Positions 1 through 64,000 of a stretch of DNA of 64,000 nt are shown here, piece by piece. The notes below the pieces were generated by a model that was not told where the DNA came from, made no database searches, and saw nothing but the letters and a program-made list of their open reading frames with translations. The first letter of the stretch is position 1. Every line of letters starts with the position of its first letter. Origin of the DNA: Comamonadaceae bacterium (GTDB taxonomy: Bacteria; Pseudomonadota; Gammaproteobacteria; Burkholderiales; Burkholderiaceae_C); assembly GCA_027488255.1 (NCBI GenBank), contig JAIYBZ010000019.1, positions 1 to 64,000 of the forward strand. Direction: 5' to 3'. The position numbers and the translations under genes are program-made.

Positions 1-18
1 CTCTAGGTCAGGTCACCC

Positions 19-1146
19 ATGTCTGATTTAAGTCTTCAACTGCAGCAGGCCGCAAGCCAACTACCAGTTTCCACTTATTTCGATGAAGCGCTGTTTCAGC
101 GCGAATTGAACACGCTTTTTCGGCAAGGTCCCCGCTATGTGGGGCACCAATTGGCCGTGCCCAACCCGGGCGACTATTACGCCTTGCCCCACGAATCGGA
201 AGGCCGGGCCTTGGTGCGCAACGCCCAAGGCGGAATTGAGCTGGTCTCCAATGTGTGTCGGCACCGCCAGGCGCTCATGCTCAATGGCCGTGGCAACCTC
301 AACAGCCAACAAAAAGGCAGCGCGGGCGGCAACATCGTGTGCCCCTTGCACCGCTGGACATATGCCCCCAACGGCGAGTTGCTGGGCGCCCCCCACTTTT
401 CGCATGACCCCTGCCTGAACCTCAACAACTACCGGTTGAAAGACTGGAACGGCTTGTTGTTTGAAGACAATGGCCGTGACATCGAAGCCGACTTGGCGGG
501 CATGGGCCCACGGGCGCAACTGGATTTTTCGGGCTACGCCCTCGACCGTGTCGAATTGCACGAGTGCAACTACAACTGGAAAACCTTCATCGAGGTGTAT
601 CTAGAGGACTACCACGTGGGCCCGTTTCACCCGGGGTTGGGGCAATTTGTCACTTGCGATGAATTGAGTTGGGAGTTCAAAGAGCACTACTCGGTGCAGA
701 CCGTGGGGGTCTCCAGTGGCTTTGGCAAACCCGGCTCGGACACCTACAAAAAATGGCACGAGGTGTTGCTGAAATACCGCAATGGCCAACTGCCCGAGCG
801 CGGTGCCATTTGGTTGACGTATTACCCCCACATCATGGTGGAGTGGTACCCCCATGTGCTCACGGTGTCCACCCTGCACCCGATCAGTGCCAACAAAACA
901 CTGAACATGGTGGAGTTTTATTACCCGGAAGAAATCGTGGCCTTTGAGCGCGAGTTTGTCGAGGCCCAACAGGCCGCCTACATGGAAACTTGCATCGAAG
1001 ACGACGAAATTGCCGAACGCATGGACGCCGGACGCCACGCCCTGATGAAACGCGGCGACAACGAAGTGGGGCCTTACCAAAGCCCCATGGAAGATGGCAT
1101 GCAGCATTTTCACGAGTGGTACCGCCGCCAGATGAGCGCGCTCTGA
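19..1146 (+). CDS. Rieske aromatic ring-hydroxylating oxygenase, alpha subunit
   Basis: 375 aa, the usual length for the large subunit of Rieske non-heme iron oxygenases. The Rieske [2Fe-2S] ligands are visible as C80-x-H82 (CRHR) and C108-xx-H111 (CPLHRW). The catalytic domain has the mononuclear-iron region NWK...EDYHVGPFHP around residues 186-205, with H199 and H204 as likely ligands. Such proteins take electrons from a reductase and hydroxylate or demethylate an aromatic or related substrate. No reductase or beta subunit is beside it, so the substrate cannot be read from context. The DMT transporter gene follows 10 bp downstream and is probably co-transcribed. Confidence 0.88.
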   Translation: MSDLSLQLQQAASQLPVSTYFDEALFQRELNTLFRQGPRYVGHQLAVPNPGDYYALPHESEGRALVRNAQGGIELVSNVCRHRQALMLNGRGNLNSQQKGSAGGNIVCPLHRWTYAPNGELLGAPHFSHDPCLNLNNYRLKDWNGLLFEDNGRDIEADLAGMGPRAQLDFSGYALDRVELHECNYNWKTFIEVYLEDYHVGPFHPGLGQFVTCDELSWEFKEHYSVQTVGVSSGFGKPGSDTYKKWHEVLLKYRNGQLPERGAIWLTYYPHIMVEWYPHVLTVSTLHPISANKTLNMVEFYYPEEIVAFEREFVEAQQAAYMETCIEDDEIAERMDAGRHALMKRGDNEVGPYQSPMEDGMQHFHEWYRRQMSAL

Positions 1147-1156
1147 AGCGAGCCCG

Positions 1157-2044
1157 ATGCAAGCCTCATGGATGATTTTGGCGTCGCTTTTCTTTGCGAC
1201 CATGAGTGTTTGCATCAAATATGCGGCGCCCTATTTCGACACGTTTGAGCTGGTTTTTTACCGCGGCCTGATCGGCATGGCCTTCATGGCCAGTTTGTGC
1301 AAAGTGCAAAAAGTGTCTTTGCGCACCCCGGTGCCCATGATGCATGTCTGGCGTTCCATCGTGGGCGTGGCCTCCTTGTCGGCTTGGTTTTACGCCATTG
1401 CCCATTTGCCTTTGGCCACCGCCATGACGCTGAACTACATGAGCGGGGTGTGGGTGGCGGCCTTTTTGATTGGCGGCACCTTGGTCATGGGCGGTTTACA
1501 AGACGCCAACAAACAAGGGCCGATGGTGCTCACCGTGATCGCCGGGTTTGCAGGCGTGGTGATGATTTTGCGGCCGACCATCGAACAAAACCAATTGTTT
1601 GCTGGCGTCATTGGCCTGCTGTCGGGCATTGGTGCGGCCTTGGCCTACATGCAAGTGGCGGCGTTGGGGCGCGTGGGCGAGCCCGAATCGCGCACTGTTT
1701 TTTACTTCTCAATCGGCACCACCGTGGTGGGCGGTTTGGCCATCGTGTTCACGGGCTCAAGCGCTTGGACATGGCCCCACGCCCTCTGGTTGTTGCCCAT
1801 TGGGGTGCTGGCGGCTTTGGGCCAGTTGAGCATGACCAAGGCCTACAGCCGAGGGTCCACCTTGGTGGTGGCCAATTTGCAATATTCGGGCATTGTGTTT
1901 GCCGCTTTGTATGGCCTGTTTTTATTTGGCGACCAAATCCCCCTCATCGGATGGGCGGGCATGTTGCTGATCGTGGCCAGTGGCATCGCCGCCACCGCTT
2001 TGCGCAGTCGCGCATTGCCCAGCGCCCCCGCCGAAGACCACTGA
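1157..2044 (+). CDS. DMT-family (EamA) inner-membrane transporter
   Basis: 295 aa, almost entirely hydrophobic, with about ten predicted transmembrane segments arranged as two EamA repeats. This is the normal architecture of drug/metabolite exporters (RhaT/RarD group). The start ATG lies 10 bp after the oxygenase stop, and the sulfurtransferase gene follows after 15 bp, so the three genes probably form one transcript. The substrate is unknown. Members export amino acids, purines or other small metabolites, and nothing in the sequence narrows that. Confidence 0.88.
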   Translation: MQASWMILASLFFATMSVCIKYAAPYFDTFELVFYRGLIGMAFMASLCKVQKVSLRTPVPMMHVWRSIVGVASLSAWFYAIAHLPLATAMTLNYMSGVWVAAFLIGGTLVMGGLQDANKQGPMVLTVIAGFAGVVMILRPTIEQNQLFAGVIGLLSGIGAALAYMQVAALGRVGEPESRTVFYFSIGTTVVGGLAIVFTGSSAWTWPHALWLLPIGVLAALGQLSMTKAYSRGSTLVVANLQYSGIVFAALYGLFLFGDQIPLIGWAGMLLIVASGIAATALRSRALPSAPAEDH

Positions 2045-2059
2045 AACCGGAGACCTCTG

Positions 2060-2917
2060 ATGCACCCTTTGTTGATCACAGCCGCTCAATTGCAACACCT
2101 GCAACAACAAGGCGTACCCTGCGCCATTTTGGATTGCAGCTTCGACCTGATGAAGCCCGAAACGGCAGTGGCTTTGTTTGAGGGCGTGCACATTGCGGGG
2201 GCCCAACACGCCCATTTAGACCACCACCTGAGCACCCATAACCCTGAGCATGCCGTGAATGGCGGCCGCCACCCCTTGCCGCAACGTGAACGCGTCGCGC
2301 GCTGGCTGGGCGAGATGGGCCTGCACAATGGTCTGCAAATTGTGGTGTACGACCTCAACAAAGGCCACTACTGTGGCCGCTTGTGGTGGATGTTGAAGTG
2401 GTTGGGACACGAGGCGGTTGCGGTGCTGGATGGCGGCTTGCAGGCTTGGCAAGACGCAGGGGGGGCTGTGGCCAGCGGCCCTGCACCTGCAGCCACGCCT
2501 GCCGTTTTTGAACTCAAGCCGGCGCTGCGCACCTTGGTCTTCACGCCGCAAGTGGCCTCGGCTTTGGGGCAAGCCACACAAACCGTGATCGATGCGCGTG
2601 CCGGTGCCCGCTACCGGGGCGAGACCGAGCCGCTGGACCCCGTGGCGGGCCATATTCCCGGCGCACTGAACCGGCCGTTTACCGAGAATTTCACCGAAGA
2701 CGGTCGCTTCAAGCCCGCCGAGGTGTTGAAGGCCGAATGGGAAAAATTATTGGCCGGTCGCCCCATCAGCAGCGTGGTGCACCACTGCGGCAGTGGCGTG
2801 ACGGCAGTGCCCAATTTACTGGCCATGGAGCTGGCTGGTTTTGGGCCAACGGCCCTGTACGCCGGCAGCTGGAGCGAATGGTGCCGAACACCCGGCCTGC
2901 CCTGCGCACAAGGCTGA
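2060..2917 (+). CDS. sseA: 3-mercaptopyruvate/thiosulfate sulfurtransferase (tandem rhodanese)
   Basis: 285 aa with two rhodanese domains. The N-terminal domain is inactive (no Cys loop). The C-terminal domain carries the active loop HHCGSGVTA with the persulfide cysteine near residue 243. The CGSGVTA loop is typical of 3-mercaptopyruvate sulfurtransferases rather than of classical thiosulfate sulfurtransferases (CRKGVT), so transfer of sulfur from 3-mercaptopyruvate to thiols or cyanide is the likelier reaction. It is probably cytoplasmic, since no signal peptide is seen. It is the last gene of the rightward trio and converges on the ZIP transporter gene. Confidence 0.9.
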   Translation: MHPLLITAAQLQHLQQQGVPCAILDCSFDLMKPETAVALFEGVHIAGAQHAHLDHHLSTHNPEHAVNGGRHPLPQRERVARWLGEMGLHNGLQIVVYDLNKGHYCGRLWWMLKWLGHEAVAVLDGGLQAWQDAGGAVASGPAPAATPAVFELKPALRTLVFTPQVASALGQATQTVIDARAGARYRGETEPLDPVAGHIPGALNRPFTENFTEDGRFKPAEVLKAEWEKLLAGRPISSVVHHCGSGVTAVPNLLAMELAGFGPTALYAGSWSEWCRTPGLPCAQG

Positions 2918-2962
2918 GCCGCGCTGCTGAGGGGGCCACCCCTCTAGCAGACTCAGCCGGTT

Positions 2963-3826
2963 TCAGTGGTTGTGGCCGGCCACCGCGCTGACCAACACCA
3001 CCATGGCGATGCCCACGGCCAGCCAAAAGATTTGGGCCGCCGTTTCGCGGGCCGACAAGCGTTTTTGCAATTGCGGAATCAAGTCAGCCAATGCAACATA
3101 AATGAAACTGCTGCTGGCCACCACCAAGAAAAAGGGCAACCCATCGTGCAGAGCGTCAACCAAGACATAACCCACCGCACCGCCTAAGGCCGTGATGGCG
3201 CCTGCCATCGACACTTTCATAATGGCCGCCTGGCGACTGCCACTGCCTTGGCGCAAGACCGCCAAATCACCCATGTGGTGCGGCACCTCGTGGGCCAACA
3301 CCGCCAAGGCGGCAATCACGCCCAAATGCAGATCCGCCATGAAGGCAGAGGCAATCAAGATGCCATCGCCAAAGCAATGCACGCTGTCTCCGGCCAACAC
3401 GGCCCACTGGCCCCGCGGCGTTTCGGGCGCAGCAGAGTTTGTGGATGGGGCGGGATGGGTCGCGTGGTGGTGGTGCGCATGATCGTGGCCGTGGCCGTGG
3501 CCGTGGCTGTGGCTGTGGCCGTGGCCGTGGCCGTGATCGTGATCGTGATGATGTTCGTGGCCGTGGTGCCACAACTCGGCTTTGTCGAGCAAAAAGAAAA
3601 ACACCAAGCCCACCAGCAGGGTCAAAAACAACTCATGGGCGCCGGCTTCGCTTTCAAAAGCCTCGGGCAACAGGTGCAAAAAAGACGTGCCCATCAAGGC
3701 CCCCGCCGCCATGCTCAGCATGTGCTGGGTGTAGCGGCTGAACATGCCAAAGCTCAACCAAGCCGCCACCCACACGCTGCCAATGCCAGCCACCAAAGTG
3801 CCCACCAAAATCGCCAATAAAGTCAT
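2963..3826 (-). CDS. ZIP-family divalent metal transporter with His-rich loop
   Basis: 287 aa with about eight hydrophobic segments. The ZIP metal-site helices are recognisable from HLLPEAFE (about residues 51-58) and HEVPHHMGD in the second half. Between membrane segments, residues about 87-124 form a cytoplasmic loop that is mostly His alternating with Gly, Asp and Ser, a typical Zn2+-binding regulatory loop. The family moves Zn2+, Fe2+ or other divalent metals into the cytoplasm. At the DNA level the loop appears as a short-period repeat at about 3478-3560. It is a single gene, convergent with the sulfurtransferase gene. Confidence 0.9.
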   Translation of the reverse strand: MTLLAILVGTLVAGIGSVWVAAWLSFGMFSRYTQHMLSMAAGALMGTSFLHLLPEAFESEAGAHELFLTLLVGLVFFFLLDKAELWHHGHEHHHDHDHGHGHGHSHSHGHGHGHDHAHHHHATHPAPSTNSAAPETPRGQWAVLAGDSVHCFGDGILIASAFMADLHLGVIAALAVLAHEVPHHMGDLAVLRQGSGSRQAAIMKVSMAGAITALGGAVGYVLVDALHDGLPFFLVVASSSFIYVALADLIPQLQKRLSARETAAQIFWLAVGIAMVVLVSAVAGHNH

Positions 3827-3856
3827 CTTGTTACCCGGGGTGCGTACACCCCATAA

Positions 3857-3883
3857 GAAACCGCCCCGAAGGGCGGTTTTTTG
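3857..3883 (-). terminator. Rho-independent terminator after the dienelactone hydrolase gene
   Basis: The stem AACCGCCC/GGGCGGTT has a UUCG-type loop and is followed, in the leftward direction, by a T-rich run. It lies just past the stop codon of the hydrolase at 3892 and before the ZIP gene, so the two leftward genes are separate transcripts. Confidence 0.75.
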
Positions 3884-3891
3884 TCAAAAAA

Positions 3892-4788
3892 TCAGGCCAC
3901 ACCTTGGCGTTTCAGCCAGTCCAGCAAACGTTGCCAGCCATCTTCTGCCGGGCCCTTGCGGAAGCTCGGGCGGTAGTCGGCGTGGAAGGCATGCGGGGCC
4001 TCAGGATAAACCACAAATTCACTGGCTTTGGCCGCTGCAGGACCTTTGGCCAGTTCAGCTTTCATCTTATCAACTGTGTCAAGAGGAATGCCTGTATCGG
4101 CCGCGCCATACAAACCCAACACCGGCGCCTTCAAGTTGCCCGCGAGTGCCACCGGATGGACCGGGGTTTGCTCTGTCGAGTTGCCCACCAAACGCCCGTA
4201 CCACGCCACACCGGCCTTGACTTTCGGCTGGTGCGCCGAGTACAACCAAGTGATGCGCCCACCCCAGCAAAAGCCTGTGATGGCCAGTTTGTCGGTGTTG
4301 CCGCCATTGGCCGCGGCCCATTTCACACATGCGTCCAAATCGTTCATGACCTGGGCATCGGGCACTTTAGAGATGACTTCGGCCTGCAGCTTGGCGATCT
4401 CGCCATAAGAGCTGGCATCGCCTTGGCGCACAAACAGCTCGGGGGCGATGGCCAAATAGCCGGCTTTGGCCAGACGGCGGGTGACGTCCGCGATGTACTC
4501 GTGCACACCAAAAATCTCCGAAATCACCAGCACCACGGGTAAACCTGTTTTGCCAGCAGGTGCACTGCGGTAAACGGGCATCTTGAATCCATTCACATCG
4601 ATGGTCACCTCGCCCGAGACCAGCCCCTCCGATGAAGTTTTAATGGCGGTTTGGGCCATCAAGGGCACCGCAGCGGCGGCGTAGCCCACCCCAAGAGCGG
4701 CCTTCAGGGCCACGCGGCGAGTGGCACCGGCTGTCTGGATGCGCCCGCCCAACAGGGCTTGTGTGTCGTCAATCAGATCGTTGTTCAA
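3892..4788 (-). CDS. Dienelactone hydrolase-family protein, probably Tat-exported
   Basis: 298 aa when started at the TTG at 4788, which has a good ribosome binding site (AGGAG, 7 nt upstream). An in-frame start 40 codons further upstream has no such site and lies in the region shared with the divergent gene. The N-terminus contains TRRVALK (twin Arg at residues 24-25) followed by a hydrophobic Ala-rich stretch ending VPLMAQ, which resembles a Tat signal. The alpha/beta-hydrolase triad of the family is present: Cys in GFCWGG, Asp in GAADTG and His in APHAFH. The family hydrolyses dienelactones or other esters, and the substrate here is unknown. Confidence 0.85.
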   Translation of the reverse strand: MNNDLIDDTQALLGGRIQTAGATRRVALKAALGVGYAAAAVPLMAQTAIKTSSEGLVSGEVTIDVNGFKMPVYRSAPAGKTGLPVVLVISEIFGVHEYIADVTRRLAKAGYLAIAPELFVRQGDASSYGEIAKLQAEVISKVPDAQVMNDLDACVKWAAANGGNTDKLAITGFCWGGRITWLYSAHQPKVKAGVAWYGRLVGNSTEQTPVHPVALAGNLKAPVLGLYGAADTGIPLDTVDKMKAELAKGPAAAKASEFVVYPEAPHAFHADYRPSFRKGPAEDGWQRLLDWLKRQGVA

Positions 4789-4903
4789 GGGGGTCTCCTG
4801 AGTCGAATAAAAGAGCAATGATCTTGGCACAAGTGGTGCTGACTTGCAGGACGTCTGCGAATTAAACTCGGCAGGGCTCAGAAATGGTGTCAGAAAAAAT
4901 GTC

Positions 4904-4946
4904 CGCAAAGGTGTCAGAAACCGTGCCAGAAACCGTGTCAGAGATG
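4904..4946 (+). repeat. Imperfect 12-bp tandem repeat before the GST start
   Basis: Three near-copies of a 12-bp unit (GTGTCAGAAACC, GTGCCAGAAACC, GTGTCAGAGATG) run directly into the preferred GST start codon. Another GTGTCAGAAA copy lies at about 4886. If translated, they give a Val-Ser/Pro-Glu-Thr leader. They may be a slippage product in the divergent promoter region. Confidence 0.6.
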
Positions 4947-5588
4947 TTGCCTGTTTTGTACTCGTTTCGCCGCTGCCCCTACGCCATGCGGGCGCGATTG
5001 GCCCTGCAAGCCAGCCAACTGCCTTACGAACACCGCGAAGTGGTGCTGAAAAACAAGCCCGCTCACCTGTTGGCTTTGTCCCCCAAAGGCACAGTGCCGG
5101 TCTTGTGGCTCAGAAGCCCAGAGGGTGACTCGGTGCTTGAGCAAAGTTTGGACATCATGCTGTGGGCGCTGAAGCAGCATGACCCCTTGGGCTGGTTACC
5201 CGACTCCCCCAGCGATTTGGCAGATGCCTTGGCGTGGATCGAATTGAACGACTGCACATTCAAACCGCATTTGGATCGCTACAAATACCCCTCACGTTTC
5301 CAACTGACCTCCGGCGACCAAGACAGAGAGGCAGGCAGTGCTTTTCTTTGGCAAATCAACGACCGTTTGCAGTTTTCCCCCTTCATGAATGGCCCCCGAT
5401 GGGGATTCACCGATGCGGCTTTGCTGCCCTTTGTCCGGCAATTCGCGCATGTGGATCCTGATTGGTTCGCTGCTCAGCGATGGACGGCTTTGGCCGCTTG
5501 GTTGGACGATTTCAAAAACTCTCTGCGGTATGAAAAGGCCATGGAAAAAATGGTTTTATGGCAAGAAGATAAGCTTTTGCTTCCTTAG
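4944..5588 (+). CDS. Glutathione S-transferase-like protein
   Basis: 214 aa from the ATG at 4944. The thioredoxin-like N-terminal domain starts at once (LPVLYSFRRCPYAMRAR, with the CPYA redox or GSH-site motif), and an all-helical C-terminal domain follows. In-frame ATGs at 4884 and 4899 would add a 20-residue repetitive leader (VSE/ETV) encoded by 12-bp near-repeats. I prefer 4944 because the fold begins there, but no start has a convincing ribosome binding site. It is divergent from the dienelactone hydrolase gene. Its substrate is unknown. Confidence 0.85.
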   Translation: MLPVLYSFRRCPYAMRARLALQASQLPYEHREVVLKNKPAHLLALSPKGTVPVLWLRSPEGDSVLEQSLDIMLWALKQHDPLGWLPDSPSDLADALAWIELNDCTFKPHLDRYKYPSRFQLTSGDQDREAGSAFLWQINDRLQFSPFMNGPRWGFTDAALLPFVRQFAHVDPDWFAAQRWTALAAWLDDFKNSLRYEKAMEKMVLWQEDKLLLP

Positions 5589-5611
5589 TCACCCGTCTGA
5601 GAGCGTCCGTC

Positions 5612-6055
5612 ATGAAAAAACTGCTCACGCTGATCGCCTTTTTGGCCGTGTCTTTATCAGGCATGGCTCGCGACATCACCGCCGATGTAGAACCCCCCGA
5701 ATGGTTCACGCAGGCCCGCCAAGCTCTGGATGCCAAAAACTACGACTTGGCTATTCAGGTGCTGTCCAAAACTCCCGACCGCAGCAATGCCGACTGGAAT
5801 AACTTGATGGGCTACAGCTTGCGCCTGAAAAGCCCGCCGCAGTTGCCATTGGCGGAGCAATATTACAAAGCCGCCCTGGTGATCAACCCCTTGCACCTTG
5901 GCGCCTTGGAGTATTACGGCGAGCTGATGTTGATGAAAAACGACTTGGCAGGCGCAGAAGCCCTTCTGAAACGCCTGGAGGCCGCTTGTGTGTCGGATTG
6001 CGAAGAAGCGCGCGATCTCAAAAAAGACATCGCCAACTTCAAAGCCAAAAAATAA
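5612..6055 (+). CDS. Exported TPR-repeat protein of unknown role
   Basis: 147 aa. A signal peptide is clear (MKKLLTLIAFLAVSLSGMARD), followed by about two to three tetratricopeptide-like helix pairs (ALDAKNYDLAIQVL; AEQYYKAALVINPLHLGALEYYGELML). It is probably a periplasmic scaffold-type protein. It lies 23 bp after the GST gene and may be co-transcribed. It ends 3 bp from the stop of polA, which runs the other way. No specific function can be assigned. Confidence 0.82.
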   Translation: MKKLLTLIAFLAVSLSGMARDITADVEPPEWFTQARQALDAKNYDLAIQVLSKTPDRSNADWNNLMGYSLRLKSPPQLPLAEQYYKAALVINPLHLGALEYYGELMLMKNDLAGAEALLKRLEAACVSDCEEARDLKKDIANFKAKK

Positions 6056-6058
6056 ACT

Positions 6059-8923
6059 TCAGTGCGCCTGTTCCCAGTTCGGTCCAAAGCCGACTTCGGC
6101 GAGCAGCGGCACTTTGAGCGCGGCCACCCCGGCCATCAAGCGCGGCACTTCGGTGCGCACCCAGTCGACCTCTGACTCTGGCACTTCAAACACCAATTCA
6201 TCGTGCACTTGCATGATGACTTGGGTGGCTTTGCCCTGCGCGTCCAAGGCCTGTTGCACGGCCACCATGCTCAGCTTGATCAAATCTGCCGCCGTGCCCT
6301 GCATGGGCGCATTGATGGCGGCGCGCTCGGCCCCAGCGCGGCGTGGGCCGTTGGGACTGTTGATCTCGGGCAACATCAAGCGTCGGCCAAAGACGGTTTC
6401 CACATAGCCCAGGGCTTTGGCCTGTTCGCGGGTGGCATCCATGTAATTTTTCACGCCAGCAAAGCGCTCAAAGTAGCGCGCGATGTAGTTTTTGGCGGCG
6501 GTATTGTCAATGCCCAAGGCTTTGGCCAAGCCAAACGCACTCATGCCGTAGATCAGGCCAAAGTTGATGGTCTTGGCGTATCGCCGCTGCTCACTTGAGA
6601 CGGTTTCAGGCGTCAGGCCAAACACCTCGGCGGCGGTGGCTTTGTGCACATCCAGCCCTTCGTGGAAGGCCTTGAGCAAGGCCGCATCGTCGCTCAGGTG
6701 CGCCATGATGCGCAGCTCAATTTGGCTGTAGTCGGCACTGGCAATCACACAGCCGGGCGCAGCCACAAAGGCCTCACGCACCTTTCGGCCTTCGGCCGTT
6801 CGCACCGGGATGTTTTGCAGATTGGGCTCGTTGCTGGACAGCCGTCCGGTCACAGCCACCGCTTGGGCATAGTGGGTGTGCACCCGACCCGTGCGCGGCA
6901 AAGCCAGCTGCGCCAGCTTGTCGGTGTATGTGCCTTTCAGTTTAGAGAGGCTGCGGTGCTCCAAAATGCGCGCCGGCAAGGGGTAGTCTTCGGCCAGTTT
7001 TTCCAGCACTTCTTCGTCGGTGCTGCGCGCGCCCGTGGCGGTTTTCTTGATCACGGGCAAGCCCAATTTATCAAAGAAGATTTCGCCCAACTGCTTGGGG
7101 CTCGCCAAATTGAAGGGCTGGCCCGCGATCTCATAGGCCTCGGTTTCAAGCTGGACAATGCGCTCGCCCAAAGCCCGGCTTTGTGCGGCCAAAGTGGGGG
7201 CATCGATCAGCACCCCATTGCGCTCAATGCGGTACAGCGCTTCACTGGTTTGTATTTCCAAGTCATAGACAAATTGAAGCCCTGCATGGGCGGCGATTTG
7301 GGGGTACAGCACACCATGCACATCCAGGCACTGGTCGGCGTCTTCGCAGGCATAGTGCGCGGCCTTTTCCACCTCGACTTGGGCAAACGAAATTTGGTGC
7401 ACGCCTTTGCCACACAGGTCTTCGTAGCTGACACCTTGGCGGCCCACATGCCGATCGGCCAAACTGCTGAGGCCGTGGGGTTTGTGCACTTCCAGCACAT
7501 AGCTTTGCAACATCGTGTCGTGTGCATAACCCTGCACCTCGATGCCGTGGTTGGCAAACACATGGCGGTCGTATTTGATGTTTTGGCCCAGCTTCAGACG
7601 AGCGGGGTTTTCCAGCCACGGCTTCAACTTGGCCAGCACTTCGGCCAATGGCAATTGCTCGGGTGCACTGGGGCCCTGGTGGGCCAGGGGAATGTAGGCA
7701 GCCTCTCCGGGCTGGACACTCAGCGACACGCCCACAATCTCGGCGCGCATGGCGTCCAGCGAGGTGGTTTCGGTGTCGATGGCGGTCAAGGGCGCTTGCT
7801 CGATGCGTGCCAGCCACTGGTCAAACAGCGCCCAGTCGAGCACTGTGTCGTATTTCAAGGCACCGCTGACCGCGCTGGTGCCGGATGACACCGTTGATGA
7901 CCCGACAGATGACCGCTCTGAGGCCTCACCGGTCGCCGCACCCTCGGCGTTGCCAAACAAATCTCCCATACCGTTGTCTTGCGGCTTGGCGGCTTTGGTC
8001 TTGGCCACCGGGGCTGGCAGCGTGCCTCCGAGAGACTGCACCAAACCCCTGAAGCCATAGGTTTGGTAAAAATGAAGCAGCTTGTCTTTGTCGGGCTCGT
8101 GCAAATGCAAGCCCGCCAGTGAAGGCAAGTCGGGCACCCACGCCTTCAGGTCGCAATCGGTCTTCATGGTCACCAAAGCCCGGCCTTTGGGCAACCAATC
8201 CACCGCTTGCCGCAAGTTCTCGCCTGCCACGCCCTTGATCTCTTGGGCATGGGCCATCAAGTTGTCGAGTGAGCCGTACTCAAGCAACCACTTGGCCGCG
8301 GTTTTGGGCCCCACCTTGGCCACGCCCGGCACGTTGTCGACGGGGTCGCCCACCAACGTTTGGTAATCGATCATGAGCGCCGGCGGCACGCCAAACTCTT
8401 CGGTGACCCCAGCCACATCGCGCACTTTGCCGTTCATGGTGTCGATGATGGTGATGTGCGCGTTGACCAACTGGCTCAGGTCTTTGTCGCCACTCGACAC
8501 GGTGACTTCAATGCCCTGCTGCGCGGCGGTGTGGGCCAAGGTGGCAATCACGTCGTCTGCTTCTACGCCGGGCACATCTAACACGGTCCATCCCATCAGG
8601 CGCACCAGCTCATGAATGGGCTCAATTTGGCTGCGCAAGTCATCGGGCATGGGGCTGCGGTGGGCTTTGTATTCGGGGTACATCTCGTCCCGAAATGTGG
8701 GGCCCTTGGCATCGAATACACAGGCGGCATACACCGCGGGTACATCTTTGCGCAAGCGCTCCATCATGTTGATCATGCCGCGAATCGCCCCCGTGGCCGG
8801 GCTGCTGGGGTCACCGGGCACCGCCCGCAAATCGGGCATGGCGTGAAAGGCGCGGTACAGATAGCTGGAACCATCGACCAGCAAAAGGGTCGGCTTGGAC
8901 GTTTCGGGGGTGTTTTCGCTCAT
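6059..8923 (-). CDS. polA: DNA polymerase I
   Basis: 954 aa with all three PolA modules. The 5'-3' exonuclease domain spans about residues 10-300. The 3'-5' proofreading domain has intact exo motifs (DTE at 383-385, NIKYD, YACED). The polymerase domain contains motif A (DYSQIELR), motif B (RRYAKTINFGLIYGMS) and motif C (VHDE at about 906-909). It fills gaps in replication and repair. A Ser/Thr/Gly-rich linker at about residues 325-355 separates the exonuclease modules. The gene is divergent from thrB and converges on the TPR gene with a 3-bp gap. Confidence 0.98.
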   Translation of the reverse strand: MSENTPETSKPTLLLVDGSSYLYRAFHAMPDLRAVPGDPSSPATGAIRGMINMMERLRKDVPAVYAACVFDAKGPTFRDEMYPEYKAHRSPMPDDLRSQIEPIHELVRLMGWTVLDVPGVEADDVIATLAHTAAQQGIEVTVSSGDKDLSQLVNAHITIIDTMNGKVRDVAGVTEEFGVPPALMIDYQTLVGDPVDNVPGVAKVGPKTAAKWLLEYGSLDNLMAHAQEIKGVAGENLRQAVDWLPKGRALVTMKTDCDLKAWVPDLPSLAGLHLHEPDKDKLLHFYQTYGFRGLVQSLGGTLPAPVAKTKAAKPQDNGMGDLFGNAEGAATGEASERSSVGSSTVSSGTSAVSGALKYDTVLDWALFDQWLARIEQAPLTAIDTETTSLDAMRAEIVGVSLSVQPGEAAYIPLAHQGPSAPEQLPLAEVLAKLKPWLENPARLKLGQNIKYDRHVFANHGIEVQGYAHDTMLQSYVLEVHKPHGLSSLADRHVGRQGVSYEDLCGKGVHQISFAQVEVEKAAHYACEDADQCLDVHGVLYPQIAAHAGLQFVYDLEIQTSEALYRIERNGVLIDAPTLAAQSRALGERIVQLETEAYEIAGQPFNLASPKQLGEIFFDKLGLPVIKKTATGARSTDEEVLEKLAEDYPLPARILEHRSLSKLKGTYTDKLAQLALPRTGRVHTHYAQAVAVTGRLSSNEPNLQNIPVRTAEGRKVREAFVAAPGCVIASADYSQIELRIMAHLSDDAALLKAFHEGLDVHKATAAEVFGLTPETVSSEQRRYAKTINFGLIYGMSAFGLAKALGIDNTAAKNYIARYFERFAGVKNYMDATREQAKALGYVETVFGRRLMLPEINSPNGPRRAGAERAAINAPMQGTAADLIKLSMVAVQQALDAQGKATQVIMQVHDELVFEVPESEVDWVRTEVPRLMAGVAALKVPLLAEVGFGPNWEQAH

Positions 8924-8987
8924 CCCCCAATTGTGTACCGGCTTGGGGTCGGCTTTTCGGCCATGCCATGAGGCGCTTGGTTCACCG

Positions 8988-9014
8988 TTTGCGCCCAGCC
9001 ACCCCCTCTACAAT
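8988..9014 (+). promoter_or_regulatory. Possible sigma70-type promoter of thrB
   Basis: A TACAAT hexamer (9009-9014) lies 61 bp before the thrB start, with a weak TTTGCG element 15 bp upstream. The spacing is short, so this is only a candidate. Confidence 0.3.
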
Positions 9015-9074
9015 CTCTTCTTTTCCAAGCGGCCAGCGTTGCTGGCTTTCTGACGGCTTTTCTCCCTTCTCCCC

Positions 9075-10037
9075 ATGGCGGTATTCACCGAAGTCTCCGA
9101 ATCGCAGGCCAACGACCTGATGCAATCCCTGAACTTGGGGACGCTCACCGCATTGCGCGGCATCGAAGGGGGCATCGAAAACACCAACTATTTCGCCACC
9201 ACAGACCAAGGTGAGTACGTGCTCACCTTGTTTGAGCGGCTCACCCACGAACAACTGCCCTTCTACCTGTTCTTGATGAAGCACTTGGCGAGTCGGGGTA
9301 TCCCGGTGCCTGATCCCGCCGCCAACCGCGACGGGGACGTGCTGCACACCGTGGCGGGCAAACCCGCGGCGGTGGTGAACAAATTGTTGGGCAAAAGCCA
9401 ATTGCAACCCCAAGCCGTGCACGCCGCAGCCGTGGGCGCGATGCTGGCTCGCATGCATTTGGCCGGCGCCGACTACCACCGCAGCCAGCCCAATTTGCGC
9501 AGCCTGCCTTGGTGGAACGAAACGGTTCCCGTCGTGCTGCCCTACCTTGAAGACGCACAAGCCCGACTGCTGCGCAGCGAGTTGGCGTTTCAAAACCACA
9601 TGGCCGAAAGCGCGGCCTATGCCGCCCTGCCCCGTGGCCCGGTGCATGCCGATTTGTTTCGCGACAACGTCATGTTTGACGGCGAGACATTGACAGGGTT
9701 TTTCGACTTTTATTTCGCCGGTGTGGACACGTGGTTGTTCGATTTGGCCGTCTGCCTGAACGACTGGTGCATTGACTTGCCCACCGGCGCCCACGATGGG
9801 GCTCGCGCCCAAGCCATGGTGCAGGCCTACAACGCGGTGCGTCCCTTGACTGCGGCTGAGCGTGAACTGTTGCCTGCCCTTTTGCGCGCAGGGGCTTTGC
9901 GTTTTTGGATTTCCAGGCTCTGGGACTACCATCTGCCCCGAGAAGCGTCCATGCTCAAACCCCACGACCCCACCCACTTTGAGCGGGTGTTGCAGAGTCG
10001 GGTGGCACACCCTGTTTTGTCCTCAGCCCTGTTGTAA
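9075..10037 (+). CDS. thrB: Homoserine kinase (APH-fold, ThrB type)
   Basis: 320 aa. This is the aminoglycoside-phosphotransferase-like homoserine kinase of proteobacteria, not the GHMP kinase type. The N-terminus has the conserved [12 protein letters not shown] nucleotide-binding segment. The catalytic and metal-binding motifs are VHADLFRDN and the following DFYFAG (DFG-like). It phosphorylates L-homoserine to O-phosphohomoserine in threonine synthesis. The membrane protein gene starts 4 bp downstream and is likely co-transcribed. Confidence 0.95.
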
Positions 10038-10041
10038 CCCC

Positions 10042-10878
10042 ATGAACCTGAACATCGTTCCCGCCCGCACTGGACTTCAATGGGCCTTGCAAGGGGTGCG
10101 CACTTTTTGGCGCCAGCCTTTGGCCATGACCGGGTTGTTCTTTTTGTTCATGGCCACGGTTTCCGCCGTCTCCATCGTGCCCTTGGTGGGCAGCGCCTTG
10201 GCCTTGATGGTGTTGCCGGCGCTTTCATTGGGCATGATGGCCGCCACACAAACCGCAGCGCAGGGAAAATTTCCGATGCCCACTGTGCTGTTCTTGGCAT
10301 TCAAATCGGGCCCCGCCCGCAAAACCATGATTCACCTCGGCGGCTGGTACGCCGTGTTGTTCTTGGGGGTGATGGCGGTGTCGATGCTGGCGGATGGCGG
10401 TCAATTTGCCAAGGTGTACTTCGGTGGCAGTCCAATCACGCCCGAAGTGGTCAACGCCGCTTCATTTCAGCTGGCCTTGTGGGTTTCGATGGTGTTGTAC
10501 CTGCCGGTCTCGATGATGTTTTGGCATGCGCCGGCCTTGGTGTACTGGCACGGGCTGCCTGCCGGCAAAAGCCTGTTTTTCAGCATGGTGGCCTGCTGGC
10601 GCAACCTGAAGGCCTTTGCGGTGTATGTGCTGGTGTGGATTGGCATCTTCACCGGCGCCGGCGTGGTGTCCATGGTGATCGCCAGTTTGCTCGGAGACCC
10701 GCAATGGGTGATGGCCATCCTGATGCCCATGGCCTTGATGATGGCGGCGATGTTTTTCACCTCGATGCTGTTCACCGTGCAAGACTGCTTCACCACAGGC
10801 AGCGGCAGCGGCACCGACACCGGAACAGGCCCTCAGTCCGGCGAAGCCCCAGCGGGGCGAGACTCTCCAGCCCCCTGA
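10042..10878 (+). CDS. BPSS1780-family integral membrane protein
   Basis: 278 aa from the ATG at 10042, 4 bp after thrB. It has about six hydrophobic segments and the N-terminal RTGLQWALQGVRTFWRQP characteristic of the BPSS1780 family common in beta-proteobacteria. The C-terminal tail is low-complexity (Gly, Ser, Thr, Ala and Pro). The function is unknown. Adjacency to thrB seems to be organisational rather than mechanistic. It converges on slyD. Confidence 0.85.
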   Translation: MNLNIVPARTGLQWALQGVRTFWRQPLAMTGLFFLFMATVSAVSIVPLVGSALALMVLPALSLGMMAATQTAAQGKFPMPTVLFLAFKSGPARKTMIHLGGWYAVLFLGVMAVSMLADGGQFAKVYFGGSPITPEVVNAASFQLALWVSMVLYLPVSMMFWHAPALVYWHGLPAGKSLFFSMVACWRNLKAFAVYVLVWIGIFTGAGVVSMVIASLLGDPQWVMAILMPMALMMAAMFFTSMLFTVQDCFTTGSGSGTDTGTGPQSGEAPAGRDSPAP

Positions 10879-10896
10879 ACGCCGCCGAGCGTTGGC

Positions 10897-11373
10897 TCAG
10901 TGGTGGTGGCCGTGCGCGCCGTGCGCGTGGCGGTGGGTGACTTCTTCTTCGGTGGCCGCGCGAACATCGGTCACCTTCAAACTCAGCGTCAAGGCTTGCC
11001 CTGCCCACGGGTGGTTGCCGTCCAAGATGACTTTGTCACCCTTGATTTTGACGACATTAAAAACTTGATCACGCCCATCGGGGGTGCGACCGCGCAGTTG
11101 CCCACCGACTTTCACGCCGGGTGGAAATTCGCTTTTAGGAATGGTTTGCACCAAGCTCTCATCGCGCTCGCCAAACGCGTCTGCAGGCGCCAATTTCAGC
11201 GTCGTGGCAAAGCCCACTTCTTGGCCTTCCAGAGCAGCTTCAATCTTGGGAAACGTGTTGTCGTAGCCCCCGTGCAAATACGAGGTGGGTTGCTGCGCTT
11301 TGTCGAGCAATTGGCCTTGCGCGTTGGTCACTTTGTACTGCATGGTGACCACGGTGTTGGAGGAGATTTTCAT
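10897..11373 (-). CDS. slyD: FKBP-type peptidyl-prolyl isomerase, SlyD-like
   Basis: 158 aa. An FKBP domain is interrupted by the insert-in-flap domain typical of SlyD (YLHGGYDNTFPKIEAALEGQEVG at the start; PWAGQALTLSLKVTDVR at the end), and the tail is His-rich (HRHAHGAHGHHH). SlyD is a cytoplasmic chaperone and prolyl isomerase that also binds Ni2+ or Zn2+ through its tail. The tail here is short compared with the E. coli protein, so metal storage may be modest. Confidence 0.93.
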   Translation of the reverse strand: MKISSNTVVTMQYKVTNAQGQLLDKAQQPTSYLHGGYDNTFPKIEAALEGQEVGFATTLKLAPADAFGERDESLVQTIPKSEFPPGVKVGGQLRGRTPDGRDQVFNVVKIKGDKVILDGNHPWAGQALTLSLKVTDVRAATEEEVTHRHAHGAHGHHH

Positions 11374-11477
11374 GGGATGGGGTTCGTTTTTTCAAAAAAA
11401 GAATTGTCGCTGAAGCGCGCGCTGGTTTGTCGCCTCTGAGGGGTGGAGTCTGAGGTCTGTGGTGGGGGCTCAGTGCA

Positions 11478-13934
11478 TCAAACGAGCGTCAGTTTAGCCA
11501 CACTGAGGGCCAGCCATTTCACGCCATGGCGAGGAAAATTCACTTGCGCCCGCGCATCGGCCCCAAGGCCTTCCACGGCCAACACTTTGCCCTCGCCAAA
11601 CTTGGTGTGAAACACCTGTCGGCCGGCCGTGATGCCGTGCTCAGGGGGCGCTTTCTGCACCGGCACAGGCGGGCTTTTGTAGGTCTCGGTGCTCAAGCTG
11701 CTTTGGCCCCAAGCGGGTCTGGCGTGACGGCTTTGTGCCGGTGTCTGGCCCCAAGGGCTGCCCCCACCCGCAGACGACGCGCCTGCGAATTGGCCCGCGC
11801 CTCCAGTAGCGCCCAAATTGGAAAAACCGGTTTGCTTGGGGGTGATCCATTTCAAACAGTTTTCGGGCAACTCGTCCAAAAATCGGCTGCGCAAGTTGTA
11901 GCGGGTCTGGCCATGCAGCATGCGGGTTTGCGAATGACTGAGGTACAGCCGTTTGCGGGCCCGCGTGATGGCCACGTACATCAGACGGCGCTCTTCTTCA
12001 AGGCCATCAAAATCGTTCATGGCGTTTTCATGCGGAAACAGGCTTTCTTCCAGCCCGGTGATGAACACCGCATCAAACTCCAAGCCTTTGCTGGCGTGCA
12101 CCGTCATGAGTTGCACCGCGTCTTCGCCAGCTTGCGCTTGGTTGTCGCCCGCCTCCAAAGAAGCGTGGGTCAAAAAGGCCGCGAGCGGGCTCATGATCAC
12201 GCCGTCTTCTGAAAATTCATCGGCTGCCGCACCCTGAGCTGCTGCGGTCGACGCCTCTTCCGAAGGGGCAAGGCCTTGGCTGGCGGGGCTTTGTGTCAAG
12301 CCGCTGGGCAAAGCCACGGCGCTGCGGCCGAAGCCTTCTTGGGTGACAAAGCTTTCGGCCGCGTTGACCAATTCCTCCAAGTTTTCAACCCGGTCGGCGC
12401 CTTCTTTTTCAGCGCGGTAGTGTTGAATCAAGCCGGTTTTGTCCAGCACCAAATCAATGATCTCGCGCAACGTCAAACCCTCTGACTGTTCGCGCAGCAC
12501 ATCGACCATGGCCACAAAGGCGGCCAAATTGGCGCCGGCTTTGCCGGTGGTGGCACTGACTGCGTCGTGCAATGAACAACCGGCCGCACGGGCGGCATCT
12601 TGCAATTGCTCGATGCTGCGGGCCCCAATGCCGCGCGGGGGAAAGTTGACCACCCGCAAAAAACTGGTGTCGTCGTTGGGGTTCTCCATCAGGCGCAAAT
12701 AAGCCAAGGCGTGTTTGATTTCAGCCCGCTCAAAAAAGCGCAAACCGCCATACACCCGGTAAGGAAATCCGGCATTGAACAAAGCCGTCTCCAGCACCCG
12801 GCTTTGGGCGTTGCTGCGGTACAGCAAGGCAATTTCTTTGCGCTCAAAGTCGTCTTGCTTGACCAATTGGCGCAACTCTTCCACCAGCCATTGGGCCTCG
12901 GCAAAATCGGAGGGCGACTCCACCACCCGCACCGGCTCGCCGGCGCCCTGATCGGTGCGCAGCGTTTTGCCCAAGCGGGTTTTGTTGTGGCTGATCAGGT
13001 GGTTGGCCGAATCAAGAATGTTGCTGAAGCTGCGGTAGTTTTGCTCGAGTTTGATTTGGTGTTGCACCTGAAACTCGCGCACAAAGTCGGCCATATTGCC
13101 CACGCGTGCACCACGAAAGGCGTAAATGCTTTGGTCGTCGTCGCCCACGGCCAAGATGGCACAGTCACTGCCCTCCCCCGGCAGCCCAGCGAGTTGCTTG
13201 AGCCACGCGTATTGGAGTTTGTTGGTGTCTTGAAACTCGTCCACCAAGATGTGCCGAAAACGGCGGCGGTAATGCTCACGCACATGCGCGTTGTCGCGCA
13301 GCAACTCAAACGAGCGCAGCATCAACTCACCAAAGTCCACCACACCTTCGCGTTGACATTGCTCTTCGTACAGCTGATACAGCTCGACCTTGCGGCGGGT
13401 TTCGTCGTCACGCACCGGCACCGCGCCCGGGCGTTGGCCGTCTTCTTTGCAACCCGCGATGAAATACTGCAATTGCTTGGGTGGAAAGCGGTCTTCATCG
13501 ACATTGAATTGCTTGCACAAGCGTTTGATGGCCGACAACTGGTCTTGGGTGTCCAAAATCTGGAAGGTCTGTGGCAAACCGGCCAGCTGGTAATGCGCGC
13601 GCAGAAAACGGTTGCACAAGCCATGAAATGTGCCAATCCACATGGCGTTCACATTCACCGGCAACATCGACTGCAAACGCAGTTTCATTTCTTTGGCGGC
13701 CTTGTTGGTGAACGTCACCGCCAAGATGCCGCCCGGCGAGACCTGCGAGGTTTGCAGCAGCCAAGCGATGCGGGTGGTCAGCACCCGCGTTTTGCCCGAC
13801 CCTGCGCCCGCCAAAATCAAAGCATGCTCGGGCGGCAAGGCCACAGCCCGGTGCTGCGCCTCGTTCAGTTGTGCCAGCAGCGGGCTGACAGGCGCAAAGG
13901 GGTAATTAGGGGACGGTGATGGTTCGGAAGGCAT
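11478..13934 (-). CDS. uvrD: UvrD/PcrA-type ATP-dependent DNA helicase
   Basis: 818 aa superfamily 1A helicase. Walker A is AGAGSGKT (residues 42-49). Walker B is DEFQDTN, motif III is GDDDQSIYAFRGA and motif VI is YVAITRARKRL. The C-terminus carries the UvrD/PcrA domain (GRQVFHTKFGEGKVL). It unwinds DNA 3'-5' in mismatch and nucleotide-excision repair. A Ser/Gly/Gln-rich linker precedes the C-terminal domain. Rep is a less likely alternative because of that C-terminal domain. Confidence 0.93.
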   Translation of the reverse strand: MPSEPSPSPNYPFAPVSPLLAQLNEAQHRAVALPPEHALILAGAGSGKTRVLTTRIAWLLQTSQVSPGGILAVTFTNKAAKEMKLRLQSMLPVNVNAMWIGTFHGLCNRFLRAHYQLAGLPQTFQILDTQDQLSAIKRLCKQFNVDEDRFPPKQLQYFIAGCKEDGQRPGAVPVRDDETRRKVELYQLYEEQCQREGVVDFGELMLRSFELLRDNAHVREHYRRRFRHILVDEFQDTNKLQYAWLKQLAGLPGEGSDCAILAVGDDDQSIYAFRGARVGNMADFVREFQVQHQIKLEQNYRSFSNILDSANHLISHNKTRLGKTLRTDQGAGEPVRVVESPSDFAEAQWLVEELRQLVKQDDFERKEIALLYRSNAQSRVLETALFNAGFPYRVYGGLRFFERAEIKHALAYLRLMENPNDDTSFLRVVNFPPRGIGARSIEQLQDAARAAGCSLHDAVSATTGKAGANLAAFVAMVDVLREQSEGLTLREIIDLVLDKTGLIQHYRAEKEGADRVENLEELVNAAESFVTQEGFGRSAVALPSGLTQSPASQGLAPSEEASTAAAQGAAADEFSEDGVIMSPLAAFLTHASLEAGDNQAQAGEDAVQLMTVHASKGLEFDAVFITGLEESLFPHENAMNDFDGLEEERRLMYVAITRARKRLYLSHSQTRMLHGQTRYNLRSRFLDELPENCLKWITPKQTGFSNLGATGGAGQFAGASSAGGGSPWGQTPAQSRHARPAWGQSSLSTETYKSPPVPVQKAPPEHGITAGRQVFHTKFGEGKVLAVEGLGADARAQVNFPRHGVKWLALSVAKLTLV

Positions 13935-14297
13935 GGGGAGATTGTAGGAAGAACCAGCCTGCGCATAGAGCGATACCTGGCGCGGAAATTTTTCGCTACT
14001 TCAATTAAATTTTGGTCGAATAGGGGGTGGTGACGCTCGAGCTAAGCGGGCGACGACGGCAGGCCACCAGACTCGGGCGACACATTCGGCCTCATTTACC
14101 TTAAAAAGAATGTTGGCGCCGCAGACCTTTATGGATGCGTCAAGCAGGCGTGCGAACGTCACCCCAGAACAGTTTATTCCTCCACCAGCGCGACATATCC
14201 CCCTCTCCTGTCGTCGCCGATGTGCACATCGAAAATGCGCCTGCGCGACTAATGCCTTCGCCAAGCGATGCAAACCTGCACCTGTGCTACCAGTAGC
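13935..14297. other. Gene-poor, degraded stretch downstream in the low-GC region
   Basis: About 360 bp between the helicase gene and the fragment at 14298. GC and codon pattern differ from the flanks. On the minus strand a short open run at 14174-14248 reads as a plausible protein C-terminus (GDDRRGGYVALVEE) but has no start codon with a binding site, suggesting a decayed gene. Other open frames of 70-90 codons here have unnatural composition. No tRNA or repeat was recognised. Confidence 0.4.
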
Positions 14298-14534
14298 TCA
14301 ACTGACAAATTCACCGAGACCATAGCGTTGGACCGCCTTCTCCAGATCCTCCATAGGGCCATTAAGGTGTAGCTGGCAATCTGGCAGTACGTAATTCTTT
14401 GATCTACTGGCCCCGCCACTGACGGCGTCAATGTGGAGACCAGAAGGAAAATCAGGAAGATCAAACGTAGTGAGGGCCTCGTGGTTTGTGCAGGCTACCG
14501 TTTGGCATAAGGGGTGACCTACCGGCGCAACAGA
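14298..14534 (-). pseudogene. Startless gene fragment (hypothetical protein remnant)
   Basis: An open frame of 78 codons on the minus strand reads as natural protein (for example ALTTFDLPDFPSGLHIDA, and at the end MEDLEKAVQRYGLGEFVS). It is closed upstream by TAA and has no ATG, GTG or TTG until near its end. It therefore looks like the 3' part of a gene whose beginning was lost or frame-shifted. Its family is not recognised. It lies downstream of the lipoprotein gene on the same strand. A different frame over the same DNA begins with a signal-like hydrophobic stretch, so the choice of frame is not certain. Confidence 0.35.
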
Positions 14535-14617
14535 TTAGATATCCCCTCGATGAAATGGTATGGCGGCTGACGTGTGCCGTGCACGCTCTCATTTTGATAG
14601 GTGGCCGGCGTCCTATG

Positions 14618-14989
14618 CTACCGCTCTGTCCGGCACCTAACATTCCCGAATCCATCGTTCGTGCAGAGGGTTTCAGTGGCCCTCTTTTGTTCGCAGATGT
14701 TGGTCACGCCGAGATAGCAACGCTCCCGATATTCGCGCTCCATTTGAGCTTGCTTAGCCCGTTTCAACCAATCGTTGGACGCGCGCTCCACGCACTCGGC
14801 AAATTTGTCTGTTCCCTCTTGATAGCCATAATTTCGACATTGCATGCGCAAATTAATCATGACGGCAGCGAACTGCGCTTGACGCTGGGCTTGTTCCTGG
14901 CGCTTCCCATGCGCGATCTGTTCAGGCGTAGCGCAACCACACAAAGATAGGGCGAGCACGACGCAAAGGTTGATTGAAGACAATCTCAC
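14618..14989 (-). CDS. Small predicted lipoprotein
   Basis: 123 aa. The lipoprotein signal is clear: a hydrophobic N-terminus ends in LSLCGC, so Cys19 is probably lipidated. The mature part is charged and helical and has four further Cys residues after the lipidation site. It includes CRNYGYQEGTDKFAECV, a C-x-x-YG-(F/Y)-x-x-GTD-x-FA-x-C pattern found in many small uncharacterised proteobacterial lipoproteins. The start overlaps the stop of the upstream small gene by 4 bp (ATGA), so the pair is translationally coupled. The role is unknown. Confidence 0.7.
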   Translation of the reverse strand: MRLSSINLCVVLALSLCGCATPEQIAHGKRQEQAQRQAQFAAVMINLRMQCRNYGYQEGTDKFAECVERASNDWLKRAKQAQMEREYRERCYLGVTNICEQKRATETLCTNDGFGNVRCRTER

Positions 14990-15285
14990 GACTGACCCCG
15001 AAAATTTTTTCGAATGAAATGAAGAGCCTCGTCTTCGGTCACGACTCTGAAGTCGGCTCGTGGATTGCAGTATAAGAACGGGCTTTCCATGTCGCCGCCG
15101 GCTGGTCTACCTAGAAGAACTAACTTTGTTCCTGGCGGATAGGCCTTCCGCATAGACGTGGAGCACTCAACACGCCAGCTCGTTGGTACTCCTTGACCCG
15201 ACATCGGCCTCGCTCGAATCTTGTTCGAGGATGCTTCTCCGTCGCTGCTGAAGGTCTCGATGACATATTCTCGGTATGCCGACAT
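14986..15285 (-). CDS. Hypothetical protein coupled to a lipoprotein gene
   Basis: 99 aa, no family recognised, no signal peptide or membrane segment. The sequence looks like a small soluble domain (KLVLLGRPAGGD; DEALHFIRKNF). It overlaps the lipoprotein gene by 4 bp. Its start lies only 7 bp downstream (minus strand) of a GTTAGGC sequence preceded by a hairpin, the arrangement of the first gene after an integron-type recombination site. Lower GC than the neighbours supports foreign origin. Confidence 0.6.
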   Translation of the reverse strand: MSAYREYVIETFSSDGEASSNKIRARPMSGQGVPTSWRVECSTSMRKAYPPGTKLVLLGRPAGGDMESPFLYCNPRADFRVVTEDEALHFIRKNFRGQS

Positions 15286-15291
15286 TCAGAC

Positions 15292-15328
15292 GCCTAACAA
15301 AATTTATCCCGCAGACCCTGCGGGATAA
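15292..15328 (-). repeat. Hairpin plus GTTAGGC, integron attC/attI-like end
   Basis: On the minus strand a perfect 11-bp inverted repeat (TTATCCCGCAG / CTGCGGGATAA, 3-nt loop, 15304-15328) is followed by ATTTT and GTTAGGC (15292-15298). The last element matches the integron core GTTRRRY. The left partner box (RYYYAAC) that a full attC would need is absent, and no integrase gene is present, so this is at most a partial or attI-like site. It could equally be a terminator-type hairpin by chance. Confidence 0.3.
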
Positions 15329-15453
15329 GCTGGACGATTCGGGATGTTCTGTACACGTTTTCCTCCTGAAACTGGCTCTTTGCGTGGCATTTAGGTGCAG
15401 TGCTGTTCAAACACTCATGAGAACCCCACAACCACCAATATGAAAACTATAGA

Positions 15454-15600
15454 TTACAAATCAGCCAAATCACTGGCTTGCCCATCCAAAACTTGCCTGC
15501 AGGTCTTCTGCTCAGCAGACCACTCAAACAGGCACTCCCAACGGTCTTTGGCACTAAGTTGGGCCAGCACCCCGTCGCTGACGATGGCCAGCAGGTGCAT
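15454..15600 (-). CDS. Possible small ORF of unknown function
   Basis: 48 codons from ATG (or 56 from a TTG at 15624), with natural-looking composition: [18 protein letters not shown], then a charged helix. No ribosome binding site is evident and no family is recognised. It sits in the otherwise empty 510 bp between the small coupled genes and guaC. It may be a remnant. Confidence 0.25.
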
Positions 15601-15658
15601 ACGCAACAATGGATCAGAACCCAAGAATTACCGTCAGGCAATCCGGGTAGAATCAGCC

Positions 15659-15692
15659 ACCGGGCCCAAGATTCTTGCGCCCGGTTTTTTTT
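15659..15692 (+). terminator. Strong hairpin-U terminator in the guaC leader
   Basis: ACCGGGC/GCCCGGT outer stem with an inner CAAG/CTTG stem, followed by eight T residues on the plus strand. It lies 104 bp before the guaC start. The nearest rightward gene upstream ends at 10878, so it has no obvious gene to terminate. It may be an attenuator of guaC or the end of an unannotated small RNA. Confidence 0.6.
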
Positions 15693-15795
15693 CGCCCAAG
15701 GTCTGCAACGGACCTGTCCTCAGGCAAATGAAACCGGCCAAGCCAAGCGCTCATTCGTTCCTTTTAACGATTCCTTTTTGGAGCTTGGTTTTCTC

Positions 15796-16773
15796 ATGGA
15801 AATTTTTGATTACGACAACATCCTGTTGCTGCCACGCAAATGCCGCGTGGAGAGCCGTTCTGAATGCGACGCTGGCGTCGAATTGGGGGGCCGCAAGTTC
15901 CGCTTGCCAGTCGTTCCCGCCAACATGAAAACGGTGGTGGACGAGTCCATTTGCCTGTGGATGGCCAAAAACAACTACTTTTACGTCATGCACCGTTTCG
16001 ATTTGGACAACGTCCAATTCGTCCGTGACATGCACGCCAAGGGCGTTTATGCCTCGATCTCGCTGGGCGTGAAAGCGCCCGACCGCGCCACGGTGGACCA
16101 ATTGGCCGCCGAAAACTTGGTGCCCGAGTTCATCACCATCGACATCGCCCACGGCCATGCCGACAGCGTGCGCGACATGATTGGCTACATCAAGGGCAAA
16201 CTGCCCAAGAGCTTCATCATCGCCGGCAACGTGGCCACACCAGAAGCGGTGATTGACCTTGAAAACTGGGGCGCCGACGCCACCAAAGTGGGCGTGGGCC
16301 CCGGCAAGGTCTGCATCACCAAGCTCAAAACAGGTTTTGGCACGGGCGGCTGGCAGTTGTCTGCGCTCAAGTGGTGCGCCCGTGTGGCGACCAAGCCGAT
16401 CATTGCCGATGGCGGCATCCGCAGCCACGGCGACATTGCCAAGAGCATTCGCTTTGGGGCCAGCATGGTCATGATTGGCTCGCTGTTTGCCGGCCATGAA
16501 GAGTCGCCCGGCAAGACCGTGGAGGTCGACGGCGAGATGTTCAAAGAGTACTACGGCTCGGCGTCTGACTTCAACAAAGGCGAGTACAAGCACGTGGAAG
16601 GCAAGCGCATTCTGGAGCCGATCAAGGGCAAGCTGGCGAACACCCTGATCGAAATGGAGCAGGATGTGCAAAGCTCGATCAGCTACGCCGGTGGCACCAA
16701 GCTGATGGACATTCGCAAGGTCAACTACGTGACTTTGGGCGGCGACAACGCCGGTGAACATTTGCTCATGTGA
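15796..16773 (+). CDS. guaC: GMP reductase
   Basis: 325 aa from the ATG at 15796. An IMPDH/GMPR TIM barrel without CBS domains. The catalytic loop GPGKVCITK places the reactive Cys at about residue 173, and the nucleotide site is [14 protein letters not shown]. Length and loop match the GuaC2 type. It reduces GMP to IMP with NADPH, so it feeds guanine nucleotides back to the adenine branch. The open frame extends far upstream, but the ATG matches the family N-terminus ([13 protein letters not shown]). A terminator follows. Confidence 0.93.
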
Positions 16774-16803
16774 GGAAGTGAACCGCAGCAATGCGGCACA
16801 CCC

Positions 16804-16834
16804 AAAAAGGGAGCCCATGGGCTCCCTTTTTTTT
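16804..16834. terminator. Bidirectional terminator between guaC and a LysR gene
   Basis: A perfect palindrome, GGGAGCCCATGGGCTCCC, flanked by A5 on the left and T8 on the right, so it can terminate both converging genes. Confidence 0.8.
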
Positions 16835-17739
16835 CAATCGGTCAGCTTTGTCTGCACAAACTCGCGGAACACCGCCATCACTGGCAGCTCCGTGCGGCCG
16901 GCCAGCGTGATCAAGCCCAGCCGCGCGCCCCCTTTGAAGGGGGGGTCAAGGGGCAGCTCGACCAAGGTGCCATTGGCCAAGCCCTCGCGGGCGGCCCCGA
17001 CAATGCCCAAATAAATCGCATCGGTCTGCCGCACCACCTCGATCAAACTCGCGATGTCTTCGCATTGCAAGGTGGTCATTTGCGCCGGGTTGGCCTTGGG
17101 GCCGTAATGGTCCACCAGCATGCGCGCGACTTCTTGCGACAAAGGTGTGGAGCCGATGGGATAGTCCAACAGCGCTTCAAAAGCCACGCTTTTGCGCTTT
17201 TTGGTCAGCAAGGGGTGGCCTTTACGGCAGACAAAGCCGGCGCGCATTTCGGCGATGTGCTCAATTTGCAAATCAGGGGCGGTGTCCACCCGGCGCAAGT
17301 CCACCACCAAGGCATCAAATTGGCGCTCTCGCAACTGCATCAGTTGCAATTCAGTGGCGCCACGTGACACCGCCACATGCACCGTGGGGTGGTGCTCGGC
17401 CATGTAGCGCAACCATGGCGTCATGAGCATCACGCCCGGGCCAGAGCCCAGACCCACACGCAAACTGCCCAGCCCGCCTTGCTGCAACAACGCCGCGCCC
17501 TGTTGCAACTCTTTGGCCTCGTGGACAATGCGTTGAGCGCGTTTCAGGACCAATTGCCCCAACGGCGTTAACTCGTTTTTTTTCCCCACCCGGTCCACCA
17601 GCGGCCCGCCCAAGTCGTCCTCCAACACCTGGATGCTGCGGCTCAGGGCCGATTGGGTGATGTGCAGCTTTTCAGCGGCACGGCTGAACGAGCCGGTCTC
17701 TGCCAGCGCCAGCCAGTGGGCGAGGTGTTTGAGGTTCAT
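16834..17739 (-). CDS. LysR-family transcriptional regulator
   Basis: 301 aa. An N-terminal winged helix (LAETGSFSRAAEKLHITQSALSRSIQVLE) is followed by a LysR effector domain. It is divergent from the Bug-type binding protein and M20 hydrolase genes, so it probably controls them in response to their substrate. A short inverted repeat lies just upstream of its start. Confidence 0.9.
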   Translation of the reverse strand: MNLKHLAHWLALAETGSFSRAAEKLHITQSALSRSIQVLEDDLGGPLVDRVGKKNELTPLGQLVLKRAQRIVHEAKELQQGAALLQQGGLGSLRVGLGSGPGVMLMTPWLRYMAEHHPTVHVAVSRGATELQLMQLRERQFDALVVDLRRVDTAPDLQIEHIAEMRAGFVCRKGHPLLTKKRKSVAFEALLDYPIGSTPLSQEVARMLVDHYGPKANPAQMTTLQCEDIASLIEVVRQTDAIYLGIVGAAREGLANGTLVELPLDPPFKGGARLGLITLAGRTELPVMAVFREFVQTKLTD

Positions 17740-17742
17740 CTA

Positions 17743-17759
17743 TTCATTTTACGAATGAA
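17743..17759. promoter_or_regulatory. Candidate LysR operator (TTCATT-N5-AATGAA)
   Basis: A 17-bp dyad in the 113-bp divergent region, 4 bp from the LysR start, suits autoregulation and control of the divergent pair. Confidence 0.35.
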
Positions 17760-17852
17760 AATCAGAAAAATAAGTCATTGGACACATGAAATTCAAGTTC
17801 TTACGATGCCTTCGTGGTTTCAAACCATCCCCCAAAAATACAGGAGACATTC

Positions 17853-18830
17853 ATGAACGTCAAAACCCTTCTCGGCAGTTTGCTCGTCGCGGCCAGTGTG
17901 CTCAGCCCGGTTGCCGCTCAGCCCTACCCCAACAAAACCATCAGCTTGGTAGTGCCTTACCCCGCAGGGGGCCCGTCTGACTTTTTTGCCCGCAAGCTCC
18001 AACCCGATGCCGCGGCCAAACTGGGCCAAACCATGATCATTGAAAACTTGGGCGGCGCAGGTGGCTCGATTGGTTTGAGCAAAGTGCTGAACGCTCCAGC
18101 CGATGGCTACACCTTGAGCTTGGGCAGCCCGATGGAATTGGTGTTGGCCCCGATGGCCATTCAAGGCGTCAAGTACAAGCCTGAAGACTTCAAGTTGGTC
18201 GCCCAATTTATCACCACCAACACCATCTTGGCGGTGCGCAATTCGCTGAATGTCAAAACCGTTGATGAGCTGTTGGCTTTGGCCCGCAAAAACCCCAACA
18301 CGCCCTTGAGCTATGGCAGCGTGGGCCCCGGCTCGTTGTACCACTTGATTGGCGAGAAGTTCACACAACTGACCAAAGTGCAGACTCTGCATGTGCCCTA
18401 CAAAGGCATCGCCCCCTTACTGAACGATCTGATGGGCGGTCAAATTGACATGGCCTTTTTGCCCATGGCCGGCTCAATTCCGCAAACCCTCATTGACGGC
18501 AAGATCCAAGGCTTGGCCGTGACCTCCAAAACGCCCCATCCTTTGTTCAAGCAGTTCCCTGCCATGGCCGCCATGAAAGGCTTGGAATCGATGGAATTTG
18601 ACATCTGGGCCGGTGTGCAAGTGCCCAAAAACACCCCCGATGCCGTGGTCAACAGCTTGAACAAAGCGTTTTATGCGGCCGTAGAAATGCCTGATAACCG
18701 CAAAGCCCTGGAAAGCACCGGCAATGTGGTCTTGCCCTCACGCACGCCTAGCGAATTGGCACGGGTTTACCAATCCGAAATTGAGCGCTACCGCGCCATT
18801 GCCAAGTCGATCAACCTGCAACCTCAATAA
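17853..18830 (+). CDS. Bug-family periplasmic substrate-binding protein
   Basis: 325 aa from the ATG at 17853, behind an AGGAGA binding site. Signal peptide (LLGSLLVAASVLSPVAAQ), then the TctC/Bug fold beginning with YPNKTISLVVPYPAGGPSD. Bug proteins bind carboxylates or amides for tripartite tricarboxylate transporters, or act as sensors. No TctA or TctB genes are nearby. The M20 amidohydrolase gene starts 16 bp downstream, so the ligand may be an N-acyl amino acid or related amide. Confidence 0.9.
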   Translation: MNVKTLLGSLLVAASVLSPVAAQPYPNKTISLVVPYPAGGPSDFFARKLQPDAAAKLGQTMIIENLGGAGGSIGLSKVLNAPADGYTLSLGSPMELVLAPMAIQGVKYKPEDFKLVAQFITTNTILAVRNSLNVKTVDELLALARKNPNTPLSYGSVGPGSLYHLIGEKFTQLTKVQTLHVPYKGIAPLLNDLMGGQIDMAFLPMAGSIPQTLIDGKIQGLAVTSKTPHPLFKQFPAMAAMKGLESMEFDIWAGVQVPKNTPDAVVNSLNKAFYAAVEMPDNRKALESTGNVVLPSRTPSELARVYQSEIERYRAIAKSINLQPQ

Positions 18831-18846
18831 GCCCGAGGGACTGCCC

Positions 18847-20052
18847 ATGAACGCCCCCAGCGATGCTTTTTTGCACGACAAACTACGAGCCTTACAGACC
18901 CAAGCCGATGAATTCATCGCGGTCCGTCGCGACATTCACCGGCATCCGGAGATGGGCTACAAGGAATACCGCACCAGCGATTTGGTGGCCGAGCAACTGA
19001 GCGCTTGGGGCTATCAGGTGACGCGCGGCTTGGGCGGCACGGGCCTGGTGGGTCAACTGAAAAAAGGCACCGGCGAACGCCGTATCGGCATTCGGGCTGA
19101 CATGGATGCATTGCCCATCGACGAAGCCACGGGATTGCATTACGCCAGCTGCAACGCAGGCATCATGCACGCTTGCGGCCACGATGGGCACACCGCCATG
19201 CTGCTGGCGGCGGCCAAACATCTGGCCCAGCACGGCCGTTTTTCGGGCACGCTGAATGTGATTTTTCAACCCGCCGAAGAAGGTTTGGGCGGCGCGAAAA
19301 AAATGATGGAAGACGGCTTGTTTAAGCAATTCCCATGCGACGCCATTTTTGCCATGCACAACATGCCGGGGCAACCGCAAGGGCACTTGGTGCTGCGCGA
19401 TGGCTCGGCCATGGCCTCTTCAGACAACGTGACCATCACCCTGCACGGCAAAGGCGGGCACGGGGCCATGCCCCACGTGGCCATTGACCCGGTGGTGGCG
19501 GGCGCAGCGATTGTGATGGGGCTGCAAAGCATTGTGGCGCGCAACATCGACCCGCAACACATGGCCATCATCACGGTGGGCGCGTTCAATGCAGGGGTCG
19601 CCAACAACGTGATCCCCCAAACCGCCACCCTGCGTTTGAGCGTGCGCTCGCTCGACCGCGAGGTGCGCAGCTTGCTTGAGCAACGCATCTGCGAGTTGGT
19701 TCAGGCCCAAGCGAAAAGTTATGGCGTGACCGCCGAGATCGATTACCAACGCGGCTATCCCGTGCTGGTGAACCACTGGGCAGAGACCGAATTTGCACGG
19801 GCCGTGGCCGAAGAGTTGGTGGGCCCCGAACATGTGGTGCGCCAAGGCCGTGCGCTCAATGGCAGCGAAGACTTTGCCTTCATGCTCGAAGAAGTGCCGG
19901 GCAGCTATGTGCTGATTGGCAACGGCGATGGCTCAGGCGATGGCCACGGCGCCTGCATGGTGCACAACCCGGGTTACGACTTCAACGACAAAAACGTGGC
20001 CATTGGCTCGGCGTTTTGGTCGCTGCTGGTCGAGCGGTATTTGTTGGCCTGA
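18847..20052 (+). CDS. M20D amidohydrolase (hippurate hydrolase-like)
   Basis: 401 aa. Metallopeptidase M20 with RHPEMGYKE at the start, metal ligands in ADMDALP and HACGHDGHTAML, and the catalytic PAEEG. This subgroup (hippuricase, IAA-amino acid hydrolase, carboxypeptidase Ss1) removes acyl groups from amino acids. It is the second gene of the Bug-M20 unit opposite a LysR gene, suggesting uptake and hydrolysis of an N-acyl amino acid. Confidence 0.9.
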   Translation: MNAPSDAFLHDKLRALQTQADEFIAVRRDIHRHPEMGYKEYRTSDLVAEQLSAWGYQVTRGLGGTGLVGQLKKGTGERRIGIRADMDALPIDEATGLHYASCNAGIMHACGHDGHTAMLLAAAKHLAQHGRFSGTLNVIFQPAEEGLGGAKKMMEDGLFKQFPCDAIFAMHNMPGQPQGHLVLRDGSAMASSDNVTITLHGKGGHGAMPHVAIDPVVAGAAIVMGLQSIVARNIDPQHMAIITVGAFNAGVANNVIPQTATLRLSVRSLDREVRSLLEQRICELVQAQAKSYGVTAEIDYQRGYPVLVNHWAETEFARAVAEELVGPEHVVRQGRALNGSEDFAFMLEEVPGSYVLIGNGDGSGDGHGACMVHNPGYDFNDKNVAIGSAFWSLLVERYLLA

Positions 20053-20072
20053 TCCGGCTGCTTCAGGCCACT

Positions 20073-20939
20073 TCAGGCCTGGATCAGTTGTTGGCACAAC
20101 TGGTGCAGGCGACTGCCCGGCCGGGTCAGATCGGTCACCACACTGAAATGGTTCAAGCCCGGCAGGGCCTCGCACACCGGCACCGTCTGGGCACCCCAGG
20201 CCTGCCGAATGAGTTGGTTGTGCCGCAAAAATTCGGCACTTTCATCGCCGCCCACCACCGTGTACAACACCCCTTGGCGAGGGCGTGACCAGAGGGCCGG
20301 GCTGGCCTTGCGCACTTGCTGCGGCGTGAGGCGCAAATCGCCTTGAACAAACGGTGTTTGGCGCACGGGCTCTAAATCAAACAGACCCGAAATGGACAAG
20401 GCTTTGCGCACCAGTCCCTGCGGTAAATCGGAGCCCACTTTTTTCCACTCGCAGGCCAACAACATGGCCACCAAATGTCCGCCCGCCGAGTGCCCGATCA
20501 CGCTGATGTTGCGGGGGTCGCCGCCATGCTCGGCAATGTGCCGCCAAACCCACGCCGTGGCTTTGGCCATTTGCAGCGCGATGTCGGGCACAGTAACGGG
20601 CTGGGTTTCGGTGCCCGGGCACAGGGCGTAATTGACCACCACCGTGCAGGCCCCCATGTCATGCAAGGCCGGGGCCACAAAAGAATGGTCGGCCTTGTCC
20701 AAACTGCGCCAGTAGCCGCCGTGAATGAAGATCACCACGGGGGCATTTGCTTGCTGGGCCGGGAAAATATCCAAGGTTTCGTTGGGCCCCTCGCCATAGC
20801 GCACATCGAGCAAGGGGTTCAAGCGCTCACGGGCTTGCACTGAGGCTTGGGTCCAGTGCGCGAAATGGTCGGCAAAGTCCGGCACCAAGGCCCGGTTGTT
20901 GTACATCCGGTCGTGCCAGGCAGCGTCTTTCGGGGCCAT
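20073..20939 (-). CDS. Alpha/beta hydrolase, arylformamidase-like
   Basis: 288 aa from the ATG at 20939, behind AAGGAGA. The oxyanion motif HGGYWRS and the nucleophile elbow GHSAGG are those of kynurenine formamidase-like and HSL-like hydrolases. The catalytic His is near the C-terminus (LNHFSVV). No other kynurenine genes are nearby, so the substrate is open. An upstream ATG 54 bp earlier would overlap the TonB receptor gene and lacks a binding site. Confidence 0.85.
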   Translation of the reverse strand: MAPKDAAWHDRMYNNRALVPDFADHFAHWTQASVQARERLNPLLDVRYGEGPNETLDIFPAQQANAPVVIFIHGGYWRSLDKADHSFVAPALHDMGACTVVVNYALCPGTETQPVTVPDIALQMAKATAWVWRHIAEHGGDPRNISVIGHSAGGHLVAMLLACEWKKVGSDLPQGLVRKALSISGLFDLEPVRQTPFVQGDLRLTPQQVRKASPALWSRPRQGVLYTVVGGDESAEFLRHNQLIRQAWGAQTVPVCEALPGLNHFSVVTDLTRPGSRLHQLCQQLIQA

Positions 20940-20953
20940 CGAAGTCTCCTTGC

Positions 20954-23185
20954 TTAAATTTTCATCTCGAGGCGCAATTGGATATTGCGCCAATTTTTAT
21001 CTGTGGTTTGGGAAGTCTCACTCGAGCCCCCGCTGTTGAATGTGGTGCGCGTCTGGTAGTTGCGTGGCAGCAAGTTGCTCACCGACAAACGCAGTCCCGT
21101 GGCGGCCGACACGCGCCAGACCCCATAGACATCCACCACCCGCTTGATGCCCTGGTAAGACCACTGATCTGCACTGCGACGGGTGTCGTAATCGGGGTTC
21201 CAATTGACATTGCCCCCCAGCGTCAAGGGCAGGCTGCGCAAGCGGTAATCCCCGCCCAGATTGGCCGTCATGTCGGGCTGTTGGTCAAGCCGGTTGTCGG
21301 GGCCCGGCACGTCTTTCACCTTGGACCGGAAGAAACTGATGTTGCTGCGAATGTCCACCGGCAAGGCCTCGGCCCACGCTTGGTTCAGGCGAAATTTGGC
21401 CTCGAGTTCGATGCCTTGGGTGATGGCATCGCCCACATTCAACGGCGTTGACACCCAACGTTGTGACGATGACCACGTCACCGATTGCAAGCGGGTTTGG
21501 TAACGAATCAGGTCGTTGATGTGGCGGTGAAAAACGTTGGCACTGAGCACGCCGCCGCCCGCCAAATAGCGCTCAAACCCGAGATCGATGCCAGTGGCCA
21601 ACTCGGGCAGCAACTCGGGATTGCCTTTGCGATCTGGCTGTGTGGGCACGTTACCCGCTGTCGTGGGGTAGTCTCGCGAATAGCGCAAAGGTGCCACCAA
21701 GTTGTACAGCGTGGGGGTTTTGTAGCTCCGGGTCAGGCTCATGCGAATTTGGTCGCGCTTGGCCGGGTCGGGCTTCCACATCGCATGCAGCAGCGGGGTC
21801 CAGACCTGGCTTTTGTTGCGCTTCATCACATCGCTCACTTCGCCTTCGGTCAAGATGCTCTCAAAGCGAATGCCGGCATAGGCCGACCATTTGGAATTGA
21901 TCTTGAACTCGTCTTGCGTGTAGGCCGCCCAACGCGCGGTTCGGGCTTGCAAGTCGCCACTCTCATCGCCCGCGCCCGCGCTGGCTTCTTCCACACGCCG
22001 CACCCCTTCGTACTCGAGACCACTGACCCACTGGTGTCCGTTGTCCAAGACGCGCGTCCATTTGCCGCTCACATTCGCCATGCGGTCGGTGAAACGCTGC
22101 TCATCCAAGGCGGCGGACAATAAATTGGTGCTGGTGACCACGGTTTGCGCGATGCGCTGGTCGTAGGTGGAATGGGCTCCCCCAAACCGCAACTCCAGTC
22201 GGTCATCGGCCGACAGGCGCTGGCTCCACTGGCCATTCAAGCGGGCCGAGGTGTAACGGCTTTTGTTGTCGGTGCGCGCGGTGTCGGTGATGTTGGCTGA
22301 AGACATTGGCCGGGCATCGATTTGGCCTTGAGCCGCGTAGTCGGAATAAATCACAAAGGGGGTCAAGGTCAGGCTCTTGCCCTGCTCGCCTTTCCACTGC
22401 AAGCGAGTGTTGGCGTGCAGCCCTTGGCGGTGCCCCACCGATTGGGTGGTGCGCTCTTGATCGGGACGGTAGTCTGAATCGATGGTGGTCACGCTTTCGT
22501 CCGGGCGCCGACTGTCCATCAACGACACGGTGACCGTGCCGGTCATGGGCTCGGTCTTGAGGTTGCGCACCCAGCTGAGCTGGTTGGAGCCTTGCCCGTG
22601 CTCTTGACTGCGGGTGATTTTCAGGTCATCGGGATTGGCTTTTTGGCCTTCGCGCAAGACGATATTGATGGTGCCCGCGATGGCCCGCGCGCCTGTTTCG
22701 GCGGTGGGCGCACGCATGATCTCGATGCGCTCGACTTGCTCGGGGGTCAAAGAGTCCACCGAAAAACCCGGCGGCATGCGCTCGCCGTCCAACAAAATTT
22801 GGGTGTAGCCGCCACCCAAACCGCGCATGCGAATAGCCCCACCCCGCCCCGGTGCGCCTTGCACCGTGACGCCAGGCAGGCGCTTGAGCACATCACCCAA
22901 AGTCGCATCGCCTTGCTTTTCTATTTCTTGACGACCGATCACGATTTTCGAGGCGGTGGACTCTTGCCGCAGTTCGGTGTCGGTGTTGCGCGTGCCGCGA
23001 ATTTCGATTTGTCCAAGGTCGGTGGTCGGCACGGTCGAAGGCGTTGGGGTGGACGCAGGAGAAGGCGTGTCTTGTGCAACGACCCCTGGCGCGGTCAACA
23101 ACAAGGTGACCGTCATGGCTAAGGCAGGGGCAAAGGCAGGGGCAAAGGTCGGCCATTGACCTGCCTCGGGTCCTTGCCAGCGCAT
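20954..23185 (-). CDS. TonB-dependent outer-membrane receptor
   Basis: About 743 aa from the ATG at 23185. The frame is open to 23332, but the extra residues are not signal-like and cross a hairpin. From 23185 a plausible signal peptide appears (PALAMTVTLLLTAPGVVAQ). A plug domain follows (LGDVLKRLPGVTV; MRGLGGGYTQILLDGERM), then a long 22-strand-type barrel. The family imports siderophores, cobalamin, sugars or other bulky ligands, and the ligand is unknown. The start is uncertain because no clear ribosome binding site is seen. Confidence 0.88.
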   Translation of the reverse strand: MRWQGPEAGQWPTFAPAFAPALAMTVTLLLTAPGVVAQDTPSPASTPTPSTVPTTDLGQIEIRGTRNTDTELRQESTASKIVIGRQEIEKQGDATLGDVLKRLPGVTVQGAPGRGGAIRMRGLGGGYTQILLDGERMPPGFSVDSLTPEQVERIEIMRAPTAETGARAIAGTINIVLREGQKANPDDLKITRSQEHGQGSNQLSWVRNLKTEPMTGTVTVSLMDSRRPDESVTTIDSDYRPDQERTTQSVGHRQGLHANTRLQWKGEQGKSLTLTPFVIYSDYAAQGQIDARPMSSANITDTARTDNKSRYTSARLNGQWSQRLSADDRLELRFGGAHSTYDQRIAQTVVTSTNLLSAALDEQRFTDRMANVSGKWTRVLDNGHQWVSGLEYEGVRRVEEASAGAGDESGDLQARTARWAAYTQDEFKINSKWSAYAGIRFESILTEGEVSDVMKRNKSQVWTPLLHAMWKPDPAKRDQIRMSLTRSYKTPTLYNLVAPLRYSRDYPTTAGNVPTQPDRKGNPELLPELATGIDLGFERYLAGGGVLSANVFHRHINDLIRYQTRLQSVTWSSSQRWVSTPLNVGDAITQGIELEAKFRLNQAWAEALPVDIRSNISFFRSKVKDVPGPDNRLDQQPDMTANLGGDYRLRSLPLTLGGNVNWNPDYDTRRSADQWSYQGIKRVVDVYGVWRVSAATGLRLSVSNLLPRNYQTRTTFNSGGSSETSQTTDKNWRNIQLRLEMKI

Positions 23186-23289
23186 CGAGGAAGTGGGTAA
23201 ACAAGAATTGAACATCTGCCAATTTTGACAGGCTGACATGACACCTGTTTGAAGCCGATTGAAAGACCGGATCTTGCAACTGACCAATT

Positions 23290-23322
23290 CCACTGGGCTT
23301 GCCCACCGGTCAAGCCCAGTGG
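23290..23322 (-). terminator. 12-bp perfect hairpin just after rhlE
   Basis: CCACTGGGCTTG/CAAGCCCAGTGG with a 9-nt loop begins 7 nt past the rhlE stop. It has no T-run, so it is a weak terminator or an mRNA-stabilising 3' end. It argues that the TonB gene starts further downstream. Confidence 0.5.
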
Positions 23323-23328
23323 CGGACA

Positions 23329-24753
23329 TCATTCCCCCGACTTGAACAAGGCGGCGACTTTGCGTTTGGGTTTGATGTTGGCAGAGATCGCCGAGCGAAC
23401 CGTTTTGGGACCACTGGGCTCCCAGCTGGGCGCGGTCTCCGAGGCCGATGGCTCGTAGGGTTTTTGGAAAAACGGGTCGCGGTTCACTGGCGCGGGCCGG
23501 AAACCACCCCGGCGTTCTTGCGGCGCATCCAGCACATCGCGCGGGTCGTGCTCACGGTGGCGGCCTTCTGAGGCACGGCCACGGGGACGGTCTTCCGAGG
23601 CTTGCGGACGGCTGTCCAGTTGCACGGTTTCAACGTCCAATTTTTTCTTGATGAGCTTTTCAATGTCGCCCACCAAACGCGTGTCGGACGGGCTGACCAA
23701 GGTCACCGCCAAGCCCGAAGCGCCGGCACGGCCTGTGCGACCAATGCGGTGCACATAGTCTTCGGCGTTGAAGGGCACGTCGAAGTTGAACACCGCCGGC
23801 ACATCTTTGATGTCCAGGCCCCGGGCCGCCACATCGGTACACACCAGCAAATCCACCTCGCCTTGCTTGAAGGCTTCGAGGGCCTTCAGGCGCTCGTCTT
23901 GGCTCTTGTCGCCGTGCAGGGCGGCGGTGCGCAAGCCTTCGCGCTCTAAAGAGCGTGCCAAACGGCCGCAACCGAGCTTGCTGTTGACAAAAATAAAGGC
24001 TTGTTTGATGCCCCGCTCGGTCAGCACCTTGCGGATGACCCGGCGTTTGTCATCGTCTTGCGCGGCATAAAAGCGCTGCTCAACGGTGGCGGCGGTTTCG
24101 TTGGGCCGGGCCACCTCGATGGTGATCGGGTTTTGCAAATAACTGCCAGCCAAACGCTTGATTTCGGGCGAGAACGTGGCCGAAAACAACAGGGTGGTGC
24201 GCTGCTTGGGCAAGAAGCTCAAGATGCGCTGCAAATCTGGCAAAAAGCCAATGTCCAACATGCGGTCGGCTTCGTCCAACACCACATACTCCACTTGGTT
24301 CAGCACCGCATTTTTAGCCTCGATGTGGTCGAGCAAACGGCCGGGTGTGGCAACCAAAATTTCCACGCCTTTTTTCAGCTCGAGGGTCTGCGGCTTCATG
24401 TCCATGCCACCAAACACCACGGCACTGCGCAACTGGGTGTACTTGGCGTAGAGCTTGATTTGCTGAGCCACTTGGTCGGCCAACTCGCGCGTGGGCAACA
24501 GCACCAAGGCCCGCACCGGGTGACGGGCTGGCGAGGTGGAGGGGTTTTCGTGTTTGAGCAGGCGTTGCAGCAAAGGCAGCGAAAAAGCCGCCGTTTTGCC
24601 AGTGCCGGTTTGGGCTGCGCCCATCACATCCTGGCCCGTCAAGACCACGGGGATGGCTTGGGCCTGAATGGGGGTCATGGATTCGTAGCCCATTTCGGCT
24701 ACGGCTCGTGCCAGCGTCGGGGCCAGCGATAAGTTAGAAAAAGAGTCGGTCAT
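23329..24753 (-). CDS. rhlE: DEAD-box RNA helicase, RhlE type
   Basis: 474 aa. All DEAD-box motifs are visible: AQTGTGKT, PTREL, TPGRLLDH, DEAD, SAT, and HRIGRTGRAG in the second RecA domain. The C-terminal extension is basic and Arg/Pro-rich, typical of RhlE proteins that act in ribosome assembly and mRNA turnover. It is a single leftward gene with 54 bp to dcd. Confidence 0.93.
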   Translation of the reverse strand: MTDSFSNLSLAPTLARAVAEMGYESMTPIQAQAIPVVLTGQDVMGAAQTGTGKTAAFSLPLLQRLLKHENPSTSPARHPVRALVLLPTRELADQVAQQIKLYAKYTQLRSAVVFGGMDMKPQTLELKKGVEILVATPGRLLDHIEAKNAVLNQVEYVVLDEADRMLDIGFLPDLQRILSFLPKQRTTLLFSATFSPEIKRLAGSYLQNPITIEVARPNETAATVEQRFYAAQDDDKRRVIRKVLTERGIKQAFIFVNSKLGCGRLARSLEREGLRTAALHGDKSQDERLKALEAFKQGEVDLLVCTDVAARGLDIKDVPAVFNFDVPFNAEDYVHRIGRTGRAGASGLAVTLVSPSDTRLVGDIEKLIKKKLDVETVQLDSRPQASEDRPRGRASEGRHREHDPRDVLDAPQERRGGFRPAPVNRDPFFQKPYEPSASETAPSWEPSGPKTVRSAISANIKPKRKVAALFKSGE

Positions 24754-24807
24754 TAACCCGTGATTGTCGCATTTTGGGCAGACAGGCCAAAAACCGGGTT
24801 TTCAGCC

Positions 24808-25377
24808 TCAGGTTTTGGGCAAGGTCACGCCCACTTGCCCTTGGTATTTGCCGCCACGGTCTTTGTAGCTGGTTTCGCAGACCTCGTCGCTCTCGAGGAA
24901 CAAGACCTGGGCACAGCCCTCGCCCGCGTAAATTTTGGCCGGCAAGGGGGTGGTGTTGCTGAATTCGAGGGTCACATAACCCTCCCACTCGGGCTCGAAA
25001 GGGGTCACGTTGACGATGATGCCGCAACGCGCGTAGGTGCTTTTGCCCAAGCAAATGGTCAGCACATTGCGCGGAATGCGGAAGTATTCAACGGTGCGAG
25101 CCAGCGCAAAACTGTTGGGCGGGATGATGCAAACATCGCCTTCGATGTCCACAAAGCTGCGGTCGTCGAAGTTTTTGGGATCGACCACCGTGCTGTAAAT
25201 GTTGGTGAACACCTTGAACTCGGGCGCACAGCGGATGTCGTAGCCATAGCTGCTCGTGCCGTAGCTCACGATTTTTTGACCGGCCGCGTTTTGACGGATC
25301 TGACCGGGCTCAAACGGCTCGATCATGCCGTGCTGCTCTGCCATGCGGCGGATCCATTTGTCGCTCTTGATGCTCAT
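24808..25377 (-). CDS. dcd: dCTP deaminase
   Basis: 189 aa from the ATG at 25377 ([15 protein letters not shown]). The trimeric dCTP deaminase/dUTPase fold is recognised by SYGYDIRC, the [15 protein letters not shown] segment and [10 protein letters not shown]. It deaminates dCTP to dUTP for thymidylate synthesis. Length matches the family (about 188 aa). Confidence 0.96.
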
Positions 25378-25444
25378 GGTGTCCCTTTGAATCAATCCGG
25401 CTATTTTAGAGGCAGGCGCGAGGGGCGATTTTGCGCCCCGGGGC

Positions 25445-26536
25445 TCATCGGTTGATGCGCCCCACCACGCCCTGGACCAGGTAATTCATGGCCAAAATCT
25501 GCGCATCGCTCAGACTTTGTCCCGCCGGCACAATGACCTGGCCTTCGTTGTCCACGATGGGACCCGCGAACGGATACAACTTCCCACTGCCCACGGCTTT
25601 TTGCTTGGCCAAGATGTCGTCTTGTACTTTTTTAGGCACCTTCGGTCCAAAGTCGCCGACGCGGATCATGCCGTCCTTGACGCCGCCCCACACACTGCCT
25701 GAGGTCCATGTGCCGGCTCGGGCCGCTTTGACGCGTGCGGTGTAGTAGTCGCCCCACTGGTGGGTGACGGCAATGATTTGGGCATCGGGCCCGATCTTGC
25801 GCATGTCAGAGTGGTAGGCCACCGCCATCTTGCCGCGCTCTTGGGCGGCCGCCATGACGGCGGTCGAGCCGGTGTGAAACGCGATCACGTCCACATCTTG
25901 GTTGAACAGCGCCATGGCCGCTTCGCGTTCTTTCGGGGGATCAAACCACGCGTTCAACCAGATCACCTTGACGGTGGCTTTGGGGTTGACCGAGCGCATG
26001 CCCAAAGTAAAGGCGTTGATGCCCTGCAGCACCTCGGGAATCGGAAAGCCCGCCACATAGCCCGCCACGTGGGTCTGGGTCATGCGACCTGCGGCAATGC
26101 CGGCCAAGTAACGCCCTTCGTAATAGCGCGCGTTGGAAGCGGCGACGTTGGGCGCGGTCTTGAACCCCGTGACCGATTCAAACTTCACATTGGGAAACTC
26201 TTTGGCCACCTTGAGCGTGGGCTCCATGTAACCAAAGCTGGGCGTGAAAATGATCTGATGGCCCTGCTGGGCCAGATCGCGAATCACGCGCTCCGCGTCA
26301 GCGCCTTCGGGCACATCGGCCACAAACGTGGTCTTGACCTGATTGCCCAAAGCCTTTTCAACGGCTTTGCGACCTTCATCGTGCTGCTTGGTCCAGCCCG
26401 CCTCGGTGATGGGCGAAACATAGACAAAACCGGCCTTGAAGGGGTCAGGAGAAGCGCTGGAAGTTTGTGCCAGCGACTGAGCGGTAGGAAGAAAAAAGCA
26501 GGCGGCCACGAGAGTGGCTGCGAGGTTTTTGTACAT
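25445..26536 (-). CDS. BMP-family substrate-binding protein (orphan, non-lipoprotein)
   Basis: 363 aa. Bmp/PnrA-like periplasmic binding protein for nucleosides or bases ([44 protein letters not shown]). It has a type I signal peptide ending LAQTSSA and no lipobox Cys, unlike its paralogue at 27829. A terminator separates it from the deaminase gene upstream, and it has no permease genes of its own. It may share the nearby ABC transporter with a different ligand. Confidence 0.88.
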
Positions 26537-26565
26537 GGTAGTCCTCTACATGGCCCCGAAACACA

Positions 26566-26597
26566 CAAAAAGAAGCCCGCCGGGGCAGCGGGCTTCG
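26566..26597 (-). terminator. Rho-independent terminator after the deaminase gene
   Basis: GAAGCCCGC/GCGGGCTTC stem followed by TTTTT in the leftward direction, between the deaminase stop (26629) and the orphan BMP gene. Confidence 0.8.
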
Positions 26598-26628
26598 GGG
26601 TGGGATTTTATCAACCCCGGGCGTGCAT

Positions 26629-27708
<1,080 letters not shown>

Positions 27709-27756
27709 TTAATGCGGAAGGCCCGCGGTGCGCCGGCAGTCAGCCCGTGCCCGCAT

Positions 27757-27788
27757 AAAAAAACCGCCTGACTTTCGCCAGGCGGTTT
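27757..27788 (-). terminator. Rho-independent terminator of the BMP transporter operon
   Basis: AAACCGCCTG/CAGGCGGTTT stem with T7 in the leftward direction, 41 bp past the lipoprotein stop codon. Confidence 0.85.
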
Positions 27789-27828
27789 GCGGGATACCGA
27801 TCAGGTCAGTCGCGACCTGAGGCCGTTA

Positions 27829-28965
27829 TCACTTGCCGGGGATCTTGCCTTCCACGCCCTTGACGTAGAACATCACACCGCCCAAGAATTTGTCGTCGGC
27901 GACAGAGTCTTTGGCCAGCATTTCTTTACCGGACTGGTCCACGATCGGGCCTTTCCAGATGGAGAAGGTGCCGGCTTTCAAACCTGCTTTGATCTCGTCG
28001 ATCTTTTTCTTGGTGTCTTCAGGCACGTCAGCGGCCACGTTGACCATGTCGATCGCGCCTTCTTTCACGCCCCACCAGCTTTGGCCAGTGGACCACTTGC
28101 CTTCGAGGGCTTCACCCACGGCCTTGACATAGTAAGGACCCCAGTTGATCACGGCAGAACCCAAGTGCGCCTTGGGGCCGTAAGCGGTCATGTCAGAGTC
28201 CCAACCGAAGGCGCGCTTGCCCATTTTCTCGGCGGTTTGCAACACGGCTGAAGAGTCGGTGTTTTGCATCAAAACGTCAGCACCACCGTTGATCAAGGAG
28301 GTGGCGGCTTCGGTTTCTTTTGGTGGGTTGAACCACTCGTTCACCCACACCACTTTGGTCTTGACCTTGGGGTTGACCGACTGAGCACCCATGGTGAAGC
28401 TGTTGATGTTGCGCACGACTTCAGGAATTGGGATCGAGGCCACCACACCCAGGGTGTTGGTCTTGGTCATCTTGCCCGCGATCACGCCCGCCATGTAAGC
28501 ACCTTCATAAGTGCGGCTGTCGTAGGTGCGCATGTTTTCGGCGGTTTTGTAGCCGGTGGCGTGTTCAAACTTGATCTCTTTGTTGTCTGCAGCCACTTTG
28601 AGCATCGGCTCCATGTAACCGAAGGTGGTGCCGAAAATCAATTTGTTGCCTTGTGCGGCCATGTCGCGGATCACGCGCTCAGCGTCAGCGCTTTCTGGCA
28701 CTTTTTCGACAAAGCTGGTGACGACTTTGTCGCCGAAGGCTTTTTCAATTTCTTTGCGGCCGTTGTCGTGGGCGAATGTCCAACCGCCGTCACCGACAGG
28801 ACCGACATACGCGAACGCGATTTTCAGAGGCTCAGCCTTGGCAGGAGCCGCTGGGGCTTCGGCCTTGGGCGCTTCTTCTTTCTTGCCACAGCCGACCAGC
28901 GCGGCAGCAGCCACAGCGGTCAGGGCCACCATCTTGACGATCGAGCGTTTCGAGAGGTCTGTCAT
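27829..28965 (-). CDS. BMP-family ABC transporter substrate-binding lipoprotein
   Basis: 378 aa. The lipobox ALVGCGKKEE puts the lipidated Cys at about residue 26, followed by an Ala/Pro/Lys/Glu linker and the Bmp fold (AFAYVGPVGDGGWTFAHD; IPIPEVVRNINSF). It is the binding component of the permease/ATPase set directly upstream on the same strand (49-bp gap). By family and by the surrounding purine genes, the likely ligands are purine nucleosides or bases. Confidence 0.92.
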   Translation of the reverse strand: MTDLSKRSIVKMVALTAVAAAALVGCGKKEEAPKAEAPAAPAKAEPLKIAFAYVGPVGDGGWTFAHDNGRKEIEKAFGDKVVTSFVEKVPESADAERVIRDMAAQGNKLIFGTTFGYMEPMLKVAADNKEIKFEHATGYKTAENMRTYDSRTYEGAYMAGVIAGKMTKTNTLGVVASIPIPEVVRNINSFTMGAQSVNPKVKTKVVWVNEWFNPPKETEAATSLINGGADVLMQNTDSSAVLQTAEKMGKRAFGWDSDMTAYGPKAHLGSAVINWGPYYVKAVGEALEGKWSTGQSWWGVKEGAIDMVNVAADVPEDTKKKIDEIKAGLKAGTFSIWKGPIVDQSGKEMLAKDSVADDKFLGGVMFYVKGVEGKIPGK

Positions 28966-29014
28966 GTCAGTTCCTTTTGTTGTTGAACAGGGTTACAGGG
29001 TTGAGAAAATGGGA

Positions 29015-29935
29015 TTATGAACCGGGATAAAAGGGTTTTCCAAGCGAAGCCGGCATGTTCACCCGAATCCAAGTGGGGTTACGGGAAATCAAGGCCAGCA
29101 CCACGATGGTCGCAATATAAGGCAAGGCGGTCAGCATTTGGCTGGGCACCTGCACGCCGATGCCCTGCAAATGAAACTGCAACATGGTCACGCCGCCAAA
29201 CAAATAAGCGCCCAGCAAAACCCGTGCCGGCCGCCAAGTGGCAAAGGTGGTCAAGGCCAGCGCAATCCAGCCCTTGCCGGCAACCATGCCCTCGACCCAC
29301 AGCGGGGTGTAGCTGACCGAAATGTAGGCGCCAGCCAAGCCGCACAAAGCCCCCCCGGCCATCACGGCGGCCAGACGGATGCGGCGCACAGGGTAGCCCA
29401 AGGCGTGCGCCGAAGAAGGCGACTCGCCCACGGCCCGCAGCACCAAACCGGTGCGGCTGCGGTACAAGAACCAAATCAGTGCCGCCACCAGCAACATCGC
29501 CCCATAAACGAGCGGGTGCTGCTTGAACAAAGCAGAGCCCAAGAAGGGGATGTCGGCCAAAACAGGAATCTCATATTGGGGACGCTCGGGCAATTTTTCT
29601 TTCACGTAGCCAATGCCCACAAACGCCGAAAAGCCCACCCCAAACAGACTCAGCGCCAGGCCGGTGGCGTATTGGTTGGTGCCCAGCCAAATGACCAGCA
29701 CCCCAAAAATGGACGCCAACACCAGCCCCGCGCCCATGCCCGCGGCAAAGCCCAACCAGTCGTTGCCGGTGTGCACCACGCAAGCAAAGCCGGCGATGGC
29801 GGCGCACAGCATCATGCCTTCCGCGCCCAGGTTCACCACCCCGGCTTTTTCATTGATCAACAAACCCAAAGCAGCCAAAGCCAGCACGGTGCCGGCGTTC
29901 AGCGTCGCGGCCAACAGCAATGCATAGGATTCCAT
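29015..29935 (-). CDS. Nucleoside-type ABC transporter permease 2
   Basis: 306 aa, eight or so membrane segments, BPD_transp_2 family (LNAGTVLALAALGLLINEKAGVVNLGAEGMML), as in YufQ/NupC-type systems. It starts inside the stop codon of the first permease gene (TGATG), so the two are translationally coupled and probably form a heterodimeric channel. Confidence 0.92.
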   Translation of the reverse strand: MESYALLLAATLNAGTVLALAALGLLINEKAGVVNLGAEGMMLCAAIAGFACVVHTGNDWLGFAAGMGAGLVLASIFGVLVIWLGTNQYATGLALSLFGVGFSAFVGIGYVKEKLPERPQYEIPVLADIPFLGSALFKQHPLVYGAMLLVAALIWFLYRSRTGLVLRAVGESPSSAHALGYPVRRIRLAAVMAGGALCGLAGAYISVSYTPLWVEGMVAGKGWIALALTTFATWRPARVLLGAYLFGGVTMLQFHLQGIGVQVPSQMLTALPYIATIVVLALISRNPTWIRVNMPASLGKPFYPGS

Positions 29936-31005
29936 CAGACGCTCCCTACTTTCTTTGTCCAGCGCAGGCGGTACGCCACCAGCGTGTCGCAGGCCAACAG
30001 GCTGAACAGCAACAAGCCTTGGAACACCCCGGTGATCGATTTGGGCAAGCCCAAGCGCGACTGCGCCAACTCACCCCCGATGTAAAACATGCTCATCAGC
30101 ACCGCTGAAAAAACCATGCCCGCCGGGTGCAAGCGCCCAACAAAGGCCACGATGATGGCCGCAAAACCGTAGCCCGCAGGCACATACGGCGTGAGCTGCC
30201 CAATAGGGCCCGCCACTTCCAGTGCACCGGCCAAACCCGCCGCACCGCCCGAGGTGAGCAAGGCCACCCACAAAGCTTTGCGGGACGAAAAACCCGCGTA
30301 ACGCGCCGCATCGGGGGCCAGACCGCCCACTTGCTGGGCAAAGCCCGCGCGCGTGCGGAACAAAAACACCCACAACAAGCCCGCGCCCACCAGCGCCAGC
30401 AACAAGCCCACGCTGACCCGCGAGCCCGACATCAGGCGCGGGATTTGGGTCACCGCTTCAAAGGTTTTGGACTGCGGAAAGTTAAAACCCGCCGGGTCTT
30501 TCCAAGGGCCATAGACCAAATAGCTCAAGACCATGTCGGCCACATACACCAACATCAAGCTGACCAAGATTTCACTGGCATTGAAACGGTCGCGCAACAG
30601 CGCCGTGATGCCGGCCCACAACATGCCGCCCAAGACCCCGGCCAACAGCACGGCCAGCACCACCCAACGGCCCGTCTCTTTGTCGGCCATCAGCGCCACG
30701 CCGCCGGCGCACACGGCGCCAATGACAAATTGCCCCTCGGCACCGATATTCCAGACATTGGAGCGGAAACACACCGAAAGCCCGAGCGCAATGATCAGCA
30801 ATGGCGTGGCTTTGACCATCAACTCACCCAGCGCATAACCGGTCTTCACGGGCTCCCAAAAAAACATTTGCAGGCCGCGCAAGGGGTCTTTGCCCAACGC
30901 CATGAACAAGGCCACGCCCAGCAACACGGTCAGCACCAGCGCCAGCACCGGCGAGGCATAAGTCCACCACTGAGAGGCTTGGGGTCGGGGTTCAAGCCGC
31001 AGCAT
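29935..31005 (-). CDS. Nucleoside-type ABC transporter permease 1
   Basis: 356 aa from the ATG at 31005, behind AAGGAG. The same permease family as its neighbour (SVCFRSNVWNIGAEGQFVIGA). It begins 14 bp inside the end of the ATPase gene. An upstream start would lengthen that overlap and has no binding site. It partners permease 2 in importing nucleosides or bases. Confidence 0.92.
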   Translation of the reverse strand: MLRLEPRPQASQWWTYASPVLALVLTVLLGVALFMALGKDPLRGLQMFFWEPVKTGYALGELMVKATPLLIIALGLSVCFRSNVWNIGAEGQFVIGAVCAGGVALMADKETGRWVVLAVLLAGVLGGMLWAGITALLRDRFNASEILVSLMLVYVADMVLSYLVYGPWKDPAGFNFPQSKTFEAVTQIPRLMSGSRVSVGLLLALVGAGLLWVFLFRTRAGFAQQVGGLAPDAARYAGFSSRKALWVALLTSGGAAGLAGALEVAGPIGQLTPYVPAGYGFAAIIVAFVGRLHPAGMVFSAVLMSMFYIGGELAQSRLGLPKSITGVFQGLLLFSLLACDTLVAYRLRWTKKVGSV

Positions 31006-32551
31006 GGGGCACTCCTTCAGCGTGACGGTCTGCCGAAACGGCGGCAGGCCACAAGCCACTCATCCACTCGCCAATGCGCTCCACCGTGGCCTCGGCACGG
31101 GCGATCGAGGGAGACAAGCGCCCTTTGGCGATGACATGCATGCGGTCTGACAGCTCAAACAATTCTTCCAACTCCTCACTCACCACCAAGACCGCGCAGC
31201 CGGCATCGCGCAAGGCCAAAATTTCACCGCGAATCTGCGCTGCAGCGCCCACATCCACACCCCATGTGGGTTGCGAGACGATCAGCAATTGGGGCTGGGC
31301 ACTGATCTCGCGCCCGACAATGAATTTTTGCAAATTGCCCCCCGACAGCGACTGGGCGGGGGCTTGCGGACCAGCGGCCTTGACTTTGAAGCGCTCGATG
31401 ATGCCGCGGGCTTGCTCGACCAGTGTCCCGGTGCGGATCCAGCCGCCCGCGCCCACCGCCTCGCTGCGTGTGAGCAACAGGTTTTGCGACAAGCTGAGCG
31501 AAGGCACCGCCCCGCGACCCAAGCGCTCTTCAGGTACAAAATGCAAACCCTTTTGACGGCGGGGCACAGGGCCCAAGTCGGCCACACTCTGGCCCGACAT
31601 GCGGATGCTGTCGGGGCCGCACTGCGCGCCGGCCCGGGTGTCTTCGCCCGACAAGGCCCACATCAATTCGCGTTGGCCATTGCCCGAGACACCGGCCAAG
31701 CCAACCACTTCACCGGCACGCACCTGCAGATCGATGCCCTCCAGGTCCACCCCGAATGGGTCTTGCCGCTTGAGGCTCAAACCCTGCACCGACAAGACCA
31801 CTTCACCCGGCTCGCGCGAGACGTGCTCGAGTGCCGGCGGCTCGGCACCGATCATGAGGCGACTGAGCGAGGCGTTGGACTCTTCGCGCGGATCGCACAC
31901 CCCGGTGACTTTGCCGCCCCGCAGCACGGTGCAAGCGCTGCACAGCGCACGGATTTCGTGCAACTTGTGCGAGATGTACAAAATGCTGCAGCCTTGGCTG
32001 ACCAATTTGTGCAGCACGACAAACAATTTTTCGACCGCTTGTGGCGTCAGCACCGAGGTGGGCTCGTCCAAGATCAAGAGCTGTGGTTCGGTCAGCAGCG
32101 CCCGGATGATCTCGACGCGCTGCATCTCGCCCACACTCAGGGTGTGCACCGGGCGGTCGGGCTCAAGGTCCAGGCCGTATTCACTGGCTTTGGCCACGAT
32201 GCGCTGCGTCACTTCAGCCAGGCTGAGTGATTTGTCGAGACCCAGCCACACGTTTTCAGCCACCGTTAACGTGTCAAACAAACTGAAGTGCTGAAACACC
32301 ATGCTGATGCCCAGCTTGCGCGCTTCTTGGGGGTTGCGAATGTGGACCGGTTGCCCCTTGAAGACCACTTGCCCCTCATCGGGCTTGACCGAGCCGTAAA
32401 TGATTTTCATCAAGGTGGATTTGCCCGCACCGTTTTCACCCAGCACCGCATGGGCTTGGCCGGGCATCACGGTGAGCGACACATCCTGATTGGCCACCAC
32501 GCCCGGGTAGCGCTTGGTGATGCCTTGCAAAGACAAAAGAGGTGTGGTCAT
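30992..32551 (-). CDS. Nucleoside-type ABC transporter ATP-binding protein
   Basis: 519 aa with two nucleotide-binding domains. The first has Walker A GENGAGKST, signature LSVGEMQRVE and Walker B LLILDEPTSVL. The second has a degenerate Walker A (GVSGNGQREL) and signature SGGNLQK, as usual in the RbsA/YufO class. It powers the two permeases encoded downstream and is the first gene of that operon. The LysR gene at 32574 lies 22 bp upstream on the same strand and might be co-transcribed. Confidence 0.93.
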   Translation of the reverse strand: MTTPLLSLQGITKRYPGVVANQDVSLTVMPGQAHAVLGENGAGKSTLMKIIYGSVKPDEGQVVFKGQPVHIRNPQEARKLGISMVFQHFSLFDTLTVAENVWLGLDKSLSLAEVTQRIVAKASEYGLDLEPDRPVHTLSVGEMQRVEIIRALLTEPQLLILDEPTSVLTPQAVEKLFVVLHKLVSQGCSILYISHKLHEIRALCSACTVLRGGKVTGVCDPREESNASLSRLMIGAEPPALEHVSREPGEVVLSVQGLSLKRQDPFGVDLEGIDLQVRAGEVVGLAGVSGNGQRELMWALSGEDTRAGAQCGPDSIRMSGQSVADLGPVPRRQKGLHFVPEERLGRGAVPSLSLSQNLLLTRSEAVGAGGWIRTGTLVEQARGIIERFKVKAAGPQAPAQSLSGGNLQKFIVGREISAQPQLLIVSQPTWGVDVGAAAQIRGEILALRDAGCAVLVVSEELEELFELSDRMHVIAKGRLSPSIARAEATVERIGEWMSGLWPAAVSADRHAEGVPHAAA

Positions 32552-32573
32552 GTCTGGGGTGCGATTTTGTGAT

Positions 32574-33527
32574 TCAAATAGAAGTCGGGTTGGCCAAGTT
32601 CAAGGCACTGATTTTCACCTGTTCGCGCAGCCATTTGGCCGATGCCGAGGCATGGCTGCGTTCGTGCCAGAGTTGGTAGTAGACCATTTTGGGAAACGCC
32701 ACGGGACAGGGCAACAAGGCCAAACCGTGCTGGGCCACCGGGCCTTCTAAAAAGCGCTGGCAGTAGTGGCGCCCCGTGGTCAAGACCAACAAACTCGAGG
32801 CGACCATGCGCGGCATCAGGCCAAAGTGGGCGCAGCGCGCGGCGATGTGGCGCGTCAGCTGCAAGCGGTCCAGGTGTTCGTCGATCACCCCGCGCCAGCC
32901 GGGATAGGCGGGCATGGGGGCGATGTGCTCACACGCCAGCCAATCGTCTTGTGTCCAGCCCCGGCGCACCGCGGGGTGCTTGCTGCTGACCAAACACATC
33001 ACATCGTCCGCAAACAACTCGGCGCGGTGCAACTCTTCACTCGGTTGGGCCCAGTTGCCAATCACCACATCGATCAGCCCCTGCCCCAAATCTTGCGAAT
33101 ATTGGGCCTGTGCCGACAGTGCATGCACCTCCACCCGGCAACCTGGCGCCAGCGACTTGATGCGGGCCATCACCGAGGGCAAAAACAAAGGGTCGAGGGT
33201 GTCGCTGGCGGCAATGCGAAACGTTTCGTGGGCCAGCGCGGGGTCAAAACGGCGGTCGGGCGAAAACACGGCCTCGGCCGACTGCAAGAGGCTGTTCACC
33301 GGACCCAACATCTGCAAAGCCACTTCGGTGGGCACCATGCCCGAGCCCGATCGCACCAAGATGGGGTCGCCCGTCAACTCGCGCAAACGCTTCAAGGCCA
33401 CCGACACCGCAGGCTGTTGTTGGCCGAGGCGCAAGGCTGTTTTGGAGACACTGCGTTCGATGAGCAAGGTGTGAAGCGTCCGGATCAATTGAAGGTCGAT
33501 CTTGTCGAAAAGATGCGCTGGCTTCAT
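32574..33527 (-). CDS. LysR-family regulator divergent from xdhA
   Basis: 317 aa. LysR winged helix (SVSKTALRLGQQQPAVSVALKRLRELTGDPILVR, with NodD/PnbR-like features) plus effector domain. It sits between the importer operon (same strand) and xdhA (divergent), so it is well placed to control purine uptake and the xdhAB-guaD operon. The effector is unknown, and xanthine, hypoxanthine or guanine are reasonable guesses. Confidence 0.9.
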   Translation of the reverse strand: MKPAHLFDKIDLQLIRTLHTLLIERSVSKTALRLGQQQPAVSVALKRLRELTGDPILVRSGSGMVPTEVALQMLGPVNSLLQSAEAVFSPDRRFDPALAHETFRIAASDTLDPLFLPSVMARIKSLAPGCRVEVHALSAQAQYSQDLGQGLIDVVIGNWAQPSEELHRAELFADDVMCLVSSKHPAVRRGWTQDDWLACEHIAPMPAYPGWRGVIDEHLDRLQLTRHIAARCAHFGLMPRMVASSLLVLTTGRHYCQRFLEGPVAQHGLALLPCPVAFPKMVYYQLWHERSHASASAKWLREQVKISALNLANPTSI

Positions 33528-33542
33528 ATCCGTATGCAGATA
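33527..33542. promoter_or_regulatory. Candidate LysR operator (TATC-N8-GATA)
   Basis: A short dyad at the LysR start codon, in the 91-bp region shared with xdhA. Its size is compatible with a T-N11-A LysR box. Confidence 0.3.
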
Positions 33543-33618
33543 AGCGTTATGGCAAAAATCCCATGATGAGGCTTCGGGTTTGTCCTAGGATTCACGGACT
33601 CCCTTGCTCTCCATTGCC

Positions 33619-35166
33619 ATGTCAAAAACGCCCGTCTCTCCTCTGAAATCGGTGCCGCTTCAGTCCAGTGTCTTGCGATTCTGGCATCGCGGTCAAATCT
33701 TGAATCACGGCAATGTACCACCAGATCGCACCCTGCTCGACCTGTTGCGCGAAGACCTGCGGCTGACCTCCACCAAAGAGGGTTGCGCGGCCGGCGACTG
33801 TGGCGCTTGCACGGTGGTGGTGGCAGAGCCGGTGGCAGGAAAACTGCAGTACCGGGCTGTCAACAGTTGCATCAAACCGGCCCATGCGATTGACGGCATG
33901 GCGCTGTGGACCGCCGCTGATTTGGCCTCGCCGCAAGGCGATTTGCACCCGGTGCAGCGCAGCATGGTGGCCTGCCACGGCTCGCAGTGCGGGTTTTGCA
34001 CGCCCGGCTTTGTCATGAGCCTGTTTGCGCTGTACCAACGCACCGTCGAACAGGGCCAAAGCGTGGACACCACCACCGCACACCAAGCCTTGTCGGGTAA
34101 CTTGTGCCGGTGCACCGGCTACCGCCCCATCGTGGAGGCCGCGTGCCAGCTGCAAGCCGACCCGGCCCACACCTTGCAAGAGGCGCCTATTGTCTCGGCC
34201 TTGGCGAAATTAGAGCCTTCATTGCAGACAACGCTGGAGACACCGCTCAAGCCAAAAGGCGCGGCAAATCCCCCCACGGGCAAGGCCGTTGCCAGCTACG
34301 AACGTCCCACCCAACTCAGCGCTTTGTTGCAGCTGCGCGCCCAATTCCCCCAAGCGCAATTGATCGCGGGGGCCACCGATGCGGGGCTGTGGCTCACCCA
34401 AGGGCTGCGCCGCATGCCCCAGATCATTGATTTGACCCGGGTGAAAGCCTTGCAAGGGATTGAGCGCTATCCGCATCACATCGCGATTGGCGCGGCCGTC
34501 AACTTGCAAGACGCTTTTGACGCGCTGGCGCAAGACCGGCCCGTGATTGGCCCGTTTGGCGAACGCTTTGCCGGCTGGCCCGTCCGCCAATCGGGCACTT
34601 TGGGCGGCAATGTGGCCAATGGCTCGCCGATTGGTGACAGCATGCCGCTCTTGATTGCACTGGGTGCGCAGGTGGTGCTGATGTCTTGGCGCCAAGGGCG
34701 AGTGACGCATCGCCATGTGCCCCTGGACCGTTTTTACACCGGCTACCGCCAAAGCCTGATGGCCCCCGACGAGGTCTTGGCCTGGGTGGTGGTGCCTCGA
34801 CCGGCGCCCGAAGAATGGCTGGCGGTCTACAAAGTGTCCAAGCGCCAAGAGGACGACATTTCGGCTGTGTGTCTGGCGCTGCAGTTGCACCTTCAAGCCG
34901 GACGCATCGCCCAGGTGCGCATCGGTGCGGGCGGTGTGGCGGCCACGCCGGCCCGTGCCGTGTTGACCGAAGCCGCGATGCAAGGACAAGCCTGGAACGA
35001 AGCCACTTTGGCCCGGGCGCAAGACACCCTTGAGCGCGAGTTTTCACCCCTGAGTGACTTGCGTGCCAGTGCCGATTACCGCCGGCAAATTTTGCGCCAG
35101 CTGCTGCAAAGGGCCTGGCTGGAAAGCATGGGACAAAACCACGTTCGGCTGGAGGAATTGGTATGA
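33619..35166 (+). CDS. xdhA: Xanthine dehydrogenase small subunit (Fe-S/FAD), copy 1
   Basis: 515 aa from the ATG at 33619. The N-terminal plant-type [2Fe-2S] domain has KEGCAAGDCGAC. The second Fe-S domain has CHGSQCGFCTPG and NLCRCTGYRP. An FAD-binding domain (IAGATDAGL; GTLGGNVANGSPIGD) and a CO-dehydrogenase-flavoprotein C-terminal domain follow. It passes electrons from the molybdenum site to NAD+. It overlaps xdhB by 4 bp. It is a paralogue of the 491-aa copy at 54060. Confidence 0.96.
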   Translation: MSKTPVSPLKSVPLQSSVLRFWHRGQILNHGNVPPDRTLLDLLREDLRLTSTKEGCAAGDCGACTVVVAEPVAGKLQYRAVNSCIKPAHAIDGMALWTAADLASPQGDLHPVQRSMVACHGSQCGFCTPGFVMSLFALYQRTVEQGQSVDTTTAHQALSGNLCRCTGYRPIVEAACQLQADPAHTLQEAPIVSALAKLEPSLQTTLETPLKPKGAANPPTGKAVASYERPTQLSALLQLRAQFPQAQLIAGATDAGLWLTQGLRRMPQIIDLTRVKALQGIERYPHHIAIGAAVNLQDAFDALAQDRPVIGPFGERFAGWPVRQSGTLGGNVANGSPIGDSMPLLIALGAQVVLMSWRQGRVTHRHVPLDRFYTGYRQSLMAPDEVLAWVVVPRPAPEEWLAVYKVSKRQEDDISAVCLALQLHLQAGRIAQVRIGAGGVAATPARAVLTEAAMQGQAWNEATLARAQDTLEREFSPLSDLRASADYRRQILRQLLQRAWLESMGQNHVRLEELV

Positions 35167-37469
35167 AGCAAGCCACTCCCGCCAACGCACCCAACACCGA
35201 CGCCAGCCGGCCGCGCTTTCACGAAAGTGCCACCGCGCAAGTGCAAGGCCAGGCCACCTACATCGACGACTTGCCACTGGTCGAAGGCACGTTGCATGCC
35301 GCCCCACTGATGAGCCCCGTGGCCCATGCCCGCGTGACCCACCTCGACCTGAGTGCCACCTTGGCGGCGCCGGGCGTGGTGGGCGTGGTGACCGCGCAAG
35401 ATATTCCAGGCGATCCCCTGCTGGCCACCTATGTGCATGACGAGCTGATTTTTGCCTCTGAGCATCTGATGCATGTGGGCCAAGTGATGGGTTTGGTGAT
35501 TGGCCAAAGCCACTCGCAAGCCCGATTTGCCGCACGCCAAATGCGCTTGCAAGCCGAACAGCAAACGCCGTTGTTGCATGCCCGCGAGGCCTTGCAAGCA
35601 GGCCAGTTTGTGCTGCCGCCCGTGACGGTGAAACGTGGCGATGCCGCGCAGGCCCTGGCCCAAGCACCGCACCAGTTGCAAGGCTCACTCGACATTGGCG
35701 GGCAAGAGCACTTTTATTTGGAGAGCCAGATCGCCTACGCCGTGCCACAAGACGACGGGCATTGGTTGATTTACAGCAGCACCCAACACCCGGGCGAGGT
35801 GCAGCATTGGGTGGCGCATGCGCTGCACCTGCCGCTTTCTAAAGTGCGCGTGGTGTGTCGCCGCATGGGCGGCGGCTTTGGCGGCAAAGAAACCCAAGCG
35901 GGCCATTTGGCGGTGTGGGCGGCGCTGGCTGCACACCGTTTTGGCCGTCCGGTGAAGATGCGCTTGGACCGCGGTGACGACATCCTGATCACGGGCAAAC
36001 GCCACCCCTTCAGCCACGACTGGCAAGTGGGCTTTGATGCACAAGGACGCGTGCTGGCCTTGAACTCGGTGCAATTGGTCCATTGCGGCCACAGTGCCGA
36101 CCTGAGCGGCCCGGTGGCCGACCGAGCTATTTTTCACACCGACAACGCCTACTATTTGAGCGATCTGGCGATCACCTCGCACCGCTGCAAAACGCACACC
36201 CAAAGCCACACCGCCTTTCGGGGTTTTGGCGGGCCACAAGGCGTGTTGCTGATTGAAACCCTGATGGGCGACATCGCGCGGCACTTGGGGCTGGACGCGC
36301 TCGATGTGCGGCTGGCCAATCTGTATGGCGTGGGGGAACGCGACACCACGCCTTACGGCATGAAAGTGGAAGACAACATTCTTCAGCCCTTGATGACGCA
36401 ACTGGCCGAGCGCTGCGACTACCGTGCCCGCCGCAAAGCCTTGCAAGACTGGAACACCACGCACCGCGTGATCAAAAAAGGGCTGGCACTGACGCCGGTG
36501 AAGTTTGGCATCAGCTTCACGGCAACACCCTTCAACCAAGCCGGGGCCGTGGTCTCGGTGTACACCGATGGCAGTGTGCGCGTGAACCACGGCGGCACCG
36601 AAATGGGCCAAGGCCTGCACACCAAGGTCTGCGGCTTGGTGGCCCGCGTACTGGGCTTGCCCGCAGACCAAGTGCAGGCCAGCGCCAGCGACACCAACCA
36701 AGTGGCCAATGCCAGTGCCACCGCGGCTTCCAGCGGTACCGATCTGAACGGCCGCGCCGCTGAAAACGCCGCCTTGCAAGTGCGCCACAACATCGCCGCT
36801 TGCATCGCCAAGGCCGATGGCTGCACGCCTGAAAGCGTGCGTTTTGAAAACAGCAGCGTCATCACCCCGGCGCGCCAACGCAGCTTCACCGAAGCCGTGC
36901 AATGGGCTTATGGGCAGCGGGTGCAGCTGTGGAGTGACGGGTTTTATGCCACGCCCAAAATCCATTACGACCGCAGCACCCTCACCGGCCGGCCGTTTTA
37001 TTACTTTGCGTATGGCGCGGCTTGCAGCGAAGTGGCCATCGACACGCTCACAGGCGAATACCGCGTCTTGCGCACCGACATCCTGCACGACGTGGGGCAC
37101 TCATTGCACACCGAGATCGACATCGGCCAGATCGAAGGCGGCTTTGCACAAGGCTTGGGCTGGCTCACCACGGAAGAATTGGTGTGGAACAAAAAAGGAG
37201 AGCTGCTGACCAAAGGGGCCAGCACCTACAAGATTCCCACCGCCGCCGACATGCCCGCACAGCTGAACATCGCCTTGTGGCATGAAGCCAACCGCGAAGA
37301 CAATGTGGGCGGCAGCAAAGCCGTGGGCGAACCGCCCTTTATGCTGGCCATCAGCGTGTACGAGGCCTTGCGCGACGCCATTGCCGCCACGCGTCCCGGC
37401 CAGACCCCCATCCACCTGGACACCCCGGCCACGCCCGAGCGGGTGTTGGGCGCTATCCTTGCAGCATGA
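35163..37469 (+). CDS. xdhB: Xanthine dehydrogenase molybdopterin-binding subunit, copy 1
   Basis: 768 aa. Aldehyde oxidase/xanthine dehydrogenase a/b hammerhead domain followed by the Mo-cofactor domains: RRMGGGFGGKE, AFRGFGGPQG, and the catalytic Glu in KAVGEPPFML near the C-terminus. It oxidises hypoxanthine to xanthine to urate in complex with XdhA. It overlaps xdhA and guaD by 4 bp each, so guanine deamination and xanthine oxidation are made together. Its XdhC maturation factor is encoded 12 kb away. Confidence 0.96.
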   Translation: MKQATPANAPNTDASRPRFHESATAQVQGQATYIDDLPLVEGTLHAAPLMSPVAHARVTHLDLSATLAAPGVVGVVTAQDIPGDPLLATYVHDELIFASEHLMHVGQVMGLVIGQSHSQARFAARQMRLQAEQQTPLLHAREALQAGQFVLPPVTVKRGDAAQALAQAPHQLQGSLDIGGQEHFYLESQIAYAVPQDDGHWLIYSSTQHPGEVQHWVAHALHLPLSKVRVVCRRMGGGFGGKETQAGHLAVWAALAAHRFGRPVKMRLDRGDDILITGKRHPFSHDWQVGFDAQGRVLALNSVQLVHCGHSADLSGPVADRAIFHTDNAYYLSDLAITSHRCKTHTQSHTAFRGFGGPQGVLLIETLMGDIARHLGLDALDVRLANLYGVGERDTTPYGMKVEDNILQPLMTQLAERCDYRARRKALQDWNTTHRVIKKGLALTPVKFGISFTATPFNQAGAVVSVYTDGSVRVNHGGTEMGQGLHTKVCGLVARVLGLPADQVQASASDTNQVANASATAASSGTDLNGRAAENAALQVRHNIAACIAKADGCTPESVRFENSSVITPARQRSFTEAVQWAYGQRVQLWSDGFYATPKIHYDRSTLTGRPFYYFAYGAACSEVAIDTLTGEYRVLRTDILHDVGHSLHTEIDIGQIEGGFAQGLGWLTTEELVWNKKGELLTKGASTYKIPTAADMPAQLNIALWHEANREDNVGGSKAVGEPPFMLAISVYEALRDAIAATRPGQTPIHLDTPATPERVLGAILAA

Positions 37470-38845
37470 CCGAACCCTCTAGCTCCCCCTGGCGCCATTT
37501 GCAAGGCTTTCGCGCCGATCTGCTGTGGTTTCCCGACCCCCAAAAACCCCAACTGAGCCATCTGCAAGATGGCCTCTTGGTGACCGGCCAAGGGGCTGAC
37601 GGCATCGTGCGCATCGTGGCCATCGGCCCCTACAAGGACATTTATCCGCAGTGGGCATCCCAGGCATCGGCCGGCCCTGATGCGGCCGATTTTCCGGTGA
37701 CCCATTGGCCCGACCGTTGCATCGCGCCGGGCTTTGTCGACCTGCACATTCACTACCCGCAGACCGATGTCATCGGCTCGCCGGCCGATGGGCTGTTGCC
37801 TTGGCTAGAGCACTACACCTTTCCGCACGAAAAACAGTTTTCAGACCCCGCCTACGCGCGGGCCGTCTCGGGTTTTTTCTTGGACGAACTGATGCGCCAC
37901 GGCGTGACCACGGCCTTGTGCTTTGCCACCGCGCACCCTGAATCGGTCGATGCTTTCATGACCGAAGCACGCCAGAGACAGCTGCGCATGGTCACCGGCA
38001 AAGTGCTGCAAGACCGCCACAGCCCAGACGGCCTGCGGGACACCGACACCGCCGAAAGCCTGCGCCAAACCGAAGACCTGATTCGCCGCTGGCATGGCGT
38101 CGACCGCTTGGGCTACGCGATCACACCGCGCTTTGCGCCCACCAGCAGCGCCGAGCAATTGCATGGGGCCGGCGAGATCGCCCAACAATTTCCCGGGGTG
38201 TGGATTCAGTCGCATGTGGCTGAAAACTTGGACGAGATCCGTTGGGTGCAAACCTTGTTCCCAGCGGCGCGCAGCTACCTCGATGTGTACGACCGTGCCG
38301 GCTTGCTGCGCCCACGCGCGGTCTACGCGCACTGCATTTATTTGGACGACACCGACCGCCAACGCATGGCCGAAGCGGGGGCGACAGCGGCAGTCAGCCC
38401 CACCAGCAATCTCTTTTTGGGCAGTGGGTTTTTTGACTACCCCGCCTCAGACGCCGCGGGGCTTGGCTATGGCTTGGCCAGCGATGTGGGCGGCGGCACC
38501 AGCTTCAGCCCCTTTCACACCATGCACGCGGCCTACACCGTGGCCCGGCAAAGCATCGGCCGCGCGGGCATCAGCTTGGCCCCTGAACACCTGTGGTGGC
38601 AACACACGGCAGGGGCTGCGCAGGCGCTGGACATGGCGGGCCAAGTGGGCAATTTGCTGCCCGGTTGCGAAGCCGATTTTGTGGTGCTCAACCCCCAAGC
38701 CACCCCCCTACTGGCGCGGCGCACGGCGCAAACCGAAACCTTGGCCGAGTGGCTGTTTGCCATGATCGTGTTGGGCGATGACCGCTTGATTGCCCACACG
38801 GTGGTGCAGGGCCACACCGTGCAACCCGGTACCCCAGTGACATGA
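37466..38845 (+). CDS. guaD: Guanine deaminase
   Basis: 459 aa amidohydrolase. Metal ligands in PGFVDLHIHYPQTD; LEHYTFPHEKQF and LCFATAHPESVDAF are typical of bacterial GuaD. HVAENLDEI and the late Asp motif SDVGGGTSFS complete the site. It converts guanine to xanthine, the substrate of the XDH encoded just upstream with a 4-bp overlap. It overlaps the following small Cys-motif gene by 4 bp. Confidence 0.96.
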   Translation: MTEPSSSPWRHLQGFRADLLWFPDPQKPQLSHLQDGLLVTGQGADGIVRIVAIGPYKDIYPQWASQASAGPDAADFPVTHWPDRCIAPGFVDLHIHYPQTDVIGSPADGLLPWLEHYTFPHEKQFSDPAYARAVSGFFLDELMRHGVTTALCFATAHPESVDAFMTEARQRQLRMVTGKVLQDRHSPDGLRDTDTAESLRQTEDLIRRWHGVDRLGYAITPRFAPTSSAEQLHGAGEIAQQFPGVWIQSHVAENLDEIRWVQTLFPAARSYLDVYDRAGLLRPRAVYAHCIYLDDTDRQRMAEAGATAAVSPTSNLFLGSGFFDYPASDAAGLGYGLASDVGGGTSFSPFHTMHAAYTVARQSIGRAGISLAPEHLWWQHTAGAAQALDMAGQVGNLLPGCEADFVVLNPQATPLLARRTAQTETLAEWLFAMIVLGDDRLIAHTVVQGHTVQPGTPVT

Positions 38846-39090
38846 CACCCGCCGACACGCCCGAAGACGCGCACGCCATCATCGACCCTTATGCCGCGCA
38901 ACGGCAGTCGGTGCGCCAAGGCATCGCACAGTTTCAAGCGCGCCTGCAGGTTGCGGGGCATGACTTCAGAGAGCCCCCGCCCGAGCCCACTTCGTGCTGC
39001 GGTCGCGGCTGCAATGGCTGCGTGTGGGAGAGCTATGACGCCGCGCTGATGTTTTGGTACGAAGACGCTGGCGCCCTGCTGGCGTCTTGA
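38842..39090 (+). CDS. Small oxidoreductase-like domain protein
   Basis: 82 aa. The C-terminal half has CCGRGCNGCVWESYDAAL, the signature of the short Oxidored-like domain also found attached to some eukaryotic and bacterial oxidoreductases. Four closely spaced Cys residues suggest metal or Fe-S binding. It is the last gene of the xdhA-xdhB-guaD unit and overlaps guaD by 4 bp. Its role is unknown, and assistance in electron transfer or cofactor handling for XDH is only a guess. Confidence 0.8.
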   Translation: MTPADTPEDAHAIIDPYAAQRQSVRQGIAQFQARLQVAGHDFREPPPEPTSCCGRGCNGCVWESYDAALMFWYEDAGALLAS

Positions 39091-39097
39091 AGGCGCC

Positions 39098-39781
39098 TCA
39101 AGCCAAATGCTTGCCTGCTTCTCTGCGGGTGAGCCCAGAGAGCTGCTCGGCGTGTTGCTGCAAAAACGCCCTGACCGCTTCGGCTTGGCTTCGGGCATGG
39201 TCGCGCAAGGCCCATCCAATGGCTTTGCGAATGAAAAAATCGGTTTCACCCGCCAGAGCGAGTGCATAGCGAAACAGCCGCTGTTGGTCGGTGTGTTCGC
39301 GCCAACCCAGTTGGTGCAACATGGCCACGCGGCGCACCCACATGTGGGGATGCACCAAGCACTCGTCCATGGGCCGCTGGGCATCTTGGCCCGCGTTTTT
39401 GGCCCTCAGCACGATGTCGCCCACCACCCCCGCCAAACCATCTACGGTGTCCCACCAAGCGTCGGTTTGTACCCATTGCAACAGCTGGGGCAGCGCCGAT
39501 AGGTCCAAGCGTTTGTGGTGTTTGGCCAGCAAGTCGATCGCGGTGTAACGAAACTCTCGCTCAGGCAAGCGCCACAGCGCGCCGGCCAAAGCCAACAAGG
39601 CATCGGCATCCCCTGCAAATTTGGGCAAACCCTTCAGGGCCGCGCGCCGGGGCCCTGCACGGATGCCTAAAAACTCAAATTGGTCCAGCATGTAGGCCTT
39701 CATGGGCACGGCTTGCTGGGCGTCGGCCAGCGCCCGCAACGCGGCTTCAATGGCGGGCAACTCGGGCGGTTTTTTCGGCAT
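39098..39781 (-). CDS. DNA alkylation repair (AlkD-like) HEAT-repeat protein
   Basis: 227 aa. All-helical protein of the DNA alkylation repair family, with the conserved MKAYMLDQFEFLGIRAGPRR at the start and a series of HEAT-like helix pairs (WDTVDGLAGVVGDIVL; FFIRKAIGWALRDHA). Family members excise 3-methyladenine and N7-methylguanine. It lies 3 bp after the thioredoxin gene on the same strand, hence co-transcribed. Confidence 0.88.
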   Translation of the reverse strand: MPKKPPELPAIEAALRALADAQQAVPMKAYMLDQFEFLGIRAGPRRAALKGLPKFAGDADALLALAGALWRLPEREFRYTAIDLLAKHHKRLDLSALPQLLQWVQTDAWWDTVDGLAGVVGDIVLRAKNAGQDAQRPMDECLVHPHMWVRRVAMLHQLGWREHTDQQRLFRYALALAGETDFFIRKAIGWALRDHARSQAEAVRAFLQQHAEQLSGLTRREAGKHLA

Positions 39782-39784
39782 GGT

Positions 39785-40135
39785 TCAGCTCGACATCTTC
39801 GCCGAGATCAACGCCGAGATCAACGCCGACACCACGTCTTGCGTGGCCGTGGGGCGCACCACGCGGCCAACTTCTTGGCCATCGCGCAACACGATCAAAG
39901 TGGGCCAAAGCTTGACGCGGTAACTCCGCCCCAAAGCACGGCCGGGGCCATCTTCGACTTTCAGGTGTTGCCATTCGGGGTGCATGGCCAGTGCTTGGCT
40001 CACGGCTTCTTGTGCCGCGCGGCAGTGACCGCACCAGTCGGTGCCAAACTCCAGCACGGTCAGGCCGGGCCGGGCATCGACCTCAGATCGGCTTGGCGCC
40101 TCCAGGGCACTCAGGTAGGGCAAAGAGACAGACAT
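39785..40135 (-). CDS. Thioredoxin-family protein
   Basis: 116 aa from the ATG at 40135. A compact thioredoxin fold with active-site WCGHC and a cis-Pro segment (YRVKLWPTLIVLRDGQEVGR). The WCGHC centre is more oxidising-type than WCGPC. It is cytoplasmic (no signal peptide). It is the middle gene of a Crp/Fnr-thioredoxin-AlkD unit, suggesting a stress or redox role. Confidence 0.9.
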   Translation of the reverse strand: MSVSLPYLSALEAPSRSEVDARPGLTVLEFGTDWCGHCRAAQEAVSQALAMHPEWQHLKVEDGPGRALGRSYRVKLWPTLIVLRDGQEVGRVVRPTATQDVVSALISALISAKMSS

Positions 40136-40172
40136 GGCAGCAATGGCGTCAAGATGGACGCTGCAGCAGGGC

Positions 40173-40799
40173 TCAGACTCCCGCCAACTCCTGCAGCGCC
40201 TGCGGGTTGGGCAGACCCAAAACACGCCCAGCCCCAATGATAAGTTGCCGATCTCGCAAATGCCGCAACACCCGCGAGAAGGTTTCGGGTGCCATGCCCA
40301 ACTGGGCTGCAATGGTGCGTTTGCGCTCGGTCAATTTGACCGCCAAACCGCCCAACAACTCATCGGGTTGGGCATGGCGCAACAGCCACTCGGCACAACG
40401 CGCATCGGCATCTTTGGCCAAACGACTCACGCCCATCTCGGTTTGTTGTCGCTGCGATTGCGCCAAATCGTGCAGCAAGTTTTGCGAGGCCTTGGGCAAG
40501 CTTTTGACCTGTGCCAAAAATTCGTCCACATTCACAAAGCGCAGCTGCACATCGGTTTCGGCCACGGCATCGACCACATGCGGCAAACCCAACAAACCCG
40601 ATGCGGCTTCTAGCCAAAAAGGCCCTTCGGCCACGCCCAGTTGGTGGGCCATGTGGCCCTCTGCCAGCACACCCAAAAGCACGCGCCCTTGCACCACATG
40701 CACCACGCGGTCTACGGCAGCGCCTCGGTTCAGCAACACCGTTCCGGCGGGCAATGAAGTGAGGGGATCAACAGGGATGGCAAGGGTCGGGTCGAACAT
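40173..40799 (-). CDS. Crp/Fnr-family transcriptional regulator
   Basis: 208 aa from the ATG at 40799. An N-terminal cyclic-nucleotide-type beta barrel and a C-terminal winged helix with recognition helix ETFSRVLRHL. The E-x-x-SR pattern is that of FNR-type DNA readers of TTGA half-sites. It lacks the N-terminal Cys cluster that carries the Fe-S centre in FNR, so the signal is not oxygen through an FNR-like cluster. A matching FNR-type box lies about 40 bp upstream of its start, so autoregulation is likely. A GTG at 40844 would overlap that box and is disfavoured. Confidence 0.88.
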   Translation of the reverse strand: MFDPTLAIPVDPLTSLPAGTVLLNRGAAVDRVVHVVQGRVLLGVLAEGHMAHQLGVAEGPFWLEAASGLLGLPHVVDAVAETDVQLRFVNVDEFLAQVKSLPKASQNLLHDLAQSQRQQTEMGVSRLAKDADARCAEWLLRHAQPDELLGGLAVKLTERKRTIAAQLGMAPETFSRVLRHLRDRQLIIGAGRVLGLPNPQALQELAGV

Positions 40800-40837
40800 G
40801 ATGGGCCTGAATGTGCCAGAGCGCCGCCCTGCGGGCA

Positions 40838-40851
40838 TTGACACAAATCAA
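40838..40851. promoter_or_regulatory. FNR-type box TTGAC-N4-ATCAA
   Basis: TTGACACAAATCAA (minus strand TTGATTTGTGTCAA) matches the FNR/DNR consensus TTGAT-N4-ATCAA with one change. It lies 39 bp upstream of the Crp/Fnr gene and between it and the stop of the glycerate kinase gene, which ends at 40870. Confidence 0.6.
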
Positions 40852-40869
40852 AAACGCCTGCAAAGGGCG

Positions 40870-42168
40870 TCAAAGCACCAAGATGGCCCTGAAATCGTTC
40901 ACATTGGTGTGGGTGGGGCCCGTCACGACCAAATCATCGATGGCGGCAAAAAAACCATAGGCATCGTTGCGCTGCAGATGGTCGTCCACTTTGTGGCCCA
41001 AGGCGGCGGCGCGGCTCAGCGTATCGGGCGACACCCTGGCCCCTGCGTTGTCCTCGATGCCATCGATGCCATCGGTGTCAGCGGCCAACGCCCACACGCC
41101 GGGCTGGTCTTGCAAAGCCTGCGCCAAGCCCAAGCAAAACTCACCCGCGCGCCCGCCCCGACCGCGCGGAGTGCCCGCAGGCTGAGGCTTGAGGGTGACC
41201 GTGGTTTCGCCCCCGCTCAAAATCACACAGGGCTTTTGGAACGGGCCTTGCCCGCGGGCCGCTGCACGCGCCAAAGCCGCATGCACTTTGCCCACCTCGC
41301 GCGACTCGCCCTCGATTTCATCGCTCAAGATGTAGGCGTTCAAACCCTGTGCCCGAGCCGCCTCGGCGGCCGCCTCAAGAGACTGCTGGGGCGTCGCGAT
41401 CATGTGCAAGGCATGGCCCGTGAAGACCGGCGAACCGGGCTTGGGGGTTTCCCATGTGCCGGACTGCAAAGCGTGCAAGACCTCGGCAGGCACCGCAATG
41501 GCATAGCGCTGCAAGATCGCCAAGGCATCGCTGCACAGCGAGGCATCGGGCACCGTGGGGCCGCTGGCAATGATCGACGGATCGTCGCCGGGCACATCGC
41601 TGATGGTGAGCGTGACCACCCGGGCCGGCGCACAAGCAGCGGCCAAACGGCCGCCTTTGATGCGCGACAGGTGCTTGCGCACACAGTTCATTTCGGCAAT
41701 GTTGGCGCCACTGGCCAACAACTGGCGGTTGATGTCTTGCTTGAGCGCCAGGCTAATGCCCTCGGCAGGCAAGGTCAGCAAGGCCGAGCCCCCGCCGGAG
41801 ATCAGACACAAAACCAGATCGTCCGCCGTGAGGCCTTGGGCCAAGGCCAAAATGCGCTCGGCGGCTTGCAAGCCCGCAGCATCGGGCACGGGGTGTGAGG
41901 CTTCCACCACCTCAATGCGTTGCGGCAAACCCGACGGGCGTGGCGGCGTGTGGCCGTAGCGTGTGACCACCAAGCCCGAGAGGGGCGCGTCTTTGGGCCA
42001 CAAAGCCTCGACCGCCTGGGCCATGGCCCCGCCCGCTTTGCCCGCACCCAGCACCACGGTGCGGCCCTTGGGCGGCGGCGGCAAATGGGCGGCGGTGTTG
42101 TGCAGGGGCAAGGCGCGTTGCACGGCCACATCAAAGAGGTGGCGCAATGCAGATTGAGGATCGGTCAT
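40870..42168 (-). CDS. Glycerate 2-kinase / hydroxypyruvate reductase-type (MOFRL) protein
   Basis: 432 aa. DUF4147 N-terminal domain with VVLGAGKAGGAMAQA and CLISGGGSALL, then the MOFRL C-terminal domain (GTPRGRGGRAGEFCLGLA; DTDGIDG). The family phosphorylates glycerate to 2-phosphoglycerate and is sometimes labelled TtuD. In this window it could consume glycerate formed from glyoxylate, the end product of ureide breakdown. That link is an inference, since its neighbours belong to a CoA-lyase cluster. Confidence 0.88.
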   Translation of the reverse strand: MTDPQSALRHLFDVAVQRALPLHNTAAHLPPPPKGRTVVLGAGKAGGAMAQAVEALWPKDAPLSGLVVTRYGHTPPRPSGLPQRIEVVEASHPVPDAAGLQAAERILALAQGLTADDLVLCLISGGGSALLTLPAEGISLALKQDINRQLLASGANIAEMNCVRKHLSRIKGGRLAAACAPARVVTLTISDVPGDDPSIIASGPTVPDASLCSDALAILQRYAIAVPAEVLHALQSGTWETPKPGSPVFTGHALHMIATPQQSLEAAAEAARAQGLNAYILSDEIEGESREVGKVHAALARAAARGQGPFQKPCVILSGGETTVTLKPQPAGTPRGRGGRAGEFCLGLAQALQDQPGVWALAADTDGIDGIEDNAGARVSPDTLSRAAALGHKVDDHLQRNDAYGFFAAIDDLVVTGPTHTNVNDFRAILVL

Positions 42169-42189
42169 GGCAGGGTTTGGCCGGAAATA

Positions 42190-42213
42190 AAAAACCCAAG
42201 GATATCGGGTTTC
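42190..42213 (-). terminator. Weak hairpin between the Bug gene and glycerate kinase
   Basis: AAACCC/GGGTTT dyad in the 82-bp gap. The stem is short with only a TTT run, so read-through is likely. Confidence 0.3.
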
Positions 42214-42250
42214 GGCCCCCCAAAAACCATGACTGTGCGTGACGAAACGC

Positions 42251-43231
42251 TCAATCCGCCGAGATCTTCGCGTCTTGAATCACACGCCCCCAGTACGCCA
42301 GCTCTTTGCGGGTGTATTCGCCCAGTTGTGCCGGGCCCATGTGCTCCACCATCGTGCCCGCATCCTCGGCTTTTTTCTTCACATCGGGTGAAGCCAAAAT
42401 CTTGACGATCTCGTTGTTGAGTTGTTGCACCACCTCGTTGGGGGTTCCAGCGGGTGCATACAGCGCAAACCAAGAGTCGAGGGTGAAGTCCTTCAGGTCA
42501 GACTCGCGCGTGGTGGGCACTTGGGGCAAAGAGCTCAAACGGGCGTTACTGGTGACCGCCAATCCCTTGAGTTTGTCGGCCTTGATGTGGCTGACCACCG
42601 ATGCCGGGGTGGTGAAGAACAGGTCGACCTGGCCGCCCAACAAGTCTTGCACGGCAGGCCCTGCTCCTTTGTAGGGCACATGCGTGAGCGATGTGCCTGT
42701 CATTTGCTTGAAGAGTTCACCCGCGATGTGCTGAATCGAGCCGTTACCCGACGAGGCGTAATTGAGTTTGTCGGGATTGGCCTTGGCGAAGGCCACCAAC
42801 TCGCGCAGGTTATTGACCGGCAAATTACCACGCGCGGCCACCACTTGGGGCGCACGAGTGAGCATGGCCACAGGCGCGAAGTCTTTGATCGGATCCCAGC
42901 CCGCCTTTTTAAACAGGTGCGGGTTACCGACCTGATAACCGCTGTAGGCCAGCAGCAAGGTGTAGCCATCGGGCTTGGCCTTGGCCACTTGTTGGTTGCC
43001 AATGTTGCCCGAGGCCCCGGCTTTGTTCTCCACCACCACCGGTTGGCCCAGCGCCCGCGACAGCGGCTCGGCAATCAGCCGTGCTGTGAAATCGGTAGAG
43101 CCTCCGGGTGCACTGGGCACCACGATGGTGATGGTGCGTTCTGGGAATTTGCCTTGTGCCAGTGCAGACTGGCCCAAAAGCATGGCCACTGCGGTTGCGG
43201 TGGCACCGATGATCCATTGACGTCGTTGCAT
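42251..43231 (-). CDS. Bug-family periplasmic substrate-binding protein
   Basis: 326 aa. Signal peptide (AMLLGQSALAQGKFPER), then the TctC/Bug fold with ITIVVPSAPGGSTDF. It follows the VOC protein gene by 28 bp on the same strand. Together with the CoA-transferase and HMG-CoA-lyase genes upstream, it suggests uptake of a branched hydroxy-dicarboxylate or similar acid. No TctAB membrane genes are present in the window. Confidence 0.9.
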   Translation of the reverse strand: MQRRQWIIGATATAVAMLLGQSALAQGKFPERTITIVVPSAPGGSTDFTARLIAEPLSRALGQPVVVENKAGASGNIGNQQVAKAKPDGYTLLLAYSGYQVGNPHLFKKAGWDPIKDFAPVAMLTRAPQVVAARGNLPVNNLRELVAFAKANPDKLNYASSGNGSIQHIAGELFKQMTGTSLTHVPYKGAGPAVQDLLGGQVDLFFTTPASVVSHIKADKLKGLAVTSNARLSSLPQVPTTRESDLKDFTLDSWFALYAPAGTPNEVVQQLNNEIVKILASPDVKKKAEDAGTMVEHMGPAQLGEYTRKELAYWGRVIQDAKISAD

Positions 43232-43259
43232 AGTTGTCTCCTTGGTTTTTCAAAAAAAA

Positions 43260-43652
43260 TTAAATCAATACCGACAGCTCAATCAAATTGAAATCAGGGT
43301 CGCGGACATAAACCGAGCGGATCTTGGCGGTGGCGCCAGTGCGTACCACGGGGCCTTCCACAATCGGCCAATTGCAGGCTTGCAACTTCGCGACCACCTC
43401 CTCGAGAGGGAACTGGACGATGAAACACAAGTCGAGTGCGCCCGGTACAGGCAAATGGGCCTTGGGTTCAAATTCGCTGCCTTGCACGTGCAAGTTGATT
43501 TTTTGGTGGCCAAACTTGAACGCACGGCGTTCCACGGGTGGCGTCCCACCGATAAAGCTTTCAAGCTGCATGCCCAGCACACGGGTGTAAAAATCCACGC
43601 ATGCGGCTTCGCGTGAGGTGGTCAAGACCAAATGGTCAAGGTGGTCGATCAT
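43260..43652 (-). CDS. VOC-family (glyoxalase-like) protein
   Basis: 130 aa. The two beta-alpha-beta-beta-beta modules of the vicinal-oxygen-chelate fold are visible, from HLDHLVLTTSREAACVDFYTRVLGM to the C-terminal SVYVRDPDFNLIELS. A His in the first strand and a Glu in the last strand may hold a metal. It overlaps the lyase gene by 4 bp. It may be an isomerase, epimerase or dioxygenase of the pathway encoded by this operon. Confidence 0.85.
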   Translation of the reverse strand: MIDHLDHLVLTTSREAACVDFYTRVLGMQLESFIGGTPPVERRAFKFGHQKINLHVQGSEFEPKAHLPVPGALDLCFIVQFPLEEVVAKLQACNWPIVEGPVVRTGATAKIRSVYVRDPDFNLIELSVLI

Positions 43653-44590
43653 GCAGATGCCTTTCTCAATTCAGCCACCGACGGTGGCGCGGGGTGTAAA
43701 TCGGTGATCAGACCGCTCTTGGCAACCTGCCCTGGCACCACATGGCCCACGATGTCGGGCAAATGCCGTGCGATGGGCAACAAACGCTTCAGGTCAATGC
43801 CCGTGTCGTAACCCATGGCATCCAGCATGTGGATGGCGTCTTCGCTGGTGATGTTGCCGCTGGCACCCGGCGCATAGGGACAACCGCCCAGCCCGCCCAA
43901 GGAGCCATCAAAGCGGTCAATGCCCGACTGCGCAGCGGCCACGACATTGGCCAGTCCCATGCCGCGGGTGTTGTGAAAATGCAAAGTCAATTGCAACGAA
44001 GAAAATCTGGCCTGCAGCGCCTCACACATCTGCGCCACTTGCGCAGGGTGGGCCATGCCGGTGGTGTCACAAATCGTCAAGCCACGCACGCCCAAATCGG
44101 CAAAGCGTTGGGCCCATTGCATCACCTCGCTTTGGGGCACCTCGCCCTCCATCGGGCAGCCAAAACAGGCAGAGAGCGACACATTGATGGGCACCTGCCC
44201 ACCATGCCGTTCGATCACCTCGCGCAAGGCCGCAAAGCTGTGCTCGCGCGTCATGCGCAAGTTGGCCAGGTTGTGCGTCTCTGAAGTGGACATGACCAGA
44301 TTGAACTCATCTGGACGCGACTCCATGGCCCGCTCCGCCCCTCGCAAATTGGGCACCAGCACGGTGTATTCGACACCCGGCACACGTTCAATTCGGCCCA
44401 TCACTTCTTCGGCATCGCGCAACATGGGGATGGCCTTGGCCGAGGTGAAAGAGGTCACCTCGATCTTGGCGTAGCCGCATTGGCTAAGTGCATCGATCAG
44501 AGCCACCTTGTCGTCGGTGGGGACAAATTCCGGCTCCATCTGGAAGCCATCGCGGGTCACCACTTCGTTGAAATGAATTTTTTGTTTCAC
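43649..44590 (-). CDS. Hydroxymethylglutaryl-CoA lyase-like enzyme
   Basis: 313 aa from a GTG at 44590, behind GGGGAG. The frame is open 107 codons further upstream, but that part is antisense-like sequence inside the CoA-transferase gene. DRE-TIM metallolyase: HFNEVVTRDGFQMEPEF at the start (R and D catalytic), metal ligands in LHFHNTRGMGLAN, and the HMGL signature GGLGGCPYAPGASGN. It cleaves HMG-CoA or another 3-hydroxyacyl-CoA (for example citramalyl-CoA) to acetyl-CoA and a keto acid. It overlaps the CoA-transferase stop by 4 bp (GTGA). Confidence 0.9.
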   Translation of the reverse strand: MKQKIHFNEVVTRDGFQMEPEFVPTDDKVALIDALSQCGYAKIEVTSFTSAKAIPMLRDAEEVMGRIERVPGVEYTVLVPNLRGAERAMESRPDEFNLVMSTSETHNLANLRMTREHSFAALREVIERHGGQVPINVSLSACFGCPMEGEVPQSEVMQWAQRFADLGVRGLTICDTTGMAHPAQVAQMCEALQARFSSLQLTLHFHNTRGMGLANVVAAAQSGIDRFDGSLGGLGGCPYAPGASGNITSEDAIHMLDAMGYDTGIDLKRLLPIARHLPDIVGHVVPGQVAKSGLITDLHPAPPSVAELRKASA

Positions 44591-45819
44591 ACTCGGCTCC
44601 CCACAATGCCACGGCTTTTCAAAGACTCGATCTGGTCGGCTGTTAAACCCATTTCCGCCAAAATTTGATCGGTGTCTTGCCCCAGTTCTGGCGCGTTGTA
44701 CCGGTGCTGTCCCGGCGTTGCCGAGAGTTTCGGCACGATGCCAGGCACGGTCATCTGACTGCCATCGCTCAAGGTGAGGTTTTGCAACATGCCGCGTGCT
44801 TGGTAGTGCGGATCGGCGGCAATGTCGGCCACGGTGTAGATGCGCCCTGCGGGCACGCCGGCCTGGTCCAACGCCTCCAGCACCTCGGCAACGGGGCGTT
44901 GGGCGGTCCAAGCGCCAATCGCGGCGTCCAACTCAACCACGCGTGCCACACGGCCTGCGTTGTCGGCCAATGCCAGATCGTTGGCCAAATCGGGACGCTC
45001 GATCAAGCCCATCAGGCGCTTGAATATGCTGTCTCCATTGCCGGCCACCAAGGCATATGCGCCGTCCTGACAGCGGTAGGCATTGGTTGGCGCGATGCCC
45101 GGCAACGCGCTGCCCGCGGGTTCGCGCACCGCACCAAAGGCGCTGTATTCGGGCAGCAAACTCTCCATGCAATTGAACACCGCCTCGTACAAGGCCACAT
45201 CGATCACCTGACCTTGACCGGTGGCGTGGCGGTGCTGCAAAGCCAGCAAGATGCCGATGACCCCGTGCAAGGCCGACAGGGTGTCGCCAATGCTCACCCC
45301 CACCCGCACAGGCACGCGGCCCGGCTCTGCGGTGAGGTGGCGTAAGCCCCCCATGGCTTCGCCGATCACACCAAAACCAGGGCGGTTGCGGTAAGGACCA
45401 GACTGGCCATACCCACTGATGCGCAACACAATCAATCGGGGGTTGCGGGCCATCAAGTCGTCTGGCGACAGGCCCCAGCCTTCGAGCGCACCGGGTCGAA
45501 AATTTTCAATCAGCACATCGGCTTCCGAGGCCAAATGGCGAACCAAATCTTGTCCCTCGGGCGTGCGCAAGTCCAGTGCCAAAGAACGCTTGTTGCGTGA
45601 TTGCACTTGCCACCAGACCGAGGTCCCGTCCTTCAACATGCGCCATTTGCGCAGCGGGTCACCGCTGCTGGGCGGCTCGATCTTGATGACTTCGGCACCA
45701 AAGTCGGCCAGCGTTTTGGCAGCAAAGGGCCCTGCGATCAGCTGCCCCAGCTCCAGCACCTTCAGCCCTGCCAAGGCACTTGGCGGGAGCGTTGACTGCG
45801 AAAAATTTGCCGTGTTCAT
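44587..45819 (-). CDS. CaiB/BaiF family III CoA-transferase
   Basis: 410 aa. Typical start LAGLKVLELGQLIAGPFAAKTLADFGAEVIK and a conserved catalytic-Asp region (GVSIGDTLSALHG). It moves CoA between carboxylic acids, here probably activating the acid that the adjacent lyase cleaves. The LysR gene starts upstream on the same strand and ends 33 bp before this start. Confidence 0.92.
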   Translation of the reverse strand: MNTANFSQSTLPPSALAGLKVLELGQLIAGPFAAKTLADFGAEVIKIEPPSSGDPLRKWRMLKDGTSVWWQVQSRNKRSLALDLRTPEGQDLVRHLASEADVLIENFRPGALEGWGLSPDDLMARNPRLIVLRISGYGQSGPYRNRPGFGVIGEAMGGLRHLTAEPGRVPVRVGVSIGDTLSALHGVIGILLALQHRHATGQGQVIDVALYEAVFNCMESLLPEYSAFGAVREPAGSALPGIAPTNAYRCQDGAYALVAGNGDSIFKRLMGLIERPDLANDLALADNAGRVARVVELDAAIGAWTAQRPVAEVLEALDQAGVPAGRIYTVADIAADPHYQARGMLQNLTLSDGSQMTVPGIVPKLSATPGQHRYNAPELGQDTDQILAEMGLTADQIESLKSRGIVGSRV

Positions 45820-45852
45820 GCCGCGCAGTTTGCTGCGCAGTCAGAGTCAGGT

Positions 45853-46791
45853 CTATTTCTTAGTGGAACAGTGAGCCTTCGCATTTTGCGAAGGCGCATG
45901 CAGAAAGTCTCTGAACTCGGTGACCACCGAATCGGCTTCTTTGCGGATGGCCACTTTCAAGCACCGGTGCGCCCAAGCATCTGTCAAGGGACGCCAACCG
46001 AGCTTCATGGCGCGCACAATCGGCAGCGCCGCCTGTTTGGGCAACATCGCAATGCCCAAACCCGACACCACCATGTGGCCGACGGCGTCAAAACTGCGCA
46101 CTTGCATGCGCAACTTGAAAGGCCGCCCTGCCGCCATGGCCGCACTTTGTTGCTGATGCAGCAAGGCCGCCCCGGGGTTCAGACTGATCCAAGATTCATC
46201 CAGCGTCTGCGCAAAGCTGACCACTTTTTGCGCCATCAGATCATGGTCTTGGGGCAGGATCAGTACCAACTCGTCGCGCCGAAAATCAAGGACATCCAAG
46301 CCATCGGTGTTGGGGCCTTCCACAAAAATACCGACATCGGCTCGGCCTTCACGCAACGCCAACACCACTTGCTCAGACACTTGTTCTTCCAGATCGATTT
46401 GCACTTCAGGATGCAAGGCGCTGTACTTGGCCATCAAGGGTGGCAAAAATTGATTGATGGCCGCGGTCCCTGCGAACAACTGCACATGCCTGGCCACACC
46501 CACCTGAAGATCTGCCAACTCGGTCGCCAAAGCATCCATCTCTTGCAGCAAGGCCAAACCCCGCCGAAGAAAAACACGCCCAGCAGCGGTCATGGTCAAG
46601 CCTCGCGAATGCCGCTCAAACAACTGACAGCCCATGGCGGCTTCCAACTCTTTGAGGCGTCGACTGGCGGCCGGCAAAACCAAATTGCAATGTCGGGCAG
46701 CCGTGGTCAAACTGCCCGTTTGGGCACACAGCACCGTCAATCGTATGGAAACAAAATCGTATCGGGCCAGGTTGTAAGCAGGTGACGCCAT
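45853..46791 (-). CDS. LysR-family regulator of the CoA-transferase cluster
   Basis: 312 aa from the ATG at 46791, behind GAGGA. HTH region SLTTAARHCNLVLPAASRRLKELE and a LysR effector domain. It could be the first gene of the leftward LysR-CoA-transferase-lyase-VOC-Bug unit. It is also divergent from the 8-oxoguanine deaminase gene across a 261-bp gap, so control of either side is possible. No clear operator was seen in that gap. Confidence 0.88.
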   Translation of the reverse strand: MASPAYNLARYDFVSIRLTVLCAQTGSLTTAARHCNLVLPAASRRLKELEAAMGCQLFERHSRGLTMTAAGRVFLRRGLALLQEMDALATELADLQVGVARHVQLFAGTAAINQFLPPLMAKYSALHPEVQIDLEEQVSEQVVLALREGRADVGIFVEGPNTDGLDVLDFRRDELVLILPQDHDLMAQKVVSFAQTLDESWISLNPGAALLHQQQSAAMAAGRPFKLRMQVRSFDAVGHMVVSGLGIAMLPKQAALPIVRAMKLGWRPLTDAWAHRCLKVAIRKEADSVVTEFRDFLHAPSQNAKAHCSTKK

Positions 46792-47052
46792 GTAAGTCCT
46801 CAGGTAAGTCGACGCAGCAGTTGAGGGCAGTGTAAAACGGCTGCCCTGCCTTATTGAACCCATCCCTTGTTGCGCAGGGCGATCTTTTCAATTCGACGCG
46901 CCAAACCGGACTTGCTGACGTGCGGTGACTGCTTAAAATTGGGGCTTCAGCACAGCCCGGTACGCTCGGCAACGCGGTGCTCGCCCTCCTCGCTTCTGGC
47001 GAACCACAGGGGATTCGGCCGCGATGGATTCCCCCTTCCCGAGGACAAACCC

Positions 47053-48456
47053 ATGACCACCCTGCTGATTCACCGCGCCCGCTGCATCGCCACGCAAGAC
47101 GATGCCCTCACCGAATGGAACGACGCTTCGCTGCTGATCCGCGATGGCCTGATTGAACGCATCATCCCCGCCACTGAAAACACCGATGCCCTGCGCACGC
47201 AGGTGGACGAGGTGATTGACGCCCGCCGCCATGTGGTGGTGCCGGGCCTTGTCAACACGCACCACCACATGTACCAATCACTCACACGGGCGATTCCGGA
47301 GGTGCAAAACGCCGAGTTGTTTTCTTGGTTGCAAGGGCTGTACCCCATCTGGGTCGGCCTGACGCCTGAGATGGTGCGCGTGTCGGGCCAAGTGGCCATG
47401 GCCGAGCTGCTGCTGAGTGGCTGCACCACCAGCTCAGACCACCTGTACATCTACCCCAATGGCGTGCGTTTAGACGACAGCATTGAAGCGGCGCATACGC
47501 TGGGCATGCGCTTCACTGCCACGCGCGGCAGCATGAGTGTGGGCGAGTCGCAAGGCGGCCTGCCGCCCGACAGCGTGGTCGAAAAAGAACCGGCCATTTT
47601 GAAAGAAACCCAGCGCTTGATCGAGACTTGGCACGACACCCGCTTTGGGTCAATGACGCATGTGGCCGTGGCGCCTTGCTCGCCCTTCAGCGTGAGCCAA
47701 GACCTGATGCGCGAGGCCGCCAAACTGGCGCGTGCCCACGGCGTGCGCCTGCACACGCACTTGGCTGAAAACGACCACGACATTGCCTACACGAAAGAAA
47801 AGTTCAACTGCACGCCCGCGCAATATGCCGAAGACCTGGGCTGGGTCGGGCATGACGTGTGGCATGCGCACGGCGTGAAGTTGGACGACGAGGGCACTTA
47901 TTTGTTTGCCCGCACGCGCACCGGCATTGCCCACTGCCCGTGCAGCAACATGCGCTTGGCCAGCGGCATCTTGCCGCTCAGAAAAATGTTGGATGCGGGG
48001 GTGCCGATAGGCTTGGGTGTGGACGGCAGCGCCAGCAACGACGCGGCGCACCTGCTGAACGAAGCCCGCCAAGCCATGCTGTTGGCTCGCGTAGGTCGCG
48101 CCCTGGCGCCCATGGGCTGTGACCATGGCCCCGCCGAGATGACGCCCCGCGACGCCTTGCGTCTGGCCACCCGGGGCGGCGCCGAAGTGCTGGGGCGTGC
48201 GCATGAGCTGGGACAAATCAAAGCCGGTTATTGCGCTGACATTGCACTGTTTCGCACCGACACGCTGAGCATGGCGGGGGGCGCCGTGCACGACCCCGTA
48301 GGGGCGCTCTTGCTGTGCGCCAGCGACAACGCCGACTACACCATCGTCAATGGGCGTGTGGTCGTGCGCCAAGGCGAGATCACCACAGTGGACATGGGGC
48401 CGCTGATCGAGCGGCACAACCAATTGGCCATGCAACTGGCCTTGAGTGCCCGCTAA
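47053..48456 (+). CDS. 8-oxoguanine deaminase-like amidohydrolase
   Basis: 467 aa from the ATG at 47053 (GAGGA site). Metal ligands in PGLVNTHHHMYQSLTRA, HTHLAEN, and the Asp in LGVDGSASND. Sequence and length match the bacterial 8-oxoguanine deaminase/AtzB-TrzA group (cytosolic, Zn or Fe). The expected reaction is 8-oxoguanine to urate plus ammonia, which feeds directly into the urate oxidase gene that converges on it. Other aminohydrolase substrates cannot be excluded. Confidence 0.88.
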   Translation: MTTLLIHRARCIATQDDALTEWNDASLLIRDGLIERIIPATENTDALRTQVDEVIDARRHVVVPGLVNTHHHMYQSLTRAIPEVQNAELFSWLQGLYPIWVGLTPEMVRVSGQVAMAELLLSGCTTSSDHLYIYPNGVRLDDSIEAAHTLGMRFTATRGSMSVGESQGGLPPDSVVEKEPAILKETQRLIETWHDTRFGSMTHVAVAPCSPFSVSQDLMREAAKLARAHGVRLHTHLAENDHDIAYTKEKFNCTPAQYAEDLGWVGHDVWHAHGVKLDDEGTYLFARTRTGIAHCPCSNMRLASGILPLRKMLDAGVPIGLGVDGSASNDAAHLLNEARQAMLLARVGRALAPMGCDHGPAEMTPRDALRLATRGGAEVLGRAHELGQIKAGYCADIALFRTDTLSMAGGAVHDPVGALLLCASDNADYTIVNGRVVVRQGEITTVDMGPLIERHNQLAMQLALSAR

Positions 48457-48462
48457 AACTTG

Positions 48463-48497
48463 GCGTTCAAGCCCGCGATAAATGACGGGCTGAACGC
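48463..48497. terminator. Hairpin between the deaminase gene and puuD
   Basis: GCGTTCAAGCCCG/CGGGCTGAACGC (one bulge). A second stem, GCGGGA/TCCCGC (48498-48512), abuts the puuD stop. The pair probably separates the two converging transcripts. Confidence 0.6.
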
Positions 48498-48512
48498 GCG
48501 GGATTTTCCCGC

Positions 48513-49724
48513 TCAGTCGAGCTTGGCGCCCGCCTGAAACCAACGTCCGATCAGGGCGCGGTCGTCTTCGGTGAGACCGGTCGCGTTGCCCATGGGCATT
48601 TGCTTGGTCACGACCACTTGTTGGTACATGTTTTGCGCGTTTTGCTTGATGAGCTCAGGGCTGTCCAAGCGCACGTTTTTCATTTGAACCTGCGCCCCAT
48701 GGCATGCCAAACAGTGTTGACCCACAAGGCTTTGCACTTGGGCAAAGCTCACGGGCATGGCCGGTACGGCAGCGGGCTTGGACGGCGCTGGGCGCAAAGC
48801 CACGATCACCCCAACAATCAAGACCACACCCACAGCAGCAAAAGGCCAAGGGTTGGCGGCGCGACCCAAGTGGTAACCATGGCGCTGCACAAAAAACTGG
48901 CGAATCAAGGCCCCGGCCAACATCATCACAAACAGCAACACCCAGCGGTGTTCGTGCGTGTACAAAAAGCTGTAGTGGTTGCTCAGCATCGCGAAGATGA
49001 CGGGCAATGTGAAATACGTGTTGTGCACGCTGCGCTGTTTGCCGCGTTTGCCGTGAATGGCCAAGGCGTTGGCGTCATAAGTCTCGCCGCTGGTCATGGC
49101 CGCCACCACTTTGCGTTGGCCCGGGATGATCCAGAAAAACACGTTGGCGCTCATGGCCGTGGCAATCATGGCCCCGACCAACAAGAAAGCGGCCCGGCCT
49201 GCAAACAACTCGTTGGCCAACCACGAAGAAAAGGCCACCACCACGATCATCAAGCCAGCGACGATCAGCTCGCCGTTTTGGCGAAAACCAAACAAGCGGC
49301 AAATGATGTCGTAGACAAACCAGAACGCCACCAAAAAAGCCACGGCAGCGCTGCCGGCCATGACCGGCGACCAATCCATCAGCGATTTGTCAATCAGGAA
49401 GGTGCCGGCGTTGTACAGATAGAGCACCGTGAACAAAGCAAAGCCGCTCAGCCAGGTGGAATAGCTTTCCCAATAAAACCAATGCAGTTTGGTGTGGATG
49501 ACTTTGGGCGCCACCATGTATTTTTGGGGGTTGTAAAAACCGCCGCCGTGCACCGCCCACATCGCGCCGCCCACGCCTTTTTCGAGGAGGTCGGGCGAAT
49601 TGGGTTTTTGCAGGTTGTTGTCGAGAAAAACAAAATAGAACGAGGACCCAATCCAAGCGATGGCGGTGATCACATGCACCCATCGCAACAACAGATTGGC
49701 CCATTCCAGCAGATACGTTTCCAT
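48513..49724 (-). CDS. puuD: Membrane urate oxidase with C-terminal cytochrome c (PuuD type)
   Basis: 403 aa from the ATG at 49724 (METYLLEW). About eight N-terminal membrane segments with ITAIAWIGSSFYFVFLDN at the start, then a C-terminal cytochrome-c domain with heme motif CLACH and a distal Met region (MPMGNATGL). This is the described PuuD-type urate hydroxylase, which oxidises urate to 5-hydroxyisourate and sends electrons to the respiratory chain instead of O2. It fits with uraH, uraD and puuE nearby, since no soluble uricase is encoded. A TGTATACA operator candidate lies 105 bp upstream. Confidence 0.93.
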   Translation of the reverse strand: METYLLEWANLLLRWVHVITAIAWIGSSFYFVFLDNNLQKPNSPDLLEKGVGGAMWAVHGGGFYNPQKYMVAPKVIHTKLHWFYWESYSTWLSGFALFTVLYLYNAGTFLIDKSLMDWSPVMAGSAAVAFLVAFWFVYDIICRLFGFRQNGELIVAGLMIVVVAFSSWLANELFAGRAAFLLVGAMIATAMSANVFFWIIPGQRKVVAAMTSGETYDANALAIHGKRGKQRSVHNTYFTLPVIFAMLSNHYSFLYTHEHRWVLLFVMMLAGALIRQFFVQRHGYHLGRAANPWPFAAVGVVLIVGVIVALRPAPSKPAAVPAMPVSFAQVQSLVGQHCLACHGAQVQMKNVRLDSPELIKQNAQNMYQQVVVTKQMPMGNATGLTEDDRALIGRWFQAGAKLD

Positions 49725-49828
49725 GACGGATTCTCCAACCAGCTCACCACCGCGGGCCCTGTGAGCGGTCATTCGGTCGCGAACATGAGCCCGGAGGTTC
49801 TTGCGCCGCTGCGACCAGTGCACCGAAG

Positions 49829-49836
49829 TGTATACA
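49829..49836. promoter_or_regulatory. TGTATACA palindrome, candidate GntR operator 1
   Basis: Upstream of puuD, between it and xdhC. It shares the extended CGAAGTGTATACA with the site at 56104. Confidence 0.65.
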
Positions 49837-49898
49837 GTTTAAGCGCCGGATTCCAGATCGGCGGCCAGCGCACGGCTAGGGAAAACCAGAATCAGGCT

Positions 49899-50696
49899 TT
49901 AAAGTGTTTGCAAGAGTTGTGCCGCCACCGCCACCGCAATCACTTCAGGCTCTTTGCCGGTGATGCCGGGCACGCCAATCGGGCAGGTGATGCGCGCGAT
50001 TTCGGCGGCTGTAAATCCCCGCTCCTCAAGGCGGTGTCGGAAGGTGGCCCATTTGGTGTGGCTGCCGATCAGGCCGACAAAAGGCAAATCGTCTTTTTCG
50101 CGCAAGCGCTGCAAACAGGCCACCACGATGTCCAGGTCCTCTGCGTGGCTGAAGCTCATGATCAAGACCCGAGTGCCCGGTGCCAAATCGGCCACCGCGG
50201 CATGCACCGGATTGGAGTGCTCGCAGACCACGTCATCGTCGATGTCGTTGGGGAAAATTTCATCCCGGCTGTCGATCCACAGCACCGCAAATGGCAATGG
50301 CGACAAAGTGTTGACCAAGGCCTTGCCGACATGCCCGCCGCCAAACAAAGCCAAGGGCGTGCGCTGGGGTTTCAACAGGTCACGCAAACGGGGCTCATCG
50401 GCGGCTTGCACGCGTTCAAAGCCCAAGGCCACAGCACCGCCGCAGCACTGGCCCAAGCTGGGGCCCAGCACTTGGCGCAACTGGGTTTGCTGGGTTTGCC
50501 CCTGCAACAACTGCCGCGCATGGGCCAAGGCCTGAAACTCCAAATGCCCACCGCCAATGGTGCCGTGTTCGCCTTGCGCAAACACCAGCATGCGGGTGCC
50601 AGCGGCACGCGGCACCGAGCCTTGTGTGGACAACACGGTCACCACCACCGCCTCATCGGTGCGAAGCCTCAGAAAGGCGCGATCCATCCAGTTCAA
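49899..50696 (-). CDS. xdhC: Xanthine dehydrogenase accessory protein XdhC
   Basis: 265 aa. N-terminal XdhC/CoxI domain (VVVTVLSTQGSVPRAAGTRM) and C-terminal Rossmann domain (LALFGGGHVGKALVNTL). It binds the molybdenum cofactor and inserts its sulfurated form into XdhB. It is the only xdhC in the window, although there are two xdhAB pairs, so it may serve both. Confidence 0.95.
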   Translation of the reverse strand: MNWMDRAFLRLRTDEAVVVTVLSTQGSVPRAAGTRMLVFAQGEHGTIGGGHLEFQALAHARQLLQGQTQQTQLRQVLGPSLGQCCGGAVALGFERVQAADEPRLRDLLKPQRTPLALFGGGHVGKALVNTLSPLPFAVLWIDSRDEIFPNDIDDDVVCEHSNPVHAAVADLAPGTRVLIMSFSHAEDLDIVVACLQRLREKDDLPFVGLIGSHTKWATFRHRLEERGFTAAEIARITCPIGVPGITGKEPEVIAVAVAAQLLQTL

Positions 50697-50802
50697 TCTC
50701 GTTGTCCGATCAATAAAGGGGTCTCAAAGGTGATTGCCAGTCAGACCGCGTCAATGCCAAAATTATCGCCAGCACAGAGTATGCCAAGGACAAGGACTGA
50801 GC

Positions 50803-51345
50803 ATGAAGCCCACCCTGCGACAGACACCGAATGCCAATGTGAACACCCCGCTCTGGTGGGGTGCATTTGGTTTGGCGCTGCTGATCTTGAGCGGCTGTTC
50901 CACACCGCCACCTCCCCCCGCACCCGCGCCGCCGCCCCCCGTGGCCCCCGCGCCCCCGCCCGTGGTCAAAGTGCCCGAACCCGAGCCGCCGCACACCGGC
51001 CCCATTTCATTGGCGCGGACCAGCAAAGAGTACCGAAAAGACGCGGCGGCGCATTTGTATGGCCACCAATCCCATCGCATTTACAAAGGGCGCATGCCGC
51101 CCATGCTGGAAGCCGTGGGGGTTTTGAATGTCGACATCGACCACAAAGGCCAAGTGAAAGGCATCGAGTGGATGCGTGCGCCCAAACACGTGCCGATGGT
51201 GATGGCGGAAATTGAGCGCATGGTGCGTTCAGCGGCGCCCTACCCGGCCCCCAAACACCTGCGCCAAGTCACCTACACCGAGACTTGGCTGTGGCACAAA
51301 AGTGGCCGCTTTCAACTGGACACCCTGACCGAGGGGCAAGACTGA
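50803..51345 (+). CDS. Proline-rich lipoprotein with TonB-like C-terminal domain
   Basis: 180 aa from the ATG at 50803. The lipobox LILSGC gives a lipidated Cys at about residue 32. A run of Pro/Ala/Val (about residues 34-60) then resembles the periplasm-spanning stretch of TonB. The C-terminal domain (AVGVLNVDIDHKGQVKGIEWMRAP; TYTETWLWHKSGRFQLDTL) resembles TonB or energy-transducer ends. A lipid anchor in place of a TonB membrane helix is unusual. The function is unknown. It is divergent from xdhC. Confidence 0.78.
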   Translation: MKPTLRQTPNANVNTPLWWGAFGLALLILSGCSTPPPPPAPAPPPPVAPAPPPVVKVPEPEPPHTGPISLARTSKEYRKDAAAHLYGHQSHRIYKGRMPPMLEAVGVLNVDIDHKGQVKGIEWMRAPKHVPMVMAEIERMVRSAAPYPAPKHLRQVTYTETWLWHKSGRFQLDTLTEGQD

Positions 51346-51443
51346 GGCTTGCAATAGCTAGGGTCTGAATGAGGGACGGCCTGCACAAGGGCCGGCCTGC
51401 GCAGGGAACGGGCTCCAGCAAGCGGCCCGTTGGCTCAGCGCTC

Positions 51444-51626
51444 TCAATCGGCCGAACGGACTGCCTCAGAGGCTGCTGAAGGCGGCACGGGCGCAGGCGC
51501 TTGCGCATCGGTGTGCTCAGGAAAGCACATTTTTTCGCCGTCCCAGCGCTGGCCACACCAGCAAAATCCTTCGTCGTTGATGATGCAAGTGCCGGTGCCA
51601 CAGCACCTGGTGTCTTCTGACATGGA
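51444..51626 (-). CDS. Small Cys-rich protein of unknown function
   Basis: 60 aa from the ATG at 51626, behind AGGAG. Six Cys within the first 35 residues (RCCGTGTC, FCWCGQ, KMCFPE) followed by an Ala/Pro tail, which suggests a metal-binding knuckle. It lies 73 bp upstream... of nothing on its own strand and just past the xdhB stop at 51699, so it may be the last gene of the xdhAB-2 unit. No characterised relative comes to mind. Confidence 0.7.
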   Translation of the reverse strand, partial: SMSEDTRCCGTGTCIINDEGFCWCGQRWDGEKMCFPEHTDAQAPAPVPPSAASEAVRSAD

Positions 51627-51698
51627 CCGCTCCTGAAATCCGTTGGGATGAAAAGCCGCAGGATGCCTGAATGACCCCCAGGCTTCCCGCAACTTCTG

Positions 51699-54059
51699 TC
51701 AAAGACCTGCTGTGGCCTTGGCTTTTTCGCAAGCCATCAAGATGCGCTCGGGGGTCGCTGGTGCGTCCAAATAGACCACCGCCTTGTGCTGGGCACTGGC
51801 GGCCACCGCATCGCGCAAAGCAAAGAAAGCCGACAAGCCCAACATCAAGGGCGGCTCACCGGTGGCCTTGCTGTTGAAGGGGGTGGGCTTCAAGTTGGCG
51901 TTGTCAAACAAAGTCACCTTGAAGTGCTCTGGAATATCCCCCGCCACCGGAATCTTGTAGGTGCTGGGACCGTGCGTGAGCAACTTGCCCTTCTTGTCCC
52001 AAATGCACTCTTCCATGGTCAGCCACCCCATGCCTTGCACATAGGCGCCTTCGATCTGGCCCTTGTCGATGGCGGGGTTGATGCTGCGGCCCACGTCGTG
52101 CACGATGTCCACGGCCTTCAGCCACCACTCGCCCGTGCGGGTGTCGATCTCGACCTCGCTCACAGCCGCGCCGTAGCAGTAGTAATAGAAAGCACGGCCA
52201 TTCAGGGTGGTGAAGTCGTATTTGATTTCAGGCGTCATGTAAAAGCCCGTCACCGACAAGCCCACGCGGTCCAGCCACGCTTGCTTGGTCACATCGGCCC
52301 ACTTCACGGCCTTGCCACCCCCTTGCACTTCGTTGTTGGCAAAGGTCACTTCGTTTTCAGCGCAAGCCAACATGCGGGCCGCCACGGGCTTTAAGCGATC
52401 ACGCATTTGAGCGGTCGCGTTCATGATGGCCGCACCGTTGATGTCGGCACCACTCGAGGCGGAGGTGGCCGAGGCGTTGGGCACTTTTTGCGAATCGGTC
52501 GCCGTTACCCGCACATGGTCCACGCTGATGCCCAAGCCATCGGCACAGACCTGCGCCATCTTGGTGTTGAGGCCTTGGCCCATTTCGGTACCGCCGTGGT
52601 TGCAGCTGACCGAGCCGTCCATGTACACCACCAACAAGGCACCGCCTTGGTTCAAGTGGGTGGCGGTGAAGCTGATGCCGAACTTCAAGGGCACCAAGGC
52701 CAAACCGCGCTTGCGGGTTTTGCTCTTGGCGTTGAAAGCGTGCACCGCAGCACGGCGCTCGGCGTATTGGGATTCACGCTCCACCTGGTCGATCACTTTG
52801 TCGCCCACCCAGTCTTCGATCAACTGGTTGTATTGGGTCGTCATGGTGTCGGGCGTGCCACTGATGGCCGGGTCTTTGTAGAGGTTGAGCTTGCGCACTT
52901 CCAAAGGGTCTTTGCCCAAGGTCATGGCGATTTCGTCCATCACGGTCTCGATGCCAAACATGCCTTGCGGGCCGCCAAAACCACGGAATGCGGTGGCGCT
53001 TTGGGTGTTGGTTTTGCAGCGGTGGCTGACCAACTTGAGCGCGGGGATGTGGTACGTGTTGTCGATGTGCAAGCAGGCGCGGTCGTTCACCGGGCCCGAG
53101 TAGTCGGTGCTGTAACCGCAACGAGACATGAGCGTGATGTCGGCGCCCAACACGTGGCCGTTGTCGTCAAAACCCACCTCGTAGTCGATGCGGAAATCGT
53201 GGCGCTTGCCGGTCACCGTCATGTCGTCGTCGCGGTTCACGCGCAGCTTGACGGGCTTGCCCAACTTGTGGGCGGCCAAAGCGGCGCTTTGGCTGAAGAT
53301 GCTGGCATTGCCTTCTTTGCCACCAAAGCCACCGCCCATGCGGCGGCAAATCACTTCCACATCGTTGGTGTGCAGGTTCAGGGCGTGTGCGGCCTCGCGT
53401 TGGTTGCCATCGGGGTGTTGGGTGGACACATACAGCGTGAGCTGCCCGTCTTCTTTGGGCACGGCATAAGTGATCTGGCCTTCCAGATAAAACTGCTCTT
53501 GTTGCCCGGTGCGGGTGGTGCCCTTGATTTTGTGCGGCGCCTTGGCCATGGCGGCGGCTGCATCGCCGCGTGTGATGCCTTTGGGCGGCATGATGAAGCT
53601 GTTGGCAGCCATCGCTTCTTCGATGGTCAAGATGGGCGGCAACTCTTTCACCAAGACTTTGGCTTTTTTAGCGACTTCGCGCGCATACAGCATGTCGCGC
53701 GCCACCACCACGGCCACAGCTTGGCCGACAAACTCGACCTTGCCTGCGGCCAAAAAAGGATCGTCGTGCACGATGGGGCCGCAGTTGTTTTCGCCCGGAA
53801 TGTCTTTCGCGGTGAACACCGCCACCACGCCGTGCTCTTTCAAAATGGCGGCGCGGTCGATGCCATCGCCAATCAACTCACCATGCGCCACGGGCGACAA
53901 AATCAATGCGGCATACAAGGTGCCCGCGTGCTCGGGGATGTCGTCGATGTAAGTGGCCGTGCCCGTCACATGCAGGTGCGCGGACTCGTGGATGACGTCG
54001 GTGCCTTGCTGCACGCCCGAGGTGGGCAGCAGGTTTTTGAGTGGGGTCGGAGCGTTCAT
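51699..54059 (-). CDS. xdhB: Xanthine dehydrogenase molybdopterin-binding subunit, copy 2
   Basis: 786 aa. The same architecture as copy 1: RRMGGGFGGKE, AFRGFGGPQG, and the catalytic Glu in KATGEPPLML. It starts directly after the xdhA stop (TGAATG), so the two are coupled. With copy 2 of XdhA it forms a second xanthine dehydrogenase, this one placed among the urate and ureide genes. It clearly diverges from copy 1, so it is not a recent duplication. Confidence 0.96.
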   Translation of the reverse strand: MNAPTPLKNLLPTSGVQQGTDVIHESAHLHVTGTATYIDDIPEHAGTLYAALILSPVAHGELIGDGIDRAAILKEHGVVAVFTAKDIPGENNCGPIVHDDPFLAAGKVEFVGQAVAVVVARDMLYAREVAKKAKVLVKELPPILTIEEAMAANSFIMPPKGITRGDAAAAMAKAPHKIKGTTRTGQQEQFYLEGQITYAVPKEDGQLTLYVSTQHPDGNQREAAHALNLHTNDVEVICRRMGGGFGGKEGNASIFSQSAALAAHKLGKPVKLRVNRDDDMTVTGKRHDFRIDYEVGFDDNGHVLGADITLMSRCGYSTDYSGPVNDRACLHIDNTYHIPALKLVSHRCKTNTQSATAFRGFGGPQGMFGIETVMDEIAMTLGKDPLEVRKLNLYKDPAISGTPDTMTTQYNQLIEDWVGDKVIDQVERESQYAERRAAVHAFNAKSKTRKRGLALVPLKFGISFTATHLNQGGALLVVYMDGSVSCNHGGTEMGQGLNTKMAQVCADGLGISVDHVRVTATDSQKVPNASATSASSGADINGAAIMNATAQMRDRLKPVAARMLACAENEVTFANNEVQGGGKAVKWADVTKQAWLDRVGLSVTGFYMTPEIKYDFTTLNGRAFYYYCYGAAVSEVEIDTRTGEWWLKAVDIVHDVGRSINPAIDKGQIEGAYVQGMGWLTMEECIWDKKGKLLTHGPSTYKIPVAGDIPEHFKVTLFDNANLKPTPFNSKATGEPPLMLGLSAFFALRDAVAASAQHKAVVYLDAPATPERILMACEKAKATAGL

Positions 54060-55535
54060 TCAAGCCACCTCTTTCGTTTGTTCTTCGATGAATTCCAAAA
54101 CCAAATTGCGGGCCACCAAGGCGCGGTAAGCCCATGTGGCGCGCAAACCATCGCGCGCCGTGAAACTGGCGGCAATGACGGCGTCCAGCTCGGCGGCTTG
54201 CACATCGGCAGGGGCCTTGCCTTCCAACACGGCTTCGAGTTGGGGCGCACGGGCGGGGAAGGGGCTGAGGCCGTTGTAAGCCAACTTCACGCCCTTCAAC
54301 TTGCCCGCCTCAAGGCGGTAGCTGATGGCGGCGCAAGTGGCCGAGATGTCTTGTTCAAAACGCTTGCTCACCTTGTGCGCGCGGAACACTTGGCCGGCCA
54401 CCGGTTTGCGCAATTCCACCGCCTCGATGAACTCGCCCGATGCCAAGACGTTTTTCTTCATGCCGGTGTAAAAGTTTTCCAGCAAAACATGGCGTGTCTT
54501 GTCACCCCGGCGCAGCACCAAGCTGGCGCCCAGCGCCAGCAAGCAGGGCATCGAGTCGCCAATCGGCGAGCCGTTGGCAATGTTGCCCGCCAGTGTCGCG
54601 GTCGAACGGATGGGCGGTGAGCCAAAGCGGCGCAAGACCTCGGCAAAGTCGGGATAGGCTTGGGCCATCAACGCTTCTACTTGTGTCAGCGAGACTGCGG
54701 CCCCGATGCGCCAGAGCGATTCGGTCTCGGTCACTTGGCGCAATTCTTTGACGTTGCCCAAATACATGATGTGCTCGGGGCGCGCGAACTGCTTGTTCAC
54801 TTGCAAACCAATTTCGGTGCTGCCCGCCAACAAGGTGGTGGTCGGGTGTTTGACCAAATAATCGGCCACCTCGGTCAGCGTGGCGGGCGAGACAAACTCA
54901 TTGCCCTTCTTGGTGCGCACCACCGGTTGCACGATGATGTCGCCGTCCAAGCTGAGGGTCGGCACGCTGGCCCGCTGAATTTGCTTGAGCAGTGGCACAT
55001 CGGCGCTGTCGTTCAGCTTGAGGGCTTCGGGTTTGGCACAGGCTTGGGTGGCCGATTCGATGATTGGCTTGTAGCCTGTGCATCGGCACAAATTGCCACT
55101 CAAGGCATCGGTGATTTGTTGGCGATTGGGGGTGGGCAACACTTGCACCAAATTGACCAAGCTCATCACGATGCCGGGGGTGCAAAAGCCGCACTGCGAG
55201 CCGTGGCACTTGACCATTTCGGCCTGCACGGGGTGCAAAGTGCCATCGGCGTTTTTGAGGCTTTCGACAGTTTTGACCGATTTGCCGTCCAGTGAAGGCA
55301 GCAATTGGATGCAGGCGTTGGTGGCCACATAGTCCACCCCGGTGCCGGCCGCGTTCAACTCGCCGACCATCACCACGCACGCGCCGCAATCGCCTTCGGC
55401 ACAACCCTCCTTGGTGCCGGTGCGGTGCATTTGCTCGCGCAAATAATCCAGAACTGTGGTGGTGCGGCGCTTGCCTTGGGCTTCGACGATTTGGCCGTCA
55501 AGCACAAAACGAACGGTGTTGGTGACTTGGGTCAT
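54060..55535 (-). CDS. xdhA: Xanthine dehydrogenase small subunit (Fe-S/FAD), copy 2
   Basis: 491 aa from the ATG at 55535 (MTQVTNTVRFVLDG). Fe-S ligands KEGCAEGDCGAC, CHGSQCGFCTPG and NLCRCTGYKP. FAD-binding segment LLAGSTEIGL and TLAGNIANGSPIGDS. Leftward operon xdhA-xdhB, possibly extended to the 60-aa Cys-rich gene. No TGTATACA site is seen upstream, so this pair may be controlled separately from puuD and uraH. Confidence 0.96.
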   Translation of the reverse strand: MTQVTNTVRFVLDGQIVEAQGKRRTTTVLDYLREQMHRTGTKEGCAEGDCGACVVMVGELNAAGTGVDYVATNACIQLLPSLDGKSVKTVESLKNADGTLHPVQAEMVKCHGSQCGFCTPGIVMSLVNLVQVLPTPNRQQITDALSGNLCRCTGYKPIIESATQACAKPEALKLNDSADVPLLKQIQRASVPTLSLDGDIIVQPVVRTKKGNEFVSPATLTEVADYLVKHPTTTLLAGSTEIGLQVNKQFARPEHIMYLGNVKELRQVTETESLWRIGAAVSLTQVEALMAQAYPDFAEVLRRFGSPPIRSTATLAGNIANGSPIGDSMPCLLALGASLVLRRGDKTRHVLLENFYTGMKKNVLASGEFIEAVELRKPVAGQVFRAHKVSKRFEQDISATCAAISYRLEAGKLKGVKLAYNGLSPFPARAPQLEAVLEGKAPADVQAAELDAVIAASFTARDGLRATWAYRALVARNLVLEFIEEQTKEVA

Positions 55536-55622
55536 GGTGCGGGGGGGGAATTGGAGGATCGGGAGGACCCCCAATTTTAAGACCCCACAGCGCTTTGAGG
55601 GCCCCCTGACCGGCCCGCGATT

Positions 55623-55653
55623 AAAAAAACCGCCCGGCTCTCAAGAGCCGCGG
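55623..55653 (-). terminator. Rho-independent terminator overlapping the uraH 3' end
   Basis: CCGCGGCTCT/AGAGCCGGGCGG stem containing the uraH stop codon, followed by T7 leftward. Confidence 0.75.
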
Positions 55654-55994
55654 TAGGTGGAATAGCTCCACGGGCTGGCCAACAGGGGCACGTGGTAGTG
55701 CTGGTCTTCATGGGCCACGCCAAAGTCGAGGCTGACTTGGTTCAAAAACGGCGGATCTGGCAACTCCACGCCCTTGGCCTTGAAGTAGTCACTCACATTA
55801 AAGACCAAACGGTAGGTCCCTTTGCGCAGACTGGCATGGTCATACAGCAGGCCATCGGGGTTGCGGCCATCGCTGTTCAAAGTGAAACTTTTGACCAATG
55901 TGGCCCGCTCACCTTGTGTGGTGTAGAGGCTGACCTGCATGCCGGCCGCCGGGCAACCGTGCATTGTGTCCAGAACGTGTGTGCTCAATCCCAT
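55641..55994 (-). CDS. uraH: 5-Hydroxyisourate hydrolase
   Basis: 117 aa transthyretin-like protein. The N-terminal STHVLDTMHGCPAAG and the C-terminal YRGS signature, which distinguishes the enzyme from transthyretin, are both present. It hydrolyses 5-hydroxyisourate, the PuuD product, to OHCU. No signal peptide, so it is cytoplasmic. It is divergent from the GntR gene, and the TGTATACA palindrome lies between them. Confidence 0.96.
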   Translation of the reverse strand: MGLSTHVLDTMHGCPAAGMQVSLYTTQGERATLVKSFTLNSDGRNPDGLLYDHASLRKGTYRLVFNVSDYFKAKGVELPDPPFLNQVSLDFGVAHEDQHYHVPLLASPWSYSTYRGS

Positions 55995-56103
55995 GGTGTG
56001 CTCGCTTCTCGTTGCAGATTCGTGCCAATTTAATTTGTGCCTGTTGTTGAATAAGGGAGCTTGTCCAAGGACTTTGGCACCTCATCCAGGCGGTCGACCG
56101 AAG

Positions 56104-56111
56104 TGTATACA
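56104..56111. promoter_or_regulatory. TGTATACA palindrome, candidate GntR operator 2
   Basis: In the 194-bp divergent region between uraH and the GntR/ureide operon, 110 bp from uraH and 78 bp from the GntR start. It is well placed to control both directions and the regulator itself. Confidence 0.7.
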
Positions 56112-56188
56112 ATTTTGCATTTAGTGGCTATGATTTCTGAAACAGAACCCCCCACACCCGGGGTCACCCCTCTAGGGACGCGAGAGAC

Positions 56189-56854
56189 ATGGAAACTTCC
56201 ACCACGCACCACATCGTCGAATCTTTGACCCGCGCCATTGTGGAACACCGCTTGTTGCCGGGCTCCAAATTGGCCGAACAAAAACTGGCCGACCACTTTG
56301 GGGTCTCGCGCACCTTGGTGCGGCAAGCCTTGTTTCAACTCTCACAAAACCGCTTGATCAAGCTCGAGCCCGCGCGGGGCGCCTTTGTCGCCGCGCCTTC
56401 GGTGGAAGAAGCGCAACAGGTATTTGCCGTGCGCCGCATGCTGGAGGCCGAAATGACCCGCGCTTTTGTGCAGCAAGTCAGCCCCGAACAAATCACCGCG
56501 CTGAAAGAGCACATCGTGCAAGAACGTGAAGCCGTGACCCAAGGCGACATCACCGGCCGCACCGAACTGCTGGGCGATTTTCATGTGCGCATGGCCGAGT
56601 TGATGCACAACGATGTGCTGGCCCAGGTCTTGGGCGAGTTGATCTCGCGCTGCGCGCTGATCACCCTCATGTACCAATCGCGCAACGAGGCCGAGCACTC
56701 CACCGACGAGCACGAAGCGATCGTGGCGGCACTGGCCGCGCGCGACGCCGACTTGGCGGTGCGTCTGATGCATGAACACCTCTTGCACGTGGAAGAAAGC
56801 CTGACTTTCGACCGCAAAGTGCCCACCCACGACATTTCACTGGCGCTGGCCTGA
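56189..56854 (+). CDS. GntR-family (FCD) transcriptional regulator of ureide genes
   Basis: 221 aa. N-terminal winged helix (LAEQKLADHFGVSRTLVRQALFQL) and a C-terminal FCD ligand-binding domain (FHVRMAELMHND; DEHEAIVAALAARDADLAVRLMHEHL). FCD regulators typically bind TNGTNNNACNA-type palindromes, and TGTATACA fits. It is the first gene of the rightward ureide operon, 28 bp before puuE. It is probably a repressor released by a urate-, allantoin- or allantoate-type metabolite. Confidence 0.92.
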   Translation: METSTTHHIVESLTRAIVEHRLLPGSKLAEQKLADHFGVSRTLVRQALFQLSQNRLIKLEPARGAFVAAPSVEEAQQVFAVRRMLEAEMTRAFVQQVSPEQITALKEHIVQEREAVTQGDITGRTELLGDFHVRMAELMHNDVLAQVLGELISRCALITLMYQSRNEAEHSTDEHEAIVAALAARDADLAVRLMHEHLLHVEESLTFDRKVPTHDISLALA

Positions 56855-56882
56855 GCCCACCGCACCTTGACGAGCTGACACC

Positions 56883-57833
56883 ATGAGCGTTTACAACTCC
56901 ACCCTGCCCTACCCCCGCGACCTGAAAGGCTATGGCCGCCAGGTGCCCCATGCGCAATGGCCCGGCGGGGCCCGCGTGGCGGTGCAATTTGTGCTGAACT
57001 ACGAAGAAGGCGGCGAAAACTCGGTGCTGCACGGCGATGCCGGATCTGAGCAATTTTTGTCAGAAATGTTCAACCCCGCCGCATTTCCAGATCGCCACAT
57101 CAGCATGGAAGGCATCTACGAATACGGCTCACGCGCTGGGGTTTGGCGCATCTTGCGCGAATTTGAAAAACGCCAATTGCCACTGACGGTGTTTGGTGTG
57201 GCCACCGCCTTGCAAAAACACAGCGACGTGACCGCCGCCTTCCAAGAACTGGGCTACGACATCGCCTGCCATGGTTTGAAGTGGATCCACTACCAAAACA
57301 TCGACGAGGCCACCGAACGCGCCCACATGGCCGAGGCCATGGAGATCTTGCAAAAGCTCACCGGCGAGCGGCCGCTGGGCTGGTACACCGGCCGCGACAG
57401 CCCCAACACACGCCGCTTGGTGGCCGATTTTGGTGGCTTTGAATACGACAGCGATTACTACGGCGACGACTTGCCCTTTTGGATGAAAGTGCGCAAGTCC
57501 GATGGCAGCGACGCCGCACAGCTGATCGTGCCCTACACGCTTGATTGCAACGACATGCGCTTTGCCTTGCCGCAGGGCTACTCGCATGCCGACCCTTTCT
57601 TTCAGTACATGAAAGACACCTTTGACGCGCTGTATGCCGAGGGCGACCCGAACGGCGACAACGCGCCCAAGATGATGAGCATCGGCATGCACTGCCGCCT
57701 GCTGGGCCGCCCCGGGCGCATCACCGCTTTGCAACGCTTTTTGGACCACATCCAATCGCACGACCACGTCTGGGTGGCTCGGCGCATCGACATTGCCCGG
57801 CATTGGAAAGCCACTCACCCCTACTTGGACTGA
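56883..57833 (+). CDS. puuE: Allantoinase, polysaccharide deacetylase type (PuuE)
   Basis: 316 aa NodB-fold protein, unrelated to the amidohydrolase-type allantoinases. Typical segments are YPRDLKGYGR, CHGLKWIHYQ, GWYTGRDSPNTRRLV and YDSDYYGDDLPFW. PuuE hydrolyses (S)-allantoin to allantoate without a metal. It ends 2 bp before the uraD fusion gene, so they are co-translated. Confidence 0.95.
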   Translation: MSVYNSTLPYPRDLKGYGRQVPHAQWPGGARVAVQFVLNYEEGGENSVLHGDAGSEQFLSEMFNPAAFPDRHISMEGIYEYGSRAGVWRILREFEKRQLPLTVFGVATALQKHSDVTAAFQELGYDIACHGLKWIHYQNIDEATERAHMAEAMEILQKLTGERPLGWYTGRDSPNTRRLVADFGGFEYDSDYYGDDLPFWMKVRKSDGSDAAQLIVPYTLDCNDMRFALPQGYSHADPFFQYMKDTFDALYAEGDPNGDNAPKMMSIGMHCRLLGRPGRITALQRFLDHIQSHDHVWVARRIDIARHWKATHPYLD

Positions 57834-57835
57834 AC

Positions 57836-59611
57836 ATGCCCTTGACTCTCGAACAACTCAACAGCGCCAGGCGCGAGCAAGCGGCTCAGTTGCTGGACGG
57901 CCTGTACGAACACTCGCCTTGGATCGCCGAACAGGCCTTGAACGAAAGACCGTTTCGCTCATTGGCCCACCTGAAACACGCCATGTGCGAAGTCTTGGCG
58001 CACGCCGGACGCGAGGCGCAGTTGGGCCTGATCCGCGCCCACCCCGAATTGGCGGGCAAAGCCATGGTCAGCAAAACGCTCACGGCCGAATCGACCCACG
58101 AGCAAACCAAGGCGGGCCTGACCGACTGCACGCCCGAAGAGTTTGCCAAGATCCAACAACTCAACGCCGACTACAACGCCAAATTTGGTTGGCCGTTCAT
58201 CTTGGCGGTGCGCGGACCACGCGGCGCGGGGCTGAACAAGCAGCAAATCATCGCGGCCTTTGAGCGCCGTTTGCACGGCCATCCTGATTTCGAATTGGCC
58301 GAGTGCTTGCGCAACATCCACCGCATTGTGGAGATTCGCCTGAACGACAAATTTGGTGTCGAGCCCTTGTTGGGCCACCAAGTTTGGGACTGGCAAGAAA
58401 AGCTGGCGCAACACTCTGACCCCGGCTTTGCCGAGTTGGGGCAATTGACCGTGACTTACCTGACGGACGCGCACCGCGCTTGCGCCCAACGCATCACGCA
58501 AACCATGCGCGACTGCGGTTTTGACGAGGTCTACACCGACGCCGTGGGCAATGTGGTGGGGCGTTACCACCCGGCCACTGCGGGTGGCCAATACCTGCTG
58601 ACGGGCAGCCACTACGACACCGTGCGCAATGGCGGCAAGTACGACGGCCGCTTGGGCATTTTTGTGCCCATGGCTTGCGTGCAGCAACTGCACCAACAGC
58701 ACAAGCGCTTGCCCTTTGGCATCGAGGTGGTGGCCTTTGCCGAAGAAGAAGGCCAGCGTTACAAAGCTACTTTCTTGGGCTCAGGGGCACTGATTGGCGA
58801 CTTCAAAGCCGAATGGCTGGAGCAGCAAGATGCCGATGGCATCAGCATGCGCGCGGCCATGCAACACGCGGGCCTGTGCATCGACGACATCGCGAAAATC
58901 AAGCGCGACCCCGCGCACTATTTGGGCTTTGTCGAGGTGCACATCGAGCAAGGCCCGGTGCTCAACGAAGTGAACATCCCTCTGGGCGTGGTGACCTCCA
59001 TCAATGGGAGCGAGCGCTATTTGTGTGAATTTATGGGGACCGCCAGCCACGCCGGCACCACCCCCATGGACCGCCGCCGCGACGCGGTGTGTGCCTTGGC
59101 CGAACTGGCGCTTTACCTCGAGCAACGCGCCACACAAGACGGCGACAGCGTGGCCACCATCGGCCAGCTGAATGTGCCGAATGGCTCCATCAATGTGGTG
59201 CCGGGCCGCTGCTTGTTCAGCCTGGACATGCGCGCGCCCACCGATGCCCAACGCGATGCCTTGGTGGCCGATGTGTTGAAGCAAATGCAGGCCATTGCCG
59301 AGCGCCGCGGTGTGCGTGTCAAGTCCGAATTGACGATGCGTGCCGCCGCCGCACCCAGCGCCCCTGAATGGCAAGCGCGCTGGGAAAAAGCCGTCGCCGC
59401 CTTGGGCGTGCCGCTGTTCCAGCTGCCCAGCGGGGCCGGCCACGATGCCATGAAATTGCACGAGGTCATGCCCCAAGCCATGCTGTTTGTGCGCGGCGAA
59501 AACGCCGGCATCAGCCACAACCCACTCGAATCCACCACCAGCGATGACATGCAGCTGTGCGTGGACGCCTTCACCCATGTTTTGAACCAACTCACGCAGG
59601 AATTGTCATGA
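57836..59611 (+). CDS. Fused OHCU decarboxylase (UraD) - allantoate amidohydrolase
   Basis: 591 aa from the ATG at 57836. Residues 1 to about 165 are UraD (PFRSLAHLKHAM; RAHPELAGKA with the catalytic His; NADYNAKFGWPFILAV). Residues from about 170 on are an M20 allantoate/ureidoglycolate-type amidohydrolase (GSHYDTVRNGGKYDGRLG; EEEGQRY; EVHIEQGPVL; SHAGTTPMDRR; GAGHDA). The fusion joins the step making (S)-allantoin with the hydrolysis of allantoate, two steps on either side of PuuE. It overlaps the next gene by 4 bp. Confidence 0.93.
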   Translation: MPLTLEQLNSARREQAAQLLDGLYEHSPWIAEQALNERPFRSLAHLKHAMCEVLAHAGREAQLGLIRAHPELAGKAMVSKTLTAESTHEQTKAGLTDCTPEEFAKIQQLNADYNAKFGWPFILAVRGPRGAGLNKQQIIAAFERRLHGHPDFELAECLRNIHRIVEIRLNDKFGVEPLLGHQVWDWQEKLAQHSDPGFAELGQLTVTYLTDAHRACAQRITQTMRDCGFDEVYTDAVGNVVGRYHPATAGGQYLLTGSHYDTVRNGGKYDGRLGIFVPMACVQQLHQQHKRLPFGIEVVAFAEEEGQRYKATFLGSGALIGDFKAEWLEQQDADGISMRAAMQHAGLCIDDIAKIKRDPAHYLGFVEVHIEQGPVLNEVNIPLGVVTSINGSERYLCEFMGTASHAGTTPMDRRRDAVCALAELALYLEQRATQDGDSVATIGQLNVPNGSINVVPGRCLFSLDMRAPTDAQRDALVADVLKQMQAIAERRGVRVKSELTMRAAAAPSAPEWQARWEKAVAALGVPLFQLPSGAGHDAMKLHEVMPQAMLFVRGENAGISHNPLESTTSDDMQLCVDAFTHVLNQLTQELS

Positions 59612-60861
59612 GCGCTACCGAACACCAATACGCACAACTCGACGCTTGGATCGACGCGCACTTTGACGAACAGGTGAAATTTTTACAAGCCTTGGTGCAG
59701 GTGCCCACCGACACCCCGCCCGGCAACAACGCGCCACATGCCGAGCGCACCGCAGAGTTGCTGGCCCCGATGGGCTTTGTGGCCGAAAAGCACGCGGTGC
59801 CCACGGCCGAAGTGAAGGCCTATGGTTTGGAGTCGGTGACCAACTTGATCGTGCGCCGAAAGTATGGCGAAGGCAAAACCATTGCCCTGAATGCGCACGG
59901 CGATGTGGTGCCCCCCGGCGAGGGCTGGACACACCCGCCCTACGGTGGCGAGATTCACAACGGCGCGATGTACGGCCGCGCCACTGCGGTGAGCAAATGC
60001 GACTTTTCGACCTTCACCTTTGCCACGCGCGCGCTCGAATCGCTGGAGGCCCCGCTCAAAGGCGGCGTCGAACTGCACTTCACTTATGACGAAGAATTTG
60101 GCGGCGAAATGGGCCCCGGCTGGTTGCTGGCCAAAGGCCTGACGAAACCCGATTTGATGATCGCTGCGGGCTTCAGCTACCAAGTGGTCACCGCGCACAA
60201 CGGCTGCCTGCAAATGGAAGTCACGGTGCAAGGCGAGATGGCGCACGCCGCCATTCCCGACAGCGGCACCGATGCCCTGCAAGGCGCGGTGCACATCTTG
60301 AATGCCCTGCACGCCCTGAACAGCGAGTACCTCAAAGTCACCTCGAAAGTGGAAGGCATCACCCACCCCTATTTGAATGTGGGCCTCATCTCAGGCGGCA
60401 CCAACACCAACGTCGTGCCCGGCAAAGTGGTGTTCAAGCTCGACCGCCGCATGATTCCTGAAGAAAACCCCGCAGAAGTCGAAGCCGCCATTCGCGCCAC
60501 CATTGCCGCTGCGGCCGCCAGTTTCAAGCCGCCTCGCGGTGGCCAACAATTGCAAGTGGACGTGCGCCGCATGTTGCTCGCCAATGCCATGAAACCGCTG
60601 TCTGGCAACCAACCGCTGGTGGACGCCATTCAAAAACACGGTGGCCAGGTCTTTGGCGAAGCCATTCCTGCCGTGGGCACGCCGCTTTACACCGATGTGC
60701 GCCTGTATGTGGAGCGCGGCATTCCGGGTGTGATCTACGGCGCAGGCCCGCGCACCGTGCGCGAGTCCAACGCCAAGCGTGCCGACGAGCATGTGCAACT
60801 GGAAGACTTGCGCCGGGCGACCAAAGTGATCGCTCGCACGCTGCTGGATTTGCTGGCCTGA
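59608..60861 (+). CDS. M20 metallohydrolase (ArgE/DapE-like) in the ureide operon
   Basis: 417 aa from the ATG at 59608, overlapping the uraD fusion by 4 bp. M20 family: VPTDTPPGNNAPHAERTAELL, metal ligands in LNAHGDVVPPGEGW and YDEEFGGE, and a dimerisation domain with HAAIPDSGTDAL. Closest to acetylornithine or succinyl-diaminopimelate deacylases by eye. As part of a ureide operon it may cleave a ureide intermediate (for example ureidoglycine or ureidoglycolate) or an N-acyl product. The exact substrate is not known. Confidence 0.88.
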   Translation: MSATEHQYAQLDAWIDAHFDEQVKFLQALVQVPTDTPPGNNAPHAERTAELLAPMGFVAEKHAVPTAEVKAYGLESVTNLIVRRKYGEGKTIALNAHGDVVPPGEGWTHPPYGGEIHNGAMYGRATAVSKCDFSTFTFATRALESLEAPLKGGVELHFTYDEEFGGEMGPGWLLAKGLTKPDLMIAAGFSYQVVTAHNGCLQMEVTVQGEMAHAAIPDSGTDALQGAVHILNALHALNSEYLKVTSKVEGITHPYLNVGLISGGTNTNVVPGKVVFKLDRRMIPEENPAEVEAAIRATIAAAAASFKPPRGGQQLQVDVRRMLLANAMKPLSGNQPLVDAIQKHGGQVFGEAIPAVGTPLYTDVRLYVERGIPGVIYGAGPRTVRESNAKRADEHVQLEDLRRATKVIARTLLDLLA

Positions 60862-60863
60862 AC

Positions 60864-61706
60864 ATGACCGCACCGCAGCTGGACACCCTGCGCCAACGCG
60901 TGCTCGCTTGCACCACGGCGCAGGAGGTGGCCGATTACCAGCGCGACGGTGCGGTGTGCATCCGCAAGCTGTTCACGCCAGACGAAATAGAACTGCTCAA
61001 AAGCGGCATCGAGGCCAACCTGACCCAGCCCAGCCCGCGCGGCATGGTGGCCAGTCGGTCGGACGATCCGGGGCGGTTTTTTGAAGACTTTTGCAACTGG
61101 CAAGACATCCCGCAGTACCAGCGCTTCATCTTTGAAACGCCCCTCGCGGCGTTAGCACAGCGCCTGATGCAAAGCCACACTGTGAGGCTTTACCACGACC
61201 ACCTGCTGGTGAAAGAGCCCGGCACCCGCCAGCGCACACCGTGGCACCAAGACCAGCCGTATTACAACGTCGACGGCCTGCAAAACATCAGTTTTTGGAT
61301 TCCGGTGGACCCGGTGCCCCGCGCCTCCACACTGGAGTTCATTGCCGGTTCGCACCGTGGCCCCTGGCTGATGCCGCGCACCTTCATGACGAACCAAGCC
61401 AAGTGGTTTCCAGAAGGCTCACTGGCCGAGTTGCCCGACATCGAAAACCAGCGTGAAAACTTTCCCATCTTGGGCTGGGATTTGCAGCCGGGCGACCTGG
61501 TCTGCTTTCACATGCTCAGCCTGCATGCCTCTGCGGGGGTAGACGGCACGCAACGCCGGCGCGTGTATTCGGTGCGCTTTTTGGGCGACGACATGACCCA
61601 CGCGCCCCGCCCCTGGGTCACCTCGCCGCCCTTCCCCGGCTTGGACCAAGTGCTGCCCGCAGGCGTGCCGATGGACCATGCGCTGTTTCCCTTGATGCCG
61701 GTTTGA
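60864..61706 (+). CDS. Phytanoyl-CoA dioxygenase (PhyH)-family oxygenase
   Basis: 280 aa, last gene of the operon, 2 bp after the M20 gene. Fe(II)/2-oxoglutarate dioxygenase: H-x-D iron motif in PWHQDQPYY, the distal His in CFHMLSLHAS, and the 2OG-binding Arg in RRRVYSVRF. The substrate is unknown. Its tight coupling to puuE and uraD suggests oxidation of a purine- or ureide-derived compound. No established purine pathway step uses a PhyH enzyme to my knowledge. Confidence 0.88.
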   Translation: MTAPQLDTLRQRVLACTTAQEVADYQRDGAVCIRKLFTPDEIELLKSGIEANLTQPSPRGMVASRSDDPGRFFEDFCNWQDIPQYQRFIFETPLAALAQRLMQSHTVRLYHDHLLVKEPGTRQRTPWHQDQPYYNVDGLQNISFWIPVDPVPRASTLEFIAGSHRGPWLMPRTFMTNQAKWFPEGSLAELPDIENQRENFPILGWDLQPGDLVCFHMLSLHASAGVDGTQRRRVYSVRFLGDDMTHAPRPWVTSPPFPGLDQVLPAGVPMDHALFPLMPV

Positions 61707-62028
61707 CTCGGCTTCAACTAGAAATCACTCGATCACTGGCCGCCGTTATGGGCAGGGTATTTACCCATCACTGACACCCATTTTTTGTATACAGTTGAAA
61801 ACACAAAAAAGCACACAAGTGATTTCGATGTCCATTGTTCTTGACGGTTTTTCGGATCCCCTCAGCCCCAAGGATGGGCACACCAACTTGGTGCCAACTG
61901 CGTGGCAAGCGGCACCAAAAAAGGGGATTTCTAGGGGAACTACCTGACATTCGCCGTCAGAATCGTGTTTGATAATGGCACCGAATTTGCTAAACAAGAT
62001 TCACCGTTTATTTGACCCTGGAGCCCCC
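61707..62028. other. Intergenic region with operator, upstream of the ABC binding protein
   Basis: 322 bp without a convincing gene. It holds the TGTATACA palindrome at 61786 with A/T-rich flanks and no strong terminator for the upstream operon. The rest shows nothing recognised. Confidence 0.5.
61786..61793. promoter_or_regulatory. TGTATACA palindrome, candidate GntR operator 3
   Basis: 236 bp before the ABC binding-protein start. It shares TTTTGTATACAGTT with the site at 63150. Confidence 0.65.
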
Positions 62029-63063
62029 ATGAACAAGCGTTTCTTACTCAAAGCCACTGCCGTGTTGGCCGCTGCCGCTGCCTTTGGCACCGCGCAAGCA
62101 CAAACCACCCCGATCAAGTTCCAACTGGATTGGCGCTTCGAAGGGCCAGCGGCTTTCTTCTTGGTGCCTGGCGCTAAGGGCTATTTCAAGGACGCCAAAC
62201 TGGACGTGACCGTGGACTCGGGCAACGGTTCTGGTGGTGCAGTGACGCGCGTGGCCTCGGGCACTTACGACTTGGGCTTTGCCGACTTGGCCGCCCTGAT
62301 GGAGTTCCACGCCAACAACCCTGACGCACCCAACAAGCCTGTGGCCATCATGATGGTCTACAACAACACCCCCGCTTCGGTGATGGCGTTGAAGAAATCG
62401 GGCATCAAGACCCCCGCAGACTTGGCTGGCAAAAAACTGGGCGCGCCCGTTTTTGACGCAGGCCGCCGTGCATTCCCCATCTTCCAAAAAGCCAACGACA
62501 TTGGCAACGTGACCTGGACCGCGATGGATCCTCCATTGCGTGAAACCATGCTGGTGCGCGGTGACGTCGATGCGATCACCGGCTTCACCTTCACTTCTTT
62601 GCTGAACATCGAAGCGCGTGGCGTGAAAGCAGCCGATGTGGTGGTCATGCAATACCCTGACTTTGGCGTCAAGTTGTACGGCAACGCGATCATCGCTTCG
62701 CCCAAAATCTTGAAAGAAAACCCAACGGCTGTGAAAGCGTTCTTGAGCGCCTTCGCCAAAGGGGCCAAAGATGTGATCGCCAACCCCGCGGCCGCCATCG
62801 AAACCGTGAAAGCCCGTGACGGCATCATCAACGTCGAACTCGAAACCCGCCGTTTGCAACTGGCCATCGACACCGTGATCAACAGCCCCTCGGCACGCGC
62901 CGAAGGTTTTGGCCAAGTGAATGGTCCCCGTTTGACCCTGATGGCTTCGCAAGTGTCCGATGCCTTCGGCACCAAAACACGTGTGAAAGTGGACGACATC
63001 TGGAACGGCTCGTTCCTGCCCAACGCCAAAGAGCTGGACATCCTGCCCAAGCCTAAGAAGTAA
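62029..63063 (+). CDS. ABC transporter substrate-binding protein, NMT1/THI5-like
   Basis: 344 aa from the ATG at 62029. Signal peptide (KATAVLAAAAAFGTAQAQ), then the NMT1/SsuA-type fold (IKFQLDWRFEGPAAFFLVPGAKGYFKDAKLDV). The family binds pyrimidine precursors, sulfonates, nitrate or heterocycles. The shared TGTATACA operator and location suggest import of a purine, allantoin or related ureide, which is an inference. Confidence 0.9.
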   Translation: MNKRFLLKATAVLAAAAAFGTAQAQTTPIKFQLDWRFEGPAAFFLVPGAKGYFKDAKLDVTVDSGNGSGGAVTRVASGTYDLGFADLAALMEFHANNPDAPNKPVAIMMVYNNTPASVMALKKSGIKTPADLAGKKLGAPVFDAGRRAFPIFQKANDIGNVTWTAMDPPLRETMLVRGDVDAITGFTFTSLLNIEARGVKAADVVVMQYPDFGVKLYGNAIIASPKILKENPTAVKAFLSAFAKGAKDVIANPAAAIETVKARDGIINVELETRRLQLAIDTVINSPSARAEGFGQVNGPRLTLMASQVSDAFGTKTRVKVDDIWNGSFLPNAKELDILPKPKK

Positions 63064-63149
63064 TGCACCCTGTGTGCAGCGGTTCTGCCGTGCAGCCCTG
63101 AACCCACTTGCGCTCCCCCCGAGCCAGTGGGTTTTTCAAGACCGCATTT

Positions 63150-63157
63150 TGTATACA
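63150..63157. promoter_or_regulatory. TGTATACA palindrome, candidate GntR operator 4
   Basis: 28 bp before the ATPase start codon, a position typical of steric repression. The ATPase therefore has its own controlled promoter although it follows the binding-protein gene. Confidence 0.65.
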
Positions 63158-63184
63158 GTTTCGAACACCATTCAAAGCTCACCT

Positions 63185-64000
63185 ATGTCACAAGAAGCCT
63201 TCGTCGATTTTCAGAATGTCTGGCTGGCCTACAACGACGAGTTGCTGGCGCAAAACCACTTTGCCGTAGAAGACATCAACCTGCAGGTCAAACAAGGCGA
63301 GTTCATCGCCATTGTGGGTCCCTCGGGCTGTGGCAAATCCACATTCATGAAGCTGACCACCGGCCTCAAGATGCCCAGCAAAGGCCGCATTTTGGTGGAC
63401 GGTCAACCGGTCACCGGCCCGCTCAAGATCAGTGGCATGGCATTTCAGGCTTCGTCCTTGTTGCCTTGGCGCACCACGCTCGACAACGTGTTGTTGCCGC
63501 TTGAAATCGTGGAGCCCTACCGCTCGAATTTCAAAGAGAAAAAAGCCGAGTACATCGAGCGCGCCCGCAAACTGCTCAACACCGTGGGCTTGGGGGGTTA
63601 CGAAGACAAGTTTCCATGGCAACTGTCGGGCGGCATGCAACAACGCGCCAGCATTTGCCGCGCCTTGATTCATGAGCCCAAGATGCTGCTGCTGGACGAG
63701 CCCTTTGGTGCCTTGGACGCCTTCACCCGCGAAGAACTCTGGTGCATCTTGCGCGACCTGTGGACCGAGCAAAAGTTCAACGTCATCTTGGTCACCCACG
63801 ACCTGCGCGAATCGGTCTTTTTGGCCGACACCGTGTATGTCATGAGCAAGAGCCCTGGCCGATTTGTGGTGAAAAAAGAAATCGATTTGCCACGTCCGCG
63901 TGACCTCGAAATCACCTACACCCCCGAGTTCACCAACATCGTGCACGAGTTGCGCGGCCACATCGGGGCCATGCGCAAAACGGGTGCCACCATCAACCAA
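63185..64000 (+). CDS. ABC transporter ATP-binding protein (cut by window end)
   Basis: At least 272 aa, with no stop before the window edge. Walker A GPSGCGKST, Q-loop, signature LSGGMQQR, Walker B LLLDEPFGALD and H-loop VTHD are all present. It belongs to the SsuB/TauB/NrtD class that pairs with NMT1-type binding proteins. The permease gene is expected just beyond the window. Confidence 0.93.
   Translation, partial: MSQEAFVDFQNVWLAYNDELLAQNHFAVEDINLQVKQGEFIAIVGPSGCGKSTFMKLTTGLKMPSKGRILVDGQPVTGPLKISGMAFQASSLLPWRTTLDNVLLPLEIVEPYRSNFKEKKAEYIERARKLLNTVGLGGYEDKFPWQLSGGMQQRASICRALIHEPKMLLLDEPFGALDAFTREELWCILRDLWTEQKFNVILVTHDLRESVFLADTVYVMSKSPGRFVVKKEIDLPRPRDLEITYTPEFTNIVHELRGHIGAMRKTGATINQ

Follow-up and report, generated by a model that had tools for sequence, protein, structure and literature searches.

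Four copies of the 8-bp palindrome TGTATACA are likely operators through which a VanR-type GntR regulator, encoded beside the second copy, represses genes for urate and ureide use until an inducer from the pathway appears. This reading of the DNA concerns a window of 64,000 nucleotides (the whole stretch analysed) from a freshwater Comamonadaceae bacterium, in which one palindrome likely lets a neighbouring repressor switch genes jointly. It offers a predicted regulator and operator, drawn from dozens of genomes, for urate/ureide use in related Comamonadaceae and in Limnohabitans, which is abundant in lake plankton. FCD-GntR regulators with such operators are already known, as the core of Atu1419 illustrates; a search of mostly open-access literature showed no earlier description of this urate/ureide regulon. 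The predicted operators, each an exact TGTATACA, are the following (SBP, substrate-binding protein).

49829..49836: copy 1, in the xdhC-puuD gap, 105 nt upstream of puuD
56104..56111: copy 2, in the divergent uraH|gntR promoter region
61786..61793: copy 3, 243 nt upstream of the SBP start
63150..63157: copy 4, 35 nt upstream of the ABC ATPase start

The palindrome is rare in the genome and concentrated in this cluster. An exact search of the window returned these four copies and no others, against a mean of 0.07 and a maximum of 1 in 100 dinucleotide shuffles. The whole genome (2,616,823 bases, 38 contigs) holds seven, four of which fall in one 13.3-kb stretch (binomial 2e-8, a post hoc value computed for a stretch of that size). 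The preliminary description had placed an identical palindrome in four promoter regions, and all four exact copies are indeed intergenic (xdhC|puuD, uraH|gntR, phyH|SBP and SBP|ATPase); the paired flanks that it named were also found, CGAAGTGTATACA at copies 1 and 2 and TTTTGTATACAGTT at copies 3 and 4. Loose scans were mostly background, TTGTATACAA with two mismatches giving 10 window matches versus 10.3 by chance, with no separation, and TGTATACARTTT with two mismatches giving mostly background across the whole genome; exact cores and their position were therefore used. With seven exact copies in 2.6 Mb, and with the 15-mer AAGTGTATACANTTT in 56 of 60 genus genomes versus 1 of 60 for a reversed control pattern, the motif is not at background frequency. 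Elsewhere in the genome, one copy sits within an ORF (C12:327819), another directly upstream of a second GntR-like gene and beside a Rieske-oxygenase-like gene (C2:8040; names read from sequence), and a third in the gap that parts a ppx-like gene from one for a small basic protein (C26:9812). The last has the longer form TGTATACAGTTT and was considered as a fifth member (C26:9808), but only 3 of the 19 homologous loci scanned (25 were listed), its own included, contain a copy, and it was set aside.

The genes around copies 1 and 2 cover urate oxidation and ureide breakdown and include the predicted regulator.

48513..49724, minus strand: puuD, membrane urate oxidase (Urate_ox_N PF06181, 409.7 bits)
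49899..50696, minus strand: xdhC, xanthine dehydrogenase accessory gene (TIGR02964 over cut-off)
51699..55574, minus strand: xdhB (51699-54059) and xdhA (54060-55574), names read from sequence, with no operator ahead
55635..55650, minus strand: terminator-like hairpin after uraH, toward xdhA
55641..55994, minus strand: uraH, hydroxyisourate hydrolase (TIGR02962 over cut-off)
56106..56134, plus strand: predicted gntR promoter, with -35 TATACA inside the operator, a 17-nt spacer and -10 TATGAT
56189..56854, plus strand: gntR, FCD-type (VanR-like) GntR regulator, the predicted binder
56883..57833, plus strand: puuE, allantoinase (TIGR03212 over cut-off)
57845..59611, plus strand: fused OHCU decarboxylase (UraD) and allantoate amidohydrolase-type domain
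59608..60861, plus strand: M20 (ArgE/DapE-type) hydrolase
60864..61706, plus strand: PhyH-type dioxygenase gene

The sites are intergenic and conserved in position across Comamonadaceae. The uraH|gntR gap contains the palindrome in 32 of 32 genus pieces (Limnohabitans and kin) and the xdhC|puuD gap in all 28 genus pieces containing both genes, counts that are not independent given the shared ancestry of the genus genomes; the urate/ureide regulon proposed earlier thus stands as a likely co-regulated set. In the genus, no 8-mer apart from TGTATACA and its overlapping words is present in 90% or more of both gaps, a relocated puuD retains the site in two genomes (G013 and G022), and many relatives show a fully symmetric version, AAAGTGTATACACTTT, at uraH|gntR. 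Outside the genus, Thiomonas-like loci left out, the palindrome was found at uraH|gntR in 24 of 24 loci and at a gntR without adjacent uraH in 2 of 2. The distance from site to puuD start is about 105 nt in clade A, to which the window belongs, and 28-29 nt in clade B. Of 21 loci outside the genus, 8 have no exact site at puuD, and puuD lacks it in G152 and G192 despite a GntR of 74-76% identity.

Sites at puuD follow the presence of a close GntR. Among 29 other puuD-bearing Burkholderiales genomes, the single one with a site less than 300 nt from puuD has a GntR 81% identical, and in genomes lacking a GntR of at least 74% the site occurs within 300 nt of puuD in 0 of 26, two of which cover just 102 and 276 nt upstream of puuD. 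The FCD-GntR beside copy 2, already pointed to in the preliminary description, is thus likely to be the binder. In the genome G117, whose GntR reaches only 46%, a site lies 465 nt away from puuD, near uraH and puuE, and nine stretches surrounding allA and/or a 37-40% GntR paralogue contain none. In Thiomonas-like loci (GntR 58-60%) the core is found at gntR in 0 of 7; four such loci with adjacent uraH bear TTGCATACAA-like sites instead, and L165, L168 and L170 have the exact core 2.5-2.7 kb upstream of gntR, ahead of other genes.

The protein has the features of an FCD-GntR repressor of the VanR group. It exceeds the cut-offs of PF00392, the GntR winged HTH (56.7 bits), and of PF07729, the FCD effector domain (86.6 bits). 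The effector domain of the VanR group has six helices, and the model (mean pLDDT 74.5; ten-residue blocks of the effector domain 62-97) likewise has six between residues 72 and 203, without the one additional helix of FadR (PMC7797058); in the fold search, PDB folds titled VanR outrank FadR itself. The recognition-helix arginine, R41 in VSRT, is invariant in 18 sequences and corresponds to Arg45 of Atu1419, the two being equated by hit offset and family motif. Metal-binding FCD domains use three His plus one Asp or Asn; H132, H175 and H197 are invariant in the GntR sequences, and the residue four before H132 is Leu128, not Asp or Asn, with D130 nearby (alignment by eye). Our first guess at the inducer is allantoate, a carboxylate, a guess weakened by Leu128, which stands where the fourth ligand usually is. 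An assignment to PhnR of Burkholderia (TIGR03338) was rejected at 127.7 bits against a cut-off of 271.5.

HpxS of Klebsiella is reportedly a GntR-type regulator in the hpx purine genes, and would resemble the present protein in lying within a purine-use cluster. Atu1419 of Agrobacterium fabrum, matched by sequence (E 3.5e-6) and by Foldseek (E 9e-9, 23% identity), belongs to the VanR group of FCD-GntR repressors (PDB 6Z74, 6ZA0, 6ZA3, 6ZA7 and 6ZAB) and shares both the fold and the operator core seen here. It represses by binding ATGTATACAT at the promoters of target genes and of its own gene, with Arg45 reading G, and at two genes the palindrome covers part of the -10 box (PMC7797058). It differs in controlling hydroxycinnamate degradation and in acting as a tetramer with two palindromes 190 bp apart and DNA looping possible, whereas here each promoter has one exact site. 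The operator consensus of the FadR (FCD) subfamily, NyGTNxACNy, given in passages of PMC4494728 (2015), is matched by TGTATACA; the main-text passages of that paper contain no urate/ureide regulon, 'allantoin' being absent, 'purine' occurring once (for DNA bases) and 'urate' only inside 'accurately'. Nitrogen control of purine and urea genes by NtrC and sigma-54 is described in Burkholderia cenocepacia H111 (PMC5491218), where the genes responding to NtrC include xdhAB, a urate-oxidase cluster and a GntR gene whose locus tag (I35_1967) is close by. These NtrC-controlled purine genes have a parallel in the sigma-54-type promoters of SBP and urtA described below, with the difference that no sigma-54 promoter is claimed here for puuD or xdhAB.

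Autorepression of gntR by promoter occlusion is likely, because the TATACA of the conserved palindrome is the predicted -35 hexamer. In each of the 32 genus pieces a TATNAT-like -10 stands 17 nt away from it, and the 17-nt geometry recurs in 5 of 8 loci of other genera, with one further locus at 18 nt; the promoter scan by itself is uninformative (3 promoter-like matches in the scanned region versus 3.1 expected). No consistent -35 geometry was found at uraH, puuD, NCS2, ATPase or SBP, and occlusion is therefore argued for gntR alone. In the proposed mechanism, a GntR dimer on copy 2 would block RNA polymerase at gntR-puuE-uraD/allC-M20 and probably at uraH, and GntR would act on puuD via copy 1 and on the ATPase-permease genes of the importer via copy 4, repression lasting until release by an inducer made in the pathway. 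The M20 hydrolase possibly performs the ureidoglycolate step; a ureidoglycolate lyase (PF04115) was not found in the host genome.

Both xdhAB pairs may stand outside this regulon, as the preliminary description proposed, a reading that fits the window. The xdhA|uraH gap contains the operator in 0 of 31 pieces, and the second pair (33640-37454) has no operator nearby. Read-through from uraH into xdhA is possible, since the gap separating the two genes measures just 70 nt here and 50-84 nt in ten relatives of clade B. Terminator-like matches of the kind found after uraH number 29 in the region versus 20.3 expected, modestly above chance.

The same sites could be explained in other ways. That the palindromes arose by chance, or mark a restriction, uptake or repeat element, has in its favour a length of eight bases and the failure of loose searches to exceed background, and is rendered close to inconceivable by genome rarity, intergenic location and deep positional conservation. 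It is improbable that the operators belong to another FCD-GntR, such as a paralogue or the regulator at C2:8040, or to several sharing one core. FCD operators do share a GT-N-AC core, in the passages of PMC4494728, the identical 8-mer precedes the C2:8040 gene and the host genome contains eight matches to this GntR. However, the site stands at this particular gntR in all 32 genus pieces and in 26 of 26 loci outside (Thiomonas-like apart), it is missing from puuD where a close gntR is missing and from the allA/paralogue stretches, and the longer AAG...TTT flank that marks the cluster is absent at C2:8040. Because the same 8-mer precedes another GntR-like gene there, cross-talk with that regulator is possible. 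Repression by the GntR beside copy 2 also has to be weighed against its being an activator, or a repressor of itself alone, with the remaining sites tuning rather than gating their genes. Consistent promoter overlap at the gntR site only, and site distances at puuD that would permit other roles, speak for this; the position of the gntR site in the -35 box argues for repression there, and Atu1419, which ranks first among the fold matches titled as DNA complexes, is a repressor (PMC7797058). We hold this alternative to be unlikely.

Downstream, the features of the ABC importer are as follows.

61827..61910: zone with a putative deletion junction, its left part like NCS2 upstream DNA and its right part like SBP upstream DNA of relatives
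61881..61893: NtrC-like inverted repeat, CACCAACTTGGTG
61976..61991, plus strand: predicted SBP sigma-54 promoter, TGGCACCGAATTTGCT (GG-N10-GC)
62029..63063, plus strand: NMT1/THI5-type ABC substrate-binding protein (PF09084)
63185..64000, plus strand: ABC ATPase, continuing beyond the window and followed by ABC permease and urease-type genes

The importer had also been assigned to the regulon, which stood in part: copy 4 at the ATPase is a likely operator, and copy 3 as the operator of the binding protein was given up. Among clade-A pieces, 12 of 14 have the ATPase operator, whereas none of the 8 clade-B pieces and none of 10 loci from outside the genus do. The SBP promoter is the only exact TGGCACN5TTGCW in the window, and a sigma-54 promoter precedes SBP in every genus piece (23 of 23) and every other locus (12 of 12) when at least 8 of 10 bases must match, a threshold that 438 of 3000 random 300-nt pieces also reach. 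The genome has an rpoN-type gene, and urtA likewise has a sigma-54-type promoter. Because SBP has this conserved promoter of its own, nitrogen status is likely to govern the importer as well, and low nitrogen and repressor release would probably be required together. NtrC sites near SBP are only suggested: CACCAACTTGGTG presumably resembles them, TTGGTG and GCACCAAAA-type blocks recur in the SBP upstream alignment, and a plain NtrC-type pattern has 38 matches in the window, below chance. A sigma-54 promoter at puuD is not claimed: loose matches occur in 23 of 28 pieces, but they lie some 200 nt upstream, within or beside xdhC, and the background is 15%. The NMT1-type importer gains a testable substrate class, purines or ureides, proposed because the operator occurs there in many lineages and the nitrogen-type promoter in every piece examined.

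Copy 3 is probably the leftover operator of a lost NCS2 purine permease gene. Relatives have an NCS2 permease at its location, NCS2 carries the site in 10 of 10 cases outside the genus (Thiomonas-like loci left out), and a search of the host genome yielded no NCS2 gene. The flank of copy 3 aligns to the operator region upstream of the relatives' NCS2, not to the ATPase operator region; NCS2 upstream DNA agrees with the 48-nt left piece at 29-39 positions and ATPase upstream DNA at 20-22 (seven genomes), and descent from the ATPase operator was rejected on this comparison. A site less than 300 nt from SBP occurs in 1 of 15 clade-A genomes with SBP in the piece, namely this genome. The relatives' NCS2, the splice alignment and the missing gene likewise led us to drop copy 3 as an ancestral SBP operator. 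It could instead have become a true SBP operator, selected in this lineage after permease loss (promoter capture), which we hold to be a serious though not the favoured prospect. The copy is intact with the permease gone, and an SBP operator is present in 6 of 8 clade-B pieces and 11 of 12 loci outside the genus. However, the flank is NCS2-type upstream DNA, copy 3 lies 190 bp upstream of the sigma-54 promoter (61786, 61976) versus 45 bp in the six clade-B genomes with the site, and it may merely not have decayed yet. A further step, in which NCS2 loss fused the operator to the SBP sigma-54 region and a ureide/urate importer keyed to nitrogen shortage and substrate replaced the permease, is more doubtful still. 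As a leftover operator, copy 3 would illustrate well how a regulatory site can survive the loss of its gene, and would warn against assigning targets by position alone. An initial statement that no purine permease is left in the host proved too strong, as an NCS1-type match (PF02133, E 1.6e-15) lies at C19:2732.

The palindrome observation itself is real. The four TGTATACA positions of the preliminary description (49829, 56104, 61786 and 63150) were confirmed, all four are intergenic, and the window holds no further copy (shuffle mean 0.07); the whole genome holds seven. From left to right, the region reads as follows, with xdhA and xdhB named from sequence alone.

puuD, minus strand (puuD to the ABC ATPase gene by open reading frames and family scans)
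49829, copy 1, at puuD
xdhC, xdhB, xdhA and uraH, in this order, minus strand
56104, copy 2, between uraH and gntR
56189–56854, plus strand, gntR
puuE, then a UraD/allantoate-amidohydrolase fusion
59608–60861, M20 hydrolase
60864–61706, PhyH-type dioxygenase
61786, copy 3, before the NMT1-type substrate-binding protein (SBP) gene
63150, copy 4, at the ABC ATPase gene
Past the window end, ABC permease, then ureD, urea-ABC and urease genes (these three by sequence alone)

A urate/ureide regulon marked by this palindrome, as proposed from the window, is well supported by genome comparison and represents a further instance of an already known type, the local repressor regulon. A search for relatives covered 60 genomes, 35 of them of the same genus (Limnohabitans); 34 of the 35 have a full-length GntR match at 72–96% identity, and G002 has a 90% fragment. 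The surroundings of gntR spanned 11–37 kb for 29 of the 34 genomes and 2.9 and 3.7 kb for two more; G008, G003 and G031, listed without a gntR locus, were left out, giving 32 genus pieces with the window's own genome included. The site lies in the uraH–gntR gap in 32/32 pieces and in the puuD–xdhC gap in all 28 pieces having both genes, and apart from TGTATACA and words overlapping it, no 8-mer reaches a frequency of 90% in both gaps. Only 2 of 93 sites fall inside mapped genes, both in G033, and puuD retains its site even where relocated (80 kb away in G013, on another contig in G022). The extended 15-mer AAGTGTATACANTTT occurs in 56 of 60 genus genomes versus 1 of 60 for the reversed control pattern, and completeness is 77–82% in the four genomes lacking it. 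The xdhA–uraH gap holds a site in none of 31 pieces; the placement of xdhAB outside the regulon should nevertheless be taken with caution. A second xdhAB pair at 33640–37454 is diverged (39% and 49% identity to the first) and has no palindrome.

Conservation extends beyond the genus. The best 80 of 97 loci from a GTDB scan, grouped by GntR identity and title, comprised 47 Limnohabitans-like loci, 26 others (71–83%; titled as Comamonadaceae genera, except two titled just Burkholderiales and Betaproteobacteria) and 7 Thiomonas-like loci (58–60%). Among these best 80, the Limnohabitans-like loci carry the site in 46/46 with uraH adjacent, and at puuD in 9/9, NCS2 purine permease in 18/19, ATPase in 9/10 and SBP in 0/16. 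The 26 others carry it between uraH and gntR in 24/24, upstream of gntR without adjacent uraH in 2/2, and at NCS2 in 10/10, SBP in 11/12, puuD in 13/21 and ATPase in 0/10; two of the puuD misses are Hylemonella, where puuD lies directly behind uraH. The Thiomonas-like loci have the core neither at gntR (0/7) nor at puuD (0/4). In the four with uraH adjacent (L166, L167, L172, L173; 59–60% GntR), the uraH–gntR gap holds TTGCATACAA-like and TTGTATGCTA-like sites; a pair of the TTGCATACAA-like sites, inverted in order, takes the place of TGTATACA, a change in which operator and regulator possibly drifted together. Exact TGTATACA also lies 2.5–2.7 kb upstream of gntR in the other three (L165:7328, L168:2864, L170:7323), preceding other genes. 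Among seven distant GntR loci (44–48%), exact cores occur in three (L270, L271, L274) and are absent within the few kb read in L272, L273, L275 and L296. A public contig titled as an Akkermansia muciniphila MAG (L118) has a Limnohabitans-like locus (94% GntR) and is likely mislabelled.

The regulator of the palindrome is very likely the neighbouring GntR. This predicted binder, already proposed in the preliminary description, is supported by site conservation at gntR and by control genomes. A puuD search across 150 genomes from the order matched 35 in addition to the window's own, and 29 with a locus were examined (G162, G053, G107, G151, G153 and G195 were left out for poor matches). The site occurs within 300 nt of puuD in one of the 29, G108, whose GntR is 81% identical; G152 and G192 (74 and 76%) have it at gntR and none at puuD. 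The remaining 26 have no site within 300 nt of puuD, two of them with upstream stretches of just 102 and 276 nt available; in G117 (best GntR 46%) a site lies 465 nt away. Nine allA/GntR-paralogue stretches (six with allA and a 37–38% paralogue, one with allA alone in G020, two with a 39–40% paralogue alone) contain no site. Elsewhere in the window's genome, TGTATACA at C2:8040 (L001:1501–1508) precedes another GntR-like gene adjoining a Rieske-oxygenase-like gene; it is perhaps that gene's own operator, and a candidate for cross-talk.

GntR bound at copy 2 would block the gntR −35 box, leading to autorepression. The best evidence is a conserved geometry, in which TATACA within the operator is followed by 17 nt and a −10 element (TATGAT in the window). 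It is found at gntR in 32/32 genus pieces, with TATGAT (16), TATCAT (13), and TATTAT, TAAGAT and TATAAT (one each), and outside the genus in 5/8 tested, one more having 18 nt. No such geometry occurs in the uraH direction (0/40), and the other promoters checked for −35 geometry gave nothing consistent. The protein has GntR and FCD domains by family scan, and its PDB relatives include Atu1419. In a fold search with the GntR model, chains of Brucella GntR, PmiR, Atu1419, McbR and AlkR(VanR) rank high, a match used for fold type only because overall rmsd is about 10 Å and the model is of mid quality. Atu1419 is reported to be a repressor binding ATGTATACAT, with Arg45 reading the G (PMC7797058). 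In the alignment of relatives here, R41 of VSRT is invariant. Three histidines are also invariant, and Leu occupies the usual Asp/Asn ligand position.

Copy 3, described as a regulon member at the SBP gene, holds as a site and is probably wrong as an SBP operator, given its NCS2-type flank, the failure to find an NCS2 gene in the genome and the site counts in clade A. Many relatives have an NCS2 permease gene between M20/phyH and SBP; in 11/12 genus pieces with the gene, a site lies upstream of it, at a distance of 83–86 nt, or of 35 nt where the permease is of a second type. The phyH–SBP gap (61704–62028) is a splice: about 61779–61826 aligns with DNA upstream of relatives' NCS2, and a right-hand part, from about 61880 or 61911 and running to 62027, aligns with DNA upstream of their SBP. 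Across seven genomes, the left piece agrees with the DNA preceding NCS2 at 29–39 of 48 positions, and with that preceding the ATPase gene at 20–22. NCS2 (PF00860) was not found in the window's genome (97% complete); 11/14 control genomes were positive. Within clade A (GntR 92–96%), an SBP site within 300 nt occurs in 1/15, the window's genome alone. Judged from these alignments, copy 3 is probably the leftover operator of a lost NCS2 permease gene, an appealing example of an operator that has survived the loss of its gene. In relatives, TGTATACANTTNNGAACAC is common to a number of the operators at NCS2 and at the ATPase gene, a hint that the two may share an origin.

The SBP gene carries a GG-N10-GC sigma-54-type promoter in 23/23 genus pieces and 12/12 other loci, against a background of 438/3000 random pieces matching at the same threshold. 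The 64 kb of the window contain a single exact copy of this promoter pattern (61976–61991); an NtrC-like inverted repeat lies upstream at 61881. The genome has an rpoN-type gene, and urtA, expected to be nitrogen-controlled, has such a promoter in 12/13. In clade B (ten genomes, GntR 71–78%; G015, at 82–83%, is intermediate), a GntR site precedes the −24 element by 45 bp in 6/8 genomes, a position where it could interfere with a putative activator. In Burkholderia cenocepacia, NtrC is reported to affect xdhAB and a urate-oxidase cluster, together with a GntR gene whose locus tag is close by (PMC5491218).

A search of the window's genome for ureidoglycolate lyase (PF04115) found none, and the enzyme is patchy in the genus (9/21 genomes searched, own included), while the M20 hydrolase is kept in the operon in 27/27 pieces extending past uraD/allC; the latter is a candidate for the ureidoglycolate step. 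The PhyH-type dioxygenase gene, which separates the importer from the ureide genes, is present in some relatives only.
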